The notes beneath the pieces are model-generated. The model was not told where the DNA came from and searched no databases. It worked only from the letters and a program-made list of their open reading frames with translations. DNA of 64,000 bases, taken from the NCBI RefSeq assembly GCF_002188635.1, contig NZ_NINX01000035.1, forward strand, positions 248,001 to 312,000, read 5' to 3'. Both the position numbers and the translations under genes were made by a program. This DNA comes from Pigmentiphaga sp. NML030171. GTDB lineage: Bacteria > Pseudomonadota > Gammaproteobacteria > Burkholderiales > Burkholderiaceae_B. Below are positions 1 to 64,000 of the stretch, one piece after another (positions within the stretch are counted from its first letter, which is position 1; every line of letters starts with the position of its first letter).

Positions 1-768
<768 letters not shown>

Positions 769-777
769 TGCGCGCGG

Positions 778-800
778 CCGCGCCGCCTTGTGCGGCGCGG
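778..800 (+). other. GC-rich hairpin between eno and ftsB
   Basis: A perfect 9-bp stem (CCGCGCCGC / GCGGCGCGG) closes a 5-base loop, placed between the eno stop and the ftsB start. There is no T-tract after it, so it is not a canonical intrinsic terminator. It could protect the eno 3' end or dampen read-through into ftsB. Confidence 0.45.
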
Positions 801-817
801 TCCACGGAAGAGCCTCC

Positions 818-1165
818 ATGCGCCTGCTCACGCTGATAATCGCCCTGTTGCTGGTGCTGATCCAGTATCCGCTCTGGCTGGGCAAGGGCGGTTGGTTGCG
901 CACCTGGGAACTCGAGCGCCAGCTCGACGCCCAGCGCCATACCAATGACGAGCTGCGCACGCGCAACGTCGCGCTCGACGCCGAAGTGCGCGACCTGAAG
1001 AGCGGGACCGACGCCATCGAGGAGCGGGCCCGCTACGAGCTCGGCATGCTGCGCCAGAACGAGGCCTTCGTGCAGATCGTCGACACCCCGCCGGCCGGCA
1101 CCGTGCCGGCCAGCGCCGCCCAGCCGGCCGCCCGGCCGGCGGCTTCCACACCCGACCGGCGCTGA
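818..1165 (+). CDS. ftsB: Cell division protein FtsB (DivIC/septum formation initiator family)
   Basis: FtsB is a small bitopic inner-membrane protein that forms the FtsQLB complex and links early divisome assembly to septal peptidoglycan synthesis. The 115-residue product has one N-terminal membrane helix (about residues 3-20), then a polar, heptad-like coiled coil (about 28-75) with the family-typical segment ending in [11 protein letters not shown], and a low-complexity Ala/Pro tail. The start used is the first ATG after the intergenic hairpin; the frame stays open further upstream but there it lies inside eno. Position directly after eno matches the conserved eno-ftsB order. ispD, often next, is absent here. 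Confidence 0.93.
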
Positions 1166-1229
1166 CGCCAGGGACCATTCACAGGGCCCATTCCCGGCCT
1201 GTGCGAGCGGCCTTTAGCGGGAACAGACC

Positions 1230-1934
1230 CTACGGCGCCAGGATGTCCCGGTTCCTGCCGTGCTCGCGTGCCGCCGACTGCATGGGCATGGCGATCTCGC
1301 GGCGTATCACCAGCAGCCCCGCGGCGCGGGCCCGCCTGACGTAATCATCGGTTTCCGAAGCGTTCGCCAGCGACCGCAGCAGCGCGCGCATGCCCGGCAG
1401 GTAGGGGGCGTGCAGGTAGGTCAGCCGGAGCACGAGCGTATTCGCGTCGAACAGCGTCTGGCCCGAGCGTGGGCCGATGCCGCCGCGGTAGCGCGAAAAG
1501 TAGACGGTGTCGTGGTGCAGGCGCTGATAGTCGTAGTCGAGTTCGCGCGGTCCCGCCGCGCGTCCGGCCGGGAAGTCCTGGAAGCTGGCGGCAGTCGGGC
1601 TGAGTTGTTCGATCCGCGCCATCGGCAGGCCATGATGGCGGGCCCAGCCCGCCATGCGTGCCCTTGCCGCGGCCGACTGGTCGCCCGGACTGGCCAGGGC
1701 GGGGGTGCCCAAGGCGGGGGACAGGGCGCGTTCGAAAGCCTGGGCCATGGCGGCCGGATCGGCATGCGCCGCCGTTCCGGCCCGGGCGGCCTCGAACAGG
1801 GCATAGCCGACGGCCTGGCGTGTCAGCAGCCAGCGGCCCGTTTCGAAGGCCCCCAGGCCCGTCAATAGCAGGGGGATGGCGACGACCGTGAATTCGGCCA
1901 TGGCGGCGCCGCGCTGGGAAAGCAGGGAAGGCAT
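1230..1934 (-). CDS. TadE-like (pilus assembly) membrane protein
   Basis: The 234-residue protein starts with the typical TadE-like N-terminus: a short basic stretch with QRGAAMAEF, then one hydrophobic helix (about residues 14-32), as in minor pseudopilin-like proteins of Tad secretion and pilus systems. The rest is soluble, probably periplasmic, without recognisable catalytic motifs. It is longer than most TadE proteins. No other tad genes are nearby, so a role in pilus assembly is family inference only. No clear Shine-Dalgarno precedes either possible ATG (1934, or residue 12). Confidence 0.6.
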   Translation of the reverse strand: MPSLLSQRGAAMAEFTVVAIPLLLTGLGAFETGRWLLTRQAVGYALFEAARAGTAAHADPAAMAQAFERALSPALGTPALASPGDQSAAARARMAGWARHHGLPMARIEQLSPTAASFQDFPAGRAAGPRELDYDYQRLHHDTVYFSRYRGGIGPRSGQTLFDANTLVLRLTYLHAPYLPGMRALLRSLANASETDDYVRRARAAGLLVIRREIAMPMQSAAREHGRNRDILAP

Positions 1935-2030
1935 GGGCGGAGGGTCATTGCGGGCCCTCCAGCGTGCCTGCGCGCGGCCGGCACGTCGATTGTGGGAACC
2001 ACGGCGGACCGCCGCCGCCTGGTTCCGGCT

Positions 2031-2963
2031 CTAGTGCCGGGCCTCGCTCTGGTGCCGCACCTTGGCCGACGCGTTGGCGAACAGTTCCGCGCAGTCGACC
2101 GGATCGAACTCGAAGCTCTTCACGCAGTAGTCGCAGTTGATCTGGACGCGGCCCTGCTCGGCCAGGATGTCGTCGATTTCCTCCTTGCCCAGGCGCAGCA
2201 GCACGTCGGCCACTTTTTCGCGCGAGCAGGTGCAGCGGTACGACACGCCCGCCGGCTCGAAGGTGCGCAGGGTCTCCTGCCAGTACAGGCGCCGGATCAG
2301 CGCGTCGGGCGTCAGCGTCAGCAATTCCTCGGACTTGATCGTCTCGGCCAGGATCTGCGCGCGTTCCCAGGTGTCTTCCGCGACCGAGGCCGGCGCGGGG
2401 TCGGTCGTCGTCTTGCCGCCCTGGCGGGGCAACTGTTGCAGCAGCACGCCGGCGGCGCAGCCGGTGTCGGCGGCGAGCCAGATGCGCGTCTGCAACTGCT
2501 CGGAGGCCAGCATGTAGTGTTCCAGCGCCTGGGCCACCGATTCGCCCTGCAGGGCGACGATGCCCTGGTAGGGTTGTTGGCCGGGCAGGCGGTCCTGCGG
2601 ATCCAGCACCACCGAGAAGCGGCCGCCGCCGTGGGGGTTCAGCAGGCTCTGGAACGTGCCGTCGTCAGGTACCGCGTGGCCTTCGCGCAGCTTGACGGTC
2701 GCCCGCATGCCCAGGTCGGCGTGGCATTCCACGACGACCAGGCCGATGGGGCCGTCGCCCTGCAATTGCAGCACCACGGTGCCGTTGAACTTGATGTTGG
2801 CGGCCAGCAGCGCGCTGGCCGCGACGAGTTCGCCGAGCAGCTTCTGGATGGCGGGCGGATAGTCGTGCCGTGCCTGGATTTCCCTCCAGGTATCGCGTAT
2901 GGACACGACTTCGGCCCGGACCGTCTGGTCCTCGAACAGGTATTTCTTGAGTTGGTCGGACAA
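2031..2963 (-). CDS. hslO: Redox-regulated chaperone Hsp33
   Basis: Hsp33 is a cytosolic holdase chaperone activated when oxidation releases zinc from a C-terminal cysteine cluster. The 310-residue product matches the family length. The zinc site is visible as RCTCSREK and, about 30 residues later, NCDYCVKSF (CxC...CxxC). I place the start at a TTG (position 2963), because it has a GAGGAAG ribosome site about seven bases upstream and opens the conserved LSDQLKKYLFED N-terminus. The frame continues upstream, but that stretch would overlap the divergent gene. It is transcribed divergently from the ferritin-like gene. Confidence 0.93.
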   Translation of the reverse strand: MSDQLKKYLFEDQTVRAEVVSIRDTWREIQARHDYPPAIQKLLGELVAASALLAANIKFNGTVVLQLQGDGPIGLVVVECHADLGMRATVKLREGHAVPDDGTFQSLLNPHGGGRFSVVLDPQDRLPGQQPYQGIVALQGESVAQALEHYMLASEQLQTRIWLAADTGCAAGVLLQQLPRQGGKTTTDPAPASVAEDTWERAQILAETIKSEELLTLTPDALIRRLYWQETLRTFEPAGVSYRCTCSREKVADVLLRLGKEEIDDILAEQGRVQINCDYCVKSFEFDPVDCAELFANASAKVRHQSEARH

Positions 2964-3017
2964 GACGGCTTCCTCGGAAAAAAATGGGGCAGCAGCGGGC
3001 GCCTGGACCGGCCATTC

Positions 3018-3023
3018 TACAAT
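3018..3023 (+). promoter_or_regulatory. -10-like TACAAT, 7 bases before a start codon
   Basis: TACAAT ends 7 bases before the ATG at 3031 of the DUF455 gene. If it is the -10 element, transcription would start at or next to the start codon, giving a leaderless or nearly leaderless mRNA. No good -35 is visible. An alternative ATG at 3022 overlaps the hexamer and is then unlikely. Confidence 0.4.
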
Positions 3024-3030
3024 GCACCCC

Positions 3031-3858
3031 ATGACTGCTGAATTGGAACTGCGGCAGGCCGCCTGCGCGCTGCTGGTCCTGGATGATCCCGCCGGGAAGG
3101 CCGCCGGCACCCGCGAATTGGCAGCCACGCCTGTATATGTGGACGCCGGCCGCGTCTTGCAAGAGCCCGTGGGAGTGCCCGGCCGGCCGGCGCGGCCGCC
3201 GCTGGTGTCGCCGCGCGACGTGCCGGGACGGGGAGTGGCCTCGGTCGAGGCGCGGGCGGCGCTGCTGCACGCACTGGCCCACATCGAGTTCAACGCGATC
3301 AACCTCGCGCTGGATGCGGTCTGGCGTTTCGCCGGCATGCCGGACGAGTACTACCTGGACTGGCTCAAGGTCGCCGGCGAGGAAGCCCTGCATTTCTCGC
3401 TGCTGGCCGACCACCTGCGCATCCTGGGCCACGCCTACGGCGATTTTCCGGCCCACGACGGGCTATGGCAGATGGCCGAGCGGACCCGGCTCGATCCGCT
3501 GGCCCGGATGGCGCTGGTGCCGCGCACGCTGGAAGCCCGGGGCCTGGACGTGAGCCCGGCGATACGGGCCAAGCTGGCGGGGGCCGGGGACGAGGCGGCG
3601 GCCGGCATCCTGGACATCATCCTGCGCGACGAGATCGGCCACGTGGCCATCGGCAATCGCTGGTACCGGTATCTGTGCGAGCGCGAGGGCGTCGATCCCG
3701 TGGACCATTACGCGGTGCTGGCCCGGCGCCATGACGCGCCGGGGCAGTTCGGGCCGTTCAATCTTCCCGCCCGCCGGGCGGCCGGCTTCACGGAAGCGGA
3801 GCTGCGCTCGCTGGAGCAGTCGGCCATTTCCGGCCGCGATCGTCCTCGATCTGCCTGA
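3031..3858 (+). CDS. DUF455 family ferritin-like protein
   Basis: The 275-residue protein belongs to the DUF455 ferritin-like family. Carboxylate and histidine residues suited to a di-metal site lie in LAHIEFNAINLALD, AGEEALHFSLL and LRDEIGHVAIGNRWY, which resembles the E...ExxH...ExxH pattern of ferritin-like folds. Its reaction is unknown; related proteins include a tRNA-modifying branch, so an oxidative or hydroxylase role is possible but unproven. Its 3' end overlaps the convergent acyl-CoA synthetase gene by 71 bases, which suggests antisense coupling of the two messages. The start is the ATG after TACAAT. Confidence 0.82.
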   Translation: MTAELELRQAACALLVLDDPAGKAAGTRELAATPVYVDAGRVLQEPVGVPGRPARPPLVSPRDVPGRGVASVEARAALLHALAHIEFNAINLALDAVWRFAGMPDEYYLDWLKVAGEEALHFSLLADHLRILGHAYGDFPAHDGLWQMAERTRLDPLARMALVPRTLEARGLDVSPAIRAKLAGAGDEAAAGILDIILRDEIGHVAIGNRWYRYLCEREGVDPVDHYAVLARRHDAPGQFGPFNLPARRAAGFTEAELRSLEQSAISGRDRPRSA

Positions 3859-5476
3859 GCGCCTGGCGCCGGATCTTGCCGGACGGCGTCAGCGGCAGGG
3901 CTTCGACGAATTCGATGTCCTTGGGCGCGCCGTCCGTGCCCAACTGGCCGCAGGCATGCGCCAGCAGGGCCTCCCGCAGGGCTGCCTCGCGGGCGGCCTT
4001 GTCCTGTTCCGGCACAGCCTGGGCGACGACATAGGCCTTGATGCCGCTGCCATCCGGCGTCGGCACGACCACCGCCTCGGCCACGTCGGGGTGCCGGGTC
4101 AGACAGTCCTCGATCGGTCCCGGCGCGACCAGGCGGTTGCCCAGCTGGAACATCTCGTCCAGGCGTCCCACGTACCACAGGTAGCCGTCGGCATCCTGCC
4201 GGGCAAGGTCGCCCGTGCGGTGCCAGGTGCCGCTGACCGGGCGCCCGGTTTCCTCGCCCCGCCAGTAGCCGGCGAAGAAGGAAGGATCGGGATGGCCGTG
4301 GATGTCGTAGCGATTGACGGCGATCTCGCCGTGTTCTCCGGTGGCGACCGGCCGGCCCAGCGCGTCGACGATGGCGATCTGGTGGCCGGGGTAGGGCTTG
4401 CCCAGGCTGCCCGCCCGGGCGGGCCATTTCTGGCTGCTTTGGCCGATGATCGTGCCGATCTCGACCTGGCTGAAGGTTTCGTTGGGTTCGATCCCCAGCG
4501 CGGCCCTGCATTGTTCGAACAGCGCCGCGCCGAGCGAGGTATCGGTGGCCGTGATGGCGCGCAGGGCCAGCCGATGGCGTTCCGCGGGGCGCGGCACGGC
4601 CTTGAGCAGCCGCCGCAGGTCGCGGGTGGTAAGGGCGACGTTGGTGACGCGGTAGCGTTCCAGCAGGGCGAACGTGGCTTCGGGATCCGGCGGCCGGCGC
4701 ATACCCACCATCGGCTGGCCGAAATACAGGCCCGGCAGGACCGCGCCGAACAGGCCGTGGGGGCTGCCCCATTCGGATGCCGTCCACAGGACGTCGGCAG
4801 GCTGGGGAAACCAGTTCTGGGCGGCCACGAAGCCGGGCAGGTTGCCTATCAGGGTGGCATGGGGCAGGACCACGCCCTTGGGCACGCTGCCCGCGCCCGC
4901 CGTATAAAGCAGCAGCGCGGGGTCCGAGGCCGAGGTGGGATGCATGTCGAAGGCGCTTTCCTGGCGAGCGAGCAGCGTGCGCCAGGAAAGGACCCGCTCG
5001 TCGTCCAGGTCGATGCCGACCGTCTGGCGCAGCAGGGGGCAATGCTCGGTGGCCGGCAGCAGTGCCGCGGCCGCGGCGCCGTCGACGATGGCGATCCGGG
5101 CTTCGCTGTCGCGCAGCCGCTGTTCGTAGGTCTGGGCGTTCAGCGCGACCGACAGCGGAACGGTGATGGCGCCCATCTGGTAGACGGCGATATGGGCGAC
5201 GATGGCTTCGGGGCGCTGGGGCAGGGCGATGGCCACGCGGTCGCCGCGTTGCACGCCCATGCGGCGCAGGCCATTGGAGAAACGGTTGGCGTATTCGTGC
5301 AGGCGGCCGTAGGTCCAGACTTCGCGCCGTCCTTCGGCATCTTCCGCGTAGATCGCGATGCGGCGGGCATCGGCGCTGGTGACGGTCCAGCGGCGGCAGC
5401 AGACATCGGCGATGTTCAGGCGTTGCGGGACCCACCAACGGAACGTGGTGTAGAGTGCCTGGTACTGGTCTTCCAT
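3788..5476 (-). CDS. AMP-forming acyl-CoA synthetase (ANL superfamily)
   Basis: This 562-residue enzyme should activate a carboxylic acid via acyl-AMP to acyl-CoA. The adenylate-forming core is recognisable: a P-loop-like segment LLYTAGAGSVPKG (about residue 210), WHRTGDLARQDADGYLWYVGRLDE before the hinge, and PSGKIRRQALRQ at the C-terminus with the catalytic lysine. The P-loop departs from the usual YTSGTTGxPKG, with Ala and Gly at normally hydroxylated positions. The hinge-distal GNRLVAPGPIED also differs slightly from the common GxRIxPxEIE. The sequence is nearest in feel to medium-chain or benzoate-type ligases, but the substrate cannot be read. No dedicated pathway genes flank it. Confidence 0.88.
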   Translation of the reverse strand: MEDQYQALYTTFRWWVPQRLNIADVCCRRWTVTSADARRIAIYAEDAEGRREVWTYGRLHEYANRFSNGLRRMGVQRGDRVAIALPQRPEAIVAHIAVYQMGAITVPLSVALNAQTYEQRLRDSEARIAIVDGAAAAALLPATEHCPLLRQTVGIDLDDERVLSWRTLLARQESAFDMHPTSASDPALLLYTAGAGSVPKGVVLPHATLIGNLPGFVAAQNWFPQPADVLWTASEWGSPHGLFGAVLPGLYFGQPMVGMRRPPDPEATFALLERYRVTNVALTTRDLRRLLKAVPRPAERHRLALRAITATDTSLGAALFEQCRAALGIEPNETFSQVEIGTIIGQSSQKWPARAGSLGKPYPGHQIAIVDALGRPVATGEHGEIAVNRYDIHGHPDPSFFAGYWRGEETGRPVSGTWHRTGDLARQDADGYLWYVGRLDEMFQLGNRLVAPGPIEDCLTRHPDVAEAVVVPTPDGSGIKAYVVAQAVPEQDKAAREAALREALLAHACGQLGTDGAPKDIEFVEALPLTPSGKIRRQALRQIEDDRGRKWPTAPASAAPLP

Positions 5477-5615
5477 AACCCTCCGCTGGATTCAGGATCT
5501 GGTCCGGCCAGGTCGGCGGACGGGGTTTGCTGCGTTATATGGCAATCATTACTGACCTGACCGATAACCGCAATGGCTTTGGTGCTGCCGGCGCAGGAGC
5601 AGGGCACCACTCCGG

Positions 5616-5636
5616 CCCGCGTTTTTCGCGGGTTTT
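5616..5636 (+). terminator. Intrinsic-terminator-like hairpin upstream of a hydrolase gene
   Basis: CCCGCG-TTTTT-CGCGGG is followed by TTTT, giving a 6-bp GC stem with a short U-tract on the plus strand. No annotated plus-strand gene ends here; it lies 28 bases before the hydrolase start. It may therefore be a leader attenuator or the end of an unannotated short transcript. Confidence 0.4.
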
Positions 5637-5663
5637 CCCTCAATTTCCCCTAATTGTCGATAA

Positions 5664-6578
5664 ATGATCATGTACGAGCCGCTAGTCGCCCCGCGATCGG
5701 AGTATCTGGAAGTTCGGGGTTTGCGTCACCATTTTCGTCATTGGGGCGACAATGGCGCCCCGTTGCTGCTGGCCCTTCACGGCTGGATGGACTCGTCGGC
5801 TTCGTTCCAGTTCGTGGCCGACCGGCTGGCTCGCAGGTTCCATATCGTGGCGCCAGACTGGCGCGGCTTCGGCAGGACGCAATGGGGTGGGGGAGATTCC
5901 TACGAGGTGGGCGAATACCTGGGCGATCTCGACGCTTTTTGCCGTCATCTTTCGCCTTCCGGCCCGCTTTTGCTGCTGGGACACAGCATGGGCGGCAACA
6001 TGGCGATGCTGTATGCCGGCGTGCGCCCCGACCGGGTGGCGGCAGTGGTCAACCTGGAAGGGCTGGGCCTGGCGGCGCAGCCGGCCGAGGCGGCGCCGGG
6101 CAGGCTGCGCCAGTGGTTGGACCAGATCGCGGCCGGCGCGCGGCTGGCGGACTACGACAGTCCGCAAACCTACGCCCAGCGCCTGATGCGGGACAATCCC
6201 GGGCTGGACGCCGGTAAAGCGCTTTTCCTGGCCCGCGAGAACGGCTGCCCCGACGGGGAACGGTGGCGGCTGCGCGCCGATCCCGCCCACAAGATCGTCA
6301 ATCGCGTTCTTTATCGGCTGGAGGAGGTGCTGGCCTGCTGGCGCGGGATCGCGGCGCCGGTGCTGTGGGTCGAGGCGGCAGACAGCGCCGTCCGCGCCAG
6401 GGCTTGGGCCGAACCGGGCTACGAGGACAGGCTGGCCTGCGTTGCTTCGCTGCAACGGGCGCTGGTGGAGGATGCCGGCCACATGCTGCATCAGGAGCGT
6501 CCGGACGAGGTGGCGCAACTCGTAGCAGATTTCCTGGCGCGGGCGGCGACGGTGCCGGACGGCCGTCCTACAATGTGA
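5664..6578 (+). CDS. Alpha/beta-fold hydrolase
   Basis: The 304-residue protein is a single-domain alpha/beta hydrolase. It shows the oxyanion strand LALHGWMDSSASF, the nucleophile elbow GHSMGG (serine near residue 109) and the terminal histidine in EDAGHMLHQERP; the acid is probably in the VLWVEAADS strand. There is no signal peptide, so it is cytosolic. The substrate is unknown, with esterase or lipase-like activity most likely. The ATG at 5664 is used; a second ATG lies two codons later. The PHP phosphoesterase gene begins two bases after its stop, so the two may be co-transcribed. Confidence 0.88.
   Translation: MIMYEPLVAPRSEYLEVRGLRHHFRHWGDNGAPLLLALHGWMDSSASFQFVADRLARRFHIVAPDWRGFGRTQWGGGDSYEVGEYLGDLDAFCRHLSPSGPLLLLGHSMGGNMAMLYAGVRPDRVAAVVNLEGLGLAAQPAEAAPGRLRQWLDQIAAGARLADYDSPQTYAQRLMRDNPGLDAGKALFLARENGCPDGERWRLRADPAHKIVNRVLYRLEEVLACWRGIAAPVLWVEAADSAVRARAWAEPGYEDRLACVASLQRALVEDAGHMLHQERPDEVAQLVADFLARAATVPDGRPTM
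6569..6574 (+). promoter_or_regulatory. -10-like TACAAT, 6 bases before a start codon
   Basis: TACAAT overlaps the last codons of the hydrolase gene and ends 6 bases before the ATG of the PHP gene. This is the same geometry as at 3018. It would give an internal, near-leaderless promoter. No strong -35 is seen. Confidence 0.35.
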
Positions 6579-6580
6579 AC

Positions 6581-7423
6581 ATGGAACCCGCCCTGAACGT
6601 CGATCTGCACTGCCACTCCCAGGTGTCGGACGGCATGCTGCCGCCGGCCGGCCTGGCGGCGCGTGCACGCCGCAACGGCGTCGACGTGCTGGCGCTGACA
6701 GACCACGACGAGGTCGGCGGACTGCACGAGGCCGCGGCGGCCTCGCGGGAACTGGGGATGCGCTTCGTCCCGGGGGTGGAAATCTCGGTCACCTGGGCCG
6801 GCGAAACGGTCCACATCGTGGGCCTGGGCGTCGATCCCGATGACGCGGTCCTGGTCGAGGGGCTGCGCGACACCCGTTCCGGCCGCGAGCGCCGCGCCCG
6901 CGAAATGGCGGCGCAACTGGCAGCGGTCGGCATCCCGGGCGCCTTCGAGGGGGCGCTGGTCCATGTCGGCAACCCGCAACTCATCAGCCGCACCCATTTC
7001 GCGCGTTTCCTGGTCGAGCGCGGCGTGTGCAAGGACGTGGGCGAGGTCTTCCAGAACTACCTGGTGGAAGGCAAGCCCGGCTACGTGCCCATGCGCTGGG
7101 CCACGCTGCCCGATGCCGTGGGGTGGATACGAGGCGCCGGCGGCGTGGCTGCCATCGCCCACCCGGGCCGCTATCCCTACACGCCGCTGCAGTTCCATGC
7201 GCTGTACGACGAATTCCTGCAACTGGGCGGAGTCGGCATCGAGGTCGTCACCGGCAGCCATACGCCCGACCAATACCGCGAGTACGCCGAGGTCGCCGTG
7301 CGCTACGGCTTCCTGGCTTCGCGCGGCTCGGATTTCCACGGTCCCGAGGAAAGCCGGGTAGACCTGGGCTGCCTGCCGCCCCTGCCCGCGCACCTGACGC
7401 CCATCTGGCACGACTGGTTTTGA
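6581..7423 (+). CDS. PHP-domain phosphoesterase (RNase AM / YciV-TrpH family)
   Basis: The 280-residue PHP protein has the metal-binding motifs of the family: DLHCHSQVSDG at the N-terminus, LTDHDEVGGL, PGVEISV, IAHPGRYPY and GSDFHG near the C-terminus. The E. coli YciV relative is a 5'-3' exonuclease that trims the 5' end of ribosomal RNA and hydrolyses nucleoside 3',5'-bisphosphates, so an RNA-trimming or pAp-phosphatase role is likely. Start at the ATG directly after TACAAT; the upstream frame lies inside the hydrolase gene. greB follows after 5 bases. Confidence 0.9.
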   Translation: MEPALNVDLHCHSQVSDGMLPPAGLAARARRNGVDVLALTDHDEVGGLHEAAAASRELGMRFVPGVEISVTWAGETVHIVGLGVDPDDAVLVEGLRDTRSGRERRAREMAAQLAAVGIPGAFEGALVHVGNPQLISRTHFARFLVERGVCKDVGEVFQNYLVEGKPGYVPMRWATLPDAVGWIRGAGGVAAIAHPGRYPYTPLQFHALYDEFLQLGGVGIEVVTGSHTPDQYREYAEVAVRYGFLASRGSDFHGPEESRVDLGCLPPLPAHLTPIWHDWF

Positions 7424-7428
7424 GCTCC

Positions 7429-7992
7429 ATGAACAAGGCTTTTGTCAAAGAATCCGAGGGCCAGGAGGACGACGACCTGCCCGAGCACCTGGCCCTGCCG
7501 GCCGGGGTACGCAATTACATGACGCCCGACGGCTACGCGCGCCTGCGCGGGGAACTGGTCCACCTGATGAACGTGGAGCGGCCGTCCGTGGTCCAGATCG
7601 TGTCGTGGGCCGCGTCCAATGGCGACCGATCCGAGAATGGGGACTATCTGTACGGCAAGAAGCGCCTGCGCGAGATCGATCGCCGCATGCGCTTCCTGAC
7701 CCGCCGCCTGGACATCGCCGAAGTGGTGGACACCTCCGCGCAGCCCAATCGTGACCAGGTGTTCTTCGGCGCCACGGTCACCTACATGGACCGCGCCGGC
7801 GAGGAGCACACCGTGACCATCGTGGGCGTGGACGAGGCCGAACCGCTGCAAGGGCGGATCAGCTGGATCTCGCCCGTGGCGCGCGCCCTGATCAAGGCGC
7901 GCGAAGGCGACACGGTCGTGCTGCGCACGCCGTCGGGTGTGGATGAACTGGAAATCCTGGAAGTGCGCTATCCCGATCCGGCGCCGCAGTAG
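7429..7992 (+). CDS. greB: Transcription elongation factor GreB
   Basis: GreB binds the secondary channel of RNA polymerase and stimulates cleavage of backtracked transcripts. The 187-residue protein has an N-terminal extension of about 25 acidic residues, then the coiled-coil domain with the acidic tip segment NGDRSENGDYLYGKKRLREID, and a C-terminal FKBP-like domain ending in GVDELEILEVRYPD. The ISWISPVARALIKAREGD segment is typical of GreA/GreB. The basic YGKKRLREIDRRMRFLTRRL stretch favours GreB over GreA. It ends 8 bases from the convergent spoT stop. Confidence 0.93.
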   Translation: MNKAFVKESEGQEDDDLPEHLALPAGVRNYMTPDGYARLRGELVHLMNVERPSVVQIVSWAASNGDRSENGDYLYGKKRLREIDRRMRFLTRRLDIAEVVDTSAQPNRDQVFFGATVTYMDRAGEEHTVTIVGVDEAEPLQGRISWISPVARALIKAREGDTVVLRTPSGVDELEILEVRYPDPAPQ

Positions 7993-8000
7993 CGGGCCGG

Positions 8001-10259
8001 TCAGCCCTTGACGCGGATGATGCGCTGGACCTGCGGCACGCGCCGAAGGTGGCGGATGACCTGGGCCAGGTGCTGCCGGCTTTCCACCTGGATGGTGAAG
8101 TGCACCGCCACGGTGGACGACGCCTCGTCCTGCATGGAGACGTGGGTGATGTTGGCGTCCGAGGCCGAGATCTCGGCCGCCACGCGGCCCAGCACTCCGC
8201 GCTCCTGGCGCAGCACGACATCGATGCGGACGTTGAAGTGGCGCGAGGTCTGGTCGTCCCAGGCGACGTCCAGCCACCGTTCCGGTTCGCGGGCGCGCTG
8301 GCGCCGGGCATTGGGGCAGTCTTCGGTGTGGACCACCAGGCCGTGGCCCAGGCGCACGTAGGCGACGATGGCATCCCCGGGGATGGGCGTGCAGCAGGGC
8401 GCCAGCTGCACGGCCAGGCCTTCGTTGCCCTGGATGCGTATGGGCGAGGCGGTGCCCTGTTCCGTGTAGCGTTCCACCTGCTCGGCGGTGGTCGAGATGG
8501 GATCGCCCTCGGGCATGAAGCGGCGCGCAACCACCGCAGCGAGCCGTTTGCCCAGCCCGATGTCGGCCAGGATCTCGTCGCGCGAGCGCGCGCCGCTGCC
8601 GCGCGCCAGCTTGTCCCAGATCGGGTCGGTGCTGTCCGGCATCGGCATGTTCATGGATTTCAGCGCCTGGCCCAGCAGACGTTCGCCGAAGCTGACGGAT
8701 TCCTCGTACTTGACCGTGCGCAGGTAGTGGCGGATTTCCGAGCGCGCCTTGCCGGTGCGCACGAAGTTCAGCCACTGGGCGTTGGGGCGGGAATGCTCGG
8801 CGGTGACGATCTCGACCGCATCGCCGCTCTTGAGCTCGGTGCGCAGCGGCACGAACTCGCCGTTGACCTTGGCGGCCACCGTCTGGTTGCCCACGTCGGT
8901 GTGGATGCTGTAGGCGAAATCGATGGGCGTGGCGCCGCGCGGCAGCGAAATGATCTTGCCGCGGGGCGTGAAGACGTAGACCGCATCGGGGAAGAGGTCC
9001 ACCTTGACGTGTTCGAGGAACTCGCTGCTGTCCCCGGTCTGGCGCTGGATGTCCAGCAGCGATTGCAGCCACTGGTGAGTGCGCTTTTGCAGGTCGTTCA
9101 GGTCGACGTCGGAGGTCTTGTACAGCCAGTGCGCCGCCACGCCGCTCTCGGCCACCTGGTTCATGTCGCGCGTGCGGATCTGGAACTCGACCGGCGTCCC
9201 GTAGGGGCCCACCAGCGTCGTGTGCAGCGACTGGTAGCCGTTGACCTTGGGAATGGCGATGTAGTCCTTGAACTTGCCCGGCACCGGCCGGAACAGCTGG
9301 TGCAGCGTGCCCAGCGCCAGATAGCACTCGGGCTGCGAATTGACCACGATGCGAAAGCCGTAGATGTCCAGCACTTCCGAGAACGATTTCTTCTGCTCCA
9401 GCATCTTGGTGTAGATGCCGTACAGGTTCTTCTCGCGGCCGTTGACCTCGGCCTCGATACCGGCGGCGGGCAGCGCCGCGCGCACGGCTTCCTGGATCTT
9501 GCCCACCAGTTCGCGGCGGTTGCCGCGCGCGGCCAGCACCGCCTTGCGCAGCACCATGTAGCGGTGGTGATACATCGCCTCGAAGCAGAGTTCCTGCAGT
9601 TCGCGGTAGATGATGTTCAGCCCCAGGCGGTGGGCGATGGGCGAATAGATCTCCAGCGTTTCGCGCGCCACGCGGCGGCGTTTCTCGTGGCTGACGGCGC
9701 CCAGCGTGCGCATGTTGTGCAGCCGGTCGGCCAGCTTGATCAGGATGACGCGTACGTCGCGCGCCATGGCCAGCAGCATCTTGCGGAAGCTCTCGGCCTG
9801 CTGCTCGGCCTTGCTGGCGAACTCCAGCCGGTCCAGCTTGGACAGTCCGTCGACCAGGTCGGCGACCTCGGTGCCGAAGCGTTCGATCAGCTCCTGCTTG
9901 GTGACCCCCTGGTCTTCCATGACGTCGTGGAGCAGGGCGGCCATCAGCGCCGCCGCATCCAGCTTCCAGGCGGCGCAGATTTCGGTGACGGCGATGGGGT
10001 GCGAGATGTAGGGCTCGCCACTGGCGCGGAACTGGCCCAGGTGCGCTTCGTCGGAGAAACGGTAGGCTTCGCGCACCCGGCGGACGTCTTCCGGGCTCAG
10101 GTACTGCGAAATGGTTTCGGCCAGCGGGGCGAACGACACGCCGGCGGGGGCCGGCGCCGGACCGGCTGAGGCAAGCGCCTGTGCGCCGGCGGCGGCAGCA
10201 ACTGCTGTCGGTGTCCCGGAATTGCTTCCGGGACGCGAGGAAGAGACTGGAAATCCCAT
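8001..10259 (-). CDS. spoT: Bifunctional (p)ppGpp synthetase/hydrolase SpoT
   Basis: This protein makes and degrades the alarmone (p)ppGpp. Domains in order over 752 residues: a 45-residue Ala/Pro-rich leader; an HD hydrolase domain with intact SHPIAV and LLHDVMED (HD at 111-112); the synthetase domain with FKDYIAIPKVNGYQSLHTT and EFQIRT; a TGS domain (VFTPRGKIISLPRGATPIDFAYS); and a C-terminal ACT domain. The intact HD motif argues for SpoT rather than RelA. The position usually matching RxKD in bifunctional enzymes reads KFKD. It is the last gene of the gmk-rpoZ-spoT set, convergent with greB. Confidence 0.95.
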   Translation of the reverse strand: MGFPVSSSRPGSNSGTPTAVAAAAGAQALASAGPAPAPAGVSFAPLAETISQYLSPEDVRRVREAYRFSDEAHLGQFRASGEPYISHPIAVTEICAAWKLDAAALMAALLHDVMEDQGVTKQELIERFGTEVADLVDGLSKLDRLEFASKAEQQAESFRKMLLAMARDVRVILIKLADRLHNMRTLGAVSHEKRRRVARETLEIYSPIAHRLGLNIIYRELQELCFEAMYHHRYMVLRKAVLAARGNRRELVGKIQEAVRAALPAAGIEAEVNGREKNLYGIYTKMLEQKKSFSEVLDIYGFRIVVNSQPECYLALGTLHQLFRPVPGKFKDYIAIPKVNGYQSLHTTLVGPYGTPVEFQIRTRDMNQVAESGVAAHWLYKTSDVDLNDLQKRTHQWLQSLLDIQRQTGDSSEFLEHVKVDLFPDAVYVFTPRGKIISLPRGATPIDFAYSIHTDVGNQTVAAKVNGEFVPLRTELKSGDAVEIVTAEHSRPNAQWLNFVRTGKARSEIRHYLRTVKYEESVSFGERLLGQALKSMNMPMPDSTDPIWDKLARGSGARSRDEILADIGLGKRLAAVVARRFMPEGDPISTTAEQVERYTEQGTASPIRIQGNEGLAVQLAPCCTPIPGDAIVAYVRLGHGLVVHTEDCPNARRQRAREPERWLDVAWDDQTSRHFNVRIDVVLRQERGVLGRVAAEISASDANITHVSMQDEASSTVAVHFTIQVESRQHLAQVIRHLRRVPQVQRIIRVKG

Positions 10260-10308
10260 GGTCGCCTCAGGAGGAGCGTCCCCGGGAGGACCGGGCCGCT
10301 CCGGGCAT

Positions 10309-10347
10309 CGCCGGCATACGTGCCGGCGGCAAGACCATCATGGTCTT
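10309..10347 (-). other. Two adjacent hairpins between rpoZ and spoT
   Basis: Two perfect inverted repeats sit side by side: an 8-bp stem with a 4-base loop (CGCCGGCA-TACG-TGCCGGCG, 10309-10328) and an 8-bp stem around one base (AAGACCATCATGGTCTT, 10331-10347). Neither has a U-tract. They could set the rpoZ:spoT ratio by RNA processing or partial termination. Confidence 0.45.
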
Positions 10348-10352
10348 GTCAA

Positions 10353-10556
10353 TCAGGTGGGGACCTTTTTCAGCATTTCCACTCCGGTCACCCCGGAAGC
10401 GACCTCTCGCAGCGCGGTCACGGTCGGCTTGTCCTTGCTATCGAGCTTGGGGGCGTGGCCCTGGGCCAATTGCCGGGCGCGATAGGTCGCCACGAGGGTC
10501 AGTTTGAACCGGTTCGGAATTTGCTTCAAGCAGTCTTCTACGGTGATACGTGCCAT
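10353..10556 (-). CDS. rpoZ: RNA polymerase omega subunit
   Basis: Omega is a small accessory subunit that helps assemble RNA polymerase and forms part of the ppGpp binding site. The 67-residue product starts [19 protein letters not shown], the hallmark N-terminus, and contains the YRARQLAQG segment of the conserved fold. Start chosen at the ATG with an AGGGA ribosome site six bases upstream, not the in-frame start 13 codons earlier. It lies between gmk and spoT, a widespread order that links omega to stringent response genes. Confidence 0.95.
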
Positions 10557-10591
10557 GAGGGTCCCTGAAAGCTGTGCGTACTGGACGCGAA

Positions 10592-11233
10592 TCAAAGCGG
10601 TGCGGAAGTTTGCGGAATGCCCAGTTGCGAAAACAGGCTGGCATGCCGGGCTGCCTGAGAACGAAAACGCAGCCTGGCGGCGGTAACGATCGTCGTCATG
10701 TCGGCCAAGGCTGCGCTAAAGTCTTGATTAATAATAACATATTCGAATTCGGGGGCATGCGCGAACTCGCCCCCCGCCGCCAGCAGCCGCCGCGCGATCA
10801 CGTGGGGCTCGTCCTGGCCGCGTTCGTGCAGCCGCGTTTCCAGGGCTTCGATGGACGGTGGAAGAATGAAGATGCCTATGGCTTCGGGGAACTTGGCGCG
10901 CACCTGGCGGGCTCCCTGCCAGTCGATTTCCAGCAGGACGTCGTTGCCCGCCTCGGTCTGGCGCTCGATCCAGCTGCGCGGCGTGCCGTAGAAATTCCCG
11001 TGTACCTCGGCCCATTCGAGCAGGTCGTCGTCGCGCTGCATCTTCTCGAAGGCGGGCACGTTGACGAAGTGGTATTCCTTGCCGTCGGTCTCGCCCGGCC
11101 GGGGCGGGCGGGTAGTGCAGGAAATGGACAAGCGGATTTCGGGTCTGGCCTTGAGCAGGGCGTTGACCAGGCTGGACTTGCCGGCGCCGCTGGGCGCGAC
11201 GACCATGAAGACGTTACCGGCGCGTGGAGGCAT
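10592..11233 (-). CDS. gmk: Guanylate kinase
   Basis: Guanylate kinase phosphorylates GMP to GDP. Starting at ATG 11233 gives 213 residues, the normal length, with the P-loop [11 protein letters not shown] near residue 13 and the GMP-binding segments [21 protein letters not shown] and [10 protein letters not shown]. An in-frame ATG at 11260 would add 9 residues, but it overlaps a TATAAT hexamer that looks like the promoter -10, so the inner start is preferred. First gene of the gmk-rpoZ-spoT series. A palindromic repeat begins just upstream of its promoter. Confidence 0.93.
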
Positions 11234-11258
11234 GAATCGCTGCGGAATACAAAGGGAC

Positions 11259-11264
11259 ATTATA
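11259..11264 (-). promoter_or_regulatory. Consensus -10 (TATAAT) for gmk
   Basis: A perfect TATAAT on the minus strand lies 25 bases upstream of the gmk ATG at 11233 and abuts repeat copy A (from 11265). It predicts a transcript start near 11251. Confidence 0.5.
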
Positions 11265-11342
11265 CCCCCTACGCCCCTACGGGCGCCCCCCAGGGGGCGA
11301 TGCGGGTGGACCGGCGGAGCCGGATCCACCGCATCCTGGGTC
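11265..11342 (+). repeat. Palindromic intergenic repeat, copy A
   Basis: REP-like element of about 65-78 bases. From left to right it holds CCCCCTACGC, a C-run/G-run palindrome (CGCCCCCCAGGGGGCG, 11284-11299), and the 20-mer GGACCGGCGGAGCCGGATCC (11308-11327) inside a longer stem (11301-11333). The same 20-mer occurs inverted in copy B. It lies between mlaC and gmk. Confidence 0.75.
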
Positions 11343-11363
11343 TTCAGGGTGTCTCGGTTGTTT

Positions 11364-11446
11364 TGATCCAGGGCACAGCGGATCCGGCTCCGCCGGTCCG
11401 CCAGTGCCGCCCCCCTGGGGGGGCGCGCGTTAGCGCGTAGGGGGGG
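11364..11446 (-). repeat. Palindromic intergenic repeat, copy B (inverted)
   Basis: Second copy of the element, on the opposite strand: a C-run, TACGCGC, a C-run/G-run palindrome, and the identical 20-mer (11380-11399). Homology with copy A seems to continue to a CCTGG(A/G)TC end, leaving about 21 bases between the copies. The end of the mlaC reading frame lies inside this copy. Confidence 0.75.
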
Positions 11447-12122
11447 TACTCATCTTCTGGTTGTTGGTCTGCAGCGCCTTGATGATGGCGTCCACGCCGC
11501 CCTGCGAGCCGATGGAGGCGAACTGGTCGCGATAGTTCTGGATGAACCAGACGCCCATGACGTTCAGGTCGTAGATCTTCCAGCCCTGGGCGCTTTTCTC
11601 CAGCCGGTAGTCGACCGGGATGGGGTCGCGCTGTCCGTCGGTGACCGTGGTGCGCACGACGACGTCGGTGGCGTTGGGCTCGGCGCGGAAGGGGCGCATG
11701 TCGACGCGGGCCTGCGGGGTGATGGCGGAGACCGACCCGCCGTAGGTGCGCACCAGCATGTTGCGGAATTCCTTCACGAGCGAGCTGCGCTGCTCGGGCG
11801 TGGCCTGGCGCCAATAGCGGCCCACCGCCAGCCGGGTGGTCTTCTCGAAGTCCACGTAGGGCAGGATCAGTTCGTCGATCGCCTGGTTGATCTTCTCGGG
11901 CGAGCCGGATTTCAGCTCCTGGTCCTTGCGGATGCGGTCCAGCACGTTGTTGGCAGCCTTCTGGATGATCACGTTGGGCGGGTCCTGCGGGTCGGGCGCC
12001 TGCGCGCGGGCCTGGCCGGCGGCGAAGAAGGCGAGGGCCAGCGCGGTGGCCCAGCAGGCGAGCCAGGCCAGGCGGTGGCGGATCGGGGCGAGGGCTTGGG
12101 GGGCGGGGCGCGAGTCGAGCAT
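11430..12122 (-). CDS. MlaC/Ttg2D-family periplasmic phospholipid-binding protein
   Basis: The 230-residue product has a signal peptide (hydrophobic about residues 17-38, cleavage probably after the ARAQA stretch) and an MlaC-like fold. Family segments include [48 protein letters not shown] and a C-terminal [23 protein letters not shown]. MlaC shuttles phospholipid between outer and inner membrane. The rest of an mla operon (mlaFED, mlaA) is not beside it, so it could be a solitary paralogue. Start at an ATG with a GGAGA ribosome site six bases away. Its last codons and TAA stop lie in repeat copy B. Confidence 0.85.
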
Positions 12123-12298
12123 GGAATCTCCCTGGACGGACGGCGGCCGGAGGCCGTCGGTATGTATTGGAGGGTATATCACGTCCGGTGTTCCGGACGA
12201 CTGAAACAGAATGCTGCGAAGGCCGGGGGCGGCGGATGGCGCCGTGTCGCTGTGCTATGTTTTCCGATCCTTTCCTTCCTTTCCCCGCGGACCGCGCC

Positions 12299-14155
12299 AT
12301 GACCTCGACCTCCACTTCCGCCATACGGCTCGTCAAGCGCTACGACGTGCGCGATTTCTTCCGCAAACCGGAACGTTCCAGCTATCGCATCTCGCCCGAC
12401 GGCCGGCACTTGGCCTTCCTGGCGCCTGCCCAGGGCCGCCAGAACGTCCACGTGCAGGCGCTGGACGAGCAGGGCGTCCCCACCGGCCCGGCGCGGGCGC
12501 TGACCGGGGAAGCCGAGCGGGACGTGGGCGGGTTCCTCTGGAAGGGGCCGGCCCATATCCTGTACGTCAAGGATTTCGGCGGCGACGAGAACTTCCACCT
12601 GTTGTCGGTGCCGCTGGACGGCGCGTCCGAACCGACCGACCTCACCCCCTACGACGGCGTGCGGGCCGACGTGGTGGACGACCTGATCGACGACGACGCG
12701 CACGTGCTGCTGTCGCACAACCGGCGGGACCCCCAGGTGTTCGACGTGTTCCGCGTCGAGGTGGCCACCGGGAAGGAAGAGCTGATCGCGCAGAACCCCG
12801 GCAACATCACCGGCTGGGCCACGGACCACGATGGCCGGCTGAGGCTGGCGGTGGCCACGGACGGGGTCAACAATACCTTGCTCTATCGCGATACCGAGGC
12901 CGAGGAGTTCCGCCCCATCCTGACCACGGATTTCAAGGAAAGCGTCGCGCCGCTATTCTTCACGTTCGACAACAAGCGCATCTACGTCAGCTCCAACCGC
13001 GGCCGGGACAAGGCCGCGCTGTTCGAATTCGATCCGCACACCGCGCGCGAAGGCGCGCTGATATTCGAGCATCCCGAGGTCGACGTCTCGGGGCTGGCCT
13101 ACTCGCACCGGCGCAAGGTCCTGACCGAGATCGGCTATGTGACCTGGAAGGCCCAGCGCCAGGTGCTTGATCCGGCCACCGCCGAGATCTACGCCGACCT
13201 GGAAAGCCAACTGCGCGGCTACGAGGTCGCGCTGCAGAGCGAGACGCGCGACGAGACACGTTTCGTCGTGGCGGCCTACAACGACCGCACCCAGGGAGCG
13301 CGCTACCTGTACGACGCCGCCTCGCGCAAGCTGACCAAGCTGGGCGAGATCCAGCCGTGGCTGCTGGAACGCGACATGGCGCCGATGAAGCCCGTGCGCT
13401 ATACCGCCCGCGATGGCTTGAAGATCGACGGCTATCTGACGCTGCCGGTGGGCGTGACGCCGCGCAACCTGCCGGTCGTCATCCATCCCCATGGCGGGCC
13501 GTGGGCGCGCGATACCTGGGGCTACAACCCCGAAGTCCAGTTCCTGGCCAACCGCGGCTATGCCGTACTGCAGATGAATTTCCGGGGCTCGACCGGCTAC
13601 GGGCGCAAGTTCTGGGAGGCCTCGTTCAGGCAGTGGGGCCGGGCCATGCAGGACGACATCACCGACGGCGTCGAATGGCTCAAGCGCGAAGGCATCGCCG
13701 ACCCCGGGCGCATCGCCATCTACGGCGGCAGCTACGGCGGCTACGCGACGCTGGCGGGCATCGCCTTCACGCCGGACCTGTACGCGGCGGCCGTGGACTA
13801 CGTGGGAGTCTCGAACCTCTTCACGTTCATGAATACCATTCCGCCGTACTGGAAGCCTTTCCTGGATTCCATGCACGAGATGGTGGGCGATCCCGAGCGG
13901 GACAAGGACATGCTGCACGCGGCGTCGCCGGTGTTCTTCGTCGACCGCATCAAGGCGCCGCTGTTCGTGGCGCAGGGGGCGAAGGACCCGCGCGTCAACA
14001 AGGACGAGAGCGACCAGATCGTGGCCGCGTTGCGCGCGCGTGGCGTGGAAGTCGAATACATGGTCAAGGACAACGAAGGGCACGGCTTCCACAACGAGGA
14101 GAACCAGTTCGAGTTCTACGCCGCGATGGAAGCGTTCCTGGCCAAATACCTGTAG
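12299..14155 (+). CDS. S9 family peptidase (prolyl oligopeptidase type)
   Basis: The 618-residue serine peptidase has an N-terminal beta-propeller-like region (about residues 1-350, with a TolB-like SYRISPDGRHLAFL repeat) and a C-terminal alpha/beta-hydrolase domain. The nucleophile is in YGGSYGGYAT (Ser about 478), the acid in VAQGAKDPRVN and the histidine in DNEGHGFHNEEN. Such enzymes cleave short peptides, often dipeptides or oligopeptides. No signal peptide is present from the chosen ATG, so a cytosolic location is inferred; an upstream in-frame ATG (12269) exists. It ends 3 bases from the convergent DsbA-like gene. Confidence 0.92.
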   Translation: MTSTSTSAIRLVKRYDVRDFFRKPERSSYRISPDGRHLAFLAPAQGRQNVHVQALDEQGVPTGPARALTGEAERDVGGFLWKGPAHILYVKDFGGDENFHLLSVPLDGASEPTDLTPYDGVRADVVDDLIDDDAHVLLSHNRRDPQVFDVFRVEVATGKEELIAQNPGNITGWATDHDGRLRLAVATDGVNNTLLYRDTEAEEFRPILTTDFKESVAPLFFTFDNKRIYVSSNRGRDKAALFEFDPHTAREGALIFEHPEVDVSGLAYSHRRKVLTEIGYVTWKAQRQVLDPATAEIYADLESQLRGYEVALQSETRDETRFVVAAYNDRTQGARYLYDAASRKLTKLGEIQPWLLERDMAPMKPVRYTARDGLKIDGYLTLPVGVTPRNLPVVIHPHGGPWARDTWGYNPEVQFLANRGYAVLQMNFRGSTGYGRKFWEASFRQWGRAMQDDITDGVEWLKREGIADPGRIAIYGGSYGGYATLAGIAFTPDLYAAAVDYVGVSNLFTFMNTIPPYWKPFLDSMHEMVGDPERDKDMLHAASPVFFVDRIKAPLFVAQGAKDPRVNKDESDQIVAALRARGVEVEYMVKDNEGHGFHNEENQFEFYAAMEAFLAKYL

Positions 14156-14158
14156 GCC

Positions 14159-14800
14159 CTAGTCGATCAGCCCGGCCAGCGCCGCGCGCCATTCGTCGAC
14201 GCGGCCAAGGTAGCGGCCGGTATCCAGCAGCCGGTAGCGGCCATTGCGTTCCAGCGCGAAGGTCGGGAAGCCCTGGCCGCCGGCGTGGGCAAGCAGGGCG
14301 CGGCTTTCGGCGATGTGGTCGCGTGTCGGCTGGCCTTTGCGCGCCGCATAGGCGGCTTCGAAGGCCGGCCGATCCAGGCCGATGTCGGCCGCCATCTCGG
14401 TCAGCACCCCGGCGTCGGCGATGCGCCGGCCTTCCACGTAATGGGCGCGTTGCAGCCGGGCCAGCAGGTCCAGGTCGCGTCCTTCGCCGCCCGCGTCGAG
14501 TGCAGCCAGGATGGCGGTGATGGGCGGTTCGGAATCGAACACCGCATCGTGGTCGCGCAGCAGGCCATCGAAATAGGCCTGGCCGAAAGGCTGGCCGGTC
14601 ATGGCCGCGATGCGCCGGTCGTGCGGCATGACGTAGTTGCGCAGGCGGTCGGTCACGGGCTGTCGGTTGCTGCCGGCCATCATGCCGCCGCCGTGCGCGG
14701 TCACGGGCAGCAGGTGGCGGGCCGCGGCCATCAAGGGGGCCGAGGCATAGCACCAGCCGCAGAAGGGATCGTAGATGTAGTGAAGCCTGGTCGTTTCCAT
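14159..14800 (-). CDS. DsbA-family thioredoxin-like oxidoreductase
   Basis: The 213-residue protein has a CGWC active site right at the N-terminus (YDPFCGWCYAS) and the DsbA-type helical insertion, ending in a GFPTFALERNGRY segment that supplies the cis-proline loop. No signal peptide is seen, so it is probably cytosolic, like FrnE-type members of the family. The partner is unknown. It is divergent from a LysR-type regulator across a 114-base spacer, which suggests that the regulator controls it. Confidence 0.85.
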   Translation of the reverse strand: METTRLHYIYDPFCGWCYASAPLMAAARHLLPVTAHGGGMMAGSNRQPVTDRLRNYVMPHDRRIAAMTGQPFGQAYFDGLLRDHDAVFDSEPPITAILAALDAGGEGRDLDLLARLQRAHYVEGRRIADAGVLTEMAADIGLDRPAFEAAYAARKGQPTRDHIAESRALLAHAGGQGFPTFALERNGRYRLLDTGRYLGRVDEWRAALAGLID

Positions 14801-14812
14801 GATGGGCTTGGG

Positions 14813-14826
14813 GGACGCATGCGTCC
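14813..14826. promoter_or_regulatory. Perfect 14-bp palindrome in divergent DsbA/LysR spacer
   Basis: GGACGCATGCGTCC is a perfect palindrome 12 bases upstream of the DsbA-like start. The rest of the spacer (about 14845-14895) is strikingly AT-rich for this genome and probably holds the promoters. A LysR operator is plausible but not shown. Confidence 0.35.
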
Positions 14827-14914
14827 GGATTTTCGCCAGGTGCCAGGATAATTACAAAAAACGATAGTAAAAACCGTAGAATCAAGAATTATTTGTTGCC
14901 GGAACCGGTCAGGT

Positions 14915-15877
14915 ATGGACAGACTCAGCGCGATGCGCGTATTCGTCGAAGTAGTCGACCGGGGCAGCCAGTCCGCGGCGGCCGAGGCGCTGGAATTGTC
15001 CCGGCCGGCCGTCTCGCGCTATCTGGCCGAACTGGAGGAATGGGTGGGGGCCCGGCTGCTGCACCGGACCACGCGCAGGCTGAGCCTGACGCCGCCCGGC
15101 GCCGAGGTGCTGGCCCGCTGCCGCCAGATGCTGGAACTGGAAGGGGACATGCGCGCCGCCGTGTCCAGCCCGGACAGCGCGCCGCGCGGCGTGCTGCGCG
15201 TGACGGCGAGCACGTCCTTCGGGCAGGCCCACCTGGCGCCGGCCATCGTCGACTACACCCGCCAATACCCCGACGTGGCCGTGGACATGGTCATGGCGGA
15301 CCGCACCGTCAACCTGGTCGACGAACGCATCGACCTCGCGCTGCGCGTCACCAACGACCTCGATCCCAACCTGATCGCGCGCCGGCTGACGGCATGCCGC
15401 TCGGTGCTGTGCGCCTCGCCCGACTACCTGAGCCACCACGGCACGCCGGGCAGGCTGGAGGAACTCGGCCTGCACAATTGCCTGACCCATTCGTACACCG
15501 GCAAGAGCCTGTGGCACTTCGTTCGCGCCGGCGCGCCGGTGTCCGTCGCGGTGGGCGGGAACATCAGCTCCAACGAAGCGACCACGCTGGTCGAGGCGGC
15601 CGTGTGCGGGGCCGGCATCGCGATGCTGCCGACCTATGCGGTGGGCGGGCTGGTGCGCGCGGAACGCCTGCGGGTGCTGCTGCCCGATGCGCCGCCGCGC
15701 GACATGACCCTGTACGGCGTCTACACCTCGCGCAAGCACATGCCGCCCACGTTGCGCACGCTGCTCGATTTCCTGGCGCAGCGCTTTTCGGATCCGCCGG
15801 CCTGGGACGCCGAACTGCAGGACATCCTGGCCGCGCAGGCCGCGCGCGGCCGGCGCGGCGCAAGCCGTCACCAGTAG
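14915..15877 (+). CDS. LysR-family transcriptional regulator
   Basis: The 320-residue protein has an N-terminal winged helix-turn-helix (MDRLSAMRVFVEVVDRGSQS, with the recognition helix in ALELSRPAVSRYLAELEEWV) and a C-terminal periplasmic-binding-like effector domain (about residues 90-300). The overall pattern resembles the PA2758/DmlR-like subgroup. It is divergently placed to the DsbA-like gene, its probable target. Its 3' end overlaps the convergent UDP-glucose dehydrogenase gene by 10 bases. Confidence 0.93.
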   Translation: MDRLSAMRVFVEVVDRGSQSAAAEALELSRPAVSRYLAELEEWVGARLLHRTTRRLSLTPPGAEVLARCRQMLELEGDMRAAVSSPDSAPRGVLRVTASTSFGQAHLAPAIVDYTRQYPDVAVDMVMADRTVNLVDERIDLALRVTNDLDPNLIARRLTACRSVLCASPDYLSHHGTPGRLEELGLHNCLTHSYTGKSLWHFVRAGAPVSVAVGGNISSNEATTLVEAAVCGAGIAMLPTYAVGGLVRAERLRVLLPDAPPRDMTLYGVYTSRKHMPPTLRTLLDFLAQRFSDPPAWDAELQDILAAQAARGRRGASRHQ

Positions 15878-17250
15878 CCGGTCGTGACCGCGGGCGTGTC
15901 CGCGTCCTCCCGCCCCGGGCGGGCGGGACGGGCGCCGCGTCCTATGCCGTAGTAGGCCAGCCCGCAGCTTTCCACGTATTCGGGGTCGTACAGGTTGCGG
16001 CCGTCGAAGATCGCGCGGGACTTGAGCCGGCCCGCCAGCCCGCGGAAATCGGGCGACTTGAACTCGCGCCATTCGGTCACCACGGTCAGCACGTCGGCGC
16101 CTTCGCAGGCCGCCAGCGCGTTGGGGACGATGACCAGGCCGGGGTGGTCGATCGCGCGGCGCGCGTTGTCGGCGGCGACCGGATCGTACGCGCGCACGGT
16201 CGCGCCGTCGGCCAGCAGCTCGCGCACCAGCGCGAGGCTGGGCGCCTCGCGTATGTCATCGGTATTGGGCTTGAAGGCCAGGCCCCACAGCGCGACGCAG
16301 CGGCCGTGCAGCGACGGGCCCAGGTGCCGGCGTATCTTCGCCGCCATGACGCGCTTCTGTTCCTCGTTCACCCGCTGCACGCTGTCCAGCAACGGCGTCG
16401 ATTCGCCATGGTCGGCCGCCAGCCGGGCCAGCGCCTGGATGTCTTTCGGAAAGCACGATCCGCCGTAGCCCACGCCTGCGTACAGGAAGTGGTGGCCGAT
16501 GCGGGGATCGGCGCCGGCGCCGTGGCGCACCGCCTCGATGTCCGCGCCGACTTTCTCGGCGATCCTGGCCAACTCGTTCATCAGCGAGATGCGCGTGGCC
16601 AGCATGACGTTGGACGCGTATTTCGTGAATTCGGCCGAGCGCACGTCGGTGTGGATCAGCCGGTCGCGATTGCGGTTGTAGGGGGCGTACAGAGCCGCCA
16701 TCAGCCGCAGCGCGCGGGCGTCCTCGGTGCCGATCACGATCCGGTCGGGACGTTGGAAGTCGTCGACCGCGCTGCCTTCCTTCAGGAACTCCGGGTTCGA
16801 GGCGACCGAGACGCGCCACGGGGCGCCGCGCTCGCGCAGGGTTTCCTCGATCAGTGCCTGCACGCGGTGGCAGGTGCCGACGGGCACGGTCGATTTCACG
16901 ACGACGACCATGTCGCGCGGGATCGCCCGGCCCAGGGCCGCGCTGGCCTCGAGCACGTGGCCCAGGTCCGCCGAGCCGTCCTCGTCCGCCGGCGTGCCGA
17001 CCGCGATGAAGACGATCTCGGCATCGCTCAGTGCCGAGGGCAGGTCATCGGTGAAGGCCAGGCGTCCTGCCTGCGCGTTGTGCGCGGCCATCTCGGCCAG
17101 CCCGGGTTCGAAGAAGGGGATGCCCCCGCCGCGCAGCACGCGCAGGCGCTCGGTATTGCGTTCGACGCAGACGACGCGGTTGCCCACGTCGGCCAGGCAC
17201 GCACCGGTAACCAGGCCGACGTAGCCGGCCCCTATGATCGCGAGATTCAT
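15868..17250 (-). CDS. ugd: UDP-glucose 6-dehydrogenase
   Basis: This enzyme oxidises UDP-glucose to UDP-glucuronate with two NAD, feeding capsule, LPS or exopolysaccharide precursors. Over 460 residues it shows the N-terminal Rossmann motif IIGAGYVGLVTGACLA, the VGTPADEDGSADL loop, STVPVGT, ASNPEFLKEGSA, and the catalytic cysteine in GYGGSCFPKD (about residue 265), then a second nucleotide-binding domain with GLAFKPNTDDIREAPS. The ATG at 17250 is preferred because it begins the Rossmann strand; a start 10 codons upstream lies beyond a TATAAA. No glycan cluster flanks it. Confidence 0.95.
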   Translation of the reverse strand: MNLAIIGAGYVGLVTGACLADVGNRVVCVERNTERLRVLRGGGIPFFEPGLAEMAAHNAQAGRLAFTDDLPSALSDAEIVFIAVGTPADEDGSADLGHVLEASAALGRAIPRDMVVVVKSTVPVGTCHRVQALIEETLRERGAPWRVSVASNPEFLKEGSAVDDFQRPDRIVIGTEDARALRLMAALYAPYNRNRDRLIHTDVRSAEFTKYASNVMLATRISLMNELARIAEKVGADIEAVRHGAGADPRIGHHFLYAGVGYGGSCFPKDIQALARLAADHGESTPLLDSVQRVNEEQKRVMAAKIRRHLGPSLHGRCVALWGLAFKPNTDDIREAPSLALVRELLADGATVRAYDPVAADNARRAIDHPGLVIVPNALAACEGADVLTVVTEWREFKSPDFRGLAGRLKSRAIFDGRNLYDPEYVESCGLAYYGIGRGARPARPGREDADTPAVTTGYW

Positions 17251-17257
17251 GTCCCGA

Positions 17258-17263
17258 TTTATA
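17258..17263 (-). promoter_or_regulatory. -10-like TATAAA just before ugd, inside a small dyad
   Basis: On the minus strand TATAAA ends 7 bases before the ugd ATG and sits in the loop region of a short dyad (CCCGAT-TTAT-ATCGGG, 17253-17268). If used, the ugd mRNA would be almost leaderless. The dyad could bind a regulator. Confidence 0.35.
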
Positions 17264-17324
17264 TCGGGCGCGCATTGCAATCTGCTGACAAAGGCCTGTC
17301 ACGGCGGCGCAACGGAACGGTGCG

Positions 17325-18395
17325 CTAGCGGCTGCGCTGGAACCAGAGCATGGACAGCACGCAGGCCAGGGTCAGCAGGACGACCGCCGCCGCGCTCAGC
17401 AGGGCGCTGAGTTCGGTTTCCTTGCGTTCCATCGAGAACTTGGCGTTGAGATTGCGGTATACCGAACTCAGGTCGGCCTCGGAGCTGGCCAGGAAATACT
17501 CGCCTCCCGTCATCTGCGCGACCGTGCGCAGCGTGGGTTCGTCCAGTCTTGCGAAGAACGACCAGCCCTCGTCGCCGATGGGCGCGCCCTGCTGGGTGCC
17601 GAAACCCACGGTGTAGACGCGCACCCCCCGTTCGGCGGCCATGCGCGCGGCGTCCAGCGGGTCGGGGCCGGTGGTGCGCCGGCCGTCGCTGAGCAGGATG
17701 ATGGTGCCCGAGGTGTACGAGCCCGGCAGCACCGGTTGCAAGGTCTTCTGTTTTTTCTTGGCCGCCTCGGCGGCGGCCGCCTGGTCGAGCGGTACGGCGC
17801 GGCGCCCGGCGCGGACGGACGGGGTTTCGAAGATGACCGATTCCAGGTCGATGCCGTCGTCGGGGAACAGCATGGACAGGGCCAGGATCAGCCCGCTTCC
17901 GGTGGCGGTGGCGCGCTGCAGCTGGAAACGATCGATGGCTTCGATCATGTCCTGCCGGTTGTCCGTGGGCGTCTGCACGACCGCGGCGGTACCGGCGAAC
18001 GAGACGATGCCCAGCCGCACGTTGGACGGCAGCTCGGAGATGAAGCGCTTGGCCGCCATCTGCGCCGCCACCAGACGGTTGGGGGCGATGTCGGCGGCCT
18101 GCATGCTGCGCGAGACATCCACCGCCAGGACGACGGTGAGGGTGTCCGAGGGCAGGGTGACGGTCGCGGTGGGACGCGCGCACGCCAGCAGCGCCGCCGA
18201 CATCGCCAGCAGGAACAGCAGCGGCGGGATGTGGCGCCGCAGCCGCTGGCCGGGACCGATGGCGGCCTTGGCCAGGCTCAGGCTGGCATACCGGATGGCC
18301 GCCTTCTTGCGGCGGGCCAGCGCGTACAGGTAGAGGGCTACGAGCAGGGGAACGAGGAGCTGCAGCCAGAGAAGATCGGGCCAGAGAAACCGCAT
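17325..18395 (-). CDS. VWA-domain membrane protein (BatA-like)
   Basis: The 356-residue protein has two N-terminal membrane helices (about residues 8-27 and 57-74), a von Willebrand A domain with the metal-ion-dependent adhesion motif DVSRS (Asp93), and a C-terminal membrane helix (about 333-352). This is the layout of Bat/aerotolerance VWA proteins, which expose the VWA domain outside the cytoplasm and work with MoxR ATPases. Start at an ATG with AAGGAG six bases upstream. It is a paralogue of the VWA gene at 21667, but on the opposite strand, divergent from the protease-moxR-DUF58 genes. Confidence 0.87.
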   Translation of the reverse strand: MRFLWPDLLWLQLLVPLLVALYLYALARRKKAAIRYASLSLAKAAIGPGQRLRRHIPPLLFLLAMSAALLACARPTATVTLPSDTLTVVLAVDVSRSMQAADIAPNRLVAAQMAAKRFISELPSNVRLGIVSFAGTAAVVQTPTDNRQDMIEAIDRFQLQRATATGSGLILALSMLFPDDGIDLESVIFETPSVRAGRRAVPLDQAAAAEAAKKKQKTLQPVLPGSYTSGTIILLSDGRRTTGPDPLDAARMAAERGVRVYTVGFGTQQGAPIGDEGWSFFARLDEPTLRTVAQMTGGEYFLASSEADLSSVYRNLNAKFSMERKETELSALLSAAAVVLLTLACVLSMLWFQRSR

Positions 18396-18632
18396 GAGTG
18401 CTCCTTGGCGCGCGGGAGTGTGCAACGTTGTCTTTAGTATGCCCATGAACCCTTGCGGCGGTAAAGGTATCCGCCCATGGCCGTCGTTTAAGTGTTACCT
18501 TATTTTGGCCGGGCCCTCGTTCGATTGAACCGGGGGCGGTCCGGGCTGTCAGCCTTGAATACCCCAAGGGAATTCGGGCGCGCCCGGACGCGGGACCGCA
18601 TTCCGTGAAGAACGCCAAGCTGGACGGTAGTG

Positions 18633-19643
18633 ATGAAACGGGTTGCCCTATACAGCAGGACCGCCAGGCCCCCTTCGGTCGATGCCGCGCCGAAGGCCGA
18701 GGCCGATCAGGCGCGCCGGCCGGGATGGCCGGGCCGGCTCCGGAACTGGACGGCCAGGCACCGCACCGCTTTCTTCGGCCTGGCCTTGCTCGTCGTTGCG
18801 GGCGGCCTGGTTTTCGTTTTGTTGCAACCTAAACAAAGGCAGCTGACCCAGGACGACATCGATTCCGCGGTCCTGCACACCCTGCAGAACAAGACCCTGC
18901 CCTCGCGTCCGGCCAAGGCGGCCGAGGCCGTGCGCCAGTCGGTGGTGCAGATACGCGGTTACGGCGACGAGGAAGAAGCGCAGGACGGCGGCGCGAAGAA
19001 GGCCAAGCCGGCCGCGCCTCCGGGCGCCAAGCCCAAGGCGGGCGGCAAGTCCAGGGGCAAGGACAGGCAGACGGCCAGGAACGAGGAAGGCAACGCACCC
19101 AGGCATGAAGGCAGCATCGGTTCGGGCGTGGTCATCGTCGACAGCGGCGTGATCCTGACCAACTTCCACGTCATCTCGGGTTCCAGGCGCCTGAAGGTCA
19201 CCTTCTTCGACGGCTACGAGGCCGATGCCGACGTGGTCGCCATCCAGCCGGACAAGGACCTGGCCGTCATCCGCGCCAAGTCCGTGCCCGACGACCTGCC
19301 CGCCGCCACGCTGGGGTCCAGCCTGGATCTCGCGCCGGGAGACGAGGTCGTGGCGGTGGGCTTTCCGTTCGGCATCGGGCCGTCGGTGTCGTCCGGCGTG
19401 GTCTCGGGCCTGAACCGCGAATTCGTCTCGGCCGAGGGGCGGCACGTCCTGACGCGGCTGATCCAGTTCGATGCGGCGGCCAACCCGGGCAACTCCGGCG
19501 GACCGCTGGTCAACATGAACGGCGAGGTGGTCGGCATCGTCACCGCCATCCTCAACCCGACCAACGCCGGGACCTTCGTCGGCATCGGCTTCGCCACCAC
19601 GATAGAAAGCGCCGGCAGCGCGGTCGGCATGCCCCCCTTCTGA
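18633..19643 (+). CDS. Membrane-anchored trypsin-like serine protease (S1C, no PDZ)
   Basis: The 336-residue protein has a basic N-terminus, a single membrane helix (about residues 45-64), a Lys/Ala/Pro-rich linker (about 110-150) and a DegP-like catalytic domain facing the periplasm. The triad is readable: His in TNFHVISG (about 180), Asp in PDKDLAVIRA and Ser in NPGNSGGPL (about 289). It ends right after the protease fold, with no PDZ domain, unlike DegP/DegS. A GTG lies one codon upstream of the ATG. It leads into moxR, suggesting a shared envelope quality-control role. Confidence 0.88.
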   Translation: MKRVALYSRTARPPSVDAAPKAEADQARRPGWPGRLRNWTARHRTAFFGLALLVVAGGLVFVLLQPKQRQLTQDDIDSAVLHTLQNKTLPSRPAKAAEAVRQSVVQIRGYGDEEEAQDGGAKKAKPAAPPGAKPKAGGKSRGKDRQTARNEEGNAPRHEGSIGSGVVIVDSGVILTNFHVISGSRRLKVTFFDGYEADADVVAIQPDKDLAVIRAKSVPDDLPAATLGSSLDLAPGDEVVAVGFPFGIGPSVSSGVVSGLNREFVSAEGRHVLTRLIQFDAAANPGNSGGPLVNMNGEVVGIVTAILNPTNAGTFVGIGFATTIESAGSAVGMPPF

Positions 19644-19663
19644 CTCTCCACGACAGGACGCCT

Positions 19664-20654
<991 letters not shown>

Positions 20655-20680
<26 letters not shown>

Positions 20681-21650
20681 GCGGCCGGCCGAGCCGGCCA
20701 ACGACGCGGCGGTCGCGTCGGTTCCTGCCAAGGGCGAGGCCGAGGAGCTGCTGCGCCGCCTGGAGTGGACGGTCATCCGCCGCCTGGACGGCGCACTGCA
20801 GGGCGACTATCGCACCTTGTTCCGGGGCTTCGGCCTGGACCTGGCTGACCTGCGCGAATACCAGGCGGGCGACGACGTGCGCCACATCGACTGGAACGTC
20901 ACGGCGCGGCTGCAATCGCCGCACGTGCGCGAATTCCAGGAGGACCGCGAGGTATCGGCATGGTTCCTGCTGGATCTGTCGGGCTCGGTCGATTTCGGCT
21001 CGGCCGGCGTGCGCAAGCGGGCGGTGCTGACCAGCTTCGTGGCCGTGCTGGCGCGGCTGCTGACGCGTTATGGCAACCGCGTCGGCGCGGTCCTGTACGG
21101 TGGCCAGGGCGAGGGCTCGATTCCCGCACGCACCGGCCGGCGCCACGTGCTGCACGTGCTGGACCGCATCGGCGCGCTGCGGGCCGACGGCAAGTCGGGC
21201 GAGACACGGCTGGGCGACCTGCTGGAGCGTTCGCTGTCGGCCATAGGCAGGCGCTCGGTGGTGTTCGTGGTCTCGGACTTCATCAGCGCGCCGGGCTGGG
21301 AGCAGACGCTGGGCGTGCTGGCCCAGCGCCACGAGGTCGTCGCGGTGCGTCTGTACGACCCGCTGGAGCAGGCCTTGCCCGATCTGGGCCTGGTGGTGCT
21401 GCAGGATGCCGAGACCGGCGAACAGCTTTTCGTCGATACCCACGATCCCGGCTTCCGACGGCGCTTCGCCGCCGCTGCCACGGAGCGCGAGACGGCGCTG
21501 CGCAAGGCCCTGGCCGAGGCGGGCGTGGATTGCCTGGAACTGGCCACCGACGAGCGGCTGGACCGGGCACTGCTGCATTTCATGCGGCTGCGCCGCCGGC
21601 GCAGCCAGCTCGTGGGTGGACTGAACGGGCCCTGGGCCCGAGACATCTGA
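20655..21650 (+). CDS. DUF58 domain protein
   Basis: The 331-residue protein carries the DUF58 hallmark LREYQAGDDVRHIDWNVTAR (about residues 70-90), followed by a VWA-like fold starting VSAWFLLDLSGSVDFG. DUF58 proteins nearly always sit between moxR and VWA genes and are thought to be clients or adaptors of MoxR. It has no clear membrane segment. The gene overlaps moxR and is followed after 16 bases by a VWA gene, forming one transcription unit. Confidence 0.92.
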
Positions 21651-21666
21651 ACCGGGAAGCATCTGC

Positions 21667-22719
21667 ATGGAGAACCTGCCCGCCCTGACTTTCCTGTGGC
21701 CCAAGATGCTGTGGCTGCTGGTGCTGGTCCCGCCGCTGGCGTTCTGCTATTGGCGGCTGGACCGCCTGCGCCGCGGCATGGCCCTGCGCTATCCCGCACT
21801 GGACGTCGTGGGCGCCAGCGTCCGGCCGTCCCGGCTGCGGCGCGTCCTGCCGCCGCTGTTGCTGCTGCTCGGGCTGTGCTCGCTCATCGTCGCGATGGCC
21901 CGGCCGCAGGCACTGATGATGCTGCCCTCGCGGCTGGAGACCGTGGTGCTGGCCATGGACATGTCGGGCAGCATGCGGGCCGACGACATCAAGCCCACCC
22001 GCATCTTCGCGGCCCAGCGGGCGGCCAAGGAGTTCGTCGACGGCCAGCCGGCCAACGTCAGCGTGTCGGTGGTCGCGGTAGCCGGCGCGGCGGCCGTGGT
22101 GCAGTCGCCCACGCGCAAGCGCGAGGACGTGATCGCCGCCATCGAGCGCTTGGAGCCCCAGCGCGGCACCGCGCTCGGCAGCGGCCTGATCATCGCGCTG
22201 GCAACGGTGTTGCCCAATGCGGGTATCGACGTCGAGCGCTTCCTGGACGGCGGCAGCGCCCGGGGGCCGACATCGCCGGACCTGTCAGCCGCGGGGCGGG
22301 GCGACGCGGCGGTTCCGGGTTCGTACCCGTCCGGGGCCATCGTGCTGCTGTCCGACGGCCAGAACAACACCGGGCCCGATGCGCTGAAGGCGGCCGAGGT
22401 CGCCGCCGGATATGGCGTGCGGATATTCACAGTGGGCATCGGGACGCCCGAGGGCACGACGCTGTCGGCCGACGGCTGGTCCATGCGCGTGCGGCTGGAC
22501 GAGGACGTGCTGAAGAAGGTGGCCGACATGACCGGCGCGCAGTATTTCCAGGCCCAGGACGCGGGCGAGCTCAGGAAGGTATATCGCTCGCTCAGTGCGC
22601 GGCTGGCGTTCGACAAGCGCGACGTGGTCGAGGTCACGGCATTGTTCACCGCGCTGGGCGCCTTGCTGGCAGTGCTGTCGGGCCTGCTGTCGCTGTGGTG
22701 GTTCGGCCGCGTGCAATAG
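21667..22719 (+). CDS. VWA-domain membrane protein (BatA/BatB-like)
   Basis: The 350-residue protein shares the layout of the VWA gene at 17325: two N-terminal membrane helices (about 14-31 and 58-78), a VWA domain with the intact motif DMSGSM (Asp98), and a C-terminal helix (about 322-345). The metal-binding motif is complete, so divalent-metal-dependent partner binding is expected. It completes a protease-moxR-DUF58-VWA operon. Local similarity to the other VWA protein (GSYxSGxIxLLSDGxxxTGPD, VAxMTGxxYF) indicates gene duplication followed by inversion or separate orientation. Confidence 0.9.
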   Translation: MENLPALTFLWPKMLWLLVLVPPLAFCYWRLDRLRRGMALRYPALDVVGASVRPSRLRRVLPPLLLLLGLCSLIVAMARPQALMMLPSRLETVVLAMDMSGSMRADDIKPTRIFAAQRAAKEFVDGQPANVSVSVVAVAGAAAVVQSPTRKREDVIAAIERLEPQRGTALGSGLIIALATVLPNAGIDVERFLDGGSARGPTSPDLSAAGRGDAAVPGSYPSGAIVLLSDGQNNTGPDALKAAEVAAGYGVRIFTVGIGTPEGTTLSADGWSMRVRLDEDVLKKVADMTGAQYFQAQDAGELRKVYRSLSARLAFDKRDVVEVTALFTALGALLAVLSGLLSLWWFGRVQ

Positions 22720-22799
22720 GGAGGCTCGGCCGCGGTGTCATGACCATGTCATGTCCGTGTAGCAAAAAGAGGCGTTGGCCCGACCTTTCCAAGCGCCCC

Positions 22800-23723
22800 A
22801 TGAGCTACCAGCCGATTTCCGACCACCACGAAGAACTGATGCAGCGCATCCACCGCGACCTGATCGACAGCTACGACGAAGAGCTGGAGATCGAATTCGA
22901 GGACCGCGAGTGGGACGCCGACGGCCAGCCCGCCCGGGTGGAAGAGGACCGCGACGCACGCCGCCGATATTTCCGCGAACTGTTCCGGCTCCAGGCCGAA
23001 CTGGTCAAGCTGCAGGACTGGGTCGTGCACACCCGGCACAAGGTTGTCATCATTTTCGAGGGCCGCGACGCGGCGGGAAAAGGGGGCGTGATCAAGCGCA
23101 TCACCCAGCGCCTGAATCCCCGGGTGTGCCGGGTGGCCGCGCTGCCCGCGCCCAACGACCGCGAACGCACGCAGTGGTATTTCCAGCGCTACGTATCGCA
23201 CCTGCCCGCAGCGGGCGAAATCGTGCTGTTCGACCGCAGCTGGTACAACCGCGCCGGCGTCGAGCGGGTGATGGGCTTCTGCAACGACGACGAGTACGAG
23301 GAGTTCTTCCGCTCGGTGCCCGAGTTCGAGCGCATGCTGGTTCGGTCGGGCATACAGCTGGTCAAGTACTGGTTCTCGATCACCGACGACGAGCAGCACC
23401 TGCGCTTCCTGGGCCGTATCCACGATCCCCTGAAGCAGTGGAAGCTCAGCCCCATGGACCTGGAGTCCCGCCGGCGCTGGGAGGACTACACCCGGGCGAA
23501 GGAAATCATGCTCGAGCGCACGCACATCGACGAGGCGCCGTGGTGGGTGGTGCAGGCCGTGGACAAGAAGAAGGCCAGGCTCAACTGCATCGACCATTTG
23601 CTGAGCCTGGTTCCCTATCACGATATTCCCCATCCCCACATCGACCTGCCCCATCGCGTGCGCCACGAGGACTACATCCGGCGGCCGGTGCCCGACAGCA
23701 TGATGGTGCCCGAGCGCTACTGA
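22800..23723 (+). CDS. ppk2: Polyphosphate kinase 2
   Basis: PPK2 enzymes transfer phosphate between polyphosphate and nucleoside mono- or diphosphates. The 307-residue product has Walker A IFEGRDAAGKGG, Walker B LFDRSWYNRAGVE and the lid-region FLGRIHDPLKQWKLSPMD, in the order expected for a single-domain PPK2. The start is uncertain: ATG at 22800 gives a typical length, while ATGs at 22740 and 22746 are in frame and would add about 20 Cys/Lys-rich residues. No good ribosome site marks any of them. The gene is 80 bases after the VWA operon and may be read through from it. Confidence 0.92.
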   Translation: MSYQPISDHHEELMQRIHRDLIDSYDEELEIEFEDREWDADGQPARVEEDRDARRRYFRELFRLQAELVKLQDWVVHTRHKVVIIFEGRDAAGKGGVIKRITQRLNPRVCRVAALPAPNDRERTQWYFQRYVSHLPAAGEIVLFDRSWYNRAGVERVMGFCNDDEYEEFFRSVPEFERMLVRSGIQLVKYWFSITDDEQHLRFLGRIHDPLKQWKLSPMDLESRRRWEDYTRAKEIMLERTHIDEAPWWVVQAVDKKKARLNCIDHLLSLVPYHDIPHPHIDLPHRVRHEDYIRRPVPDSMMVPERY

Positions 23724-23788
23724 GCGGCGGCGCGCCGTTCGCGTTATCCTGCCCATGGCGGCCCCTCGGGGCCGATGGACGCAAGGCC

Positions 23789-24115
23789 ATGGACAAGAAC
23801 AATTTCCTGAAGATGATCGCCGCCGGCCGCGACAATGCGCTGCTGCGGTTCACGCTGGGCAATCTCTACCTGGAAGAGGACGATGCCGCCTCGGCCGCCG
23901 AACACCTGCGGCGCGCGGTCGACCTGGATGCCGGCTATGCCGCCGCGTGGAAGCAGCTCGGCAAGGCCCTGCTGGCACTGGGCCGCGAGGACGAGGCCCG
24001 CGCGGCCTGGGCCGACGGCATCGCGGCAGCCTCCGCCAAGGGCAGCGTGCAGGCGGTCAAGGAAATGCAGGTGCAGTTGCGGCGGCTGGACAAGAAGCGG
24101 CAGCAGCCCTTTTGA
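23789..24115 (+). CDS. Small TPR-repeat protein
   Basis: The 108-residue protein consists largely of tetratricopeptide helices: residues about 14-90 contain the TPR-like pattern LGNLYLEEDDAASAAEHLRR and AAWKQLGKALLALGREDEAR. There is no signal peptide or membrane segment. Such mini-TPR proteins are probably adaptors; the partner is unknown. The ATG is the first in a 65-base gap after ppk2 on the same strand. Confidence 0.82.
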   Translation: MDKNNFLKMIAAGRDNALLRFTLGNLYLEEDDAASAAEHLRRAVDLDAGYAAAWKQLGKALLALGREDEARAAWADGIAAASAKGSVQAVKEMQVQLRRLDKKRQQPF

Positions 24116-24139
24116 GGCGTCTTTCGGCAGGAAGGCGAT

Positions 24140-25066
24140 CTAGGCGGGCGCGTCGACGAGCCGCGCCAGTTGCCATAGGGACTCCGCGGTCGGCGCCATG
24201 TCCACGTGCTGCCTGTACAGGCGGATCTCGGCGGCGACATGCCACGAGGCATCGCCGGCTTCCACCAGCCGCCCTTGGGCCAGCGCCGGCGCCGCCAGGC
24301 TGCGAGGCAGCCAGGCCACGCCCCGGCCTTCCAGGGCCAGGGCTTCCAGCAGCAGCGCATGCGGCGCGGTGAATACCGGATGCAGCCGCGGGTCGCGCGC
24401 CGCGGCGCCCAGGCCGGTGCGCAGGATGCGCCCCAGGCCCGAGGCTTCGCCGTAGGCCAGCAGCGGGATGGGGGCGTCCTGGCGCAGGTCGTGGCGGGGG
24501 GAGCCCGAGGGCGTGGGGGCGCACACGGGGACCAGCGTATCGTCCGCCAGCCGCACCACGGGACAGGCGGCCTCGTCCAGCCGGCCGGGAAGCGCGGGGT
24601 GGGCGTGGCACAGCAGGAACTGGACCTTGCGCTGGAGCATCAGTTCTTCGCAGGCGGCCGTGCCGTCGGCCATCATCTCGACCGCACCCAGTTGCAGGCT
24701 GCCTTCCAGGCGCGCCAGCCACCCGGGCAGGAAGGACAGCGACAGGGCGTGCGTGACCGCGATGCGCAGGCTGGCCACGCTCTGGTCATGTGCCATGCGG
24801 GCCTTGATGCGGGCGGCCACCAGCCTGGCCAGCACGTCTTCCACCAGGGGCAGGAAGCGCCTGCCGGCGGCGGTGAGCGTGGCCGGGTGCGCGCCGCGGT
24901 CGACCAGGTCGGCGCCCACCCATTCCTCCAGCGCGCGTATGTGCCGGCTGAACGCAGGCTGCGCGATGGCGCGGGCTTCGGCCGCGCGCGAGAAGTTGCC
25001 GCTGTCGGCCAGCGCGACGAAATCTTCCAGCCATTCCAGGTCCAGGGGGCGATTGTCCGGTCCCAT
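24140..25066 (-). CDS. LysR-family transcriptional regulator
   Basis: The 308-residue LysR protein has an N-terminal winged helix (LEWLEDFVALADSGNFSRAA, recognition helix in RAIAQPAFSRHIRALEEWV) and an effector domain. It is divergent from the DapA-like/Bug/SDR genes across 94 bases and is their likely regulator. Start at ATG 25066 opens the conserved HTH; the open frame upstream would run into the divergent gene. The spacer contains TTGTATGCATTTCGAGTAT, an AT-richer stretch suited to a LysR site. Confidence 0.93.
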   Translation of the reverse strand: MGPDNRPLDLEWLEDFVALADSGNFSRAAEARAIAQPAFSRHIRALEEWVGADLVDRGAHPATLTAAGRRFLPLVEDVLARLVAARIKARMAHDQSVASLRIAVTHALSLSFLPGWLARLEGSLQLGAVEMMADGTAACEELMLQRKVQFLLCHAHPALPGRLDEAACPVVRLADDTLVPVCAPTPSGSPRHDLRQDAPIPLLAYGEASGLGRILRTGLGAAARDPRLHPVFTAPHALLLEALALEGRGVAWLPRSLAAPALAQGRLVEAGDASWHVAAEIRLYRQHVDMAPTAESLWQLARLVDAPA

Positions 25067-25160
25067 CGTGGGGTGTCGTCTCCGCGATAGTTGTATGCAT
25101 TTCGAGTATTGGACGCCGCGCGGGCGGCCGGCAATGATGGATTCTACCCACCGCAGCCTC

Positions 25161-26111
25161 ATGGAGACCCACTTGCCTGCCATCGCCAACTACCGCGGCA
25201 TCATTCCCGCGATCGCCTGCCCCTTCACCCCGGATCACCGCATCGACGAGCCCGCGCTGCGCAGGCTGGCCTCCTGGCTGGCCGGCCACGAGGGCGTCGT
25301 CGCGGTCATGACCAACGGCCATACCGGCGAGGTCTTTTCGCTGACGCCGGCGGAGCGCGCCACCGTCACCCGCATCGTCGCCGACGAACTGCGCGGCCGG
25401 CTGCCGGTGATCTCGTCCATCGTCTGCGAAGGCCTGTCGGAAGCGGCCGAACATGCGCGCGCCGCCGTCGAGGCCGGTGCGGCCGGGCTGGACGTGATGC
25501 CGCCGCATCACTGGTTGCGCTTCGGCTTCACGTCCGGCCATGCCTTGCAGTACTTCGACGCCATCCACCGCGCGGCGCCGGGCGCCGACCTGGTCTGCCA
25601 CGTGTATCCCGCCTGGACGCGCGCGGCCTACTCCTCGGCCCTGCTGGCCGACCTGGCCCGGCTGCCGTACGTGCAGGCCTTCAAGGTCGGGCAGCGCGAC
25701 ATGAACAAGTACGCGCGCGACATCCAGGCCATCCGCGACGCCGACGCCGGCAAGGCCATCCTGACCTGCCACGACGAATACCTGCTGGCGTCCATGGTGC
25801 AGGGCGTGGACGGCGCGCTGGTAGGCTTCGCCACCTTCATTCCGCAGCTGATCGGCGACTTGTGGCGGGCGGTGCAGGAAGGCGACCTCAAGCGCGCGCA
25901 GCGTATCCAGGCGCTCATCACGCCGCTCAAGGACGCCGTGTACGGCGGCGGCGAACCCACCGGCGAGGCCCATGCCCGCATGAAGGCCGGCATGTACCTG
26001 GCCGGCGTGCTGGACGAGGCCACCGTCCGTCCGCCCACCGAAGTGCCCGACGCCAGGGAAATGGCGGCATTGCGGGCAGCGGTGGAACAGGCCGGACTGC
26101 TGCGGCGCTGA
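25161..26111 (+). CDS. DapA-family (dihydrodipicolinate synthase-like) lyase
   Basis: The 316-residue TIM-barrel protein belongs to the class I aldolase/lyase family of DapA and N-acetylneuraminate lyase. The Schiff-base lysine is in QAFKVGQRDM (Lys175) and the tyrosine in CHVYPAW replaces the usual N/V-YP motif. The GHTGEVFSLTPAER segment matches the family GE/LT signature. Its place next to a Bug receptor and SDR argues for sugar-acid or keto-acid catabolism rather than lysine synthesis. Start uncertain: ATG 25161 fits the family N-terminus, ATG 25137 is possible. Confidence 0.88.
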   Translation: METHLPAIANYRGIIPAIACPFTPDHRIDEPALRRLASWLAGHEGVVAVMTNGHTGEVFSLTPAERATVTRIVADELRGRLPVISSIVCEGLSEAAEHARAAVEAGAAGLDVMPPHHWLRFGFTSGHALQYFDAIHRAAPGADLVCHVYPAWTRAAYSSALLADLARLPYVQAFKVGQRDMNKYARDIQAIRDADAGKAILTCHDEYLLASMVQGVDGALVGFATFIPQLIGDLWRAVQEGDLKRAQRIQALITPLKDAVYGGGEPTGEAHARMKAGMYLAGVLDEATVRPPTEVPDAREMAALRAAVEQAGLLRR

Positions 26112-26151
26112 CCCCGGACGCGACGCGATTCAAAACAAGACGGAGACAAAC

Positions 26152-27117
26152 ATGCAACGCAGACCCTTTCTTGCCGCCGGGCTGGCGGCCGCGGCCCTGT
26201 GCGTGGCCGGTGCCGTATCGGCGCAGCCGTATCCCGCCCGCGAGGTGCGCATCATCATCCCGTTCCCGCCCGGCGGGACGCTGGACACGGTGGGACGGCA
26301 ACTGGCGCAGCGCCTGAGCGAGCAGACCGGCCAGTCCTTCGTCGTGGAGAACCGGGCCGGCGGCAACGGCATGATCGGGGCCGCCGCCGTGGCCAAGGCG
26401 TCGCCCGACGGCTACACGCTGATGTTCAACGCGTCGACGGTGACCACCACGCCGATGACCATGAAGTCCGCGCCCTTCGACATGGAAAAGGATTTCCAGC
26501 CCATCTCGCTGGTGGCCCAGGCGCCCTTGTCGGTGGCCGTGAACAAGTCGCTGCCGTTCAACGACATCAAGGGCCTGCTGGACTACGCGCGGCAGAACCC
26601 GGGCCAGCTCAGTTTCGCGGTGGGCTCCACCGGCTCGGCGGGACAGCTCGCCACCGAGCTGCTGCGCCGGGCGGGGCAGATGAACTACCTGATCGTGCCG
26701 TACAAGGGGTCCGCGCCCGCCTACCAGGATCTGGTCGGGGGGCAGATCTCCGGCTTCATCGATCCCATCCTGGGGGCCATGTCCTACTACAAGGGCGGCA
26801 TGCTCAAGATCCTGGCCGTCACGTCGCGGTCGCGCGTGCCCACGCTGCCCGAAGTGCCCACCGTGGGCGAGACCGTGCCGGGCTACGAGTTCTACAGCTG
26901 GTACGGCCTGTGGGGTCCGGCCAAGCTGCCGATGGACATCGCCCGCAAGCTCAACGCCGAGGTCAACAAGGCACTGGAGGCCGGCATGCGCGAGAAGCTG
27001 GAGCAGCAGGGGCTGGTGCTGAAGGCTGGCTCCATCGAGGACTTCGCACGCTTCCAGCAGGAAGACATGGCGCGGTCGAAGAAGATCATCGTCGAGGGCA
27101 ACATCCGTGCGGAATGA
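26152..27117 (+). CDS. Bug (TctC-type) periplasmic solute-binding protein
   Basis: The 321-residue receptor has an RRPFL motif and a long hydrophobic stretch (about residues 4-24, cleavage after VSA), so Tat export is plausible. The mature part has the Bug fingerprint: IIIPFPPGGTLDTVGR, VENRAGGNGMIGA, SPDGYTL and the PVLMDIARKLN-like end domain. It would bind a carboxylate ligand; the TctAB-type membrane components are not present nearby. It lies between the DapA-like lyase and an SDR gene, which overlaps its end by 11 bases. Confidence 0.93.
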   Translation: MQRRPFLAAGLAAAALCVAGAVSAQPYPAREVRIIIPFPPGGTLDTVGRQLAQRLSEQTGQSFVVENRAGGNGMIGAAAVAKASPDGYTLMFNASTVTTTPMTMKSAPFDMEKDFQPISLVAQAPLSVAVNKSLPFNDIKGLLDYARQNPGQLSFAVGSTGSAGQLATELLRRAGQMNYLIVPYKGSAPAYQDLVGGQISGFIDPILGAMSYYKGGMLKILAVTSRSRVPTLPEVPTVGETVPGYEFYSWYGLWGPAKLPMDIARKLNAEVNKALEAGMREKLEQQGLVLKAGSIEDFARFQQEDMARSKKIIVEGNIRAE

Positions 27118-27802
27118 GCGCCGCGCGGCGGTGACGGGCAGCAGCGCCGGCATCGGCCGGGCGGTGGCGCAGGCGCTGCTGGGGCAGGGCTGGCACGTGG
27201 TCGGGCTGGACCGCGCGGCGGCGACCCTGGATCATCCTCGCTTCGAAGGCCGGCCGGCCGACCTCGCGGACGCCGGGGCCATCGCCGGCATCCTGCCCGG
27301 CTTGCAGGACTGCGATGCGCTGGTCCACGCGGCGGGCATCATGCGGACCGCGCCGCTGGGCAGCCTGGACGGCGCCGCCTTCGAGCAGATGTGGCGGTTG
27401 CACGTGGCCGCGGCCAGCCAGCTCGCCGACGGGATGGTGCCTGCCATGGCCGCGCGCGGCCATGGCAGGGTGGTGCTGATCGGCAGCCGCGTGTCCCGCG
27501 GCATGGCCGGACGCAGCCAGTACGCCGCGGTCAAGGCGGCGCTGGTGGCCATGGGACGCAGTTGGGCGGCCGAGGTGGCGGCGCGGGGCGTGACGGTGAA
27601 CGTGGTGTCGCCCGCGGCCACGCGCACGGCCATGCTGGAGGATCCCGGCCGCGCCGCCAGCGCGCCGCGCCTGCCGCCGCTGGGCCGCCTGATCGAGCCG
27701 GCCGAAGTGGCGGCGCTGGTGGGTTTCCTGCTGTCGGACGCCGCCGCGGCCATTACCGGGCAGGATGTGCAGGTTTGCGGCGGCGCGTCGCTGACGGGCT
27801 GA
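27107..27802 (+). CDS. Short-chain dehydrogenase/reductase
   Basis: The 231-residue SDR has the nucleotide motif VTGSSAGIGRAV, the HAAGI segment, the serine in VVLIGSRVS and the catalytic YAAVK pair. It has the compact classical length and a typical C-terminal GQDVQVCGGAS. The GTG start at 27107 overlaps the Bug gene stop. It probably oxidises or reduces the intermediate handled by the DapA-like lyase; the substrate is unknown. Confidence 0.9.
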   Translation: MRNERRAAVTGSSAGIGRAVAQALLGQGWHVVGLDRAAATLDHPRFEGRPADLADAGAIAGILPGLQDCDALVHAAGIMRTAPLGSLDGAAFEQMWRLHVAAASQLADGMVPAMAARGHGRVVLIGSRVSRGMAGRSQYAAVKAALVAMGRSWAAEVAARGVTVNVVSPAATRTAMLEDPGRAASAPRLPPLGRLIEPAEVAALVGFLLSDAAAAITGQDVQVCGGASLTG

Positions 27803-27815
27803 CCGACGGCCGCGT

Positions 27816-28628
27816 TCAGCCCAGCCGCTCGATCAGGGCCATGGCGGCGGCCGGCGCCTTGGGCTTGAAGCCGTTGATCATGTAGACGAACACCTCGCGT
27901 CCCCGCGCGGCCTTGGCCGGCGAGCCGGCCAGGCAGGGCAGGTCGGCAGGCGCTTTGCCGCCGGCCCATGCCCGCGCGCGTTCCGCCCAGGCATCGAGAT
28001 CGGCCGGCGCATAGCCCAGCTTGCGGTCTTCCCGCGCGCTTTGCAGCCGGACGTAGACGAACGGCGCCGTCACGTCGTGCAGGTGCGGCACGCCGTCCTT
28101 GTCCGCCACGACCGCCGCCACCTCGTGACGTCGCAGCAGATCGACGAAGGCCGGCACGGCGAAGCTCTCGTGCCGGACCTCCACCGCGTGGCGCAGCCGC
28201 CGGCCTTCGTATTCCGGAGGCAGCAGCGCCAGGAAGGCGGCGAAGTCGTCGGGATCGAACTTCTTCGTGGGCGGGAACTGCCAGTTGATGGGGCCCAGCT
28301 TGTCCTTCAGTTCCACGAGCCCGCTGGCCAGGAACTTGTCGATGGAGGGGCCGGCCTCGGCCAGCACGCGGCGGTTGGTGGCGAAGCGCGGGCCCTTGAG
28401 CGCGAAGACGAAGTCCTCGGGCGTCTCGTCGTGCCAGCGGGCGAAGCTGGCCGGCTTCTGCGTGCCATAGAACGTGCCGTTGATCTCGATGGAGGTCACG
28501 TGGCGGCTGGCGTACTCCAGTTCCCGGCTTTGCACCAGGCCTTCGGGATAGAAACTGCCGCGCCAGGGCTCGAACACCCAGCCGCCTATGCCCACGCGTA
28601 CGGAAGACACGCTTTTCGCCTTGCTCAT
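27816..28628 (-). CDS. DUF72 family protein
   Basis: The 270-residue protein has the DUF72 (YecE-like) TIM-barrel pattern: VGIGGWVFEPWRGSFYP, YASRHVTSIEINGTFYGTQ, FVFALKGPRFATNRR and VYVRLQSAREDRKLGY. The family's biochemical function is unknown. The ATG at 28628 is preferred because GGAGAAG lies six bases upstream; an ATG five codons earlier exists. It is convergent with the SDR gene and divergent from the uracil-DNA glycosylase-like gene. Confidence 0.88.
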   Translation of the reverse strand: MSKAKSVSSVRVGIGGWVFEPWRGSFYPEGLVQSRELEYASRHVTSIEINGTFYGTQKPASFARWHDETPEDFVFALKGPRFATNRRVLAEAGPSIDKFLASGLVELKDKLGPINWQFPPTKKFDPDDFAAFLALLPPEYEGRRLRHAVEVRHESFAVPAFVDLLRRHEVAAVVADKDGVPHLHDVTAPFVYVRLQSAREDRKLGYAPADLDAWAERARAWAGGKAPADLPCLAGSPAKAARGREVFVYMINGFKPKAPAAAMALIERLG

Positions 28629-28658
28629 GCGCTGCTTCTCCATCGCCCCGGCCGACCC

Positions 28659-28664
28659 TACAAT
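28659..28664 (+). promoter_or_regulatory. -10-like TACAAT for the glycosylase-like gene
   Basis: TACAAT on the plus strand lies 28 bases before the ATG at 28693, giving a predicted start near 28671 and a short leader. It is in the divergent DUF72/glycosylase spacer. Confidence 0.4.
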
Positions 28665-28692
28665 GCCGTTCCGGTTCTAGTTTCACCCCGCC

Positions 28693-29367
28693 ATGCCCCT
28701 GGACGCCGAACAACTCGCCGCCTTCCGCCGCCTGGCCGCGGGCCTCGATCGCATCGATGCCGAGGCCTATGCCGCCGCCGGCCGCGATCCGCTCGTTCCT
28801 ATTCTAGGTCTGGGGCCCGTCGATGCGCCATTGTGTTTCTTCGGCCGCGACCCGGGGGCGGACGAAGTCCGGCACGGGCAACCCTTCGTGGGCAGTTCCG
28901 GCCAGTTGCTGCGCGCCGAACTGCACCGCCATCTGGCGCCGGACGTGCCGTATTCGTTCGACGAAGGCCTGCGCGTCGGCGCGGGCTTCTTCTGGATCAG
29001 CACCGTGCCCTACAAGCCCTTGCACAACAAGGCGTGGTCGCCCGCGGTGCGGCAGCGTTTCCAGCCGTTGATCCAGCACATCCTGGCGGCGCGGTGGCGC
29101 GGCGGCGATGTCATCACCCTGGGCAACGAAGCTTTCGAATGGTTCAGCATCGGCCTGGCGGGCGACGAACTGGCTGCGGTGCGTGAATTCTGGCGGCGCG
29201 AGGACAAGTACGAGTCCAGCGTTGCCGTACCCCTGCGTGCGCAAGGCAGCGAACGGATCTTGCGCCTGCATCCCTTGCCGCATCCGTCGCCCGCCAATGC
29301 CCGCTGGCGGCCGCATTTTCCCCGGCTGCTGAAAGCCCGGCTGGATGCGCTGCTGCCGTCCACCTGA
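28693..29367 (+). CDS. Uracil-DNA glycosylase superfamily protein
   Basis: The 224-residue protein has the UDG-superfamily motif A as FFGRDPGADEVRHGQPFVGS, then STVPYKPLHNKAW, and motif B as LHPLPHPSPANARW. It has no four-cysteine Fe-S cluster, which separates it from families 4 and 5. Base-excision activity is plausible, but the residue after GxDPG is not one from which I can infer the family or substrate. Ribosome binding is weak. The SelW-like gene follows after 13 bases. Confidence 0.85.
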   Translation: MPLDAEQLAAFRRLAAGLDRIDAEAYAAAGRDPLVPILGLGPVDAPLCFFGRDPGADEVRHGQPFVGSSGQLLRAELHRHLAPDVPYSFDEGLRVGAGFFWISTVPYKPLHNKAWSPAVRQRFQPLIQHILAARWRGGDVITLGNEAFEWFSIGLAGDELAAVREFWRREDKYESSVAVPLRAQGSERILRLHPLPHPSPANARWRPHFPRLLKARLDALLPST

Positions 29368-29380
29368 TGGAGGCCTTGCC

Positions 29381-29659
29381 ATGAACGGACCCGCCATTTC
29401 GATCACCTATTGCACGCAGTGCCTGTGGCTGCTGCGCGCGGCCTGGATGGCGCAGGAACTGCTGTCCACCTTCGGCACGGACCTGGGGCAGGTCGCGCTG
29501 GTGCCGGGCACGGGCGGCGCCTTCCAGATCCGCTACGACGGCGAACTGATCTGGGACCGGAAGACCGATGGCGGCTTTCCGGATGCGAAGGTACTCAAGC
29601 AGCGGGTGCGCGACCGGCTGGACCCGAGGCGCGATCTGGGGCACGTCGACCGGTCCTAG
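29381..29659 (+). CDS. SelT/SelW/SelH (Rdx) family selenoprotein-like protein
   Basis: The 92-residue protein has the Rdx-family redox motif CTQC (residues 11-14), with cysteine instead of selenocysteine, and the WDRKTDGGFPDAKVLKQRVRD C-terminal pattern. Thioredoxin-like redox activity is inferred from the family. A GGAGG ribosome site stands eight bases before the ATG. The stop abuts the convergent NifQ-like gene with no spacer. Confidence 0.9.
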   Translation: MNGPAISITYCTQCLWLLRAAWMAQELLSTFGTDLGQVALVPGTGGAFQIRYDGELIWDRKTDGGFPDAKVLKQRVRDRLDPRRDLGHVDRS

Positions 29660-30241
29660 CTAGCGCAGGCGTTTCGGGAAGCAGCGCCCGTATTCCTCGC
29701 AGCCCGGACAGCCAGGCGCGGGCTGCGGCGTTTCGCCCCGCGTGACGGCCATGTCGTACGCCAGGAATTTCTTCCAGCGCATGTCGCCGGTATTGCGTTC
29801 GGGCAGCCCCGGGAAGTAGCGATGCAGCGCACGCGTGACGTCGTCGCGCCCGGCCAGCCCCAGGTCGCGCCACAGGTGGTCGGGCCGCAGACAGGCGTGG
29901 GCGATGATCGTCGCCAGGCAGGCGACGTCGGCGGCGGGAAGCGCGGGGTTGCGCCAGGCCAGCATGTGGGCGCGCAGGTTGGCCGTGAACGGGGTGTCGG
30001 CCTCTGGCTGCGCCGGCAGCGAGGGAAGGAGAGCGCCCGGAAACCAGCGGGCGTACAGCTCCCGCAGCGCTTCCTGCGACAGCCCCAGCAGGGGCAGTTC
30101 GCGCCGGACTTCGCGGGCGGCCAGCAGGCGGGCGAAGAGGCGCGCGTCGAATGCGTCCGGATGCGCGGAGAAGGAAGCGAGCAGCGCGGTGCGGGCGGCG
30201 GGGTCAGCGTGCCCGGGCTGGGTGTGGGGCCGGTCGAGCAA
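29660..30241 (-). CDS. NifQ-like protein
   Basis: The 193-residue protein resembles NifQ, which delivers molybdenum for nitrogenase cofactor assembly: HLWRDLGLAGRDDVTRALHR, FPGLPERNTGDMRWKKFLAYDMA and a C-terminal cysteine cluster GCPGCEEYGRCF. The NifQ metal motif is Cx4CxxCx5C; here the last three cysteines (178, 181, 187) are kept but the first is glutamine (Gln173). No nif gene is seen, so molybdenum delivery elsewhere or loss of metal binding are both open. TTG start with GGAG eight bases upstream; an ATG at 30246 is in another frame. Confidence 0.75.
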   Translation of the reverse strand: MLDRPHTQPGHADPAARTALLASFSAHPDAFDARLFARLLAAREVRRELPLLGLSQEALRELYARWFPGALLPSLPAQPEADTPFTANLRAHMLAWRNPALPAADVACLATIIAHACLRPDHLWRDLGLAGRDDVTRALHRYFPGLPERNTGDMRWKKFLAYDMAVTRGETPQPAPGCPGCEEYGRCFPKRLR

Positions 30242-30298
30242 GGCATTTGCTCCGATGGAAAGGCACAGAGCCAGGTCTGATGTCGTCTTTCTGACGCG

Positions 30299-31219
30299 TT
30301 ACTCGATATTCTGCGCCTGTTCCCGCATCTGCTCGATCAGCAGCTTCAGATCCATCGCCGCCCGCGTCACTTCCAGCCCGCCGGCCTTGGATCCCAGCGT
30401 GTTGGCCTCGCGGTTCATTTCCTGGAACAGGAAATCCAGCCGCTTGCCGGCGCTGCCCTTGTCGGCCTTCTTGCCCGCGCCGCCCATGCCGATCAGCTGC
30501 TTGAGCTCGGCCAGGTGCGAATGCAGGCGCGAGAGTTCCTCGGCCACGTCGATGCGCAGGCCGAACAGGGTGGCTTCATGGGCCAGGCGTTCGGACAGTT
30601 CCTCGCCGCGGATGTTCTGGAAGCCGCCGGGGAAGGCGGCCTCGACCGTGTCGCGCAGCTTGCGCGCGAGCCGTTCGCGGTATTCGTGCACGAGCTGGGG
30701 CATGCGCTGTTCGACCTCGCCCACGATGGCGGCGACCGAGTCGGCGCGGTCGGCGATCATGGCGGCCAGGCGTTCGCCTTCGCGGTCGCGCGCTTCCTGC
30801 ATCTGGGTCAGCGCCTCGCCGGCGGCGCGCAGGGCGGCTTCGCGCCAGGTGTCCTCCGATTCCTCGGCCGCCTGCACGCCGGGCCAGGACAGGAGTTCGG
30901 ACAGGCGCGGCGGCTGGACGTCCGGGAGCACGGCCTGGACCTTGCGGAACAGCGTGGCGGCCTGTTCCAGCGCGGCGACGTTGATGGAGTCGGGGTCGGT
31001 GATGAGGCGGCGCTGGATGGAGGCGCGCACCTCGATCTTGCCGCGCGCCACGGACTTGGTCAGCAGTTCGCGCAGCGGCGATTCCAGCGCGCGCAGTTCG
31101 TCCGGCATGCGGAAGTGGAGGTCGAGGAAGCGGCTGTTGACGCTGCGCAGTTCGATGGACACCGAACCGTGGTCGGTGTCGGCGCGCGCGGCGCCGAAGG
31201 CGGTCATGCTACGGATCAT
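30299..31219 (-). CDS. YicC family endoribonuclease-like protein
   Basis: The 306-residue protein starts MIRSMTAFGAARAD, the classic YicC N-terminus, and ends with FLFQEMNREANTLGSKAGG, the DUF1732 signature. YicC is linked to stationary-phase survival and, in E. coli, to RNA degradation. The central region is rich in heptad-like Glu/Arg/Leu (about 100-230) and probably a coiled coil. It is divergent from rph. Confidence 0.94.
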   Translation of the reverse strand: MIRSMTAFGAARADTDHGSVSIELRSVNSRFLDLHFRMPDELRALESPLRELLTKSVARGKIEVRASIQRRLITDPDSINVAALEQAATLFRKVQAVLPDVQPPRLSELLSWPGVQAAEESEDTWREAALRAAGEALTQMQEARDREGERLAAMIADRADSVAAIVGEVEQRMPQLVHEYRERLARKLRDTVEAAFPGGFQNIRGEELSERLAHEATLFGLRIDVAEELSRLHSHLAELKQLIGMGGAGKKADKGSAGKRLDFLFQEMNREANTLGSKAGGLEVTRAAMDLKLLIEQMREQAQNIE

Positions 31220-31335
31220 GGCGAAGGCCTGTCAGGACGTGGGCAAGGCCGACGAGCACGGCGACAGGGCCGGTGCGTTTGTCGGCATGAGTCAGCATGA
31301 TAAATCGCACGGGAAAGTTCGTGGGGCCTTGCCCG

Positions 31336-31341
31336 TACAAT
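31336..31341 (+). promoter_or_regulatory. -10-like TACAAT upstream of rph
   Basis: TACAAT lies in the yicC/rph divergent spacer, 82 bases before the rph ATG, predicting a leader of about 75 bases. The -35 is weak. Confidence 0.3.
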
Positions 31342-31423
31342 GTCCGCATCCGGCCGCCGCGGCGCGGCCCATGCGTCCTGGGCGCCGGTGCGCCGGCCCG
31401 CCCGCCGATCTGGAGTCTTTTTC

Positions 31424-32179
31424 ATGAGCATTGCCCCTTCCGCAATCGCCCGGCCGTCCGGCCGCGGCCTCGCCTCGCTGCGCCCCGTGTCCCTGCAACG
31501 CGGCTACACCCGCTATGCCGAAGGCTCGGTGCTGGTGAGCTTCGGCGACACGCAGGTGATCTGTACCGCCAGCGTCGAGGACAAGGTGCCGCCGTTCCTG
31601 AAGGGCATGGGGCAGGGCTGGGTCACGGCCGAGTACGGCATGCTGCCGCGCGCCACGCACACGCGCGGCGGCCGCGAGGCGGCCAAGGGCAAGCAGACCG
31701 GCCGCACGCAGGAAATCCAGCGCCTGATCGGCCGCAGCCTGCGCGCGGTGTTCGACCTGGAGAAGCTGGGCGAGCGCACGCTGCACCTGGATTGCGACGT
31801 GATCCAGGCCGACGGCGGGACGCGCACGGCCAGCATCACGGGGGCTTTCGTCGCGGCCAGCGACGCCATCGCGCTGTTGATGGCGCGCGGCGCCCTGGCG
31901 GCCTCGCCCATCCGCGACCACGTGGCCGCGGTATCGGTGGGCATCTATCAAGGGCAGCCGGTGCTGGACCTGGACTACGCCGAGGATTCGCAGTGCGAGA
32001 CCGACATGAACGTCGTGATGACGGGCAGCGGCGCGTATGTGGAAGTGCAGGGCACGGCCGAGGGCGTGCCGTTCTCGCGCCAGGAAATGGATGCGCTGCT
32101 GGGGCTGGCCGAGGCCGGCATCGCCGATCTCGTGCGCCTGCAGCGCGAGGCGCTGGCGCAGCCGTATCCGGGCCGCTGA
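31424..32179 (+). CDS. rph: Ribonuclease PH
   Basis: RNase PH trims the 3' ends of tRNA precursors with phosphate. The 251-residue protein has the family pattern [74 protein letters not shown] and the C-terminal [20 protein letters not shown]. Start at the ATG with TGGAGT upstream; frame-open sequence before it is not conserved. Followed by rdgB on the same strand. Confidence 0.96.
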
Positions 32180-32205
32180 TGCCCGCGCGACCGGAGCGAA
32201 CGACG

Positions 32206-32805
32206 ATGGCAAGAAAACTGGTCCTGGCTTCCAACAACGCGGGCAAGCTGCGCGAGTTCTCGTCGTTGCTGGCGCCGCGCGGTTTCGAGCTCGTGCCCCA
32301 GGGCAGCCTGGGCGTGCCCGAGGCGGACGAGCCCCACGTCACGTTCATCGAGAACGCGCTGGCCAAGGCCCGGCACGCCAGCCAGCTGACCGGCCTGCCC
32401 GCGCTGGCCGACGATTCCGGTGTGTGCGTGACGGCGCTGGGCGGCGAGCCCGGGGTCTATTCGGCGCGCTACGCGGCGCGCAATGGCGGCGAGAAGTCCG
32501 ATGCCGCCAACAACGCGCTGGTGGTCGAGCGCCTGCGCGGCGCGCAGGACCGCCGGGCCTATTACTATGCCGCGCTGGTGCTGGTGCGTTCGGCCGACGA
32601 CCCCCAGCCCCTGATCGGCGAGGGGCTGTGGTGGGGCGAGATCATCGAGCACCCGCGCGGCAGCGGCGGCTTCGGCTACGACCCGCATTTCCTGCTGCCC
32701 GGCCTGGGCCGCACGGCGGCCGAGCTGTCCGCCGACGAGAAGAACCGCATCAGTCACCGCGCCCAGGCGCTGGCGGTGCTGATGGGCAAGCTGGATACGT
32801 TCTGA
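32206..32805 (+). CDS. rdgB: Non-canonical purine NTP pyrophosphatase (RdgB/HAM1)
   Basis: This enzyme hydrolyses dITP, XTP and ITP to keep modified purines out of DNA and RNA. The 199-residue protein has LASNNAGKLREF, ENALAKARHAS, ADDSGVCVTALGGEPGVYSARYA and GFGYDPHFLLPGLG with the SADEKNRISHRAQAL end, all of the core motifs. Start at the ATG after GGAG; an ATG overlapping the rph stop at 32179 is less likely. Its TGA shares an A with the hemW ATG. Confidence 0.96.
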   Translation: MARKLVLASNNAGKLREFSSLLAPRGFELVPQGSLGVPEADEPHVTFIENALAKARHASQLTGLPALADDSGVCVTALGGEPGVYSARYAARNGGEKSDAANNALVVERLRGAQDRRAYYYAALVLVRSADDPQPLIGEGLWWGEIIEHPRGSGGFGYDPHFLLPGLGRTAAELSADEKNRISHRAQALAVLMGKLDTF

Positions 32806-34040
32806 TGGCCCGCTCCATCGCGATCCGGCCGGCGGGGCAGGGGGCGCCCGCACCGCGCGCGGCCATGCCGTTCGCGCCCGGGCCCAGCCTGCTGACCAGC
32901 CTGCCGCCCCTGTCGGTATACGTGCACGTGCCGTGGTGCGTGCGCAAGTGCCCGTATTGCGACTTCAATTCGCACGCGGCGCCGGACGAGCTGCCGGAGG
33001 ATCGCTACCTGCAGGCGCTGACCGCCGATCTGGACCAGAGCCTGCCGCAGGTCTGGGGGCGCAAGGTGGTGTCGGTCTTCATCGGCGGCGGAACCCCGAG
33101 CCTGCTGTCGGCCGCCACGATGGACGCCATGCTGGCGCTGCTGCGCTCGCGGCTGCCGCTGCTGCCCGACGCCGAGATCACGATGGAGGCCAACCCCGGC
33201 ACGGTCGAGGCGTCGCGCTTCGCCGACTTCGCTGCCAGCGGCATCAACCGCATCTCGCTGGGCATACAGAGCTTCGACGATGACCGGCTGCGCGCGCTGG
33301 GCCGCATCCACGACGGCCGGGCCGCGCGCGAGGCGATCGCCATCGCGCAACGCCATGTCGAACGGGTCAACCTGGACCTGATGTTCGCGCTGCCTGGCCA
33401 GACCCTGGACGGCTGCCTGGCCGACGTCGAGACCGCGTTGTCCTTCGGGACGGAGCACCTGTCCCTGTACCACCTGACATTGGAACCGAACACGGTCTTC
33501 GCCAAGTATCCGCCCGAGCTGCCCGACGACGACACGGCCTTCGAGATGCAGGACCGCATCGAGGCGCGCCTGGCCGAGGCGGGGTACGACCATTACGAAA
33601 TATCGGCCTATGCCCGGCCGGGCGCCAGCTGCCGCCACAACCTGAACTACTGGGAGTTCGGCGACTACCTGGGCATCGGCCCGGGCGCCCACGGGAAGCT
33701 GTCCTTCCATGACCGCATCCTGCGTGAGGCGCGTGTGCGCAATCCTCAGTCCTGGATGGACGCGCTGCTGGACCCCGCGGCCGGCGCGACGCACCTGGCC
33801 GAATCGCGGCTGGTGGGGGCGGAGGAACTGCCGTTCGAGTTCATGCTGAACGCGCTGCGGCTGACCGACGGCGTGCCGGCGGCGAGTTTCGCCGAACGTA
33901 CCGGCCTGAACCTGGCCACCATCGCAAGGCCGCTTGCCCGCGCCGTCGAACGGGGACTGCTGGACGAGGACCCGACCCGCATCCGGCCCACGCCGCTGGG
34001 CCGGCGCTTCCTGAACGACCTCCAGGGCCTGTTCCTGTAG
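32805..34040 (+). CDS. hemW: Radical SAM protein HemW (heme chaperone)
   Basis: HemW is a radical-SAM family heme-binding protein that delivers heme to membrane enzymes and was once called an oxygen-independent coproporphyrinogen oxidase. The 411-residue protein has the cluster motif CVRKCPYCDF (CxxxCxxC), IGGGTPSLL, EANPGTVE, GINRISLGIQS and the HNLNYWEFGDYLGIGPGAHGK segment of the HemN/HemW group. The ATG overlaps the rdgB stop. A second methionine at residue 21 is a possible inner start. Confidence 0.94.
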   Translation: MARSIAIRPAGQGAPAPRAAMPFAPGPSLLTSLPPLSVYVHVPWCVRKCPYCDFNSHAAPDELPEDRYLQALTADLDQSLPQVWGRKVVSVFIGGGTPSLLSAATMDAMLALLRSRLPLLPDAEITMEANPGTVEASRFADFAASGINRISLGIQSFDDDRLRALGRIHDGRAAREAIAIAQRHVERVNLDLMFALPGQTLDGCLADVETALSFGTEHLSLYHLTLEPNTVFAKYPPELPDDDTAFEMQDRIEARLAEAGYDHYEISAYARPGASCRHNLNYWEFGDYLGIGPGAHGKLSFHDRILREARVRNPQSWMDALLDPAAGATHLAESRLVGAEELPFEFMLNALRLTDGVPAASFAERTGLNLATIARPLARAVERGLLDEDPTRIRPTPLGRRFLNDLQGLFL

Positions 34041-34100
34041 CGCGCCGGGGACCGGCGCTGCGCCCGCAAACGTGCACGCCGCGCCATCGCGCAGCACTTA

Positions 34101-34117
34101 AGCACTATTTTGGTGCA
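34101..34117. promoter_or_regulatory. NtrC-type binding site upstream of glnA
   Basis: AGCACTATTTTGGTGCA matches the NtrC consensus GCAC-N7-GTGC exactly. Two weaker sites follow at about 34141-34155 and 34173-34187. They lie 160-200 bases upstream of the sigma-54-like promoter, as for an enhancer. The 34041-34406 gap otherwise holds no gene that I can support. Confidence 0.75.
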
Positions 34118-34276
34118 AAATACCTCGAATATTCCCGTTTGCACCATTATTGGGAATTCCTGGTCGGGATTTGCGTCATGATGGTGCGAGGCCTGACATC
34201 TCCGCCGTCCCGCCAATATGCGAGAATGCCGCGCCGTCCTGCGCAAGCGGGCCGGGAAAGCGGTCCGGGCCGATGC

Positions 34277-34293
34277 TGGCACGGAAGCTGCTT
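34277..34293 (+). promoter_or_regulatory. Sigma-54 promoter (-24/-12) for glnA
   Basis: TGGCACGGAAGCTGCTT has GG and GC elements with exactly 10 bases between them, the sigma-54 spacing. It predicts a start near 34303, about 100 bases before the glnA ATG. With the NtrC-type sites this indicates nitrogen-responsive control. Confidence 0.75.
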
Positions 34294-34406
34294 AATTTGA
34301 TGCGCAACGGTTCAGCCCAGATCGCTTCCGGTCGCGCTGTGTGCACTATCGAGAACGCTTGAGCCTCCGGGAGCCGGAGGCGGTTACGAGACTATCAGGA
34401 GCCCTA

Positions 34407-35819
34407 ATGGCAACGCCCAAAGACGTCCTCAAGATGATTGCGGACAACGAGGTCAAGTTCGTTGACTACCGTTTCACCGATACGCGTGGAAAGGAACAGC
34501 ACGTGTCGGTGCCGTCCCACACCGTGGACGAAGACAAGTTCGAAACGGGCCACGCTTTCGACGGCTCCTCGATCGCCGGCTGGAAGGGCATCGAAGCCTC
34601 GGACATGCTGCTGATCCCCGAGCCCTCGACCGCCCGCATGGACCCGTTCCGCGAGGAATCGACCCTGATCCTGACCTGCGACGTGGTCGAGCCTTCCGAC
34701 ATGAAGGGCTATGACCGCGATCCCCGTTCGCTGGCCAAGCGCGCCGAAGCCTACCTGAAGTCCTCGGGCCTGGGCGACACCGCCTACTTCGGTCCCGAGC
34801 CCGAGTTCTTCGTGTTCGACGGCGTGACCTGGAACGTCGACATGTCGGGCTGCTTCGTCAAGATCAAGTCGGAAGAGGCCTCGTGGTCCACCGGCATCGA
34901 CTACGACGGCGGCAACCTGGCCCACCGTCCGTCGGTCAAGGGCGGCTATTTCCCCGTCCCGCCCACCGATTCCTTCCAGGACCTGCGTTCGGAAATGTGC
35001 CTGCTGCTGGAACAGCAGGGCGTGCCGGTCGAAGTGCACCACCACGAAGTGGCGGGCCCCGGCCAGCTGGAAATCGGCACCAAGTTCTCGACCCTGGTGC
35101 AGCGCGCCGACTGGAACCAGATCATGAAGTACACGATCTGGAACGTGGCCGCCGCCTACGGCAAGACCGCCACCTTCATGCCCAAGCCCGTCGTCGGCGA
35201 CAACGGCTCCGGCATGCACGTCCACCAGTCCATCTGGAAGGACGGCCAGAACCTGTTCGCGGGCAACGGCTACGCCGGCCTGTCCGAATTCGCGCTGTAC
35301 TACATCGGCGGCATCATCAAGCACGCCCGCGCGCTGAACGCCATCACCAACCCCGGCACGAACTCGTACAAGCGCCTGGTTCCGCACTTCGAAGCCCCGG
35401 TCAAGCTGGCCTACTCGGCCCGCAACCGCTCGGCCTCGATCCGCATCCCGTACGTCGCCAACCCGAAGGGCCGCCGTATCGAGACGCGCTTCCCGGATCC
35501 GCTGGCCAACCCGTACCTGGCTTTCTCGGCCCTGATGATGGCCGGCCTGGACGGCGTGATGAACAAGATCCACCCCGGCGACCCGGCCGACAAGAACCTG
35601 TACGACCTGCCGCCCGAGGAAGATGCGAAGATCCCGACCGTGTGCTCGTCGCTCGACCAGGCCCTGGAAGCGCTCGACAAGGATCGCGAGTTCCTGACCC
35701 GTGGCGGCGTGTTCAGCAACGCCATGCTCGACGCCTACATCACCCTGAAGATGGAAGAAGTCACGCGTTTCCGCGCCACGACCCACCCCGTCGAGTTCGA
35801 CATGTACTACGGCCTCTGA
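34407..35819 (+). CDS. glnA: Glutamine synthetase, type I
   Basis: GlnA makes glutamine from glutamate, ammonia and ATP. The 470-residue protein has the GSI signatures: [73 protein letters not shown] and [15 protein letters not shown], whose tyrosine is the adenylylation site. It is therefore of the GSI-beta type controlled by uridylylated PII and adenylyltransferase. ATG with CAGGAG upstream. ntrB and ntrC follow on the same strand, separated by a strong terminator. Confidence 0.98.
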
Positions 35820-35833
35820 TCAGGACCTGATCA
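35817..35833 (+). other. Palindrome spanning the glnA stop codon
   Basis: TGATCAGGACCTGATCA is a 7-3-7 inverted repeat that includes the stop codon TGA of glnA. It may be a 3' stabiliser or a regulatory hairpin ahead of the terminator. Confidence 0.3.
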
Positions 35834-35850
35834 GTCGTCGGCAACGAAAA

Positions 35851-35877
35851 ACGGGGCGTTCGAACGCCCCGTTTTTA
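35851..35877 (+). terminator. Rho-independent terminator after glnA
   Basis: ACGGGGCGTT and AACGCCCCGT pair around CG, flanked by AAAA upstream and TTTTTATT downstream. This is a strong, possibly bidirectional terminator between glnA and ntrB. It would make ntrBC expression depend on read-through or a separate promoter. Confidence 0.85.
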
Positions 35878-35883
35878 TTGGCC

Positions 35884-36972
35884 ATGACCCATTTGCAGCC
35901 AGATCCTTCCCCTTATCCGGCCGACGCCTTTGCCGCGTTCGAGCTGCTGTCCAGCGCCATCCTCGTCATCGACGACGACGGCCTGATCCGCTATGCCAAC
36001 GCGCCGGCCGAGGACTTGTTCGAGGTCTCGGTGCGGCAGTTGTACGCGGTCCAGGCCGGCGACCTGTTCCGCGACGGCGAGCAGCTGCGCCAGTCGCTGG
36101 AAGAGGCCCGCCGGCACCTGTTCGCCGACAAGCGGCAGATACTGGAGATCGATCGCCTGGGGCGCGAACCGACCCAGGTGTCGGTGACCGTGGTCGCGCT
36201 GGACGGCCAGCCGTGGCCGGCGCTGATCGAGTTGCGCGAGATCGAGCAGCAGCTGAAGGTGGACCGCGAGGAGCGCCTGCTCGAGCAGGCGCAGGCCAAT
36301 CGCGAGCTGCTGCGCAACCTGGCGCACGAGATCAAGAATCCGCTGGGCGGGCTGCGCGGAGCGGCGCAATTGCTGGAAGCCGAGCTGTCCGACCCCGCGC
36401 TGATCGAATACACCCAGGTCATCATCCAGGAGGCCGACCGCCTCCAGACCCTGGTGGATCGCCTGCTGGTGCCGCACCGCGCGCCGCGTATCGTCGGCGA
36501 CGTCAACATCCACGAGGTGTGCGAACGCGTGCGGTCGCTGGTGCTGGCCGAGTATCCGAACGGGCTGCGCATCGTGCGCGACTACGACGCGGCGATTCCC
36601 GAGTTCCGGGGCGACAAGGCGCAGTTGATCCAGGCTGTCCTGAACGTGGTGCGCAACGCCGCCGAGGCGCTGTCGGCGCGTATCGCGGCCGGCGATGCCG
36701 AGATCACCCTGCGCACCCGTGTGGCGCGTCAGGTCACGCTGGCCAAGCAGCGGTTCAGGCTGGCATTGGAATTGCATGTGATGGACAACGGTCCGGGGAT
36801 TCCCCCTGAATTGCTGGACCGGATCTTCCACCCGCTGGTGTCCGGACGTGAAGGCGGCAGCGGGCTGGGGTTGACCTTGACTCAGACTTTCGTGCAGCAG
36901 CACGAGGGTGTGATCGAATGCGACAGCCGGCCGGGACTGACTGATTTCCGCCTGCTGTTGCCCCTACCTTGA
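35884..36972 (+). CDS. glnL: Nitrogen regulation sensor histidine kinase NtrB
   Basis: The 362-residue soluble kinase senses nitrogen status via PII and phosphorylates NtrC. It has an N-terminal PAS domain (about residues 20-125), the DHp helix with NLAHEIKNPLGGLRGAAQLL (His148), and an ATP-binding domain with NVVRNAAEALSAR, DNGPGIPPELLDRIFHP and GSGLGLTLTQTFVQQHEG. The ATG at 35884 is the only one near the conserved start. It is adjacent to glnA, the usual glnA-ntrB-ntrC order. Confidence 0.95.
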   Translation: MTHLQPDPSPYPADAFAAFELLSSAILVIDDDGLIRYANAPAEDLFEVSVRQLYAVQAGDLFRDGEQLRQSLEEARRHLFADKRQILEIDRLGREPTQVSVTVVALDGQPWPALIELREIEQQLKVDREERLLEQAQANRELLRNLAHEIKNPLGGLRGAAQLLEAELSDPALIEYTQVIIQEADRLQTLVDRLLVPHRAPRIVGDVNIHEVCERVRSLVLAEYPNGLRIVRDYDAAIPEFRGDKAQLIQAVLNVVRNAAEALSARIAAGDAEITLRTRVARQVTLAKQRFRLALELHVMDNGPGIPPELLDRIFHPLVSGREGGSGLGLTLTQTFVQQHEGVIECDSRPGLTDFRLLLPLP

Positions 36973-37022
36973 CCGAAGAGTTGGATGGATTTTTTTTCCC
37001 GAGCGTACCTAGGAAGGCAGCG

Positions 37023-38540
37023 ATGAAACCGATCTGGATCGTAGATGATGACCGTTCGATCCGCTGGGTGCTCGAAAAAGCCTTGGCCCGCGAGAACCTG
37101 CCCAGCCGCAGCTTCGGTACGGCGCGCGAGGCCCTGGACGCCCTGAACGACGACGTGCCGCAGGTGCTGGTGACCGACGTCCGGATGCCCGGCGCCGGCG
37201 GCATCGAACTGCTGCAGGCGGTCAAGCGGCGTTTCCCGGCGCTGCCCGTCATCGTCATGACGGCGTATTCGGATCTCGAGAGCGCGGTGTCGGCTTTCCA
37301 GGGCGGCGCCTTCGAATACCTGCCCAAGCCCTTCGACGTGGATACCGCGACCGAACTGATCCGGCGCGCCGTCGAGGAAAGCCTGCGCGAGGAGGCCTCG
37401 GCCGACGAGACCCTGGTCGGCACGCCCGAGATCCTGGGCCAGGCGCCGGCCATGCAGGAAGTGTTCCGCGCCATCGGCCGCCTGTCGCAGTCGCAGGTCA
37501 CGGTCATGATCACCGGCGAGTCGGGCAGCGGCAAGGAACTGGTGGCGCGCGCACTGCATCGGCACAGTGCCCGGGCCTCCGGCCCCTTCGTGGCGATCAA
37601 TACCGCCGCGATTCCGCGCGACCTGCTGGAGTCCGAGCTGTTCGGCCATGAGCGCGGCGCCTTCACCGGCGCGCAGAGCATGCGCCGCGGCCGCTTCGAG
37701 CAGGCCGATGGCGGCACGCTGTTCCTGGACGAGATCGGCGACATGCCCGCCGAATTGCAGACGCGCCTGCTGCGCGTGCTGTCGGACGGCAGTTTCTATC
37801 GCGTGGGTGGGCACAGCCCGGTGCATGCCAACGTGCGCGTCATCGCGGCCACGCACCAGCCGCTGGAAGAACGCGTCAAGCAGGGCCTGTTCCGCGAGGA
37901 CCTGTTCCACCGGCTCAATGTGATCCGGCTGCGCCTGCCGCCGCTGCGCGAGCGGGCCGAGGACATCCCGTTGCTGGCCCGCCATTTCCTGGCGCGCAGC
38001 GCGCGCGACCTGGGCGTCGAACCCAAGCGCTTCACGCCCGCCGCGCTGGCGGCCTTGTCGCGCTTTCCGTTTCCCGGCAACGTGCGGCAGCTCGAGAACG
38101 GCTGCCACTGGCTGACCGTGATGGCGCCGGCGCAGACGGTGGACGTGCAGGACCTGCCGCCCGAGCTCCTGGAGAAGATGCCGGCCGACGGCCATGCCGC
38201 GCCGGCGCCGGGGGCCGCCGCCACGGTGCAGGCGCTGACGCCGGAGCGTGGCGTGCTGGCCGCGCCGGGCGCCGAGGCGGCGCGCACCGCCGGTGGCGTT
38301 GCCGTGGCCGAACGCCCGAACCCGTGGCTGAGCGGCCTGCAAAGCGACGTCGAGCAACGGCTGCAACGGGGCGAGCCCGACATCATGCAGACCCTGACCC
38401 GCCAGTTCGAAAGCATGCTGATCGCGACCGCGCTGCGCGCTACCCGAGGCCGCCGGATCGAGGCGGCGCTCAAGCTGGGCATCGGACGCAACACCATCAC
38501 GCGCAAGATCCAGGACCTGGGGCTGGACGACGACGATTGA
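37023..38540 (+). CDS. glnG: Nitrogen regulation response regulator NtrC
   Basis: The 505-residue sigma-54 activator has a receiver domain (IVDDDRSIRWVLEKAL; phospho-acceptor Asp52 in TDVRMPG), the AAA+ domain with ITGESGSGKELVARALHRHS, the sigma-54-contacting GAFTGAQ loop, GGTLFLDEIGDMPAE and RVIAATHQPLEERV, and a C-terminal Fis-like HTH (RRIEAALKLGIGRNTITRKIQDL). A linker of Ala/Pro-rich residues (about 395-430) makes it longer than the E. coli protein. AGGAAGG lies six bases before the ATG. Confidence 0.96.
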   Translation: MKPIWIVDDDRSIRWVLEKALARENLPSRSFGTAREALDALNDDVPQVLVTDVRMPGAGGIELLQAVKRRFPALPVIVMTAYSDLESAVSAFQGGAFEYLPKPFDVDTATELIRRAVEESLREEASADETLVGTPEILGQAPAMQEVFRAIGRLSQSQVTVMITGESGSGKELVARALHRHSARASGPFVAINTAAIPRDLLESELFGHERGAFTGAQSMRRGRFEQADGGTLFLDEIGDMPAELQTRLLRVLSDGSFYRVGGHSPVHANVRVIAATHQPLEERVKQGLFREDLFHRLNVIRLRLPPLRERAEDIPLLARHFLARSARDLGVEPKRFTPAALAALSRFPFPGNVRQLENGCHWLTVMAPAQTVDVQDLPPELLEKMPADGHAAPAPGAAATVQALTPERGVLAAPGAEAARTAGGVAVAERPNPWLSGLQSDVEQRLQRGEPDIMQTLTRQFESMLIATALRATRGRRIEAALKLGIGRNTITRKIQDLGLDDDD

Positions 38541-38572
38541 GCCGGCGGCGCTGGCGGCGGCCGGCCGTGCCG

Positions 38573-39469
38573 TCAGCCCAGCGCCGTGTCCAGCAGCATC
38601 ATGATGACGAAGCCCACCATCAGTCCGCAGGTGGCATAGACCTCGTGCCCCTTGCGGTGCGACTCGGGGATGATCTCGTGGCTGATCACGAACAGCATCG
38701 CCCCGGCCGCGAAGCCCAGTCCCCACGGCAGCAGCATCGCGGAGTAGGAGATGACCGAGGCGCCGATGACGGCCGCGATCGGCTCGACCAGCCCTGTCAG
38801 CGCACCCAGCACGAACGCGAAGCCCTTGCTGTAGCCAATGCCCAGCAGCGCGACGGCCACGACCAGCCCTTCGGGCACGTCCTGGATCGAGATGCCCGTG
38901 GTGAGCGCCGAGGCGCGCAGCGGATCGGTGCCGGCGAAGGCCACGCCTATGGCCAGGCCCTCGGGCAGGTTGTGCAGGGCGATGGCGAACACGAACATCC
39001 ACGTGCGGCGCACGGCCAGGGGCGAGTGCTTGCCTTCCACGCCCTTGATGAAGTGCTCGTGGGGCAGGTAGCGTTCCATCGCCAGCAGCAGGGCGGCACC
39101 CAGCAGGATGGCCGCGCCCATCATCATCCCCGCGCCCCAGGGGCCGGCACCTTGCAGCCTTGCCGCTTCTATGCCCGGGACCACCAGCGAGAAGGCGCTG
39201 GCCGCCAGCATGACGCCCGCACCGAAGCCGAACAGGCTGTCCTGCACGCGGTCGGACAGGCGTTGGGAGAACAGCACGGGCACCGCCCCCAGCGCCGTTG
39301 CGCCGGCGGCCATCATGCCGCCTATCAAGGCTTCCAGCACCACCGGGTCGGTGGCCATCCGCACCCACAGTTGCCGCCCCAGCACGGCCAGGCCCAGCAG
39401 CGCGATGGCGGCGCCCACGGTCCTGCGCAGCACCTGTCCGGAGGAAGCGGTCCGGTTGGCCGTCGTCAT
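38573..39469 (-). CDS. ZIP-family metal transporter (ZupT/GufA-like)
   Basis: The 298-residue membrane protein is a ZIP-type divalent metal transporter with about eight helices. The metal-path motifs are HNLPEG (helix 4 type), QDVPEG (helix 5 type), EPIAAVIG and SHEIIPESH; a His-rich loop HEHFIKGVEGKH precedes the fourth helix. Zinc, iron or manganese are the likely cargo. The ATG at 39469 has GAGG six bases upstream and lies 8 bases after the degenerate sodA stop, so it was probably in a sod-ZIP transcription unit. Its original promoter may be lost with the sod 5' end. Confidence 0.9.
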   Translation of the reverse strand: MTTANRTASSGQVLRRTVGAAIALLGLAVLGRQLWVRMATDPVVLEALIGGMMAAGATALGAVPVLFSQRLSDRVQDSLFGFGAGVMLAASAFSLVVPGIEAARLQGAGPWGAGMMMGAAILLGAALLLAMERYLPHEHFIKGVEGKHSPLAVRRTWMFVFAIALHNLPEGLAIGVAFAGTDPLRASALTTGISIQDVPEGLVVAVALLGIGYSKGFAFVLGALTGLVEPIAAVIGASVISYSAMLLPWGLGFAAGAMLFVISHEIIPESHRKGHEVYATCGLMVGFVIMMLLDTALG

Positions 39470-39476
39470 GGAAGCC

Positions 39477-39834
39477 TCAGCTTTGGACCTGTTGGTAGCG
39501 CCGTTCGACTTCATCCCAGTCCACCACGTTGTAGAAGGCGGCGATGTATTCGGGACGCCGGCTCTGGTAGCGCAAGTAGTATGCATGCTCCCACACGTCC
39601 AGACCCAGTATCGGGGTGTTACCAGCCATGAGCGGCTGTTCGGGTTGCCCGTGCTTTCCACGGCCACCTTGCCTTGTGGCTTCACGCTCATCCATGCCCA
39701 GTCGCTGCCGAAGCGTGCCAGCGCGGCCGGCGTGGCCGCCGACATTGTTGCGGATGGCCGTGCGCAGGGGCTCGGGTGCCAGGCCGATACCGGCCACCAA
39801 GGCTTCCACGGAAGAGGCGGCATCCGTCCCATTA
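39477..39834 (-). pseudogene. sodA: Superoxide dismutase (Mn/Fe type) remnant
   Basis: Three SOD fragments survive in two frames: frame one gives [36 protein letters not shown] (to about 39729); frame two gives [20 protein letters not shown] and [11 protein letters not shown] (about 39727-39635); frame one resumes with [20 protein letters not shown] and [20 protein letters not shown] (39635-39477). This implies loss of about 40 codons after NNVGGHA, with a frame change, and a one-base deletion near 39635. The 5' third, including the first metal histidines, is missing and is replaced by the end of a LysR gene. Confidence 0.9.
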
Positions 39835-40737
39835 ACGCTGAGACGTGAGCCGACGCAGGACGTCCAGAAGCTTCACCGCAGGCTGGGGCAATAGCCCGTG
39901 GCTTCGCCGATAGACCTGCAATTGGCGGCGCTTGACCACGCCGGCCACCGGTAGCCGGTCTATCCAGCCAGCCTGCCGTTCCGGCTCGTACAGCGGTTCA
40001 GCCAGCCATCCGAGGAAGCCGCCGTGCGAAATCAGGCTCTTGTTCGTGATGTTCGAGCGGGTCTTGACGATTACCTCCGGCATGGGCAATCCGGCCTTGG
40101 CGAACTCTTTGGACAAGTCCTCGTAGGGGGCGGTCCCTTCGGGCGAGAGTACCCACTTGTAGTCCAGGGTGTCTGCCAGGGTGATGACGTTGTTGGCGCG
40201 GAGGGGATGTGACGGGGCCGCGACGATGTAGCTCGCGTCTTCCCAATGGCAATCCGGGATTGCGCAGATATCGGGGCTGGCCGGCATGGAAGCGCCCACG
40301 GTAAGGTCGACCTCCCGGTTGACGAGCGCATCGACGAGCACGTCGGCGATTCCTTCGACGATATGCACCTGCAGCTTGGGCCATTGTTCCAGTACCTGGG
40401 CGATGGCTTGAGGCAGGATTTGTCCGACCGCGCTGGCGATCGCACCGACGCGGATCGTACCGCGCGCCAGGCCGCGCAGTTCGTCGATTTCTTCGGTAGC
40501 GGCCTCGGCTTCTTTCTGGATCAACGCGGCGCGGGGCAGCAGGGTCTCGCCCGCGGCGGTCAGCTTCATGCCGGTCAGGTAGCGCTCGAACAGCGGCATG
40601 CCGATCTGCTCTTCCAGCTTGCGTATGGTCCGGCTCAGGGCCGGCTGGGTGATGTTGAGTTTCTGGGCTGCGCGCCCCAGAGTGCCGTACTGGGCAACCG
40701 CAAGAAAGGCATCGAGGGGGCGGATGTGGATGGTCAT
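39832..40737 (-). CDS. LysR-family transcriptional regulator
   Basis: The 301-residue protein has the LysR helix-turn-helix ([39 protein letters not shown]) and an effector-binding domain. Start ATG 40737; upstream in-frame codons lack a conserved fold. It diverges from the SDR-Bug-ALDH genes across 100 bases, so it is their probable regulator. A TTACG-N14-CGTAA dyad (40791-40814) lies in the spacer. Its C-terminal end abuts the sodA remnant, which marks a rearrangement edge. Confidence 0.92.
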
Positions 40738-40790
40738 GCCGAAACTTAATGGCGCCCACCGGAAAAAGCAATATTCAGTGCCGCTCTGCC

Positions 40791-40814
40791 TTACGCATAC
40801 TTCGCGCATCGTAA
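40791..40814. promoter_or_regulatory. Dyad in LysR/SDR spacer, possible operator
   Basis: TTACG and CGTAA flank 14 bases in the divergent spacer of the cassette, 24-47 bases before the SDR GTG. It could be a LysR operator, but it lies close to the SDR gene start. This is a weak call. Confidence 0.25.
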
Positions 40815-40837
40815 ACGAGGAGCCAGGAGCGCAAGCA

Positions 40838-41581
40838 GTGAGGAGCATCATCGTTACAGGAGCCGCCAGAGGCATAGGGCTGGCGTTCGCACGACGTTTC
40901 GCGGCCGACGGGTTCGACGTCGCCATTCTCGATAGCACGGGCGCCGAGCAAGCCGCGGCATCTATGGCGCGCGAGGGACTGAGCGCTACCGGCTATTCCG
41001 GCGACGTGACGGAGGAGGCGGATTGGATGCGCATCGTCGAAGACCTGTCCGCGAAAGGGAATGCGCTCTACGGACTGGTCAACAACGCGGCGATGTTCGC
41101 GAGCCTGCCCATGCAGCCGTTCACGCAGATTTCCAAGGAAGACTGGATGCAGGTCATGGCGGTCAATACCGCGGGTCCGTTCCTGGGCATCAAGGCATGT
41201 TCGCCAGCCATGCGAGCGGGCGGCGGTGGGCGTGTGGTGAACATCGCGTCCACCTCGCCCTTGAAGGGCGTGACCGGGATGCCTCACTACGTGGCCAGCA
41301 AGGGCGCGGTGATCGCGCTTACGCGAAGCCTGGCCAGGGAACTGGGCCCAGCGGGCATCACGGTCAATGCGATCGCCCCGGGATTCACGCTGTCGGACGG
41401 CATCCTCACGAACAAGGAGCATGTCGATCAGTTCCGCGACGTGGGCAAGAGCGCGCGGGCGTTGAAGCGGGACCAAATGCCGGAAGACCTGGTCGGCGCG
41501 GCTTCGTTCCTGCTGGGGCCCGATGCGGCATTCATGACGGGTCAGACGCTCGTCGTCGATGGTGGAGCCATTTTCGTCTGA
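40838..41581 (+). CDS. Short-chain dehydrogenase/reductase
   Basis: The 247-residue SDR has VTGAARGIGLAFARRF, LVNNAAMFA, NIASTSPLKG and the YVASK catalytic pair, with a typical C-terminal GQTLVVDGGAIFV. The GTG at 40838 follows CCAGGAGC by eight bases and opens the conserved fold. It begins the SDR-Bug-ALDH operon. It may oxidise the alcohol that feeds the downstream aldehyde dehydrogenase. Confidence 0.92.
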   Translation: MRSIIVTGAARGIGLAFARRFAADGFDVAILDSTGAEQAAASMAREGLSATGYSGDVTEEADWMRIVEDLSAKGNALYGLVNNAAMFASLPMQPFTQISKEDWMQVMAVNTAGPFLGIKACSPAMRAGGGGRVVNIASTSPLKGVTGMPHYVASKGAVIALTRSLARELGPAGITVNAIAPGFTLSDGILTNKEHVDQFRDVGKSARALKRDQMPEDLVGAASFLLGPDAAFMTGQTLVVDGGAIFV

Positions 41582-41615
41582 TCACAAAAACCATCAGAAA
41601 CCTGGAGTCGAGACC

Positions 41616-42593
41616 ATGAAAAAAACAATCACGGCCGCTGCCGCGGCATTCATGCTAGCGAACACGCCGGCCTTTGGCCAGGCGTCGAAATATCCTGCCA
41701 AGCCGGTCCGCATCGTGTCGGCGTTTTCCACCGGATCGGGGGCCGACGCGATGTTGCGCATCGTGGCCGATCGCCTGTCCAAGGCATGGGGCCAGGCCGT
41801 CGTCGTCGAGAACAAGCCAGGGGGCACGGGTTTCATCGCGGCCGCCGACGTCATGCGCTCGCCAGCCGACGGCTATACGCTCTTCCACGCGGATGGCCTC
41901 AACTTCACCGCGGTGCCGCATCTCTACAAGAAGATACCCTACGACGCCCAGAAGGATTTCGTGCCGGTGATTCCTTTGCATCACAGCAACTTTTTCATCG
42001 CCGTGTCGTCGCAGTCGAAATGGAACAGCGCCGGCGATCTGCTGGCAGCGGCGAAGGCAGCCCCCGGCAGGGTGACATACGGCTCCTGGCAAATCGGGAG
42101 TGTGGCGCATTTGGCGGGTGCGGCATTGGAGACCGCCTCGGGCACCCATATGACGCATGTTCCGTTCAAGGACGTAGGCCAGCTGTATGCCTCGGTAGCC
42201 AACGGCGACGTCGATTGGGCGTTCGGGACGCCGGGCAGTGCCGGTCCTTTGCAGCAGGCAGGCAAGCTCAAGTTCATCGGCTGGGCCGGCACGGAGCGTC
42301 TTGCCACCTATCCGGACGTGCCGCTGGTTGGTGAAAGCGGCGGGCCGGCGGGGTTCCAGGTGTCGGGATGGGTGGGGCTGTTTGCGCCGGCAGGTACGCC
42401 CAAGACGCTGGTCGATCAGGTCAACAAGGATGTGACCGCCCTCTACAGCCAGGCGGACATTCCGCCGAAGATGATCCAGTTCGGCTACATGCCGCTGCTG
42501 ATCAAACCTCAGGAAGTCTCGGCGCTGATCCGCAAGGAGTCCGAGGCTTACGCGAAGATCGTGAAGGAAAACAACCTGACGCTGGACCAGTAG
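41616..42593 (+). CDS. Bug (TctC-type) periplasmic solute-binding protein
   Basis: The 325-residue protein has a Sec signal peptide (MKKTITAAAAAFMLANTPAFG) and Bug features: VRIVSAFSTGSGADAMLR, VENKPGGTGFIAA, SPADGYTL and VPFKDVGQLYASVANGD. The canonical PFxxGG strand is changed to SAFSTGSG, as in some family members. It lies between SDR and ALDH genes, so the ligand is probably the substrate of that short pathway. A CTGGAG ribosome site precedes the ATG. Confidence 0.92.
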   Translation: MKKTITAAAAAFMLANTPAFGQASKYPAKPVRIVSAFSTGSGADAMLRIVADRLSKAWGQAVVVENKPGGTGFIAAADVMRSPADGYTLFHADGLNFTAVPHLYKKIPYDAQKDFVPVIPLHHSNFFIAVSSQSKWNSAGDLLAAAKAAPGRVTYGSWQIGSVAHLAGAALETASGTHMTHVPFKDVGQLYASVANGDVDWAFGTPGSAGPLQQAGKLKFIGWAGTERLATYPDVPLVGESGGPAGFQVSGWVGLFAPAGTPKTLVDQVNKDVTALYSQADIPPKMIQFGYMPLLIKPQEVSALIRKESEAYAKIVKENNLTLDQ

Positions 42594-42642
42594 GCGCGGT
42601 CGTGTCCGGACCGACCGTCGGGAAATCTTTGAGGATGGAATC

Positions 42643-44091
42643 TTGAAACTGGGAAATACCGATACATACCGGCAGCCGGAACTGCTGATCGGGGGCGATC
42701 CCCGGGGGCTCGATGGCCGGGATGCCATGCCGGTCGTGAATCCGGCGACCGGCGGTGCGCTGTGTCTGCTTCCGCTGGCAAGCCGGCAGGACCTGGACGA
42801 TGCGCTTGAAGCCGCGCAAAGGAGCTTCACGGAATGGAGGCGGGTGGCGCCGGTCGATCGGGGGCGGATCCTGCGCCGGGCGGCCGACCTGATGCGCGGC
42901 AGCGTCGAGCGGATTGCCCGGCTGATCACCCTGGAGGTCGGCAAACCCATTGCCGAGTCCCGCCAGGAGGCGGCGCTGGCCGCGGAGACGCTCGACTGGT
43001 TCGCGGAAGAGGGGCGCCGCGCGTATGGGCGGATACTGCCATCGGGACTGGGCAAGACCCAGTTCATGGTGGTCAAGGAGCCGGTGGGGCCCGTGGCGGC
43101 ATTCGCGCCCTGGAATTTTCCAACGGTCAACGCGGCCCGCAAGATAGGTTCGGCGCTGGCGGCTGGGTGCCCCTGCATTCTGAAGCCAGCGGAAGAGGCA
43201 CCCGCGGCGGCGCTGGAAGTGGCCAGGGCACTGCTGGAGGCCGGCCTGCCGCGCGGAGTCCTGTCTGTCGTGTTCGGCGTGCCAGCGGAGGTTTCCGAGC
43301 ATCTTCTGGCATCGCCGATCATACGGAAGGTGTCCTTCACCGGATCCATTCCCGTCGGGCAACATCTGATGAAACTCGCCGCGGCCTCCGGCAAGCGGAC
43401 CACCATGGAGCTGGGCGGACATGCGCCGGTGCTTGTGTTCGGCGATGCCGATGTCGAGCAAGCGCTGGATTTGGCCGTTGCCTCGAAATACCGGAATGCC
43501 GGCCAGGTGTGTGTAAGTCCGACACGTTTTTATATCCACGAAAGCATCCATGAACGCTTTGTCCAGGGTTTCGAGCAGCGGGTGCGGACCATTTCGGTAG
43601 GCGACGGGCTGGCCGAAAGTACCCGCATGGGGCCGCTAGCGCACGATAGGCGCAGGGCTCCCCTGGAAAGCCTGATCGAAAATGCGCTGGGCGGCGGCGG
43701 CCGCCTCGTCAGCGGTGGCAAGGCCATCGAGTCGGGTGGTTATTTCTTCGAGCCGACGGTACTCGCCGACGTGCCGGAGTCCGCCAGGGTGATGAACGAA
43801 GAGCCTTTCGGCCCCCTGGCGCTGTTGAACGCCTTCACGTCGACGGACGAGGCGATCGCACGGGCGAACCGGCTGCCATTCGGCCTGGCAGCATACGCCT
43901 TCACCCGCTCGACGGACGTGGTGAGGCGGGTATCCCAGGAGGTCGAGGCCGGCATGCTGGGTATCAATTCCTTCATGATCTCGGTTCCCGATGCGCCATT
44001 TCTGGGAATCAAGGAAAGCGGCCATGGTGCTGAGAATGGCATCGAGGGGCTCGAAGCCTGCCTGGTGACCAAGCTGGTTTCCGTGGCTTGA
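42643..44091 (+). CDS. NAD(P)-dependent aldehyde dehydrogenase
   Basis: The 482-residue protein of the aldehyde dehydrogenase superfamily has APWNFPTVNAARKIGSALAA, the SFTGSIPVGQ nucleotide loop, the general base in MELGGHAPVLVF (Glu256) and the nucleophile in NAGQVCVSPTRFY (Cys290). It is probably of the succinate-semialdehyde dehydrogenase group and oxidises an aldehyde from the same operon. TTG start with GAGGA eight bases upstream. The stop forms TGATCA with the convergent bioA stop. Confidence 0.93.
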   Translation: MKLGNTDTYRQPELLIGGDPRGLDGRDAMPVVNPATGGALCLLPLASRQDLDDALEAAQRSFTEWRRVAPVDRGRILRRAADLMRGSVERIARLITLEVGKPIAESRQEAALAAETLDWFAEEGRRAYGRILPSGLGKTQFMVVKEPVGPVAAFAPWNFPTVNAARKIGSALAAGCPCILKPAEEAPAAALEVARALLEAGLPRGVLSVVFGVPAEVSEHLLASPIIRKVSFTGSIPVGQHLMKLAAASGKRTTMELGGHAPVLVFGDADVEQALDLAVASKYRNAGQVCVSPTRFYIHESIHERFVQGFEQRVRTISVGDGLAESTRMGPLAHDRRRAPLESLIENALGGGGRLVSGGKAIESGGYFFEPTVLADVPESARVMNEEPFGPLALLNAFTSTDEAIARANRLPFGLAAYAFTRSTDVVRRVSQEVEAGMLGINSFMISVPDAPFLGIKESGHGAENGIEGLEACLVTKLVSVA

Positions 44092-45375
44092 TCAGGATGC
44101 GGGTGCGTGCATGCCCCGCACGATGCCCACCACCGCGGCGACCAGGAAATCCAGGTCGTCCCGGCCTATGGTGAAGGCCGGCGTCAGGTAGACGATGTTG
44201 CCGAAGGGCCGTACCCAGACGCCGGCGTCGACCAGCCTGGCACGCAGGGCGTCGCGGTCGAACGGTCCGGCCAGCTCGACCGCGGCGATGGCGCCCAGCA
44301 CGCGGACGTCGCGCACCCACGGCAGGTCGCGGCAGGGAGCGAGGCCGGCTTCCAGCGCGCGGGACAGGGCCGCCACCTGTTCCAGCCGCGGTTCGCGTTC
44401 GAACAGGTCCAGCGAGGCGTTGGCGGCGGCGCAGGCCAGGGCGTTGCCCATGAAGGTGGGGCCGTGCATCAGGGCGTGGCCGGGATCGTCGGACCAGAAG
44501 CCGTCGAACACGCGTTGGCTGGCCACGGTGGCGGCAAGCGGCAGGGTGCCGCCGGTCAGGGCCTTGGACAGCGTGATGATGTCGGGCCGCGCATCGGCCT
44601 GCTCGAACGCGAACATCGTGCCGGTGCGGCCGAAGCCGGTGAAGATCTCGTCGTAGATCAGCAGCAGGCCGTGGCGGTCCGCCAGCGCGCGCAGGCGGGC
44701 CAGCACTTGCGGCGGGTGCATCAGCATGCCGCCTGCGCCCTGGACCAGCGGTTCGACCAGGATGCCGGCCAGTTCGTGGGCGTGCCGGCGCAGCAGCGCG
44801 TCCAGCTCGGCTTCCGAGGCGTCGTCGCGCGGCAGCGGGGCGATCACGTGTTGGGTCAGGAGGCCGTGGAACAGGCTGTGCATGCCGTCTTCCGGATCGC
44901 AGACCGCCATCGTGCCGAAGGTGTCGCCGTGGTAGCCGCCGCGGAAGGCCAGGAAGCGCGAGCGCTGGCGCTCACCCTGGTTGAGCCAGAACTGCACGGC
45001 CATCTTCATCGCCACCTCGACCGCCACGGAGCCCGAGTCGGTGTAGAACACGCGGTCGAAACCCGGGCCCAGCAGCGCGCACAGGCGCTGCGCCAGCCGC
45101 GCGGCGGGCTCGTGCGTCAGCCCGCCGAACATCACGTGGGGCATCGCATCGAGCTGGCCGCGCACGGCCCGGGCGATGGCGGGATGGTTGTAGCCATGGC
45201 AGGCGGTCCACCACGAGGCCACGCCATCCACCAGGCTGCGGCCGTCGGCCAGTTCGATGCGGCTGCCGTGGGTACGGACCACGGGCAGCGGCGGCGCGGC
45301 GGTCTTCATCTGGGCATAGGGCAGCCAGACGTGGCGGGCGCCGTCGGCGACCCAGGCGGATGGGGGTGTGCGCAT
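44092..45375 (-). CDS. bioA: Adenosylmethionine-8-amino-7-oxononanoate aminotransferase
   Basis: BioA converts KAPA to DAPA with S-adenosylmethionine as amino donor in biotin synthesis. The 427-residue protein has MASWWTACHGYNHP-type substrate loop (DGVASWWTACHGYNHPAIAR), FYTDSGSVAVEVAMKMAVQF, DEIFTGFGRTGTMFAFEQ, the PLP lysine in TLSKALTGGTLP and HGPTFMGNALACAAANASL. It is divergent from bioF across a 99-base spacer; I found no obvious BirA operator there. Confidence 0.95.
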   Translation of the reverse strand: MRTPPSAWVADGARHVWLPYAQMKTAAPPLPVVRTHGSRIELADGRSLVDGVASWWTACHGYNHPAIARAVRGQLDAMPHVMFGGLTHEPAARLAQRLCALLGPGFDRVFYTDSGSVAVEVAMKMAVQFWLNQGERQRSRFLAFRGGYHGDTFGTMAVCDPEDGMHSLFHGLLTQHVIAPLPRDDASEAELDALLRRHAHELAGILVEPLVQGAGGMLMHPPQVLARLRALADRHGLLLIYDEIFTGFGRTGTMFAFEQADARPDIITLSKALTGGTLPLAATVASQRVFDGFWSDDPGHALMHGPTFMGNALACAAANASLDLFEREPRLEQVAALSRALEAGLAPCRDLPWVRDVRVLGAIAAVELAGPFDRDALRARLVDAGVWVRPFGNIVYLTPAFTIGRDDLDFLVAAVVGIVRGMHAPAS

Positions 45376-45422
45376 GTTCGTCCTGCGCCGGCCGCGGCGC
45401 CAGGCCGGGCCGGTCGTTCCTC

Positions 45423-45428
45423 TACAAT
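45423..45428 (+). promoter_or_regulatory. -10-like TACAAT in the bioA/bioF spacer
   Basis: TACAAT lies 46 bases before the bioF ATG, with a plausible leader. A partial repeat, ATTCTACGG, follows. No clear -35 is visible. Confidence 0.35.
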
Positions 45429-45474
45429 GACATGCATTCTACGGTGCGGGCGTCCCCAGGCGCATCGCCGGACC

Positions 45475-46677
45475 ATGTCTATATTCGATTCCCTGTTCGC
45501 CCAAGAGCTCGACCGCGCGGTCCAGCGCCAGACGCGGCGCCGTTTGCGCACCACCGCCGCGCCGCGCGGCGGGCGCGTGACGTTCGAAGGCCGCGACGTC
45601 GTCGATTTCTCCAGCAACGATTATCTGGGCCTGGCCGGCCACCCCTTGCTGGCCGAACGCGTGGCCGAATGGACCGCGCGCCATGGCGCAGGCGCGCGCG
45701 CCTCGCGCCTGGTGTCGGGCAACCTCGACCTGCACCTGGCCGTCGAGGCCAAGCTGGCCCGTTTCAAGGGCACCGAGGCGGCGCTGCTGTTCGCCTCGGG
45801 CTGGCAGGCCAACGCCGCCGTGCTGCCGGCCTTGCTGCGCCTGCCGGGCCAGGGCGACCCGCTGGTGTTCTGCGACCGGCTGAACCATGCCAGCCTGCAC
45901 CACGGCTGCCAGGCCGCCGGCGTGCGGCAGATACGTTTCCGGCACAACGATCTCGATCACCTCGATGCACTGCTGGCCGAGCGGGCCGGCCAGCCCGGCC
46001 CGCGCCTGATCGTGACGGAAAGCGTGTTCAGCATGGATGGCGACCGTACCGACGTGGCGGCGCTGTGTCGGGTGGCCGAACGCCACGGCGCCTTCGTCTA
46101 CCTGGACGAGGCCCACGCGACCGGCGTGCTGGGGCCGCGGGGGGCCGGGCTGGCAAGCCTGGGCGACGGCAGGGTCGATCTGGCCATGGGCACCTTCAGC
46201 AAGGCCATGGGCGGTTTCGGGGCCTACGTGGCGGGATCGCGGCAATTGTGCGACTACCTCGTGAACACCTGCTCGGGGTTCATCTACACCACCGCCTTGC
46301 CGCCGCCCGTGCTGGCCGCCATCGATGCCGCGCTCGATCTGGTGCCCGGCATGGAAAGGGAAAGGCAGCGGTTGGCGGGGCTGGGCGACGGACTGCGGCG
46401 GGCGCTGGCGGACCAGGGCCTGGAGACGGGCGCTTCGTCGACGCAGATCGTGCCCGCCGTCGTGGGTGAAGCGGGCGCGGCGCTGGCCCTGAGCGACGGC
46501 CTGCGCGAGCGCGGCCTGCTGGCGGTGGCGATCCGTCCGCCCACGGTGCCGGCGGGCACGAGCCGGCTGCGGATCGCGCTCAGCGCCGCGCATGATGAAG
46601 AGGACGTGGGGCGGCTGGTCCGCGCCATCGCCGACCTGCGCACGCAAGCCGCGAGCGCGAGCGGAGGCCGGTCATGA
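45475..46677 (+). CDS. bioF: 8-amino-7-oxononanoate synthase
   Basis: BioF condenses pimeloyl-ACP (or CoA) with alanine to KAPA. The 400-residue PLP enzyme has DFSSNDYLGLAGHP, GAGARASRLVSGNLDLH, ESVFSMDGDRTDVAALC, DEAHATGVLGPRGAG and the lysine in GTFSKAMGGFGAYVAGS. It is the first gene of an operon with the BioH-like and BioC-BioD genes, whose starts overlap the preceding stops (ATGA). Confidence 0.96.
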   Translation: MSIFDSLFAQELDRAVQRQTRRRLRTTAAPRGGRVTFEGRDVVDFSSNDYLGLAGHPLLAERVAEWTARHGAGARASRLVSGNLDLHLAVEAKLARFKGTEAALLFASGWQANAAVLPALLRLPGQGDPLVFCDRLNHASLHHGCQAAGVRQIRFRHNDLDHLDALLAERAGQPGPRLIVTESVFSMDGDRTDVAALCRVAERHGAFVYLDEAHATGVLGPRGAGLASLGDGRVDLAMGTFSKAMGGFGAYVAGSRQLCDYLVNTCSGFIYTTALPPPVLAAIDAALDLVPGMERERQRLAGLGDGLRRALADQGLETGASSTQIVPAVVGEAGAALALSDGLRERGLLAVAIRPPTVPAGTSRLRIALSAAHDEEDVGRLVRAIADLRTQAASASGGRS

Positions 46678-47342
46678 CCGGCGGCGCGCGCCTGCCGCTG
46701 GTGTTCCTGCATGGCTGGGGATTCGATGCCTCGACCTGGGCGCCCATGCGCGCCCACCTGGACGGCTGGGAGGTCCATGCCGACGACGCAGGCTATTTCG
46801 GGCCAGCCGTGGCCGCCGAACGCCCGGCCGCCTACGTGGCCGTGGGGCATTCGCTGGGCGCCATGCGCGGCCTGGAAGACGAGGGCGGTGGTTGCCGCGG
46901 CTTCGTCCTGATCAACGGCTTTGCGCGTTTCGCGGCCTCCGACGATTTTCCCGCGGGAGTCGCCCCCAGGGTGCTGGACCGCATGCTGGCCCGTCTGGCG
47001 GCCGATCCCGTCGCCGTGGTGGGCGAGTTCCGCCGGCGCTGCGGTGCCGATGGCGCCGTCGATGCGGCTAAGCTGGACGAGGCCGCCCTGGCCGCCGGCC
47101 TGCGCTACCTGCGTGAAGGCGATGCGCGCGCGGCCTGGGCCGGCCGGCGCGTCCCGGCCTGCGTCCTGGCGGGCGACGCCGATGCGGTCGTCACGCCGGC
47201 GCTCACGGCCGCCTCGTTCGGGGACCGGGTCTCGTGGTGCGCCGGCGGCGGGCATTTGCTGCCCCTGACGCATCCCGAGTGGTGTGCCGGCCAGGTCCGC
47301 GCGTTCGCGAGTGAACTGGCAAGCGCCGTGGACCACGCATGA
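46674..47342 (+). CDS. BioH-like pimeloyl-ACP methyl ester esterase (alpha/beta hydrolase)
   Basis: The 222-residue alpha/beta hydrolase has LVFLHGWGFDASTWAPM, the nucleophile elbow VGHSLGAM, the acid in LAGDADAVVTP and the histidine in GGGHLLPLTHPEW. It is shorter than E. coli BioH and could be of the BioH, BioG or BioV-type esterase set. Its position between bioF and bioC strongly supports removal of the pimeloyl methyl ester. It overlaps both neighbours by four bases, with GGAGG before its ATG. Confidence 0.88.
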   Translation: MTGGARLPLVFLHGWGFDASTWAPMRAHLDGWEVHADDAGYFGPAVAAERPAAYVAVGHSLGAMRGLEDEGGGCRGFVLINGFARFAASDDFPAGVAPRVLDRMLARLAADPVAVVGEFRRRCGADGAVDAAKLDEAALAAGLRYLREGDARAAWAGRRVPACVLAGDADAVVTPALTAASFGDRVSWCAGGGHLLPLTHPEWCAGQVRAFASELASAVDHA

Positions 47343-48763
47343 CGGGGCCGGTCCATGGGCGAGCGGTGGCGCGCCGCTTCGGCGATGCGGCGGGACGCTA
47401 CGAACGGCACGCGGGCTTGCAGCGCGACGTGGCCGAAGAACTGGCCGCGCGCATCGCCCGCCTGCCGCTGCCGGAGCGCCCGCGCATCCTGGAGATAGGT
47501 TGCGGCACGGGATTCCTGGCCCAGGCCCTGGCGCGCCGGCTGGGGCCGGCATGCTGGACGCTGACGGACGTCTCGCCCGCCATGCTGGAGACCGCACGGC
47601 GGCGCCTGGCACTGCCCGGCACATGCCGTTTCGCGGTCATGGACGGCGAGCATCCCGATACGGGACTGGGCGAATTCGACCTGATCTGCTCCAGCATGGC
47701 GGTGCAATGGTTCGGCGACCTGGACGCGGGGCTGGCGCGGCTGGGCGGCCTGCTGGCCCAGGGCGGCTGGATGGCGGTGGCCACGCTGGCCGACGGTACC
47801 TTCGCCGAGTGGCGCGCGGCGCATGCGGACCATGGGATGGATGCCGCGGTCCGCGACTATCCCCGTCCGGCGGACATCGGCGCCGCGCTGCCCGGCCTGC
47901 GCCGTTTCATGCAGGCCGAAAGACGGGTGCAGCCGCATCGCGACGGCATGGCGTTCCTGCGCGGGCTCAAGGCGATAGGCGCGGATGCGCCCGCGCCGGG
48001 CCGCCGTCCGCTGCCGCCCGCGATGTTCAAGCAGATACTGCGCAGTTTCGACACACGGGGGGCAAGCGTGACCTACCATCTGGCCTACGGCACCTGGAAC
48101 AAGAGCGACGCGCCGCGCGGCGTATTCGTGACCGGCACCGACACCGGCATCGGCAAGACGCTGGTGTCGGCGGTGCTGGCGCACGCCTGGCAGGCCGACT
48201 ACTGGAAGCCTCTGCAAACCGGCGTGGCGACGGAGCCCGACGACACCGGCACGGTGGCACGGCTGGCCGATCTTCCGCCCGAGCGCATCCACGCGCCCCA
48301 CGCGGTGCTGCAGGCGCCGCTGTCGCCCTGGGCGGCCGCGCGCGAGGAAGGCGTGACCCTGGACATGGCCGGCATCGAGCTGCCCGACACGCGCGCGCCG
48401 CTGGTCGTGGAGGGCGCCGGCGGGCTGCTGGTTCCCATCGACGACCGCGCCACCATGATCGACCTGATCGTCCGCCTGGGGCTGCCGGTGGTGCTCGTGG
48501 CGCGCAGCACGCTGGGCACGCTCAATCACACGCTGCTGTCGCTGGAGGCGCTGCGCGCGCGCGGTATCCCGGTGGCGGGCGTGGTGATGAGCGGAGAGCC
48601 CTCGGCCGGCAACCGGCTCGGCATCGAGCAGTTCGGCAAGGTGCGCGTGTTGGCCGAAATCCCGCATCTGCCCAGGGTCGATGCCGACGCGGTGGTGGCC
48701 CTGGCGCGCGGCATCGAGCCGCTGGACCGGGTGCTGCGGGCGGCCGGAACCGCGCGCGCCTGA
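47339..48763 (+). CDS. bioCD: BioC-BioD fusion: malonyl-ACP O-methyltransferase / dethiobiotin synthetase
   Basis: The 474-residue protein joins two biotin enzymes. Residues about 1-250 form BioC: VARRFGDAAGRYERHAGLQR, SAM motif ILEIGCGTGFLAQAL, DLICSSMAVQWFGDL and the terminal VTYHLAYGTWNK. From about residue 256 the frame continues without a break into BioD, with P-loop VTGTDTGIGKTLVS, DYWKPLQTG, VVEGAGGLLVPID and VARSTLGTLNHTLLSLEALR. BioC starts the pathway by methylating malonyl-ACP, and BioD makes dethiobiotin. Separate bioC and bioD starts are not needed and I see no stop between them. Confidence 0.93.
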   Translation: MTGPVHGRAVARRFGDAAGRYERHAGLQRDVAEELAARIARLPLPERPRILEIGCGTGFLAQALARRLGPACWTLTDVSPAMLETARRRLALPGTCRFAVMDGEHPDTGLGEFDLICSSMAVQWFGDLDAGLARLGGLLAQGGWMAVATLADGTFAEWRAAHADHGMDAAVRDYPRPADIGAALPGLRRFMQAERRVQPHRDGMAFLRGLKAIGADAPAPGRRPLPPAMFKQILRSFDTRGASVTYHLAYGTWNKSDAPRGVFVTGTDTGIGKTLVSAVLAHAWQADYWKPLQTGVATEPDDTGTVARLADLPPERIHAPHAVLQAPLSPWAAAREEGVTLDMAGIELPDTRAPLVVEGAGGLLVPIDDRATMIDLIVRLGLPVVLVARSTLGTLNHTLLSLEALRARGIPVAGVVMSGEPSAGNRLGIEQFGKVRVLAEIPHLPRVDADAVVALARGIEPLDRVLRAAGTARA

Positions 48764-48772
48764 AACCGGCCC

Positions 48773-49687
48773 TCAGCGCCTGCCGGCGTCCTGGCCGTAC
48801 AGCATGCGCACGTGCTTGCGCATGTGCTGGAGATAGGCGCTGACCGCCTGCGGCAGGCGCCGGCGGCCCAGCACGCAGACGTCCACGCAGGTCTTGCCCA
48901 GGATGGGATGCGACAGCGGGATGCTGACCAGGTCGCCCGCATCCAGTTCATGATGGATGGACATGTGCGACAGGATGGTGATGCCGCCCTGGTTGCGCGC
49001 GTAATTCTTCATGGCGGCGATGGAGTTGGTCACCATGGCGGGTGCCACCCGCAGGCGTTCGCCCGCGCAGATGGAGTCGATCAGCCGGCGTATGCCGAAG
49101 TCCGAGGCAGGCAGCGCCGTGCGGTGGTTCATCATCTCGCGCAGCGAGATCGCCTTGCGGCGCGCCAGTTCGTGCGTGGGCGCCATCACCGCCTCCAGCG
49201 GCGCCGAAATGCGCAGCGCGCATTCGATGGCGTCGTGCGGCGTGGGGGTGAACGCCAGGCCAAGGTCGGCGTCGCCGCTGGTGACCGCGGCCAGCGTGGT
49301 CTCGGTGCCGGCCACGACGATCTCGAAGGTCACGCCGGGATAGCGCTGCTGGAACCCGGCCACGGTCTGGGTCACGAACTCGATCTGGCCTTCGGTGGAA
49401 TACAGCTTCACGTGGCCGTTGCGCAATCCCTTCAGCGCCTCGAGCTCGGCCAGCATGCGCCGCTGGCCGTGCAGCACTTCCTCGGCATAGTGCAGGCAGA
49501 CCTCGCCCGCGGGCGTCAGCACGACGCCGCGGCTGGACCGGTCCAGCAGCTTGATGCCCAGTTCGCCTTCCAGGCGCTTGATGTGCTTGCTCAGGGCCGA
49601 TGGCGCGATGTCGAGCCGCTCCGACGCTCGCCGTATGCCCTTGCATACCGCGACTTCATAGAAGCTGGCCAGGTCAGCCGGATTCAT
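48773..49687 (-). CDS. LysR-family transcriptional regulator of the 49.9-59.5 kb cluster
   Basis: The 304-residue LysR protein has the HTH DLASFYEVAVCKGIRRASER (with DIAPSALSKHIKRLEGEL) and an effector domain (about 90-295). It is divergent from RidA-Bug-Mo hydroxylase genes, separated by 250 bases that contain a palindromic LysR box and a promoter for the divergent operon. Start at ATG 49687 opens the conserved HTH. Its 3' end is 9 bases from the convergent bioCD stop. Confidence 0.93.
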   Translation of the reverse strand: MNPADLASFYEVAVCKGIRRASERLDIAPSALSKHIKRLEGELGIKLLDRSSRGVVLTPAGEVCLHYAEEVLHGQRRMLAELEALKGLRNGHVKLYSTEGQIEFVTQTVAGFQQRYPGVTFEIVVAGTETTLAAVTSGDADLGLAFTPTPHDAIECALRISAPLEAVMAPTHELARRKAISLREMMNHRTALPASDFGIRRLIDSICAGERLRVAPAMVTNSIAAMKNYARNQGGITILSHMSIHHELDAGDLVSIPLSHPILGKTCVDVCVLGRRRLPQAVSAYLQHMRKHVRMLYGQDAGRR

Positions 49688-49774
49688 GCAGGTTCCCCAT
49701 GTCGGTGCCGTGCACCGGCCTCGTGCGACCGGTGTCCAAGGATGTAGCGTCGCATGCCCTGGTCTCGTGCGGGT

Positions 49775-49791
49775 GTTCTCGTATCGAGAAC
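49775..49791. promoter_or_regulatory. LysR-type operator (T-N11-A palindrome)
   Basis: GTTCTCGTATCGAGAAC is a 7-3-7 perfect inverted repeat; its core TCTCGTATCGAGA fits the LysR T-N11-A motif. Its centre lies about 65 bases upstream of the predicted start of the RidA operon, the classical position for a LysR recognition site. Confidence 0.7.
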
Positions 49792-49812
49792 ATGGTGTGC
49801 GTGTCCCTTGTC

Positions 49813-49841
49813 TTGTTGGGGGGAAGGGATCTCCCGATAAT
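49813..49841 (+). promoter_or_regulatory. Sigma-70 promoter of the RidA-led operon
   Basis: TTGTTG (49813-49818), a 17-base spacer, and GATAAT (49836-49841) make a good -35/-10 pair. The predicted start is near 49848, leaving a leader of about 90 bases that contains a possible long-range stem (49857-49865 with 49892-49900) before the ATG at 49938. Confidence 0.65.
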
Positions 49842-49937
49842 TTTTTTGCCGCCGAGCCGCCCGGCAAGACCGGCGCCAACGTGGCGCAGCAGCCGGGCGG
49901 TTCGTCCGTTTCCCGCCAGTCATTATCGAGGCCCCTC

Positions 49938-50318
49938 ATGTCCACAAGCAAGATTTTCATGTCCGACGCCGTCGCCAAACCCAAGGCGCCGCTCTCGCAC
50001 GCGGTCGTCGCCGGAGACTTCGTCTTCGTCTCGGGCACCACGCCCTTCGACGCCAATCGCGAGCTGGCGCCGACCTTCTCCGAGCAGATGCACCAGGTGA
50101 TGAAGAACCTCAGGCAGATCCTGGGCGAATGCGACAGCTCGCTCGACAAGGTGGTCAAGGCCAACGTGATCCTGACCGACATCAGCCGCTTCAACGAGAT
50201 GAACGAGATTTATCGCGGCTATTTCCAGGAAGGCAAGTTTCCCGCCCGCACCACCATCGAGGCACCCCTGGCGATCGCCGGGATGATGCTGGAGATCGAG
50301 GTCGTGGCGACCCGCTAG
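49938..50318 (+). CDS. RidA-family deaminase-like protein
   Basis: The 126-residue protein belongs to the RidA/YjgF/UK114 family: HAVVAGDFVFVSGTTPFDA, LRQILGECDSSLDKVVKANV, NEIYRGYFQEGKFPARTTIE and LEIEVVATR, with the conserved arginine in PARTT. The family deaminates enamines and imines and includes 2-aminomuconate deaminases of aromatic amine pathways. At the head of a ring-cleavage cluster it may deaminate the ring-fission product. That assignment is inference from context. Confidence 0.9.
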   Translation: MSTSKIFMSDAVAKPKAPLSHAVVAGDFVFVSGTTPFDANRELAPTFSEQMHQVMKNLRQILGECDSSLDKVVKANVILTDISRFNEMNEIYRGYFQEGKFPARTTIEAPLAIAGMMLEIEVVATR

Positions 50319-50388
50319 GCCGGCTGGCGGCGCACGGCTCCCGCGCGCCGCCGATGCTTCTTTCCCTTTTTCGCTCAAGGTATCGAAC

Positions 50389-51396
50389 ATGAAGATGTCG
50401 TTGAGTTCGTCGCTTTTCGCGCGGCGCGCCACCGGTGCCGTGCTTGCCTGCGCCGCCGCGGTCTGTGCCGCCACTGCCACGGCGGCCGACACCTATCCCA
50501 GCCGTCCCATCAAGATCATCGTGCCTTTCGCCGCCGGCGGCGGCAGCGACGTGACTGCGCGGCTGATCGGCAGGAAGCTGCAGGAGGCCTATGGCCAGGC
50601 CGTCGTCGTCGAGAACCAGCCGGGCGCCAGCACCCAGATCGCGACCCGCAACGTGATCCGGTCGGCGCCCGACGGCTACACGCTGCTGCTGGCGACCACC
50701 TCGGTCGTCAACAACACGCACCTGTATCCCAAGCTCGACTACGACGCCATGAAAGAGCTGGTGCCGGTGGTGGGCATCGTCGACGTGCCGCCGTTCCTGG
50801 CCGTGGGGCCCGGCATCAAGGCGACCAACGTCAAGGACTTCATCGCCGAGATCAAGGCCAAGGCCGCCACCGAGAAAGGCGTGACCTTCGGCTCGGCCGG
50901 CCCCGGCAGCACGCTGCACCTGGCTTCCGAATGGCTGGTCAAGCAGCTCGGCATCAAGGCCGTGCATTCGCCCTACAAGGGCAGCGGCCCGGCATCGGTG
51001 GCGCTGGCCCAGGGCGACATCGACTTCAGCTTCGACAACATCCCGCCGCTGCGTCCCATGGTGGATGCGGGCAAGGTGCGACTGTTGATGGTGGGCGCGC
51101 GCAACCGCTTCCCGAGCACGCCGGCGCTGCCGACCCTGAAGGAATCGGGACTGCCCGACGAGGAACTGTCGAGCTGGTTCATCCTGATGGCCCCGGCGCA
51201 GACCCCGCCCGCCGTGGTGGCGTCCATCAACAGCGAAGTGAACAAGATCCTGAAGAAGCCGGACGTGCGCAGTTCGCTGATCGACCTGGGGCTTGCGCCC
51301 ATGGACACCTCGGTGGACGATCTGAAGAAGCGCATGCGCAATGACTTCAACATGTGGGGCGGCATCATCAAGGATGCCAAGGTGACGCTGGAGTGA
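50389..51396 (+). CDS. Bug (TctC-type) periplasmic solute-binding protein
   Basis: The 335-residue receptor has a signal peptide (hydrophobic residues about 15-33, cleavage near TATAA) and Bug motifs: IKIIVPFAAGGGSDVTAR, VENQPGASTQIATRNV, SAPDGYTLL, YKGSGPASVALAQGDIDF. It probably captures the substrate of the downstream catabolic genes. TctA/TctB membrane genes are not in the cluster, so the permease must lie elsewhere or the protein acts in signalling. Confidence 0.93.
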   Translation: MKMSLSSSLFARRATGAVLACAAAVCAATATAADTYPSRPIKIIVPFAAGGGSDVTARLIGRKLQEAYGQAVVVENQPGASTQIATRNVIRSAPDGYTLLLATTSVVNNTHLYPKLDYDAMKELVPVVGIVDVPPFLAVGPGIKATNVKDFIAEIKAKAATEKGVTFGSAGPGSTLHLASEWLVKQLGIKAVHSPYKGSGPASVALAQGDIDFSFDNIPPLRPMVDAGKVRLLMVGARNRFPSTPALPTLKESGLPDEELSSWFILMAPAQTPPAVVASINSEVNKILKKPDVRSSLIDLGLAPMDTSVDDLKKRMRNDFNMWGGIIKDAKVTLE

Positions 51397-51398
51397 GC

Positions 51399-53771
51399 AT
51401 GGGGGAAAGCAAGGTCGACGGTGGCTACGCCCATATCGGGCGGCCGCTGGTCCGGGTGGAGGACGCCCGCCACCTAGCCGGCGGCGGCGCCTTCGTGGCG
51501 GACATCCAGGCGCCGGGATGCCTGGAAGTGGCGTTCTGCCGCAGCCTGGTGGCCCATGGCCGCCTGAAGGGCGTGACACTGCCGCCGGAACTGCCGGCCG
51601 GCACGTTCTGGACCGCGGCCGACATCGCCGGCCTGGCCTTGCCCATCTACTGCGCGTTGCTGCGCCCGGAGTTCAACGGCGCGCCGTATCCGCTGCTGGC
51701 CGACGGCAAGGTGCGTTTCGCCGGCGAGCCCGTGGTCCTGGCGCTGGGCGCGACCCGGGCCGAGGCCGAGGAACGCGCCGAGCAGGTGCAACTGGACATC
51801 GAGCCGCTGGCCGCGGTGGTCGATGCCTGGGACGAGGTCGAACATCCGGGCGTGCCGCTGCACGACCACCTGGACTCCAACCTGGTCATGCGCATCGGCC
51901 GCGCGCTGGGCGATGCGCAGGCCATCATCGACGACCCCGCCGCGCGAGGCCTGCGCCAGGTCACGCGCCGCCTGTCCATGGGGCGGGTGCTGGCCAGCCC
52001 GCTGGAATGCCGGGGCTGCCTGGCCTATCCGGATCCGGCCGGCGGCGTGGTCGTGCACGTGTCCAGCCAACGCCCGCACTTGATCCGCACCTTCCTGGCC
52101 GAACAGATTCCGGGCCTGACCGAAGCCGACATCCGCGTGGTCGTGCCGGACGTGGGCGGCGGCTTCGGCTCCAAGAGCAATCTGTATCCCGAGGAAGTCC
52201 TGGTGACGGCGCTGGCCTGGAAGCTGCGGCGGCCGGTGCGCTGGATCGAGGACCGCTACGAGCATTTCGTCGCCAGCAACCACAGCCGCCAGCACGAGCA
52301 GCGCATCACCGCCTATTTCGACGACACGGGCAGGATCCACGCGCTGGACGCGCTGGTGGTGGTGGATGCCGGCGCCTATTCGGCCAAGACCTCCACCGGC
52401 GCGATCGAGGCCAACATGGCCACCAACGTCATGCTCGGGCCCTACGACATCCGCAACTATCGTTTCGAGGCCGTCAGCATCCATACCAACAAGAGCCCCC
52501 TGGGGCCTTATCGCGGCGTGGGCCGGCCGGGCGGCTGCTTCGCGATGGAGCGCATCATCGAGGAGGTTGCCCGCGAACTGGGCGCCGACCCGCTGGACGT
52601 GCGCCGGGCCAACCTGATCTCGCCGGCGCAGATGCCCTACGTGTCGGCCACCGGGCTGGCCTACGACTCGGGCAACTACCGAGAGGTCGTCGATGCCGCC
52701 GGGCGCTTCGTGGCCGAGAACTGGTCCGCCGCACGGCAGGCCGATGACGGCGGCCGGGTGGGCGTGGGCTATGCGATGCTGGTCGAGCAGGCCGCGCACG
52801 GCGCCGAGGAATGGCGCCGCCGGGGCTCGCCGCTGATCTACGGCCACGAGTCGGCGCGGGCCACGCTGAACATGGACGGCACGCTGGTCATCGAGGTCGG
52901 CACGCTGTCGCACGGGCAGGGGCATTTCACCAGCCTGGCGCAGATCGCGGCCGAGATCACCACGCTGCCGGTCTCGGCGATACGCATACGCCAGGGCGAT
53001 ACGTCGGCGGCGCCCTACGGTCTGGGCTCGGTCGCCTCGCGGTCCATCGTGATGGCGGGCGGGGCGGTGGCCATGGCCTGCCGCGACATCGTCGGCAAGG
53101 CGCGCGCCATCCACGCCGTGCTGCACGAGACGGACGACGCGCAGATCGAGGTGCGCGACGGCGCCTGCGTTTCGCCGCAAGGCACGACGTCCTTCGGAGA
53201 TCTGGCGCGCGTCGCCTACGTGGGCGTGAGCAAGCTGCCGCGCTCCATTTCCCCCGGCTTCTCGTTCCAGGCCGATTATCGGCCCAGCGTTGAGACCGGA
53301 ACGTTTTCCTACACGCTGCACGCCGCGCGCGTCAGCGTCGACCCGGACACCGGTTTCGTCAGGATCCTGGACTACCTGGTGGTGGAAGACTGCGGCACGG
53401 TCGTCAATCCCCTGATCCTGGACGGCCAGATACGCGGCGGCGTCGCGCAAGGCATCGGCCAGGCCCTGTATGAAGAAATGATCTATGACAGCAACGGCCA
53501 GCCGCAGACCGTGACCTTCGGCGACTACGCCGTGCCCAGCGCGGTCGAGGTCCCGCCCATCTCCATCCTGCACTTCAGCACGCCGTCGCCCCATTCCGAG
53601 TTCGGCATGAAGGGCATGGGAGAAGGGGGGGCCGTGGCGCCGCCGGCGGCCATCGCCAATGCCGTGCGCGACGCGCTGGCGGACCTGGGCGTGGACGTGT
53701 GCCGCACGCCCATCACGCCCGACTACCTGCTGCGCCAACTGCACGAAGCCGGGCGGGGAGGCACGCGATGA
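51399..53771 (+). CDS. Molybdenum hydroxylase large subunit (xanthine dehydrogenase family)
   Basis: The 790-residue subunit carries the molybdopterin domain of xanthine dehydrogenase/CO dehydrogenase-type enzymes. It contains the FAD/Mo-contact segments DVGGGFGSKSNLYPEEVLV, GPYRGVGRPGGCFAMERII, SHGQGHFTSLAQIAAE and the catalytic glutamate in GMKGMGEGGAVAPPAAIANA (about residue 741). It would hydroxylate an aromatic or N-heterocyclic carbon with water as oxygen source. The FAD and 2Fe-2S subunits follow with 4-base overlaps. Confidence 0.94.
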   Translation: MGESKVDGGYAHIGRPLVRVEDARHLAGGGAFVADIQAPGCLEVAFCRSLVAHGRLKGVTLPPELPAGTFWTAADIAGLALPIYCALLRPEFNGAPYPLLADGKVRFAGEPVVLALGATRAEAEERAEQVQLDIEPLAAVVDAWDEVEHPGVPLHDHLDSNLVMRIGRALGDAQAIIDDPAARGLRQVTRRLSMGRVLASPLECRGCLAYPDPAGGVVVHVSSQRPHLIRTFLAEQIPGLTEADIRVVVPDVGGGFGSKSNLYPEEVLVTALAWKLRRPVRWIEDRYEHFVASNHSRQHEQRITAYFDDTGRIHALDALVVVDAGAYSAKTSTGAIEANMATNVMLGPYDIRNYRFEAVSIHTNKSPLGPYRGVGRPGGCFAMERIIEEVARELGADPLDVRRANLISPAQMPYVSATGLAYDSGNYREVVDAAGRFVAENWSAARQADDGGRVGVGYAMLVEQAAHGAEEWRRRGSPLIYGHESARATLNMDGTLVIEVGTLSHGQGHFTSLAQIAAEITTLPVSAIRIRQGDTSAAPYGLGSVASRSIVMAGGAVAMACRDIVGKARAIHAVLHETDDAQIEVRDGACVSPQGTTSFGDLARVAYVGVSKLPRSISPGFSFQADYRPSVETGTFSYTLHAARVSVDPDTGFVRILDYLVVEDCGTVVNPLILDGQIRGGVAQGIGQALYEEMIYDSNGQPQTVTFGDYAVPSAVEVPPISILHFSTPSPHSEFGMKGMGEGGAVAPPAAIANAVRDALADLGVDVCRTPITPDYLLRQLHEAGRGGTR

Positions 53772-54616
53772 AGCTGCCGCCTTTCGCGCTGCATGTGCCG
53801 CGCACGCTGGACGAAGCGCTGGCGCTGCGCGCCGCCCTGGGCAGCGATGCCAAGGTCCTGGCCGGCGGGCAGAGCCTGCTGCCCATGATGCGCTACCGCA
53901 TGCTGCGCCCCTACGCGCTGATCGACATCACCCGGGTGGCGTCGCTGGCGAACCTGGACACCGCGCCGGCCGTGCGCATGGGCGCGGCCGTCACCCATGC
54001 CGACGTCGAACGGTGTACGCAGGCCGGGGCGCTGTTCGACCTGCTGCGCGCGCATGCCGCCGAGATCGCCTTCCTGCCGGTGCGTGGCCGGGGCACCGTG
54101 GTCGGCAGCCTGGTCCACGCCGATCCGGCGGGGGACTGGCCGCTGCTGCTGACCGCGCTCGATGCCTCGGTGGAACTGGCCAGCCTGCGGGGGCGGCGTG
54201 TCGTCGCCCTGCGCGATTTCATCCGCGGCGCCATGGACAGCGACGTGCAGGTGGACGAGATCGCGCTGGCGGCCACGCTGCCCGAGCGGGCATCGGGCCT
54301 GGTCCGATGGGGCCGGTGCAAGCTCATGCACCGGGCGGGCGAATTCGCCTCGGCCAGCGCACTGGCCCTGCAAGGCGCCGATGGCCAGTGGGCATGCTGG
54401 CTGGGCGCGATCGATCCTGGTCCGCTGGCCCTGCCGGCCACGGCGGCGCGCCTGGCGGCAGCCGGAGGCCCGACACCCGCCAGGCGCGACGTCGCGGCCT
54501 CGGCCCTGGACGAAATCCTGGCCGCCCGGCCGCACATCGATCCGCTGGCGGCATCCCGTCACGCGCAGGCGATGGCCCGGGCGGTCGAACAGGCATGGCA
54601 AGGAGTCGCCGCATGA
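53768..54616 (+). CDS. Molybdenum hydroxylase FAD-binding subunit (CoxM-like)
   Basis: The 282-residue subunit matches the FAD-binding medium subunit of Mo hydroxylases. The FAD loop LAGGQSLLPMMRYRMLRP follows the N-terminal segment, and PVRGRGTVVGSLVHADPAGD precedes the second half of the FAD site. It passes electrons between FAD and the 2Fe-2S subunit. It overlaps both neighbouring genes by 4 bases. Confidence 0.93.
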   Translation: MKLPPFALHVPRTLDEALALRAALGSDAKVLAGGQSLLPMMRYRMLRPYALIDITRVASLANLDTAPAVRMGAAVTHADVERCTQAGALFDLLRAHAAEIAFLPVRGRGTVVGSLVHADPAGDWPLLLTALDASVELASLRGRRVVALRDFIRGAMDSDVQVDEIALAATLPERASGLVRWGRCKLMHRAGEFASASALALQGADGQWACWLGAIDPGPLALPATAARLAAAGGPTPARRDVAASALDEILAARPHIDPLAASRHAQAMARAVEQAWQGVAA

Positions 54617-55092
54617 AGATCACATTGACCGTGAACGGCCGCGAAACCGGACTCGACGTCGAACCCTCCGCGATACTGGCCGACGTGCTGCGCGAGCAGT
54701 GCCGGCAGACCTCCGTGCACCTGGGCTGCGAGCATGGCGTGTGCGGCGCCTGCAACGTCATCGTCGATGGCCAGGTGGTGCGTGCCTGCCTGACGCTGGC
54801 GGGTTCGGTGGACGGCTGCTCGGTGACCACGCTGGAAGGCCTGTGCGATGCCACGGCCGACCGGCTGCGCCGGGCCTTCGGCGAACACCACGCCCTGCAA
54901 TGCGGCTTCTGCACGCCGGGCATGGTCGTGAGCGGATACGACATCGTGCGCCGTGGCCAGTTGCGCGACGAACCGGCGATCCGCCAGTGCCTGTCCGGCA
55001 ACATCTGCCGCTGCACGGGCTACCACGGCATCGTCGCGGCCGTCGTCGAAGTCGCCAACGAAGAACGACCCATCACCGAGGTGCAAGCGTGA
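54613..55092 (+). CDS. Molybdenum hydroxylase [2Fe-2S] subunit
   Basis: The 159-residue subunit has the two cluster motifs: the plant-type site CEHGVCGACNV with a fourth Cys in VRACLTLAG, and the second site CGFCTPGM...CLSGNICRCTGYHGI. It lacks extra domains. It completes an LMS (large, medium, small) Mo hydroxylase of the CoxLMS layout with gene order L-M-S. The GTG of the dioxygenase gene overlaps its TGA. Confidence 0.95.
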   Translation: MKITLTVNGRETGLDVEPSAILADVLREQCRQTSVHLGCEHGVCGACNVIVDGQVVRACLTLAGSVDGCSVTTLEGLCDATADRLRRAFGEHHALQCGFCTPGMVVSGYDIVRRGQLRDEPAIRQCLSGNICRCTGYHGIVAAVVEVANEERPITEVQA

Positions 55093-56183
55093 AATCCTTC
55101 AATCCCTACGGCATCGTCGGCGCGGCCATCGTGCCGCACGCGCCGCAATTCCTGTCCCTGCCCGAGACCGAGGACCTTGAACAGGTCGCCCGCGTGCGCC
55201 GCTCGCTGGAAACCATAGGCGAGCGGCTGCGGGCGCTCGCGCCCGATTGCATCGTCATGGTGTCCAACGACCATGGCGACCACTTCGTCACCCATGGCGT
55301 GCCGCCGTTCTGCGTGCACGTGGCCGACCAGGCCGACGGCATGCACAAGCATCGCGGCATGTGGGCCATCGACGGCGCCACCGGCTACGCCCTGGTCCCC
55401 GAAATGGAGCGGGCCGGCTTCGACCTGGCCTTCACCATGAACGCCAAGCTGCAGACGGCCTTCACCATACCCTACGAGTTCATGGGCTTCGGGCGCGACG
55501 TGCCGCTGGTGGCCCTGTTCGTCAACGCCTACGTGCCGCCCCAGCCCAGCGGGCGCCGCTGCTACGCCTTCGGCGCCGCCCTGCAGACCGCCTTGCAGCG
55601 CCTGGGCAAGCGGGCGCTGCTGATCGCCAGCGGCGGACTGTCCCACTATCCGGGCACGGTGCACTATCCGCATCCCGACCTGGAGACGGACCAGCGCATC
55701 TTCGCCGAAATCCAGGCGGGACATCTGACGCACCTGCTCAGCTACGACGACTGGGAGCTGGACCGCACCGGCAACGTCGAGCTGCGCGCGCCGCTGATCC
55801 TGGCCGGGGCGCTGGGCGAGAACCGGCCGCCGTTCACGGCGCTGCTGGAGCCGTCGTGGCACCACATCTATGCCTCGGCCGGCTGGGACCTGACCGAGCC
55901 GGCGCCGGCGCGCGATCCGCTGCGCTATCCGGCCATGCCGCCGGAACGGGCCAGGCTGGCCGAGGCGGTGCTGGCCCTGCGCACGCGGGCCGAGGCGGCG
56001 GAACGCTTCCTGGACGACCCCGCGGCCTTCTGCCGGCCCTTCCTCCTGGCGGACGACGAACGCCAGGCGCTGTGCGCCATGCAATGGGATGTCCTGCGGG
56101 ACCGCTTCGGCATCCACGCCTTGCTGACCTCCGGCGCGGCCATGCAGATCGGCCTGGCCGCCAAGCGCCGACAGGCCGGATAG
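55089..56183 (+). CDS. LigB-LigA fused extradiol ring-cleavage dioxygenase
   Basis: The 364-residue protein has an N-terminal class III extradiol (LigB) domain: IVPHAPQFLSLPETEDLE, MVSNDHGDHFVTHGVPPFC and ASGGLSHYPGTVHYPHPDL provide the iron-ligand histidines and catalytic base. The C-terminal 70 residues (ERFLDDPAAFCRPFLLADDE to FGIHALLTSGA) resemble LigA, the alpha subunit of protocatechuate 4,5-dioxygenase. This makes it a single-chain enzyme of the type seen in gallate dioxygenases. The start is GTG overlapping the previous stop. The exact substrate, a dihydroxyaromatic or aminophenol, is unknown. Confidence 0.85.
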   Translation: MKSFNPYGIVGAAIVPHAPQFLSLPETEDLEQVARVRRSLETIGERLRALAPDCIVMVSNDHGDHFVTHGVPPFCVHVADQADGMHKHRGMWAIDGATGYALVPEMERAGFDLAFTMNAKLQTAFTIPYEFMGFGRDVPLVALFVNAYVPPQPSGRRCYAFGAALQTALQRLGKRALLIASGGLSHYPGTVHYPHPDLETDQRIFAEIQAGHLTHLLSYDDWELDRTGNVELRAPLILAGALGENRPPFTALLEPSWHHIYASAGWDLTEPAPARDPLRYPAMPPERARLAEAVLALRTRAEAAERFLDDPAAFCRPFLLADDERQALCAMQWDVLRDRFGIHALLTSGAAMQIGLAAKRRQAG

Positions 56184-56220
56184 AGATTCTTCGCTTCAAC
56201 ATTTTCTTCGGGTATCGGGT

Positions 56221-57372
56221 ATGAAACGCAAAGTAGAAATCGCCGGGGGCGGCATCGCCGGCCTGAGCGCCGGCGCGCTGTTCGCGCGCCGCGGCTGGGA
56301 AGTCAACGTCCACGAGCAGGGATCCGAGATCCGCGAAGTGGGGGCGGGCATCTATATCAAGAACAACAGCCTGGAGGTGCTGGAGAAGCTGGGCGTGCTG
56401 GACCGCATCCGCGGCCAGGGCACGGTACTCGAGCGGGCGCAGATCCAGTTCGCCGACGGCACGGTCAAGCAGGAGCGGCCGTTGCGGGACAAGTCCCGCG
56501 TCCATACCTTCGCCCGGCAGGTGCTGATCGAGGGACTGCGCGACGCCGCGCTCGAGGCCGGCGTGAACATCGTGACCGGCTCGCGGGTAACCGGCGCGCT
56601 GCCCGGCAAGGGCCTGCTGACCGCCGACGGCGGGCTGCACGAGGCCGACCTGGTCATCGCGGCCGACGGCGTGCATTCGGCGGTGCGCAATTCGCTGAAG
56701 ATGGGCGGGGGCTTCACCGAGCTGCCGACCATCATCAACCGCTATCTGATCGAAGGCCGCGCCTTCACGCCCCAGCCCAAGACCGTGGAGCACTGGTCGG
56801 GCAACCGGCGCATAGGCGTGACGCCCTCGGGACCGGACCATACCTACGTCTACATGGTCGCCCCGGCCTGGGACGCCACGGCGGCGCGCTTTCCCATCGA
56901 CGTCGGGGACTGGAGCCGGCGCTTTCCCAGGATCGCCGACCTGATGCCCGTGCTGCACCGGGCCGAGGGCACGCAATACCATTACGGCCTGGTCAAGTGT
57001 CCGAGGTGGAGCGCCGGCAACATCGCCATCCTGGGCGACGCCGCCCATGGCCTGCCGCCGACGCTGGGGCAGGGGGCGGGCCTGACGCTGATGAACGCCT
57101 ACGCGCTGGCGCACCTGGTGGCCGACGCCGACGACGTCGCCGCCGCGGTGTCGGCCTGGGAGCAGCGCGTGCGCTTCATCAGCGATCGCACGCAGGCCTG
57201 GGCCGTGCGCTACGATTGGTTCACGCGCCAGTGGCCGACCTCGCTGGATTTCGCGCGGCCGCTGGTGGCCTGGAGCTTCGGCCAGTTCAAGTGCCTGAAC
57301 GAACGCATGCGCGTGGCCGATCGCGGCCTGGCGCAGGCCGGCATAGACATGATGGGGGAAGCACGGCCATGA
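56221..57372 (+). CDS. FAD-dependent aromatic monooxygenase
   Basis: The 383-residue flavoprotein hydroxylase of the salicylate/6-hydroxynicotinate type shows the nucleotide-binding GGGIAGLSAGALFARRGW at the N-terminus, DLVIAADGVHSAVR (DG motif) and ILGDAAHGLPPTLGQGAGL (GD motif, about 273). It probably hydroxylates or decarboxylates the ring before cleavage by the neighbouring dioxygenase. The CoxG gene overlaps its stop by 4 bases. Confidence 0.93.
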   Translation: MKRKVEIAGGGIAGLSAGALFARRGWEVNVHEQGSEIREVGAGIYIKNNSLEVLEKLGVLDRIRGQGTVLERAQIQFADGTVKQERPLRDKSRVHTFARQVLIEGLRDAALEAGVNIVTGSRVTGALPGKGLLTADGGLHEADLVIAADGVHSAVRNSLKMGGGFTELPTIINRYLIEGRAFTPQPKTVEHWSGNRRIGVTPSGPDHTYVYMVAPAWDATAARFPIDVGDWSRRFPRIADLMPVLHRAEGTQYHYGLVKCPRWSAGNIAILGDAAHGLPPTLGQGAGLTLMNAYALAHLVADADDVAAAVSAWEQRVRFISDRTQAWAVRYDWFTRQWPTSLDFARPLVAWSFGQFKCLNERMRVADRGLAQAGIDMMGEARP

Positions 57373-57977
57373 TCATAGACGGCACCAAGACGCTGGCGGC
57401 GCCGCGCGCCCGGGTCTGGGAGGCGCTGGACGACCTGGACTTCCTGCGCCGGACGATTCCCGACTGCCGCGCCATCAGCCGCACCGACGACGGCGGCTAC
57501 CGGGCCACGATCTCGGCGGGCGTGGGGCCCATACGCGCCAACTTCGAGGTGGCCTTCGCCCGCGCGGTGCAGGCGCAGCAGGAGCGCTTCACGCTGACGG
57601 GCCAGGGCTCGGCCGGCGTGGCCGGCGCCGCCGCCGGCAGCGTGGCCGTGACGCTGGAGGACATCGCCGGCGGTACCTTGCTGGCCTATCGCGCCGAGAC
57701 CGAGGTGACCGGCAAGGTCGCCCAGCTGGGCGCGCGGATGATAGACGGCGCCGCACGCAAGTTCTCGGAGCAGTTCTTCGCGAACGTGCAGCGCGAATTG
57801 TCGGGCGGCGGGGCGCGGACGGCCGCGCCGGCAACCGGGGTCGCGGCCAGCGTCCATGCCGCGCCCGCGCCAGCCGCCGCTTCGCCGGCAGCGGGACGCT
57901 GGCAAGGCTGGTGGCTGCCCATCGCCTGCGGGGTGGGTTGCTTCGTCGGCACCTTCTGCGCCAACCTGCTGCGGTGA
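57369..57977 (+). CDS. CoxG-like SRPBCC protein with C-terminal membrane anchor
   Basis: The 202-residue protein has an SRPBCC/CoxG fold (about residues 1-145: LAAPRARVWEALDDLDFLRR, IPDCRAISRTDDGGYRATIS, FTLTGQGSAGVAGAAAGSVA) and a terminal hydrophobic helix (about 181-200). CoxG recruits CO dehydrogenase to the membrane in carboxydotrophs; here it could tether the Mo hydroxylase to respiratory electron transfer. An Ala/Pro-rich linker (about 145-178) separates fold and anchor. Confidence 0.88.
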   Translation: MIIDGTKTLAAPRARVWEALDDLDFLRRTIPDCRAISRTDDGGYRATISAGVGPIRANFEVAFARAVQAQQERFTLTGQGSAGVAGAAAGSVAVTLEDIAGGTLLAYRAETEVTGKVAQLGARMIDGAARKFSEQFFANVQRELSGGGARTAAPATGVAASVHAAPAPAAASPAAGRWQGWWLPIACGVGCFVGTFCANLLR

Positions 57978-57981
57978 CCGG

Positions 57982-59526
57982 ATGACCAGGCCCGTTCCCC
58001 GTGCGGCCGTGTTCGGCCGGCGCCGCGCCATCGTCACCGGCCATCACCTGGCCAGCCAGAGCGCGCTGGATACCTTGCAGGCAGGCGGCTCGCTGGTCGA
58101 TGCCATGATCTCGGCATCGGCCGTCCTGGCCGTCGCCTTGCCACATGCGACCTCGCTGGGCGGCTGCGGCATGATGCTGTATCACGACGCGGCCTCGGGC
58201 ACGGTCCAGGCCCTGAACGGCACGGGCCGGGCGCCCGGACTGGCCAGTCCGGGTGTCTTCGCCGACGGCGTCATCGGTCCGCGCGGACCATCGACCTGGG
58301 TGGCGCCCGGACTCGTGCGCCTGTGGGACGAGGCGCACCGGCGCCATGGGCGATTGCCCTGGGCCTCGCTGCTGGCGGACGCCGTGCGCCACGCCGCGGA
58401 CGGCATCGGGTGCTCCAGCGAGATTCATCGCAACCTCAGGAGCGCCAGGCCGGCCGTGGTCCGCCAGCCCGGCTTCGGCTCCCTGTTCGTGCCCGACGGC
58501 CGGCCGCTGGCGCCAGGGGACCTCCTGCGCCAGCCCGCCCTGGCCGATACCTTGAAACGCATCGCGCGCGATGGCGCCGACGCTTTCTACCAGGGACCCA
58601 TCGCCCGCAGCCTGGACGCCTTTTCGCGCGCGCAAGGAGGCCTGCTGCGCATGGATGACATGCTGGCGCAGCGGGCCGGCTGGGCGCCACCGGTCAGCCT
58701 GTCCGTGCGGGACAGGCACATCCATGTCATGCCGCCGAATTCCCTGGGGGTGTTGATGCTGGCCCAGCTCGATGCGCTGGCGCCGTACCTGGACGAGCCC
58801 GAAGGCCAGCGCGCCTATGCGCAGATCCAGATCGCGCGGCTATGCCTGGAAACCTTCCAGCGCAAGGTGGCCGACCCGGCCGCGCCGTGGCCCGCCACCC
58901 TGGACCCTGGGCAGGTCGCGCGGCGCCTGGCCAGCGTGGCGGGCGGGACGCCATCGGGCGCGCGCGATCCCGGCGACACCGCCGGCATCGTGCTGGCGGA
59001 CGGGCAGGGCAACGCGCTGGCCATGCTGCAAAGCGTGTTCCAGCCCTTCGGCAGCGGCTGCGTGGATCCGGAAACGGGCATCCTGTTGAATAACCGCCTG
59101 ATCGAATTCGATCTCGATCCGGCCAGCCCCAACGTGCTGGGCCCGGGCAAGCGGCCGGTCCATACGCTGAACCCCTACATCGTGATGGAAGGCGGCAGGC
59201 CGGCCATGCTGGGCGTGTCGCCGGGCGGCGTGAGCCAGACCACGACCGGCGTGCAGGTCATCGCCCATGCCTGCTTCGAGAACCTGCCGCTGGCCCAGGT
59301 CATCGATGCGCCGCGCTGGAGCATCACGCGCGGCGGCGACATCCTGCTCGAACCCGGTTTCGAGCCGGGCGTGGCGCAGCGGCTGCGCGAGGCCGGCGTG
59401 CCGGTGGAAGAGGATTCCCTGCACGAGTTCTACTTCGGGTCGGCCAAGGCCATCCGCATGCGCCACGATGGAACACTGGAGGCGGCGGCCGACCTGCGCC
59501 GCCAGGCCTGCGCGCTGGCGGAGTGA
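57982..59526 (+). CDS. Gamma-glutamyltransferase family (Ntn hydrolase) protein
   Basis: The 514-residue protein belongs to the gamma-glutamyltransferase superfamily, whose precursor is cleaved to expose a nucleophilic threonine. It has the N-terminal LDTLQAGGSLVDAMISASAV segment, GCGMMLYHDAASGT, and the processing site DPGDTAGIVLADGQGNALAM (Thr333), then GSGCVDPETGILLNNRLIEF and PGKRPVHTLNPYIVMEGG. No signal peptide is evident, unlike classical periplasmic enzymes. In this cluster it could hydrolyse an amide or gamma-glutamyl derivative of the aromatic substrate; this is inference. Confidence 0.9.
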   Translation: MTRPVPRAAVFGRRRAIVTGHHLASQSALDTLQAGGSLVDAMISASAVLAVALPHATSLGGCGMMLYHDAASGTVQALNGTGRAPGLASPGVFADGVIGPRGPSTWVAPGLVRLWDEAHRRHGRLPWASLLADAVRHAADGIGCSSEIHRNLRSARPAVVRQPGFGSLFVPDGRPLAPGDLLRQPALADTLKRIARDGADAFYQGPIARSLDAFSRAQGGLLRMDDMLAQRAGWAPPVSLSVRDRHIHVMPPNSLGVLMLAQLDALAPYLDEPEGQRAYAQIQIARLCLETFQRKVADPAAPWPATLDPGQVARRLASVAGGTPSGARDPGDTAGIVLADGQGNALAMLQSVFQPFGSGCVDPETGILLNNRLIEFDLDPASPNVLGPGKRPVHTLNPYIVMEGGRPAMLGVSPGGVSQTTTGVQVIAHACFENLPLAQVIDAPRWSITRGGDILLEPGFEPGVAQRLREAGVPVEEDSLHEFYFGSAKAIRMRHDGTLEAAADLRRQACALAE

Positions 59527-59532
59527 CAGGCC

Positions 59533-60312
59533 CTAGATTTCCAGCGTCGCCACCACCGGCGCGTGGTCCGACGGCTGTTCGTTCTTGCGGATCTCGCGCT
59601 CGATCACGCACTCGCTGCACACGGCCTTCAGGGTGTCGGACAGCAGGATGTGGTCGATGCGCAGGCCGGCATTGCGGCGGAAGCCGAGTTGCCGGTAGTC
59701 CCACCAACTGAAGGACTTGGGCGGCTGCTCGAACAGCCGGAAGGCATCGTGCAGGCCCACGTCCAGCAGCGAGCGGAACGCGGCGCGCTCGGGTTCGGAC
59801 ACCAGCACGCTGCCTTCCCACTTGACCGGATCATGCACGTCGCGATCATCCGGCGCGACGTTGTAGTCGCCCAGCACCGCCAGGCGCGGGTAGCGGGCCA
59901 GTTCCTTCTGCAGTCCTTCGCGGAAGGCGGCGAACCATTTCAGCTTGTATTCGTATTTGTCGCTTCCCACCGACTGGCCGTTGGGGCAATAGGCGCTGAC
60001 GACGCGCAGTTCGCCGGCCGGGGTATCCAGCGTGGCGGCGATGACGCGCTGCTGGGTGTCCTCGAACCCGTCGATGTTCTTGGCCACGTCCTTGACCGGC
60101 TGGCGGGTCAGGATGGCAACCCCGTTGTAGGTCTTCTGGCCGGTGAAGACGGCGTGATAGCCGATTTCCTCCAGGGCCGCGACGGGGAACTTGTCGTCGG
60201 GAAGCTTGAGCTCCTGCAGGCACAGGGCATCGACCGGATTGGCCTGCAGATAGGCGATGACCTGCGGCAGGCGCACGTTGAGGGAGTTGATGTTCCAGGT
60301 GGCGAGCTTCAT
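59533..60312 (-). CDS. xthA: Exodeoxyribonuclease III
   Basis: XthA is an AP endonuclease and 3'-5' exonuclease of base-excision repair. The 259-residue protein has the EEP-fold motifs [32 protein letters not shown] (metal Glu), [33 protein letters not shown] and the catalytic [12 protein letters not shown]. It is convergent with the GGT-like gene. The 232-base gap upstream (60313-60544) appears to hold only its promoter; I see no gene in it. Confidence 0.95.
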
Positions 60313-60544
60313 CGGGCGAGGCGATTTCTAGTATGGATGCGGGCTAACGGGGGATTCATCGCCCCATCCGCTGGGCTGGCTGCAAAGCCGAGGCGCGCTT
60401 GGCGGCCGGATGGATGTCCGCCGCCTTGCGCATGATAGCAGCCTCGATTCGTGCGGACCGAATCGCTCGTCTACCCCGCCCGGCCTCGACCCCGGATGCT
60501 CCCGGCCTCGACCCGGCAGCCGGCGGACCCATGGCCGGGAACGT

Positions 60545-61531
60545 TCAGTCCCACTGTATGCCCAGCTCCTTCACCAGGCCGCCCCATTTGTCGCTTTCCT
60601 TCTTCAGGAAGGCCCCGAATTCGGCGGAGCTGCTGGCCACGATTTCCGCGCCTTCCGAATCGATGCGATCCTTGACTTCGGGCAGGGCCATGGCCTTCGC
60701 GATGCCGTGGTGCAACCCGTCCAGCAGGGCCGGGGGCAGGCCAGCCGGCGCCACCAGGCCGTGCCAGTTGGAAACCTGCATGGCCGGCACGCCAGCCTCG
60801 GCGGTGGTCGGCAAATTGGGTAGCTGGTCGACACGGCGCGGACCCGCCACGGCCAGGCCGGTAAGGCGGCCGGCTTCGATGTGCGAGCGTACCAGCGTGA
60901 TGTCCGACACCATGACCTGGACCTGGCCGGCCAACAGATCGTTGAGCGCCGGACCCGAGCCGCGGTAGGGCACGTGCACCATCTCGACCCCGGCCACGCG
61001 CTTGAACAGTTCGCCGGCCAGGTGGGGAATGGTGGCGTTGCCGGCAGACCCGAAGTTGAGCTTGCCAGGATTGGCCTTGGCGTAGGACACCAGTTCGCCC
61101 AGGGTCTTGATGCCGGTTCGGGGGTTGACGACGATGATCTCGGGTACGCCGATGACCTGCGACACCGGGACCAGGTCCTTGAACGGATCGTAGGGCATCT
61201 TGCGCGCGATATGCGGCGCCACGGTCAGCGCGCCGGCCAGCGAATAGCCCAGGGTGTAGCCGTCGGGCGCCGACCGGGCGACTTCGGACAGCCCGGTCAG
61301 GCCGCCCGCGCCCGGGCGATTCTCGACGATCACCGGCTGGCCCAGGATCTTGGTCAGGCCGTTCCCAAGCAGGCGGCATACCGTGTCCGCGGAGCCGCCC
61401 GGCGCCAACGGCACGATGATGCGGATGGGGCGCGAGGGGAACTTGTCGGCCGCGCGCACCGGAAACATGGCCGTGGCCAGGGGGAGCGCCATGGCGCCAA
61501 GCGTGAGGACGCGTCGTCGTTGATCGATCAC
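60545..61531 (-). CDS. Bug (TctC-type) periplasmic solute-binding protein
   Basis: The 328-residue receptor has an N-terminal QRRRVLTLGAMAL segment, a possible Tat signal, with cleavage near FPVRAA. Bug motifs are IRIIVPLAPGGSADTVCR, VENRPGAGGLTGLSEV, SAPDGYTLGY and VPYRGSGPALNDLLAGQVQV. Start at GTG 61531, with AAGGAA seven bases upstream; the longer frame upstream lacks signal-peptide character. It is the only gene of its strand block, with no partner enzyme. Confidence 0.92.
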   Translation of the reverse strand: MIDQRRRVLTLGAMALPLATAMFPVRAADKFPSRPIRIIVPLAPGGSADTVCRLLGNGLTKILGQPVIVENRPGAGGLTGLSEVARSAPDGYTLGYSLAGALTVAPHIARKMPYDPFKDLVPVSQVIGVPEIIVVNPRTGIKTLGELVSYAKANPGKLNFGSAGNATIPHLAGELFKRVAGVEMVHVPYRGSGPALNDLLAGQVQVMVSDITLVRSHIEAGRLTGLAVAGPRRVDQLPNLPTTAEAGVPAMQVSNWHGLVAPAGLPPALLDGLHHGIAKAMALPEVKDRIDSEGAEIVASSSAEFGAFLKKESDKWGGLVKELGIQWD

Positions 61532-61596
61532 GTGGGGTTCCTTGTCTCGTGTCCGGCGGGCTTCGGAAGCGCCCGGTGGCCGGTTATCGTTGATCT

Positions 61597-61621
61597 GGTG
61601 CCCGCGCGTGGCGCGGGCACC
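61597..61621. other. Strong 11-bp hairpin upstream of the Bug gene
   Basis: GGTGCCCGCGC and GCGCGGGCACC pair perfectly around GTG. It lies between the lone Bug gene and azurin. With no T-tract on either strand it is not a typical terminator, but it could act in mRNA stability or as a barrier between the units. Confidence 0.5.
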
Positions 61622-61726
61622 GTGTACGCGCACTGTAGGCAATGCGATGCGCGCGGGCTATCCGCGCTCGCGTCAAAGCTGATATGCCTGAATTTGCAGG
61701 GGGAGGCCCGCATGAACCCCCGGCGC

Positions 61727-62182
61727 CTATTTCGTCACCGCCACCGTGCCCTTCATCAGCGCCGCATGCCCCGGGAACGAGCAGAAGAACGCGTAGTTTT
61801 CCCCCGCCTTGAGCTTGCTCGTATCGAAGGTGACGGAGTCGGATTCGCCGCCGCCCACCACCTTCGTATGCGCGATCACGCGCGGATCGCCCGGCTTGAG
61901 GTAGTTCTTGTCCAGCCCCGCGGGAATGCCGTCGGCCGCGATGCCCTGCACGTCCGCGGCCTTGCTCAGCACCCAGTTGTGGCCCATGGAGTTCCGGGGC
62001 AGCTTGCCGGTATGCGTGAGCTTGACCGTGAACTGCTTGCAGCTCTGCGGCACGTCGATGCTGGTCTTGTCGAACTTCATGGCGTCGTTGCCCGCGATGT
62101 CCACGTTGCAGGTGGCGGCGAAGGCGGGGCTGGCCAGCGTGGCGGCCAGCAGCAGCGCCGGGGCGGTGTGCAGGATCTTCAT
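61727..62182 (-). CDS. Azurin (type 1 blue copper protein)
   Basis: Azurin is a periplasmic electron carrier of the denitrification and nitric oxide/respiratory network. The 151-residue precursor has a signal peptide (cleavage after ASPAFA) and the copper ligands: His in SMGHNWVLS and the C-terminal C-x4-H-x3-M of [20 protein letters not shown] lies just before its ATG. nnrS ends 11 bases upstream, so the two are probably one operon. Confidence 0.95.
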
Positions 62183-62193
62183 CAGGTTCTCCT

Positions 62194-63390
62194 TCAGGAA
62201 TGTGGATCGAAACGCGGACGGATCAGCAGCGGGAAGAAGCGCCACACATACAGCGCGAACCCCAGGATCCAGGCCACCGCCGATGCGTGCAGGATGCCCG
62301 TCGTCCAGACCGTGGGCAGCAGGGCGGCCAGGCGCAGCGCCGCCGCCGCGATCACCAGCACGTAGGCAGCCACCATGCTGCGGTCGGTGCGCAAGGGCAG
62401 GCCGAGGTGGCCCAGCGCCGTGCGGGTGACCATGCCGATGATCAGCACGGCAAAGCCCGCCGCGCCGATGACGTGCGCCGGCCAGGCCAGGCGCGGGACC
62501 CAGCCCGCCGCGTGCGCCGCGGCCACCAGCAGGCCGGTGCCCAGCGCGGCGTAGCCCGCGTACAGGATCCACAGCAGCGGCACGCGCCGCACCGCCCAGG
62601 GCCGCCACGCCAGCAGTTGCCAGCAGGTCAGCATGCCGGTGGCAGCAAGAGCCAGGCCCGCCCCCGGCATCCAGCCCGCCAGCAGGAGCGTGATCGCCAG
62701 CAGGCCGGCGCCGAGCTGCCACTGGCCGCTGCGTGTATGCATGGGAATGTCCAGGCCGGCCACGGCACGCATCGCGAAGAAGGGAATCACGCGCCGCGCC
62801 ACCAGCAGCGCGATCACCGCCATGCACAGCAACCCGAGGTTGAAGCGTGCCAGCAGCAGGGCGTAGTCGCCCCGCAGGACCGTATGGAGGTAGAGGACGT
62901 TCGCCGCGCCCAGAGCAAGGACGAGCACCGGTATGCCGTAGTTGCGCCGGCTACGCGCCGGATAGATGGAGCGGCCCAGGGCCACGGCGGCGATGGCGAA
63001 GAACGCGGTCTCGCTGCACGCGGCAACCCAGAATCCCGCGCTGCCGGGCACCAGATAGCCGGCCCGCGCCAGCAGCCACAGGGTCGTCAGTCCGCCCAGG
63101 GCCTTGCCGCGCAGCGGATTGATGCCGGTCCAGTTGGCGCCGGCGGTGAACAGAAAGCCGACGGCGATGGTGGCGATGAAGCCCCAGAGCATCTCATGGG
63201 CATGCCAGGCCACGCCACCGAGCGGTCCGGCCAGCGTCCGCGGCGCAAATACCCAGAGCAGGATGGAAATGGCCGCCCACAGGCAACCCGCCAGATACAG
63301 GGGCCGGAAACCGAGCTCCAGGAAAGCCAGCCACTGCGGGGGCGGTGGAGGGGAGGGTACGGGTTCTTCGACTTCCAGCAGGATGGCCAT
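62194..63390 (-). CDS. nnrS: NnrS family heme-copper membrane protein
   Basis: The 398-residue integral membrane protein has about 12 helices and the NnrS signature [20 protein letters not shown] near residue 62, a putative heme/copper ligand region. NnrS is induced by nitric oxide and helps relieve nitrosative stress. A proline-rich cytosolic stretch (residues 8-20) precedes the first helix. An NsrR-like operator lies about 31 bases upstream. Azurin is immediately downstream. Confidence 0.94.
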
Positions 63391-63421
63391 GGGCCGGCTC
63401 CGTAGGTGGGCGTCCGGTTTG

Positions 63422-63444
63422 AAGATATATGCTAAATGAATCTT
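63422..63444. promoter_or_regulatory. NsrR-like operator upstream of nnrS
   Basis: A 23-bp imperfect dyad starts AAGATATATGC and ends AAATGAATCTT, close to the known NsrR pattern AAGATGYATTT-N-AAATRCATCTT (18 of the 22 specified positions). It overlaps an AT-rich -10-like region (minus strand GCATATATC). NsrR is a nitric-oxide-sensing repressor, so this would induce nnrS-azurin during nitrosative stress. Confidence 0.7.
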
Positions 63445-63486
63445 ATGGAGGGTAATCCCAATACCGCTGACGACAGCGGGGATTTC

Positions 63487-64000
63487 TCAGCGGGAATCCT
63501 GCGAGCGCGGGCGGGCCGTGGGACCGGGGGCCGGACTCGTCCACGTCCGGTGGTGCCATTCGGAGGGCAGCAGGCCGAAGCGCAACCGGAACAGCTTGCT
63601 GAACGCCGATTGGTCCGCGAAGCCGCAGCGCCACGACAGCGAGCCGATGTGCAGCCTGGGGCTGCGCTCGATCAAGGCCTTGGCGCGTTGCAGGCGGATT
63701 TCGCGCAGCGTCCCCATCACGGTCTCTCCCCGTGAGGCGAAGGCCGCGTAAAGCCGGGTACGCGAGCAGCCGGCGCCGCGGGCGATCGCCGCGACGTCGA
63801 GCTCGTGGCGGTGGGCCTCGCGTTCCATGAAGCGCAGCGCCGCCGCATGGCGGCCCGCGTTCAGGTCGTCTTCCTGGTCGGACGGAGCCTCGCGCGAGCC
63901 CTGGCGTCCCAGGTTGCGCAGCATCAGCAGCGCCAGCGAACGCGTGCCCTCCAGCAGGCTCGCGTATTCCGCGCCGTCAAGCTTCTGCGGCTGGCGTGTC
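63487..64000 (-). CDS. AraC-family regulator, C-terminal part (5' end outside window)
   Basis: The frame is open to the window end, so the gene begins outside it. The visible 170 residues end with an AraC/XylS DNA-binding domain: helix-turn-helix LDVAAIARGAGCSRTRLYAA, LREIRLQRAKALIERSP and the second HTH SWRCGFADQSAFSKLFRLRFG. The residues before it are probably the end of an effector domain. It reads toward nnrS but is separated by about 95 bases with the NsrR-like operator. Confidence 0.9.
   Translation of the reverse strand, partial: TRQPQKLDGAEYASLLEGTRSLALLMLRNLGRQGSREAPSDQEDDLNAGRHAAALRFMEREAHRHELDVAAIARGAGCSRTRLYAAFASRGETVMGTLREIRLQRAKALIERSPRLHIGSLSWRCGFADQSAFSKLFRLRFGLLPSEWHHRTWTSPAPGPTARPRSQDSR

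Follow-up and report, generated by a model that had tools for sequence, protein, structure and literature searches.

Which compound is broken down by the nine collinear genes that accompany a LysR-type regulator gene in Pigmentiphaga sp. NML030171, and by what route? The window, i.e., the whole 64,000-nucleotide stretch analyzed (positions 248,001 to 312,000 of contig NZ_NINX01000035.1), contains the nine genes intact, with the LysR gene opposite in direction (Table 1), and a literature search found no description of this gene set. We propose, with slightly less than an even chance that the steps set out below are right, that the cluster is a catabolic operon whose substrate is an N-heteroaromatic carboxylic acid (most likely one of the pyridine carboxylates) and which is governed in this genus by the LysR-type regulator.

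Gene content and regulation

Third-position GC is 0.86–0.92 in the open frames of all nine genes and the LysR gene, and the Pfam matches in the cluster are to RidA, Bug/TctC, MoCoBD, FAD_binding_5, Fer2/Fer2_2, LigB, FAD_binding_3, COXG and GGT. The start of RidA was set at 49938; the open frame around it is longer and has its first ATG at 49686. The junction gaps along the nine genes are 70, 2, −4, −4, −4, 37, −4 and 4 bp. The nine collinear genes described in a sequence-only reading of this DNA are therefore borne out by intact frames, while its wording that they mostly overlap by 4 bases was generous, as this applies to four of the eight junctions. Conservation of the cluster in other genera excludes chance adjacency, and the nine-gene set is a real unit. 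The Bug protein scores almost equally with a terephthalate binder (183 bits) and with Bug27 (178 bits). In the host genome there are 16 LigB, 25 Rid-family, 24 FAH-like and 5 GGT-like matches.

Table 1. Cluster genes and upstream elements, with positions in the window
Feature	Position	Strand	Basis and remarks
LysR-type regulator, 304 aa, divergent	48773..49687	-	Open frame, Pfam
Perfect palindrome, 19 bp, TGTTCTCG-N3-CGAGAACA	49774..49792		Probable regulator site
Probable promoter, TTGTTG-N17-GATAAT	49813..49841	+	Both hexamers kept in 5/5 loci of the genus
RidA-family protein, 126 aa	49938..50318	+	Open frame, Pfam; Arg104 (PARTT) conserved
Bug/TctC periplasmic solute-binding protein, 335 aa	50389..51396	+	Open frame, Pfam, solved-relative comparison
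Mo hydroxylase large subunit (CoxL-like), 790 aa	51399..53771	+	Nearest solved relative quinoline 2-oxidoreductase
FAD subunit (CoxM-like), 282 aa	53768..54616	+	Open frame, Pfam
[2Fe-2S] subunit (CoxS-like), 159 aa	54613..55092	+	Open frame, Pfam
Class III extradiol dioxygenase, LigB + LigA-like C-terminal domain, 364 aa, GTG start	55089..56183	+	
Flavin monooxygenase, 383 aa	56221..57372	+	Nearest solved relative MHPCO
CoxG-family protein, 202 aa	57369..57977	+	Pfam; hydrophobic C-terminal segment read by eye
GGT-like Ntn hydrolase, 514 aa	57982..59526	+	Probable nucleophile Thr333; HpxW-like S351, R372, H394, T395

The palindrome, which we take to be a LysR-type T-N11-A box, lies ~65 bp upstream of the predicted transcription start and, at up to one mismatch, occurs once in the window, where 0.14 matches would be expected; all five intervals of the genus, that of the window among them, contain its 15-bp core, with spacers that vary. 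A computed element scan flagged the stretch of the probable promoter as terminator-like and did not have it on its promoter-like list; in two loci (L028 and L030) the hairpin bases are changed while TTGTTG and GATAAT are kept. The LysR control suggested earlier is consistent with the gene order, which agrees in five loci of the genus, window included. Outside the genus, a GntR-type gene, so assigned by a Pfam run on the L056 copy, adjoins the cluster in eight of the ten GGT-bearing loci.

Conservation across loci

The order Bug-CoxLMS-LigBA-FMO-CoxG-GGT is kept in six complete loci outside the genus, at 42–73% protein identity, and in three of these a Rid gene is inserted after LigBA. The GGT gene adjoins the dioxygenase gene in 13 of 16 named relatives, two being without it and one being cut by a contig end, and the ten GGT-bearing loci outside the genus include nine with a Rid-type protein and eight with an FAH hydrolase. 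No Rid gene was found in L052, where LigBA and GGT are present, neither GGT nor Rid was found beside the LigBA of L053 and L054, and four distant loci from the order scan (L079–L082, 40–51% identical) gave no GGT or Rid matches. Measured against host-genome densities, linkage over the 12 decidable loci is found for GGT in 10 (p 2e-16), for Rid in 9 (p 6e-8, or 2e-5 counting just the seven recognized by sequence) and for FAH in 8 (p 1e-6); with the four distant loci added, the values over 16 loci are 2e-14, 2e-6 and 2e-5, respectively. Distance matrices of seven genes from seven loci correlate with r of 0.59–0.94, and no more than 33 of 5040 permutations attained the observed agreement in any of the 21 pairs, although this agreement may be partly due to species phylogeny.

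Hydroxylating and ring-cleaving enzymes

Among solved proteins, the Mo large subunit matches quinoline 2-oxidoreductase (Qor) with 469 bits vs. 370 bits for the best CO dehydrogenase, and it has the YRGVG of Qor at the position where CO dehydrogenase carries the CoxL active-site Cys motif. Aerobic CO dehydrogenase (CoxL) was rejected on this replacement and on a TIGR02416 score of 410 against a cut-off of 991.15 bits. By its nearest solved relative, it is a candidate N-heteroarene (Qor-type) hydroxylase. The flavoprotein matches MHPCO with 164 bits, followed by tropone 2-monooxygenase (69 bits) and 6-hydroxynicotinate 3-monooxygenase (66 bits). In L046 and L050, LigBA and GGT are retained together with a Rieske oxygenase, a reductase and a Gfo/Idh/MocA dehydrogenase, and CoxLMS and the flavoprotein were not found within the 21-kb locus. 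Because the Rieske set replaces the Mo hydroxylase and flavoprotein in these two loci, both modules probably make one shared vicinal diol.

The dioxygenase is assigned to the class III (LigB-type) extradiol enzymes by its LigB domain (PF02900, 88.6 bits) and by H17, H62, H186 and E231, which are invariant in 16 of 16 aligned sequences and which, from the LigAB motifs, we assume to be the His/His/Glu iron ligands and the catalytic His. The LigA-like tail did not reach the Pfam LigA model at E 0.001. The predicted structure aligns along its full length with DesB (Foldseek, 384–391 columns, E 3e-18 to 6e-17), with an rmsd near 21 that reflects a different domain placement, and weakly with the LigA chain 1bou_A of LigAB (probability 1.00 but E 0.1), so that the model supports the LigB-LigA fusion recognized earlier. 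Aminophenol dioxygenases are also among its Foldseek matches. Identity with gallate dioxygenase was rejected, as the NCBIfam model gave 39.9 bits against a cut-off of 412.

The GGT-like hydrolase and nitrogen release

A gamma-glutamyltransferase proper was rejected on a TIGR00066 score of 274.1 vs. a cut-off of 357.85 bits and on the replacement of the gamma-glutamyl-binding positions: N411, Q430, D433 and S462 of Escherichia coli GGT, which we take to be these positions, correspond to F353, R372, E375 and H394 in an alignment mapped by eye, and all 12 aligned sequences share F353, R372 and H394. The best match overall is 2nlz, and that of the small subunit is 5hft_B (92.9 bits), from a structure that we take to be HpxW, an oxamate amidohydrolase. 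When residues are counted back without gaps, Thr333 coincides with the first position of 5hft_B, and the small-subunit motifs QS, NR and HTLNP are common to both proteins. As these HpxW-like residues are also found in 2nlz and 2i3o, whose functions are unproven, they characterize a subfamily rather than specificity for oxamate. HpxW is described as converting oxamate to oxalate and ammonium (PMC5270733). The GGT-like enzyme, resembling HpxW and without a gamma-glutamyl pocket, may serve as an amidase on the ring-cleavage product.

RidA matches PF01042 with 105.7 bits and TIGR00004 with 95.8 bits (cut-off 106.25), and its Arg104 is invariant in five of five aligned sequences. As described for the Rid family, this arginine is essential for imine/enamine deamination, and imine hydrolysis is apparently absent in some subfamilies (PMC4433059); the RidA of the cluster, a Rid-family protein with this arginine, is predicted to be a deaminase. 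In the aminophenol pathway, a RidA-subfamily enzyme is reported to act after the class III dioxygenase (PMC6742747). The Rid-type proteins of 163 and 250 aa may belong to such subfamilies, and the one of 250 aa also matches cyclic amide hydrolase folds. The window cluster has no FAH gene; the nearest FAH genes in the host genome, with 53 and 56% identity across some 230 residues, are located elsewhere.

Proposed pathway

From what was observed, namely the genes present, their intact frames and conservation, the predicted fold and the conserved residues, we infer all of the following reactions. The Bug protein would capture the acid in the periplasm. The CoxLMS-type Mo hydroxylase, perhaps aided in maturation or anchoring by CoxG, judging by family only, would put a hydroxyl beside the ring nitrogen, and the MHPCO-like flavoprotein would hydroxylate the neighboring carbon to give a 2,3-dihydroxypyridine-type diol. 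The LigB-LigA fusion would then cut between the 3-hydroxylated carbon and its neighbor distal to the nitrogen, by which the old C2-C3 pair would become an N-bound oxalyl group (an N-vinyl oxamate). The GGT-like Ntn hydrolase would split the oxamate amide into oxalate and an enamine, RidA would deaminate the enamine, leaving an oxo acid (formylpyruvate, for example), and an FAH-family hydrolase would split the oxo acid; its gene is linked to the cluster in most relatives but not in this window. In the host, the best match to the oxalyl-CoA decarboxylase model was 189.6 bits (cut-off 739.4) and the bicupin oxalate decarboxylase model gave no match above cut-off; oxalate could be a dead end or exported.

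We give somewhat better than an even chance to a sequence that runs from an N-heteroaromatic diol through extradiol cleavage and then amide hydrolysis to Rid deamination, and put forward the oxamate form of cleavage and amide hydrolysis tentatively, the chances being rather against it. Quinolinate, picolinate and isonicotinate each fit on paper and may be the substrate. The uptake, two hydroxylations, extradiol cleavage and imine/enamine deamination of the sequence-only reading recur here as family-based assignments, with an N-heteroaromatic acid most likely; the GGT-like role, the alternative Rieske module and the recurring FAH hydrolase are added by this analysis. Of the two chemistries at which it hinted, aminophenol-like or pyridine, the pyridine type is favored, given the Qor-like and MHPCO-like enzymes; the genome has a separate aminophenol-type dioxygenase pair.

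Alternative explanations

It is conceivable, if unlikely, that the diol is 3,4-dihydroxypyridine-like, that cleavage beside the nitrogen gives an N-formyl imine and that the GGT-like enzyme deformylates it before RidA removes the nitrogen. Rid and FAH genes recur in relatives, and a matching proposal exists for 4-hydroxypyridine and mimosine breakdown: Arthrobacter IN13 is described as converting 3,4-dihydroxypyridine via 3-(N-formyl)-formiminopyruvate to 3-formylpyruvate, with a proposed FAH-family last step, and PydA of Rhizobium TAL1145 is placed among the LigB-family enzymes (PMC7356986). However, the published hydrolase belongs to the alpha/beta-hydrolase superfamily and is not GGT-like (PMC7356986), and likeness to HpxW suits an oxalyl amide better. 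It appears quite improbable that pyridine ring opening is the work of the flavoprotein, with the GGT-like enzyme hydrolyzing an enamide and LigB-LigA taking another ring or substrate. MHPCO, which opens a pyridine ring with a role for its Tyr270, is by far the nearest solved relative and Tyr255 aligns with this residue, but the Rieske set found instead of the flavoprotein in L046 and L050, beside LigBA and GGT, fits hydroxylation and not ring opening.

A benzenoid substrate, an acid carrying an amino or acylamino group and cleaved in aminophenol style, has in our view a similarly poor chance; RidA would here be a 2-aminomuconate-type deaminase, and an N-acyl group would be removed by the GGT-like enzyme. 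The aminophenol pathway likewise pairs a class III dioxygenase with a RidA-subfamily deaminase (PMC6742747), and the Foldseek matches to aminophenol dioxygenases agree with it; a Qor-like Mo hydroxylase is nevertheless unexpected for a benzenoid ring, and the host genome has a separate Amn-like dioxygenase pair, which comes with a RidA-family gene of its own. Although all of these families are common in the host, as the counts above indicate, a patchwork of unrelated catabolic genes adjacent by accident in the genus is strongly disfavored and very improbable, as the order is kept in six complete loci outside the genus, far above chance.

Comparison with known systems

Family content and the gallate score agree with the earlier view that this is not a known nic, pic or gal cluster. 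A nic/pic maleamate-type pathway was rejected because the families of 2,5-dihydroxypyridine dioxygenase, deformylase, amidohydrolase and maleate isomerase, under the Pfam names that we assumed for these enzymes, are absent from the ten proteins. The pic systems of Alcaligenes faecalis JQ135 and Bordetella bronchiseptica RB50 share hydroxylation of a pyridine acid by a dehydrogenase and then a monooxygenase, whereas their lower pathway runs through PicC decarboxylase, PicD 2,5-dihydroxypyridine dioxygenase, deformylase PicE, amidohydrolase PicF and isomerase PicG (PMC10142695). By Pfam, the families assumed for these five enzymes are absent from the present cluster. The kpi/PydA systems share a flavin monooxygenase, extradiol dihydroxypyridine cleavage, a hydrolase and the proposed FAH step; in kpi as described, there is no Mo hydroxylase, the amidohydrolase-family KpiC opens the ring and an alpha/beta hydrolase stands for the GGT-like enzyme (PMC7356986).

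DesB/GalA is likewise a LigB-LigA fusion and DesB is the best structural match of the predicted model, but its identity is about 20% and the rmsd applies across the whole chain. The amn pathway for 2-aminophenol has a class III dioxygenase and a RidA-subfamily deaminase, and Mo hydroxylase, flavoprotein and GGT are not in the pathway as described (PMC6742747). Membership in amn was rejected, since there is a single fused dioxygenase vs. AmnBA and the amn dehydrogenase, decarboxylase, hydratase and aldolase are absent here by Pfam. HpxW of the Klebsiella purine pathway appears alike in GGT fold and motifs and differs in gene context, and the relative of MHPCO, an enzyme of pyridoxine breakdown, stands here beside a Mo hydroxylase and a LigB-type dioxygenase.

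Implications

It is possible, though we doubt it in its entirety, that Burkholderiales possess a new aerobic pyridine carboxylate route of distal cleavage, an HpxW-type amidase, a dedicated Rid deaminase and FAH, with a swappable diol module, either the Mo hydroxylase plus flavoprotein or a Rieske system of the phthalate-dioxygenase type. The module swap predicts enzymes able to feed one common pathway. If true, this would be a pyridine ring-opening route bypassing 2,5-dihydroxypyridine and maleamate, and GGT and Rid proteins, usually labeled glutathione enzymes or damage-control proteins, would have a catabolic job, so that some "gamma-glutamyltransferase" annotations in soil bacteria could be re-read.

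Organization and control region of the gene cluster

Open frames and Pfam matches reveal, in this 5.86-Mb genome, a cluster whose nine collinear genes follow the order RidA, Bug, CoxL, CoxM, CoxS, LigB-type dioxygenase, flavin monooxygenase, CoxG and GGT-like gene, with intergenic gaps of 70, 2, -4, -4, -4, 37, -4 and 4 bases. All ten genes named by the sequence-only reading, these nine and the divergent LysR gene, are present and intact; the 4-base overlap that it described is also found, at four of the eight junctions rather than at most of them. Among the matches listed, the open-licence literature contained no account of this enzyme combination. Among plasmids, the dioxygenase had no match at 1e-40, and the Mo subunit matched 38 records, every one below 60% identity. 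A frame similar to the BioC/BioD-like fusion listed in the table adjoins the cluster in L027, a locus around a relative of the dioxygenase gene.

The interval between LysR and RidA contains a 19-bp perfect palindrome, TGTTCTCG-TAT-CGAGAACA, whose 15-bp core (TTCTCGNNNCGAGAA) is found with a varying spacer in all five intervals of the genus, the window included. With at most one mismatch allowed, the window has a single copy of this core, where 0.14 would be expected. Downstream of the palindrome, TTGTTG-N17-GATAAT looks like a promoter as judged by its sequence, and the palindrome centre would lie at about -65 relative to the transcription start predicted from it. LysR proteins usually bind near -65. 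A terminator-like call upstream of RidA finds no support: the hairpin bases are changed in two related loci (L028 and L030), while GATAAT is kept. Because the hairpin bases are not conserved, this stretch is read as part of the promoter. A promoter scan did not have the stretch among its promoter-like matches.

Features of the cluster, its surroundings and related loci (window coordinates unless a locus or host contig is named)
Feature	Coordinates	Remark	Basis
Ten intact genes	48773-59526	divergent LysR, then nine on + strand	open frames, Pfam
Perfect palindrome, 19 bp	49774-49792	LysR-RidA interval	sequence
Promoter-like TTGTTG-N17-GATAAT	49813-49841	downstream of palindrome	sequence
BioC-like methyltransferase fused to BioD-like dethiobiotin synthetase	47339-48763	open frame after BioF-like gene	by eye
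Small catabolic-looking set	39832-44091	upstream; LysR, short-chain dehydrogenase, Bug, aldehyde-dehydrogenase-like genes	by eye
250-aa protein	L047:15355-16107; L048:15566-16210	no Pfam match, L047 copy	
Host copy of 250-aa family	contig C1, 206372-207097	45% copy	
LigB-LigA fusion paralogue	L039:9425-10498	host contig C5, 44% identical	
Separate RidA/LigB-family operon	L116:4996-7233 (contig C12, about 266996-269233)	adjoins sulfatase-like gene and TRAP-type transporter	by eye

Conservation and linkage of the dioxygenase and GGT-like genes

At E 1e-30, 13 of the 268 genomes searched in the family have the dioxygenase, a figure that counts the host and one 34% match; among the listed genomes of the genus, five of 11 have it. 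In an order-wide draw, a profile at E 1e-100 matched 4 of 399 genomes, host included. Scanning a named genome collection yielded 16 loci, in 13 of which the GGT gene adjoins the dioxygenase gene; it is absent from L053 and L054, and in L055 the contig ends at that point, which leaves its presence undecidable. Apart from the host, three genomes of the order-wide draw matched; their four loci (L079-L082, 40-51% identical) gave no GGT-like or Rid match. Above a dioxygenase identity of about 57%, the GGT gene is found in all decidable loci, at 51-53% in one of four (present in L052; absent from L053, L054 and L079) and at 40-44% in none of the loci examined. Because its presence follows dioxygenase identity, the GGT linkage belongs to the closer relatives. 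The host also possesses a LigB-LigA fusion paralogue (L039), near which a GGT-like gene was not found; 40-43% relatives in L080, L081 and L082 are likewise without one.

Bug, CoxLMS (Mo hydroxylase), LigBA (the LigB-LigA fusion dioxygenase), flavin monooxygenase, CoxG and GGT are complete in 9 of the 16 loci (L041-L045, L047, L049, L051 and L056), with protein identities of 42-73% in those outside the genus. In L045, L051 and L056, LigBA is followed by an inserted Rid gene, and L048 has the full set except for CoxL, of which a remnant is left. Pairwise distances of seven genes over seven loci are correlated (r 0.59-0.94), and for each of the 21 pairs no more than 33 of 5040 distance-matrix permutations reached the observed value; these seven loci come from 17 (window plus 16), after omission of three same-genus near copies and seven loci with missing or truncated genes. 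The correlations fit joint inheritance, and shared species history would raise r too. L052 (Pusillimonas) and L054 (Pseudolabrys) have a common second gene set beside the dioxygenase, namely a CoxL-like protein (33-34%), an FrsA-like hydrolase, a dienelactone-hydrolase-like protein, a GntR-like regulator and a Rieske oxygenase, with Pfam assignments made on the L052 copies only.

Of the 10 GGT-bearing loci outside the genus (L044-L052 and L056), 9 encode a Rid-type protein no more than 10 kb away: RidA in L044, L046 and L049, a 163-aa YjgF-family protein in L045, L050, L051 and L056, and a 250-aa protein in L047 and L048, the latter two being counted on predicted fold only. A Rid gene was not found in L052, which counts as the miss, and neither GGT nor Rid was found in L053 and L054, the unplaced open frames of the loci having been scanned in part. 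An FAH-family hydrolase accompanies eight of these ten loci. The regulator also differs outside the genus, where eight of the ten have a GntR-type gene. The Rid and FAH denominators of ten leave out the three same-genus loci as well as L053, L054 and L055; Pfam was run on one representative per group (163-aa Rid, FAH, GntR), other members being placed by sequence similarity, and the L056 copy of the 163-aa protein exceeded the thresholds of two Pfam Rid-type models. With the gene densities of the host genome, a 21-kb stretch would contain about 0.09 Rid, 0.018 GGT-like and 0.086 FAH-like genes. Of the named loci outside the genus, 12 are decidable; GGT is present in 10 of them, Rid in nine and FAH in eight, with chance probabilities of 2e-16, 6e-8 and 1e-6, respectively, which become 2e-14, 2e-6 and 2e-5 over 16 loci when four distant order-scan loci are added, loci being treated as independent and densities taken from the host genome alone.

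The profile of the 250-aa protein against RidA was not significant (probability 2.2%), and a profile search of the PDB gave no match. Its model, built from the L047 sequence (mean pLDDT 84.8), matches chorismatase (E 1.8e-6), cyclic amide hydrolases (from E 1.4e-4) and single Rid proteins (from E 2.7e-4), with 2-aminomuconate deaminase AmnE at 6.8e-4; on this model, the protein appears to have a tandem Rid-type fold. Of 300 genomes from the order, 39 carry a member of this family.

Enzymes of the cluster and known pathways

Among solved proteins, the Mo large subunit is most similar to quinoline 2-oxidoreductase (469 bits vs. 370 for CO dehydrogenase). At what we take to be the position of the CO dehydrogenase Cys motif it has YRGVG instead, which argues against a CO dehydrogenase. 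The closest solved relative of the flavoprotein is MHPCO (164 bits; next different proteins 69 and 66). The dioxygenase falls below every NCBIfam cut-off among the models listed; its predicted structure (mean pLDDT 87.8, pTM 0.74) best matches DesB (E 3e-18, rmsd near 21) and also the LigB and LigA chains of LigAB, LigA at E 0.1 only. All 16 sequences of an alignment share H17, H62, H186 and E231. The similarity of Bug indicated no substrate specificity.

In the GGT-like protein, Thr333 and the SPGG loop are preserved. S351, F353, R372, H394 and T395 stand at the gamma-glutamyl-binding positions of E. coli GGT, as mapped by eye on what we take to be its numbering, and this replacement of the binding residues argues against a true GGT. 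Its small subunit is best matched by 5hft_B, presumably HpxW (92.9 bits), compared with 2nlz (81.3) and 2dbu_B, presumably E. coli GGT (77.0); for the large part 2nlz is ahead (123.6 vs. 120.5), and it is the top match for the whole chain.

The sequence-only reading recognized no nic, pic or gal cluster here, and the comparison agrees: by Pfam, the window cluster shares no lower-pathway family with the nic and pic systems as described in PMC10142695, and the dioxygenase falls outside the gallate dioxygenase model. Elsewhere in the host, on contig C12 (about 267.0-269.2 kb), a separate operon combines a RidA-family gene with genes for two LigB-family proteins, both of which resemble, by eye, aminophenol dioxygenase subunits. 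Because these aminophenol-type genes sit apart, the window cluster is not read as an aminophenol pathway, and it matches none of the nicotinate, picolinate, gallate and aminophenol systems.

Proposed chemistry

In L046 (Achromobacter denitrificans) and L050 (Caballeronia sordidicola), the Mo hydroxylase and flavoprotein were not found within the 21-kb locus, which has instead a Rieske oxygenase (LigXa_C type), a ferredoxin-NAD reductase and a Gfo/Idh/MocA dehydrogenase (Pfam on the L046 proteins; L050 placed by similarity). Phthalate 4,5-dioxygenase and the associated dihydrodiol dehydrogenase have this composition. Since a Rieske dioxygenase and dehydrogenase produce a vicinal diol, the simplest reading is that CoxLMS and the flavoprotein also make one, and that LigBA and the GGT-like enzyme act after diol formation.

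For every reaction, we infer the following route. Hydroxylation next to the nitrogen and then at the adjoining carbon would give a 2,3-dihydroxypyridine acid, whose distal extradiol cleavage would convert ring carbons C2 and C3 into a nitrogen-bound oxalyl group. An amidase like HpxW, whose activity is described in PMC5270733, would then yield oxalate and an enamine, from which RidA would liberate ammonia. If the parent acid is picolinate or isonicotinate, formylpyruvate would be left over; an FAH enzyme could split it, and an FAH-type split is proposed for KpiD of 4-hydroxypyridine breakdown in PMC7356986. Against this route, oxalyl-CoA decarboxylase has no host match over the cut-off and bicupin oxalate decarboxylase no host match at all, HpxW-type residues are found also in GGT-like proteins of unproven function, and imine hydrolysis is apparently absent in some Rid subfamilies, as described in PMC4433059. 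The literature on quinolinate breakdown offered nothing on point among the matches listed. The cluster is an ordinary kind of object, a catabolic operon, whose enzyme combination is unusual and conserved, and the chemical proposal made for it is specific and testable.
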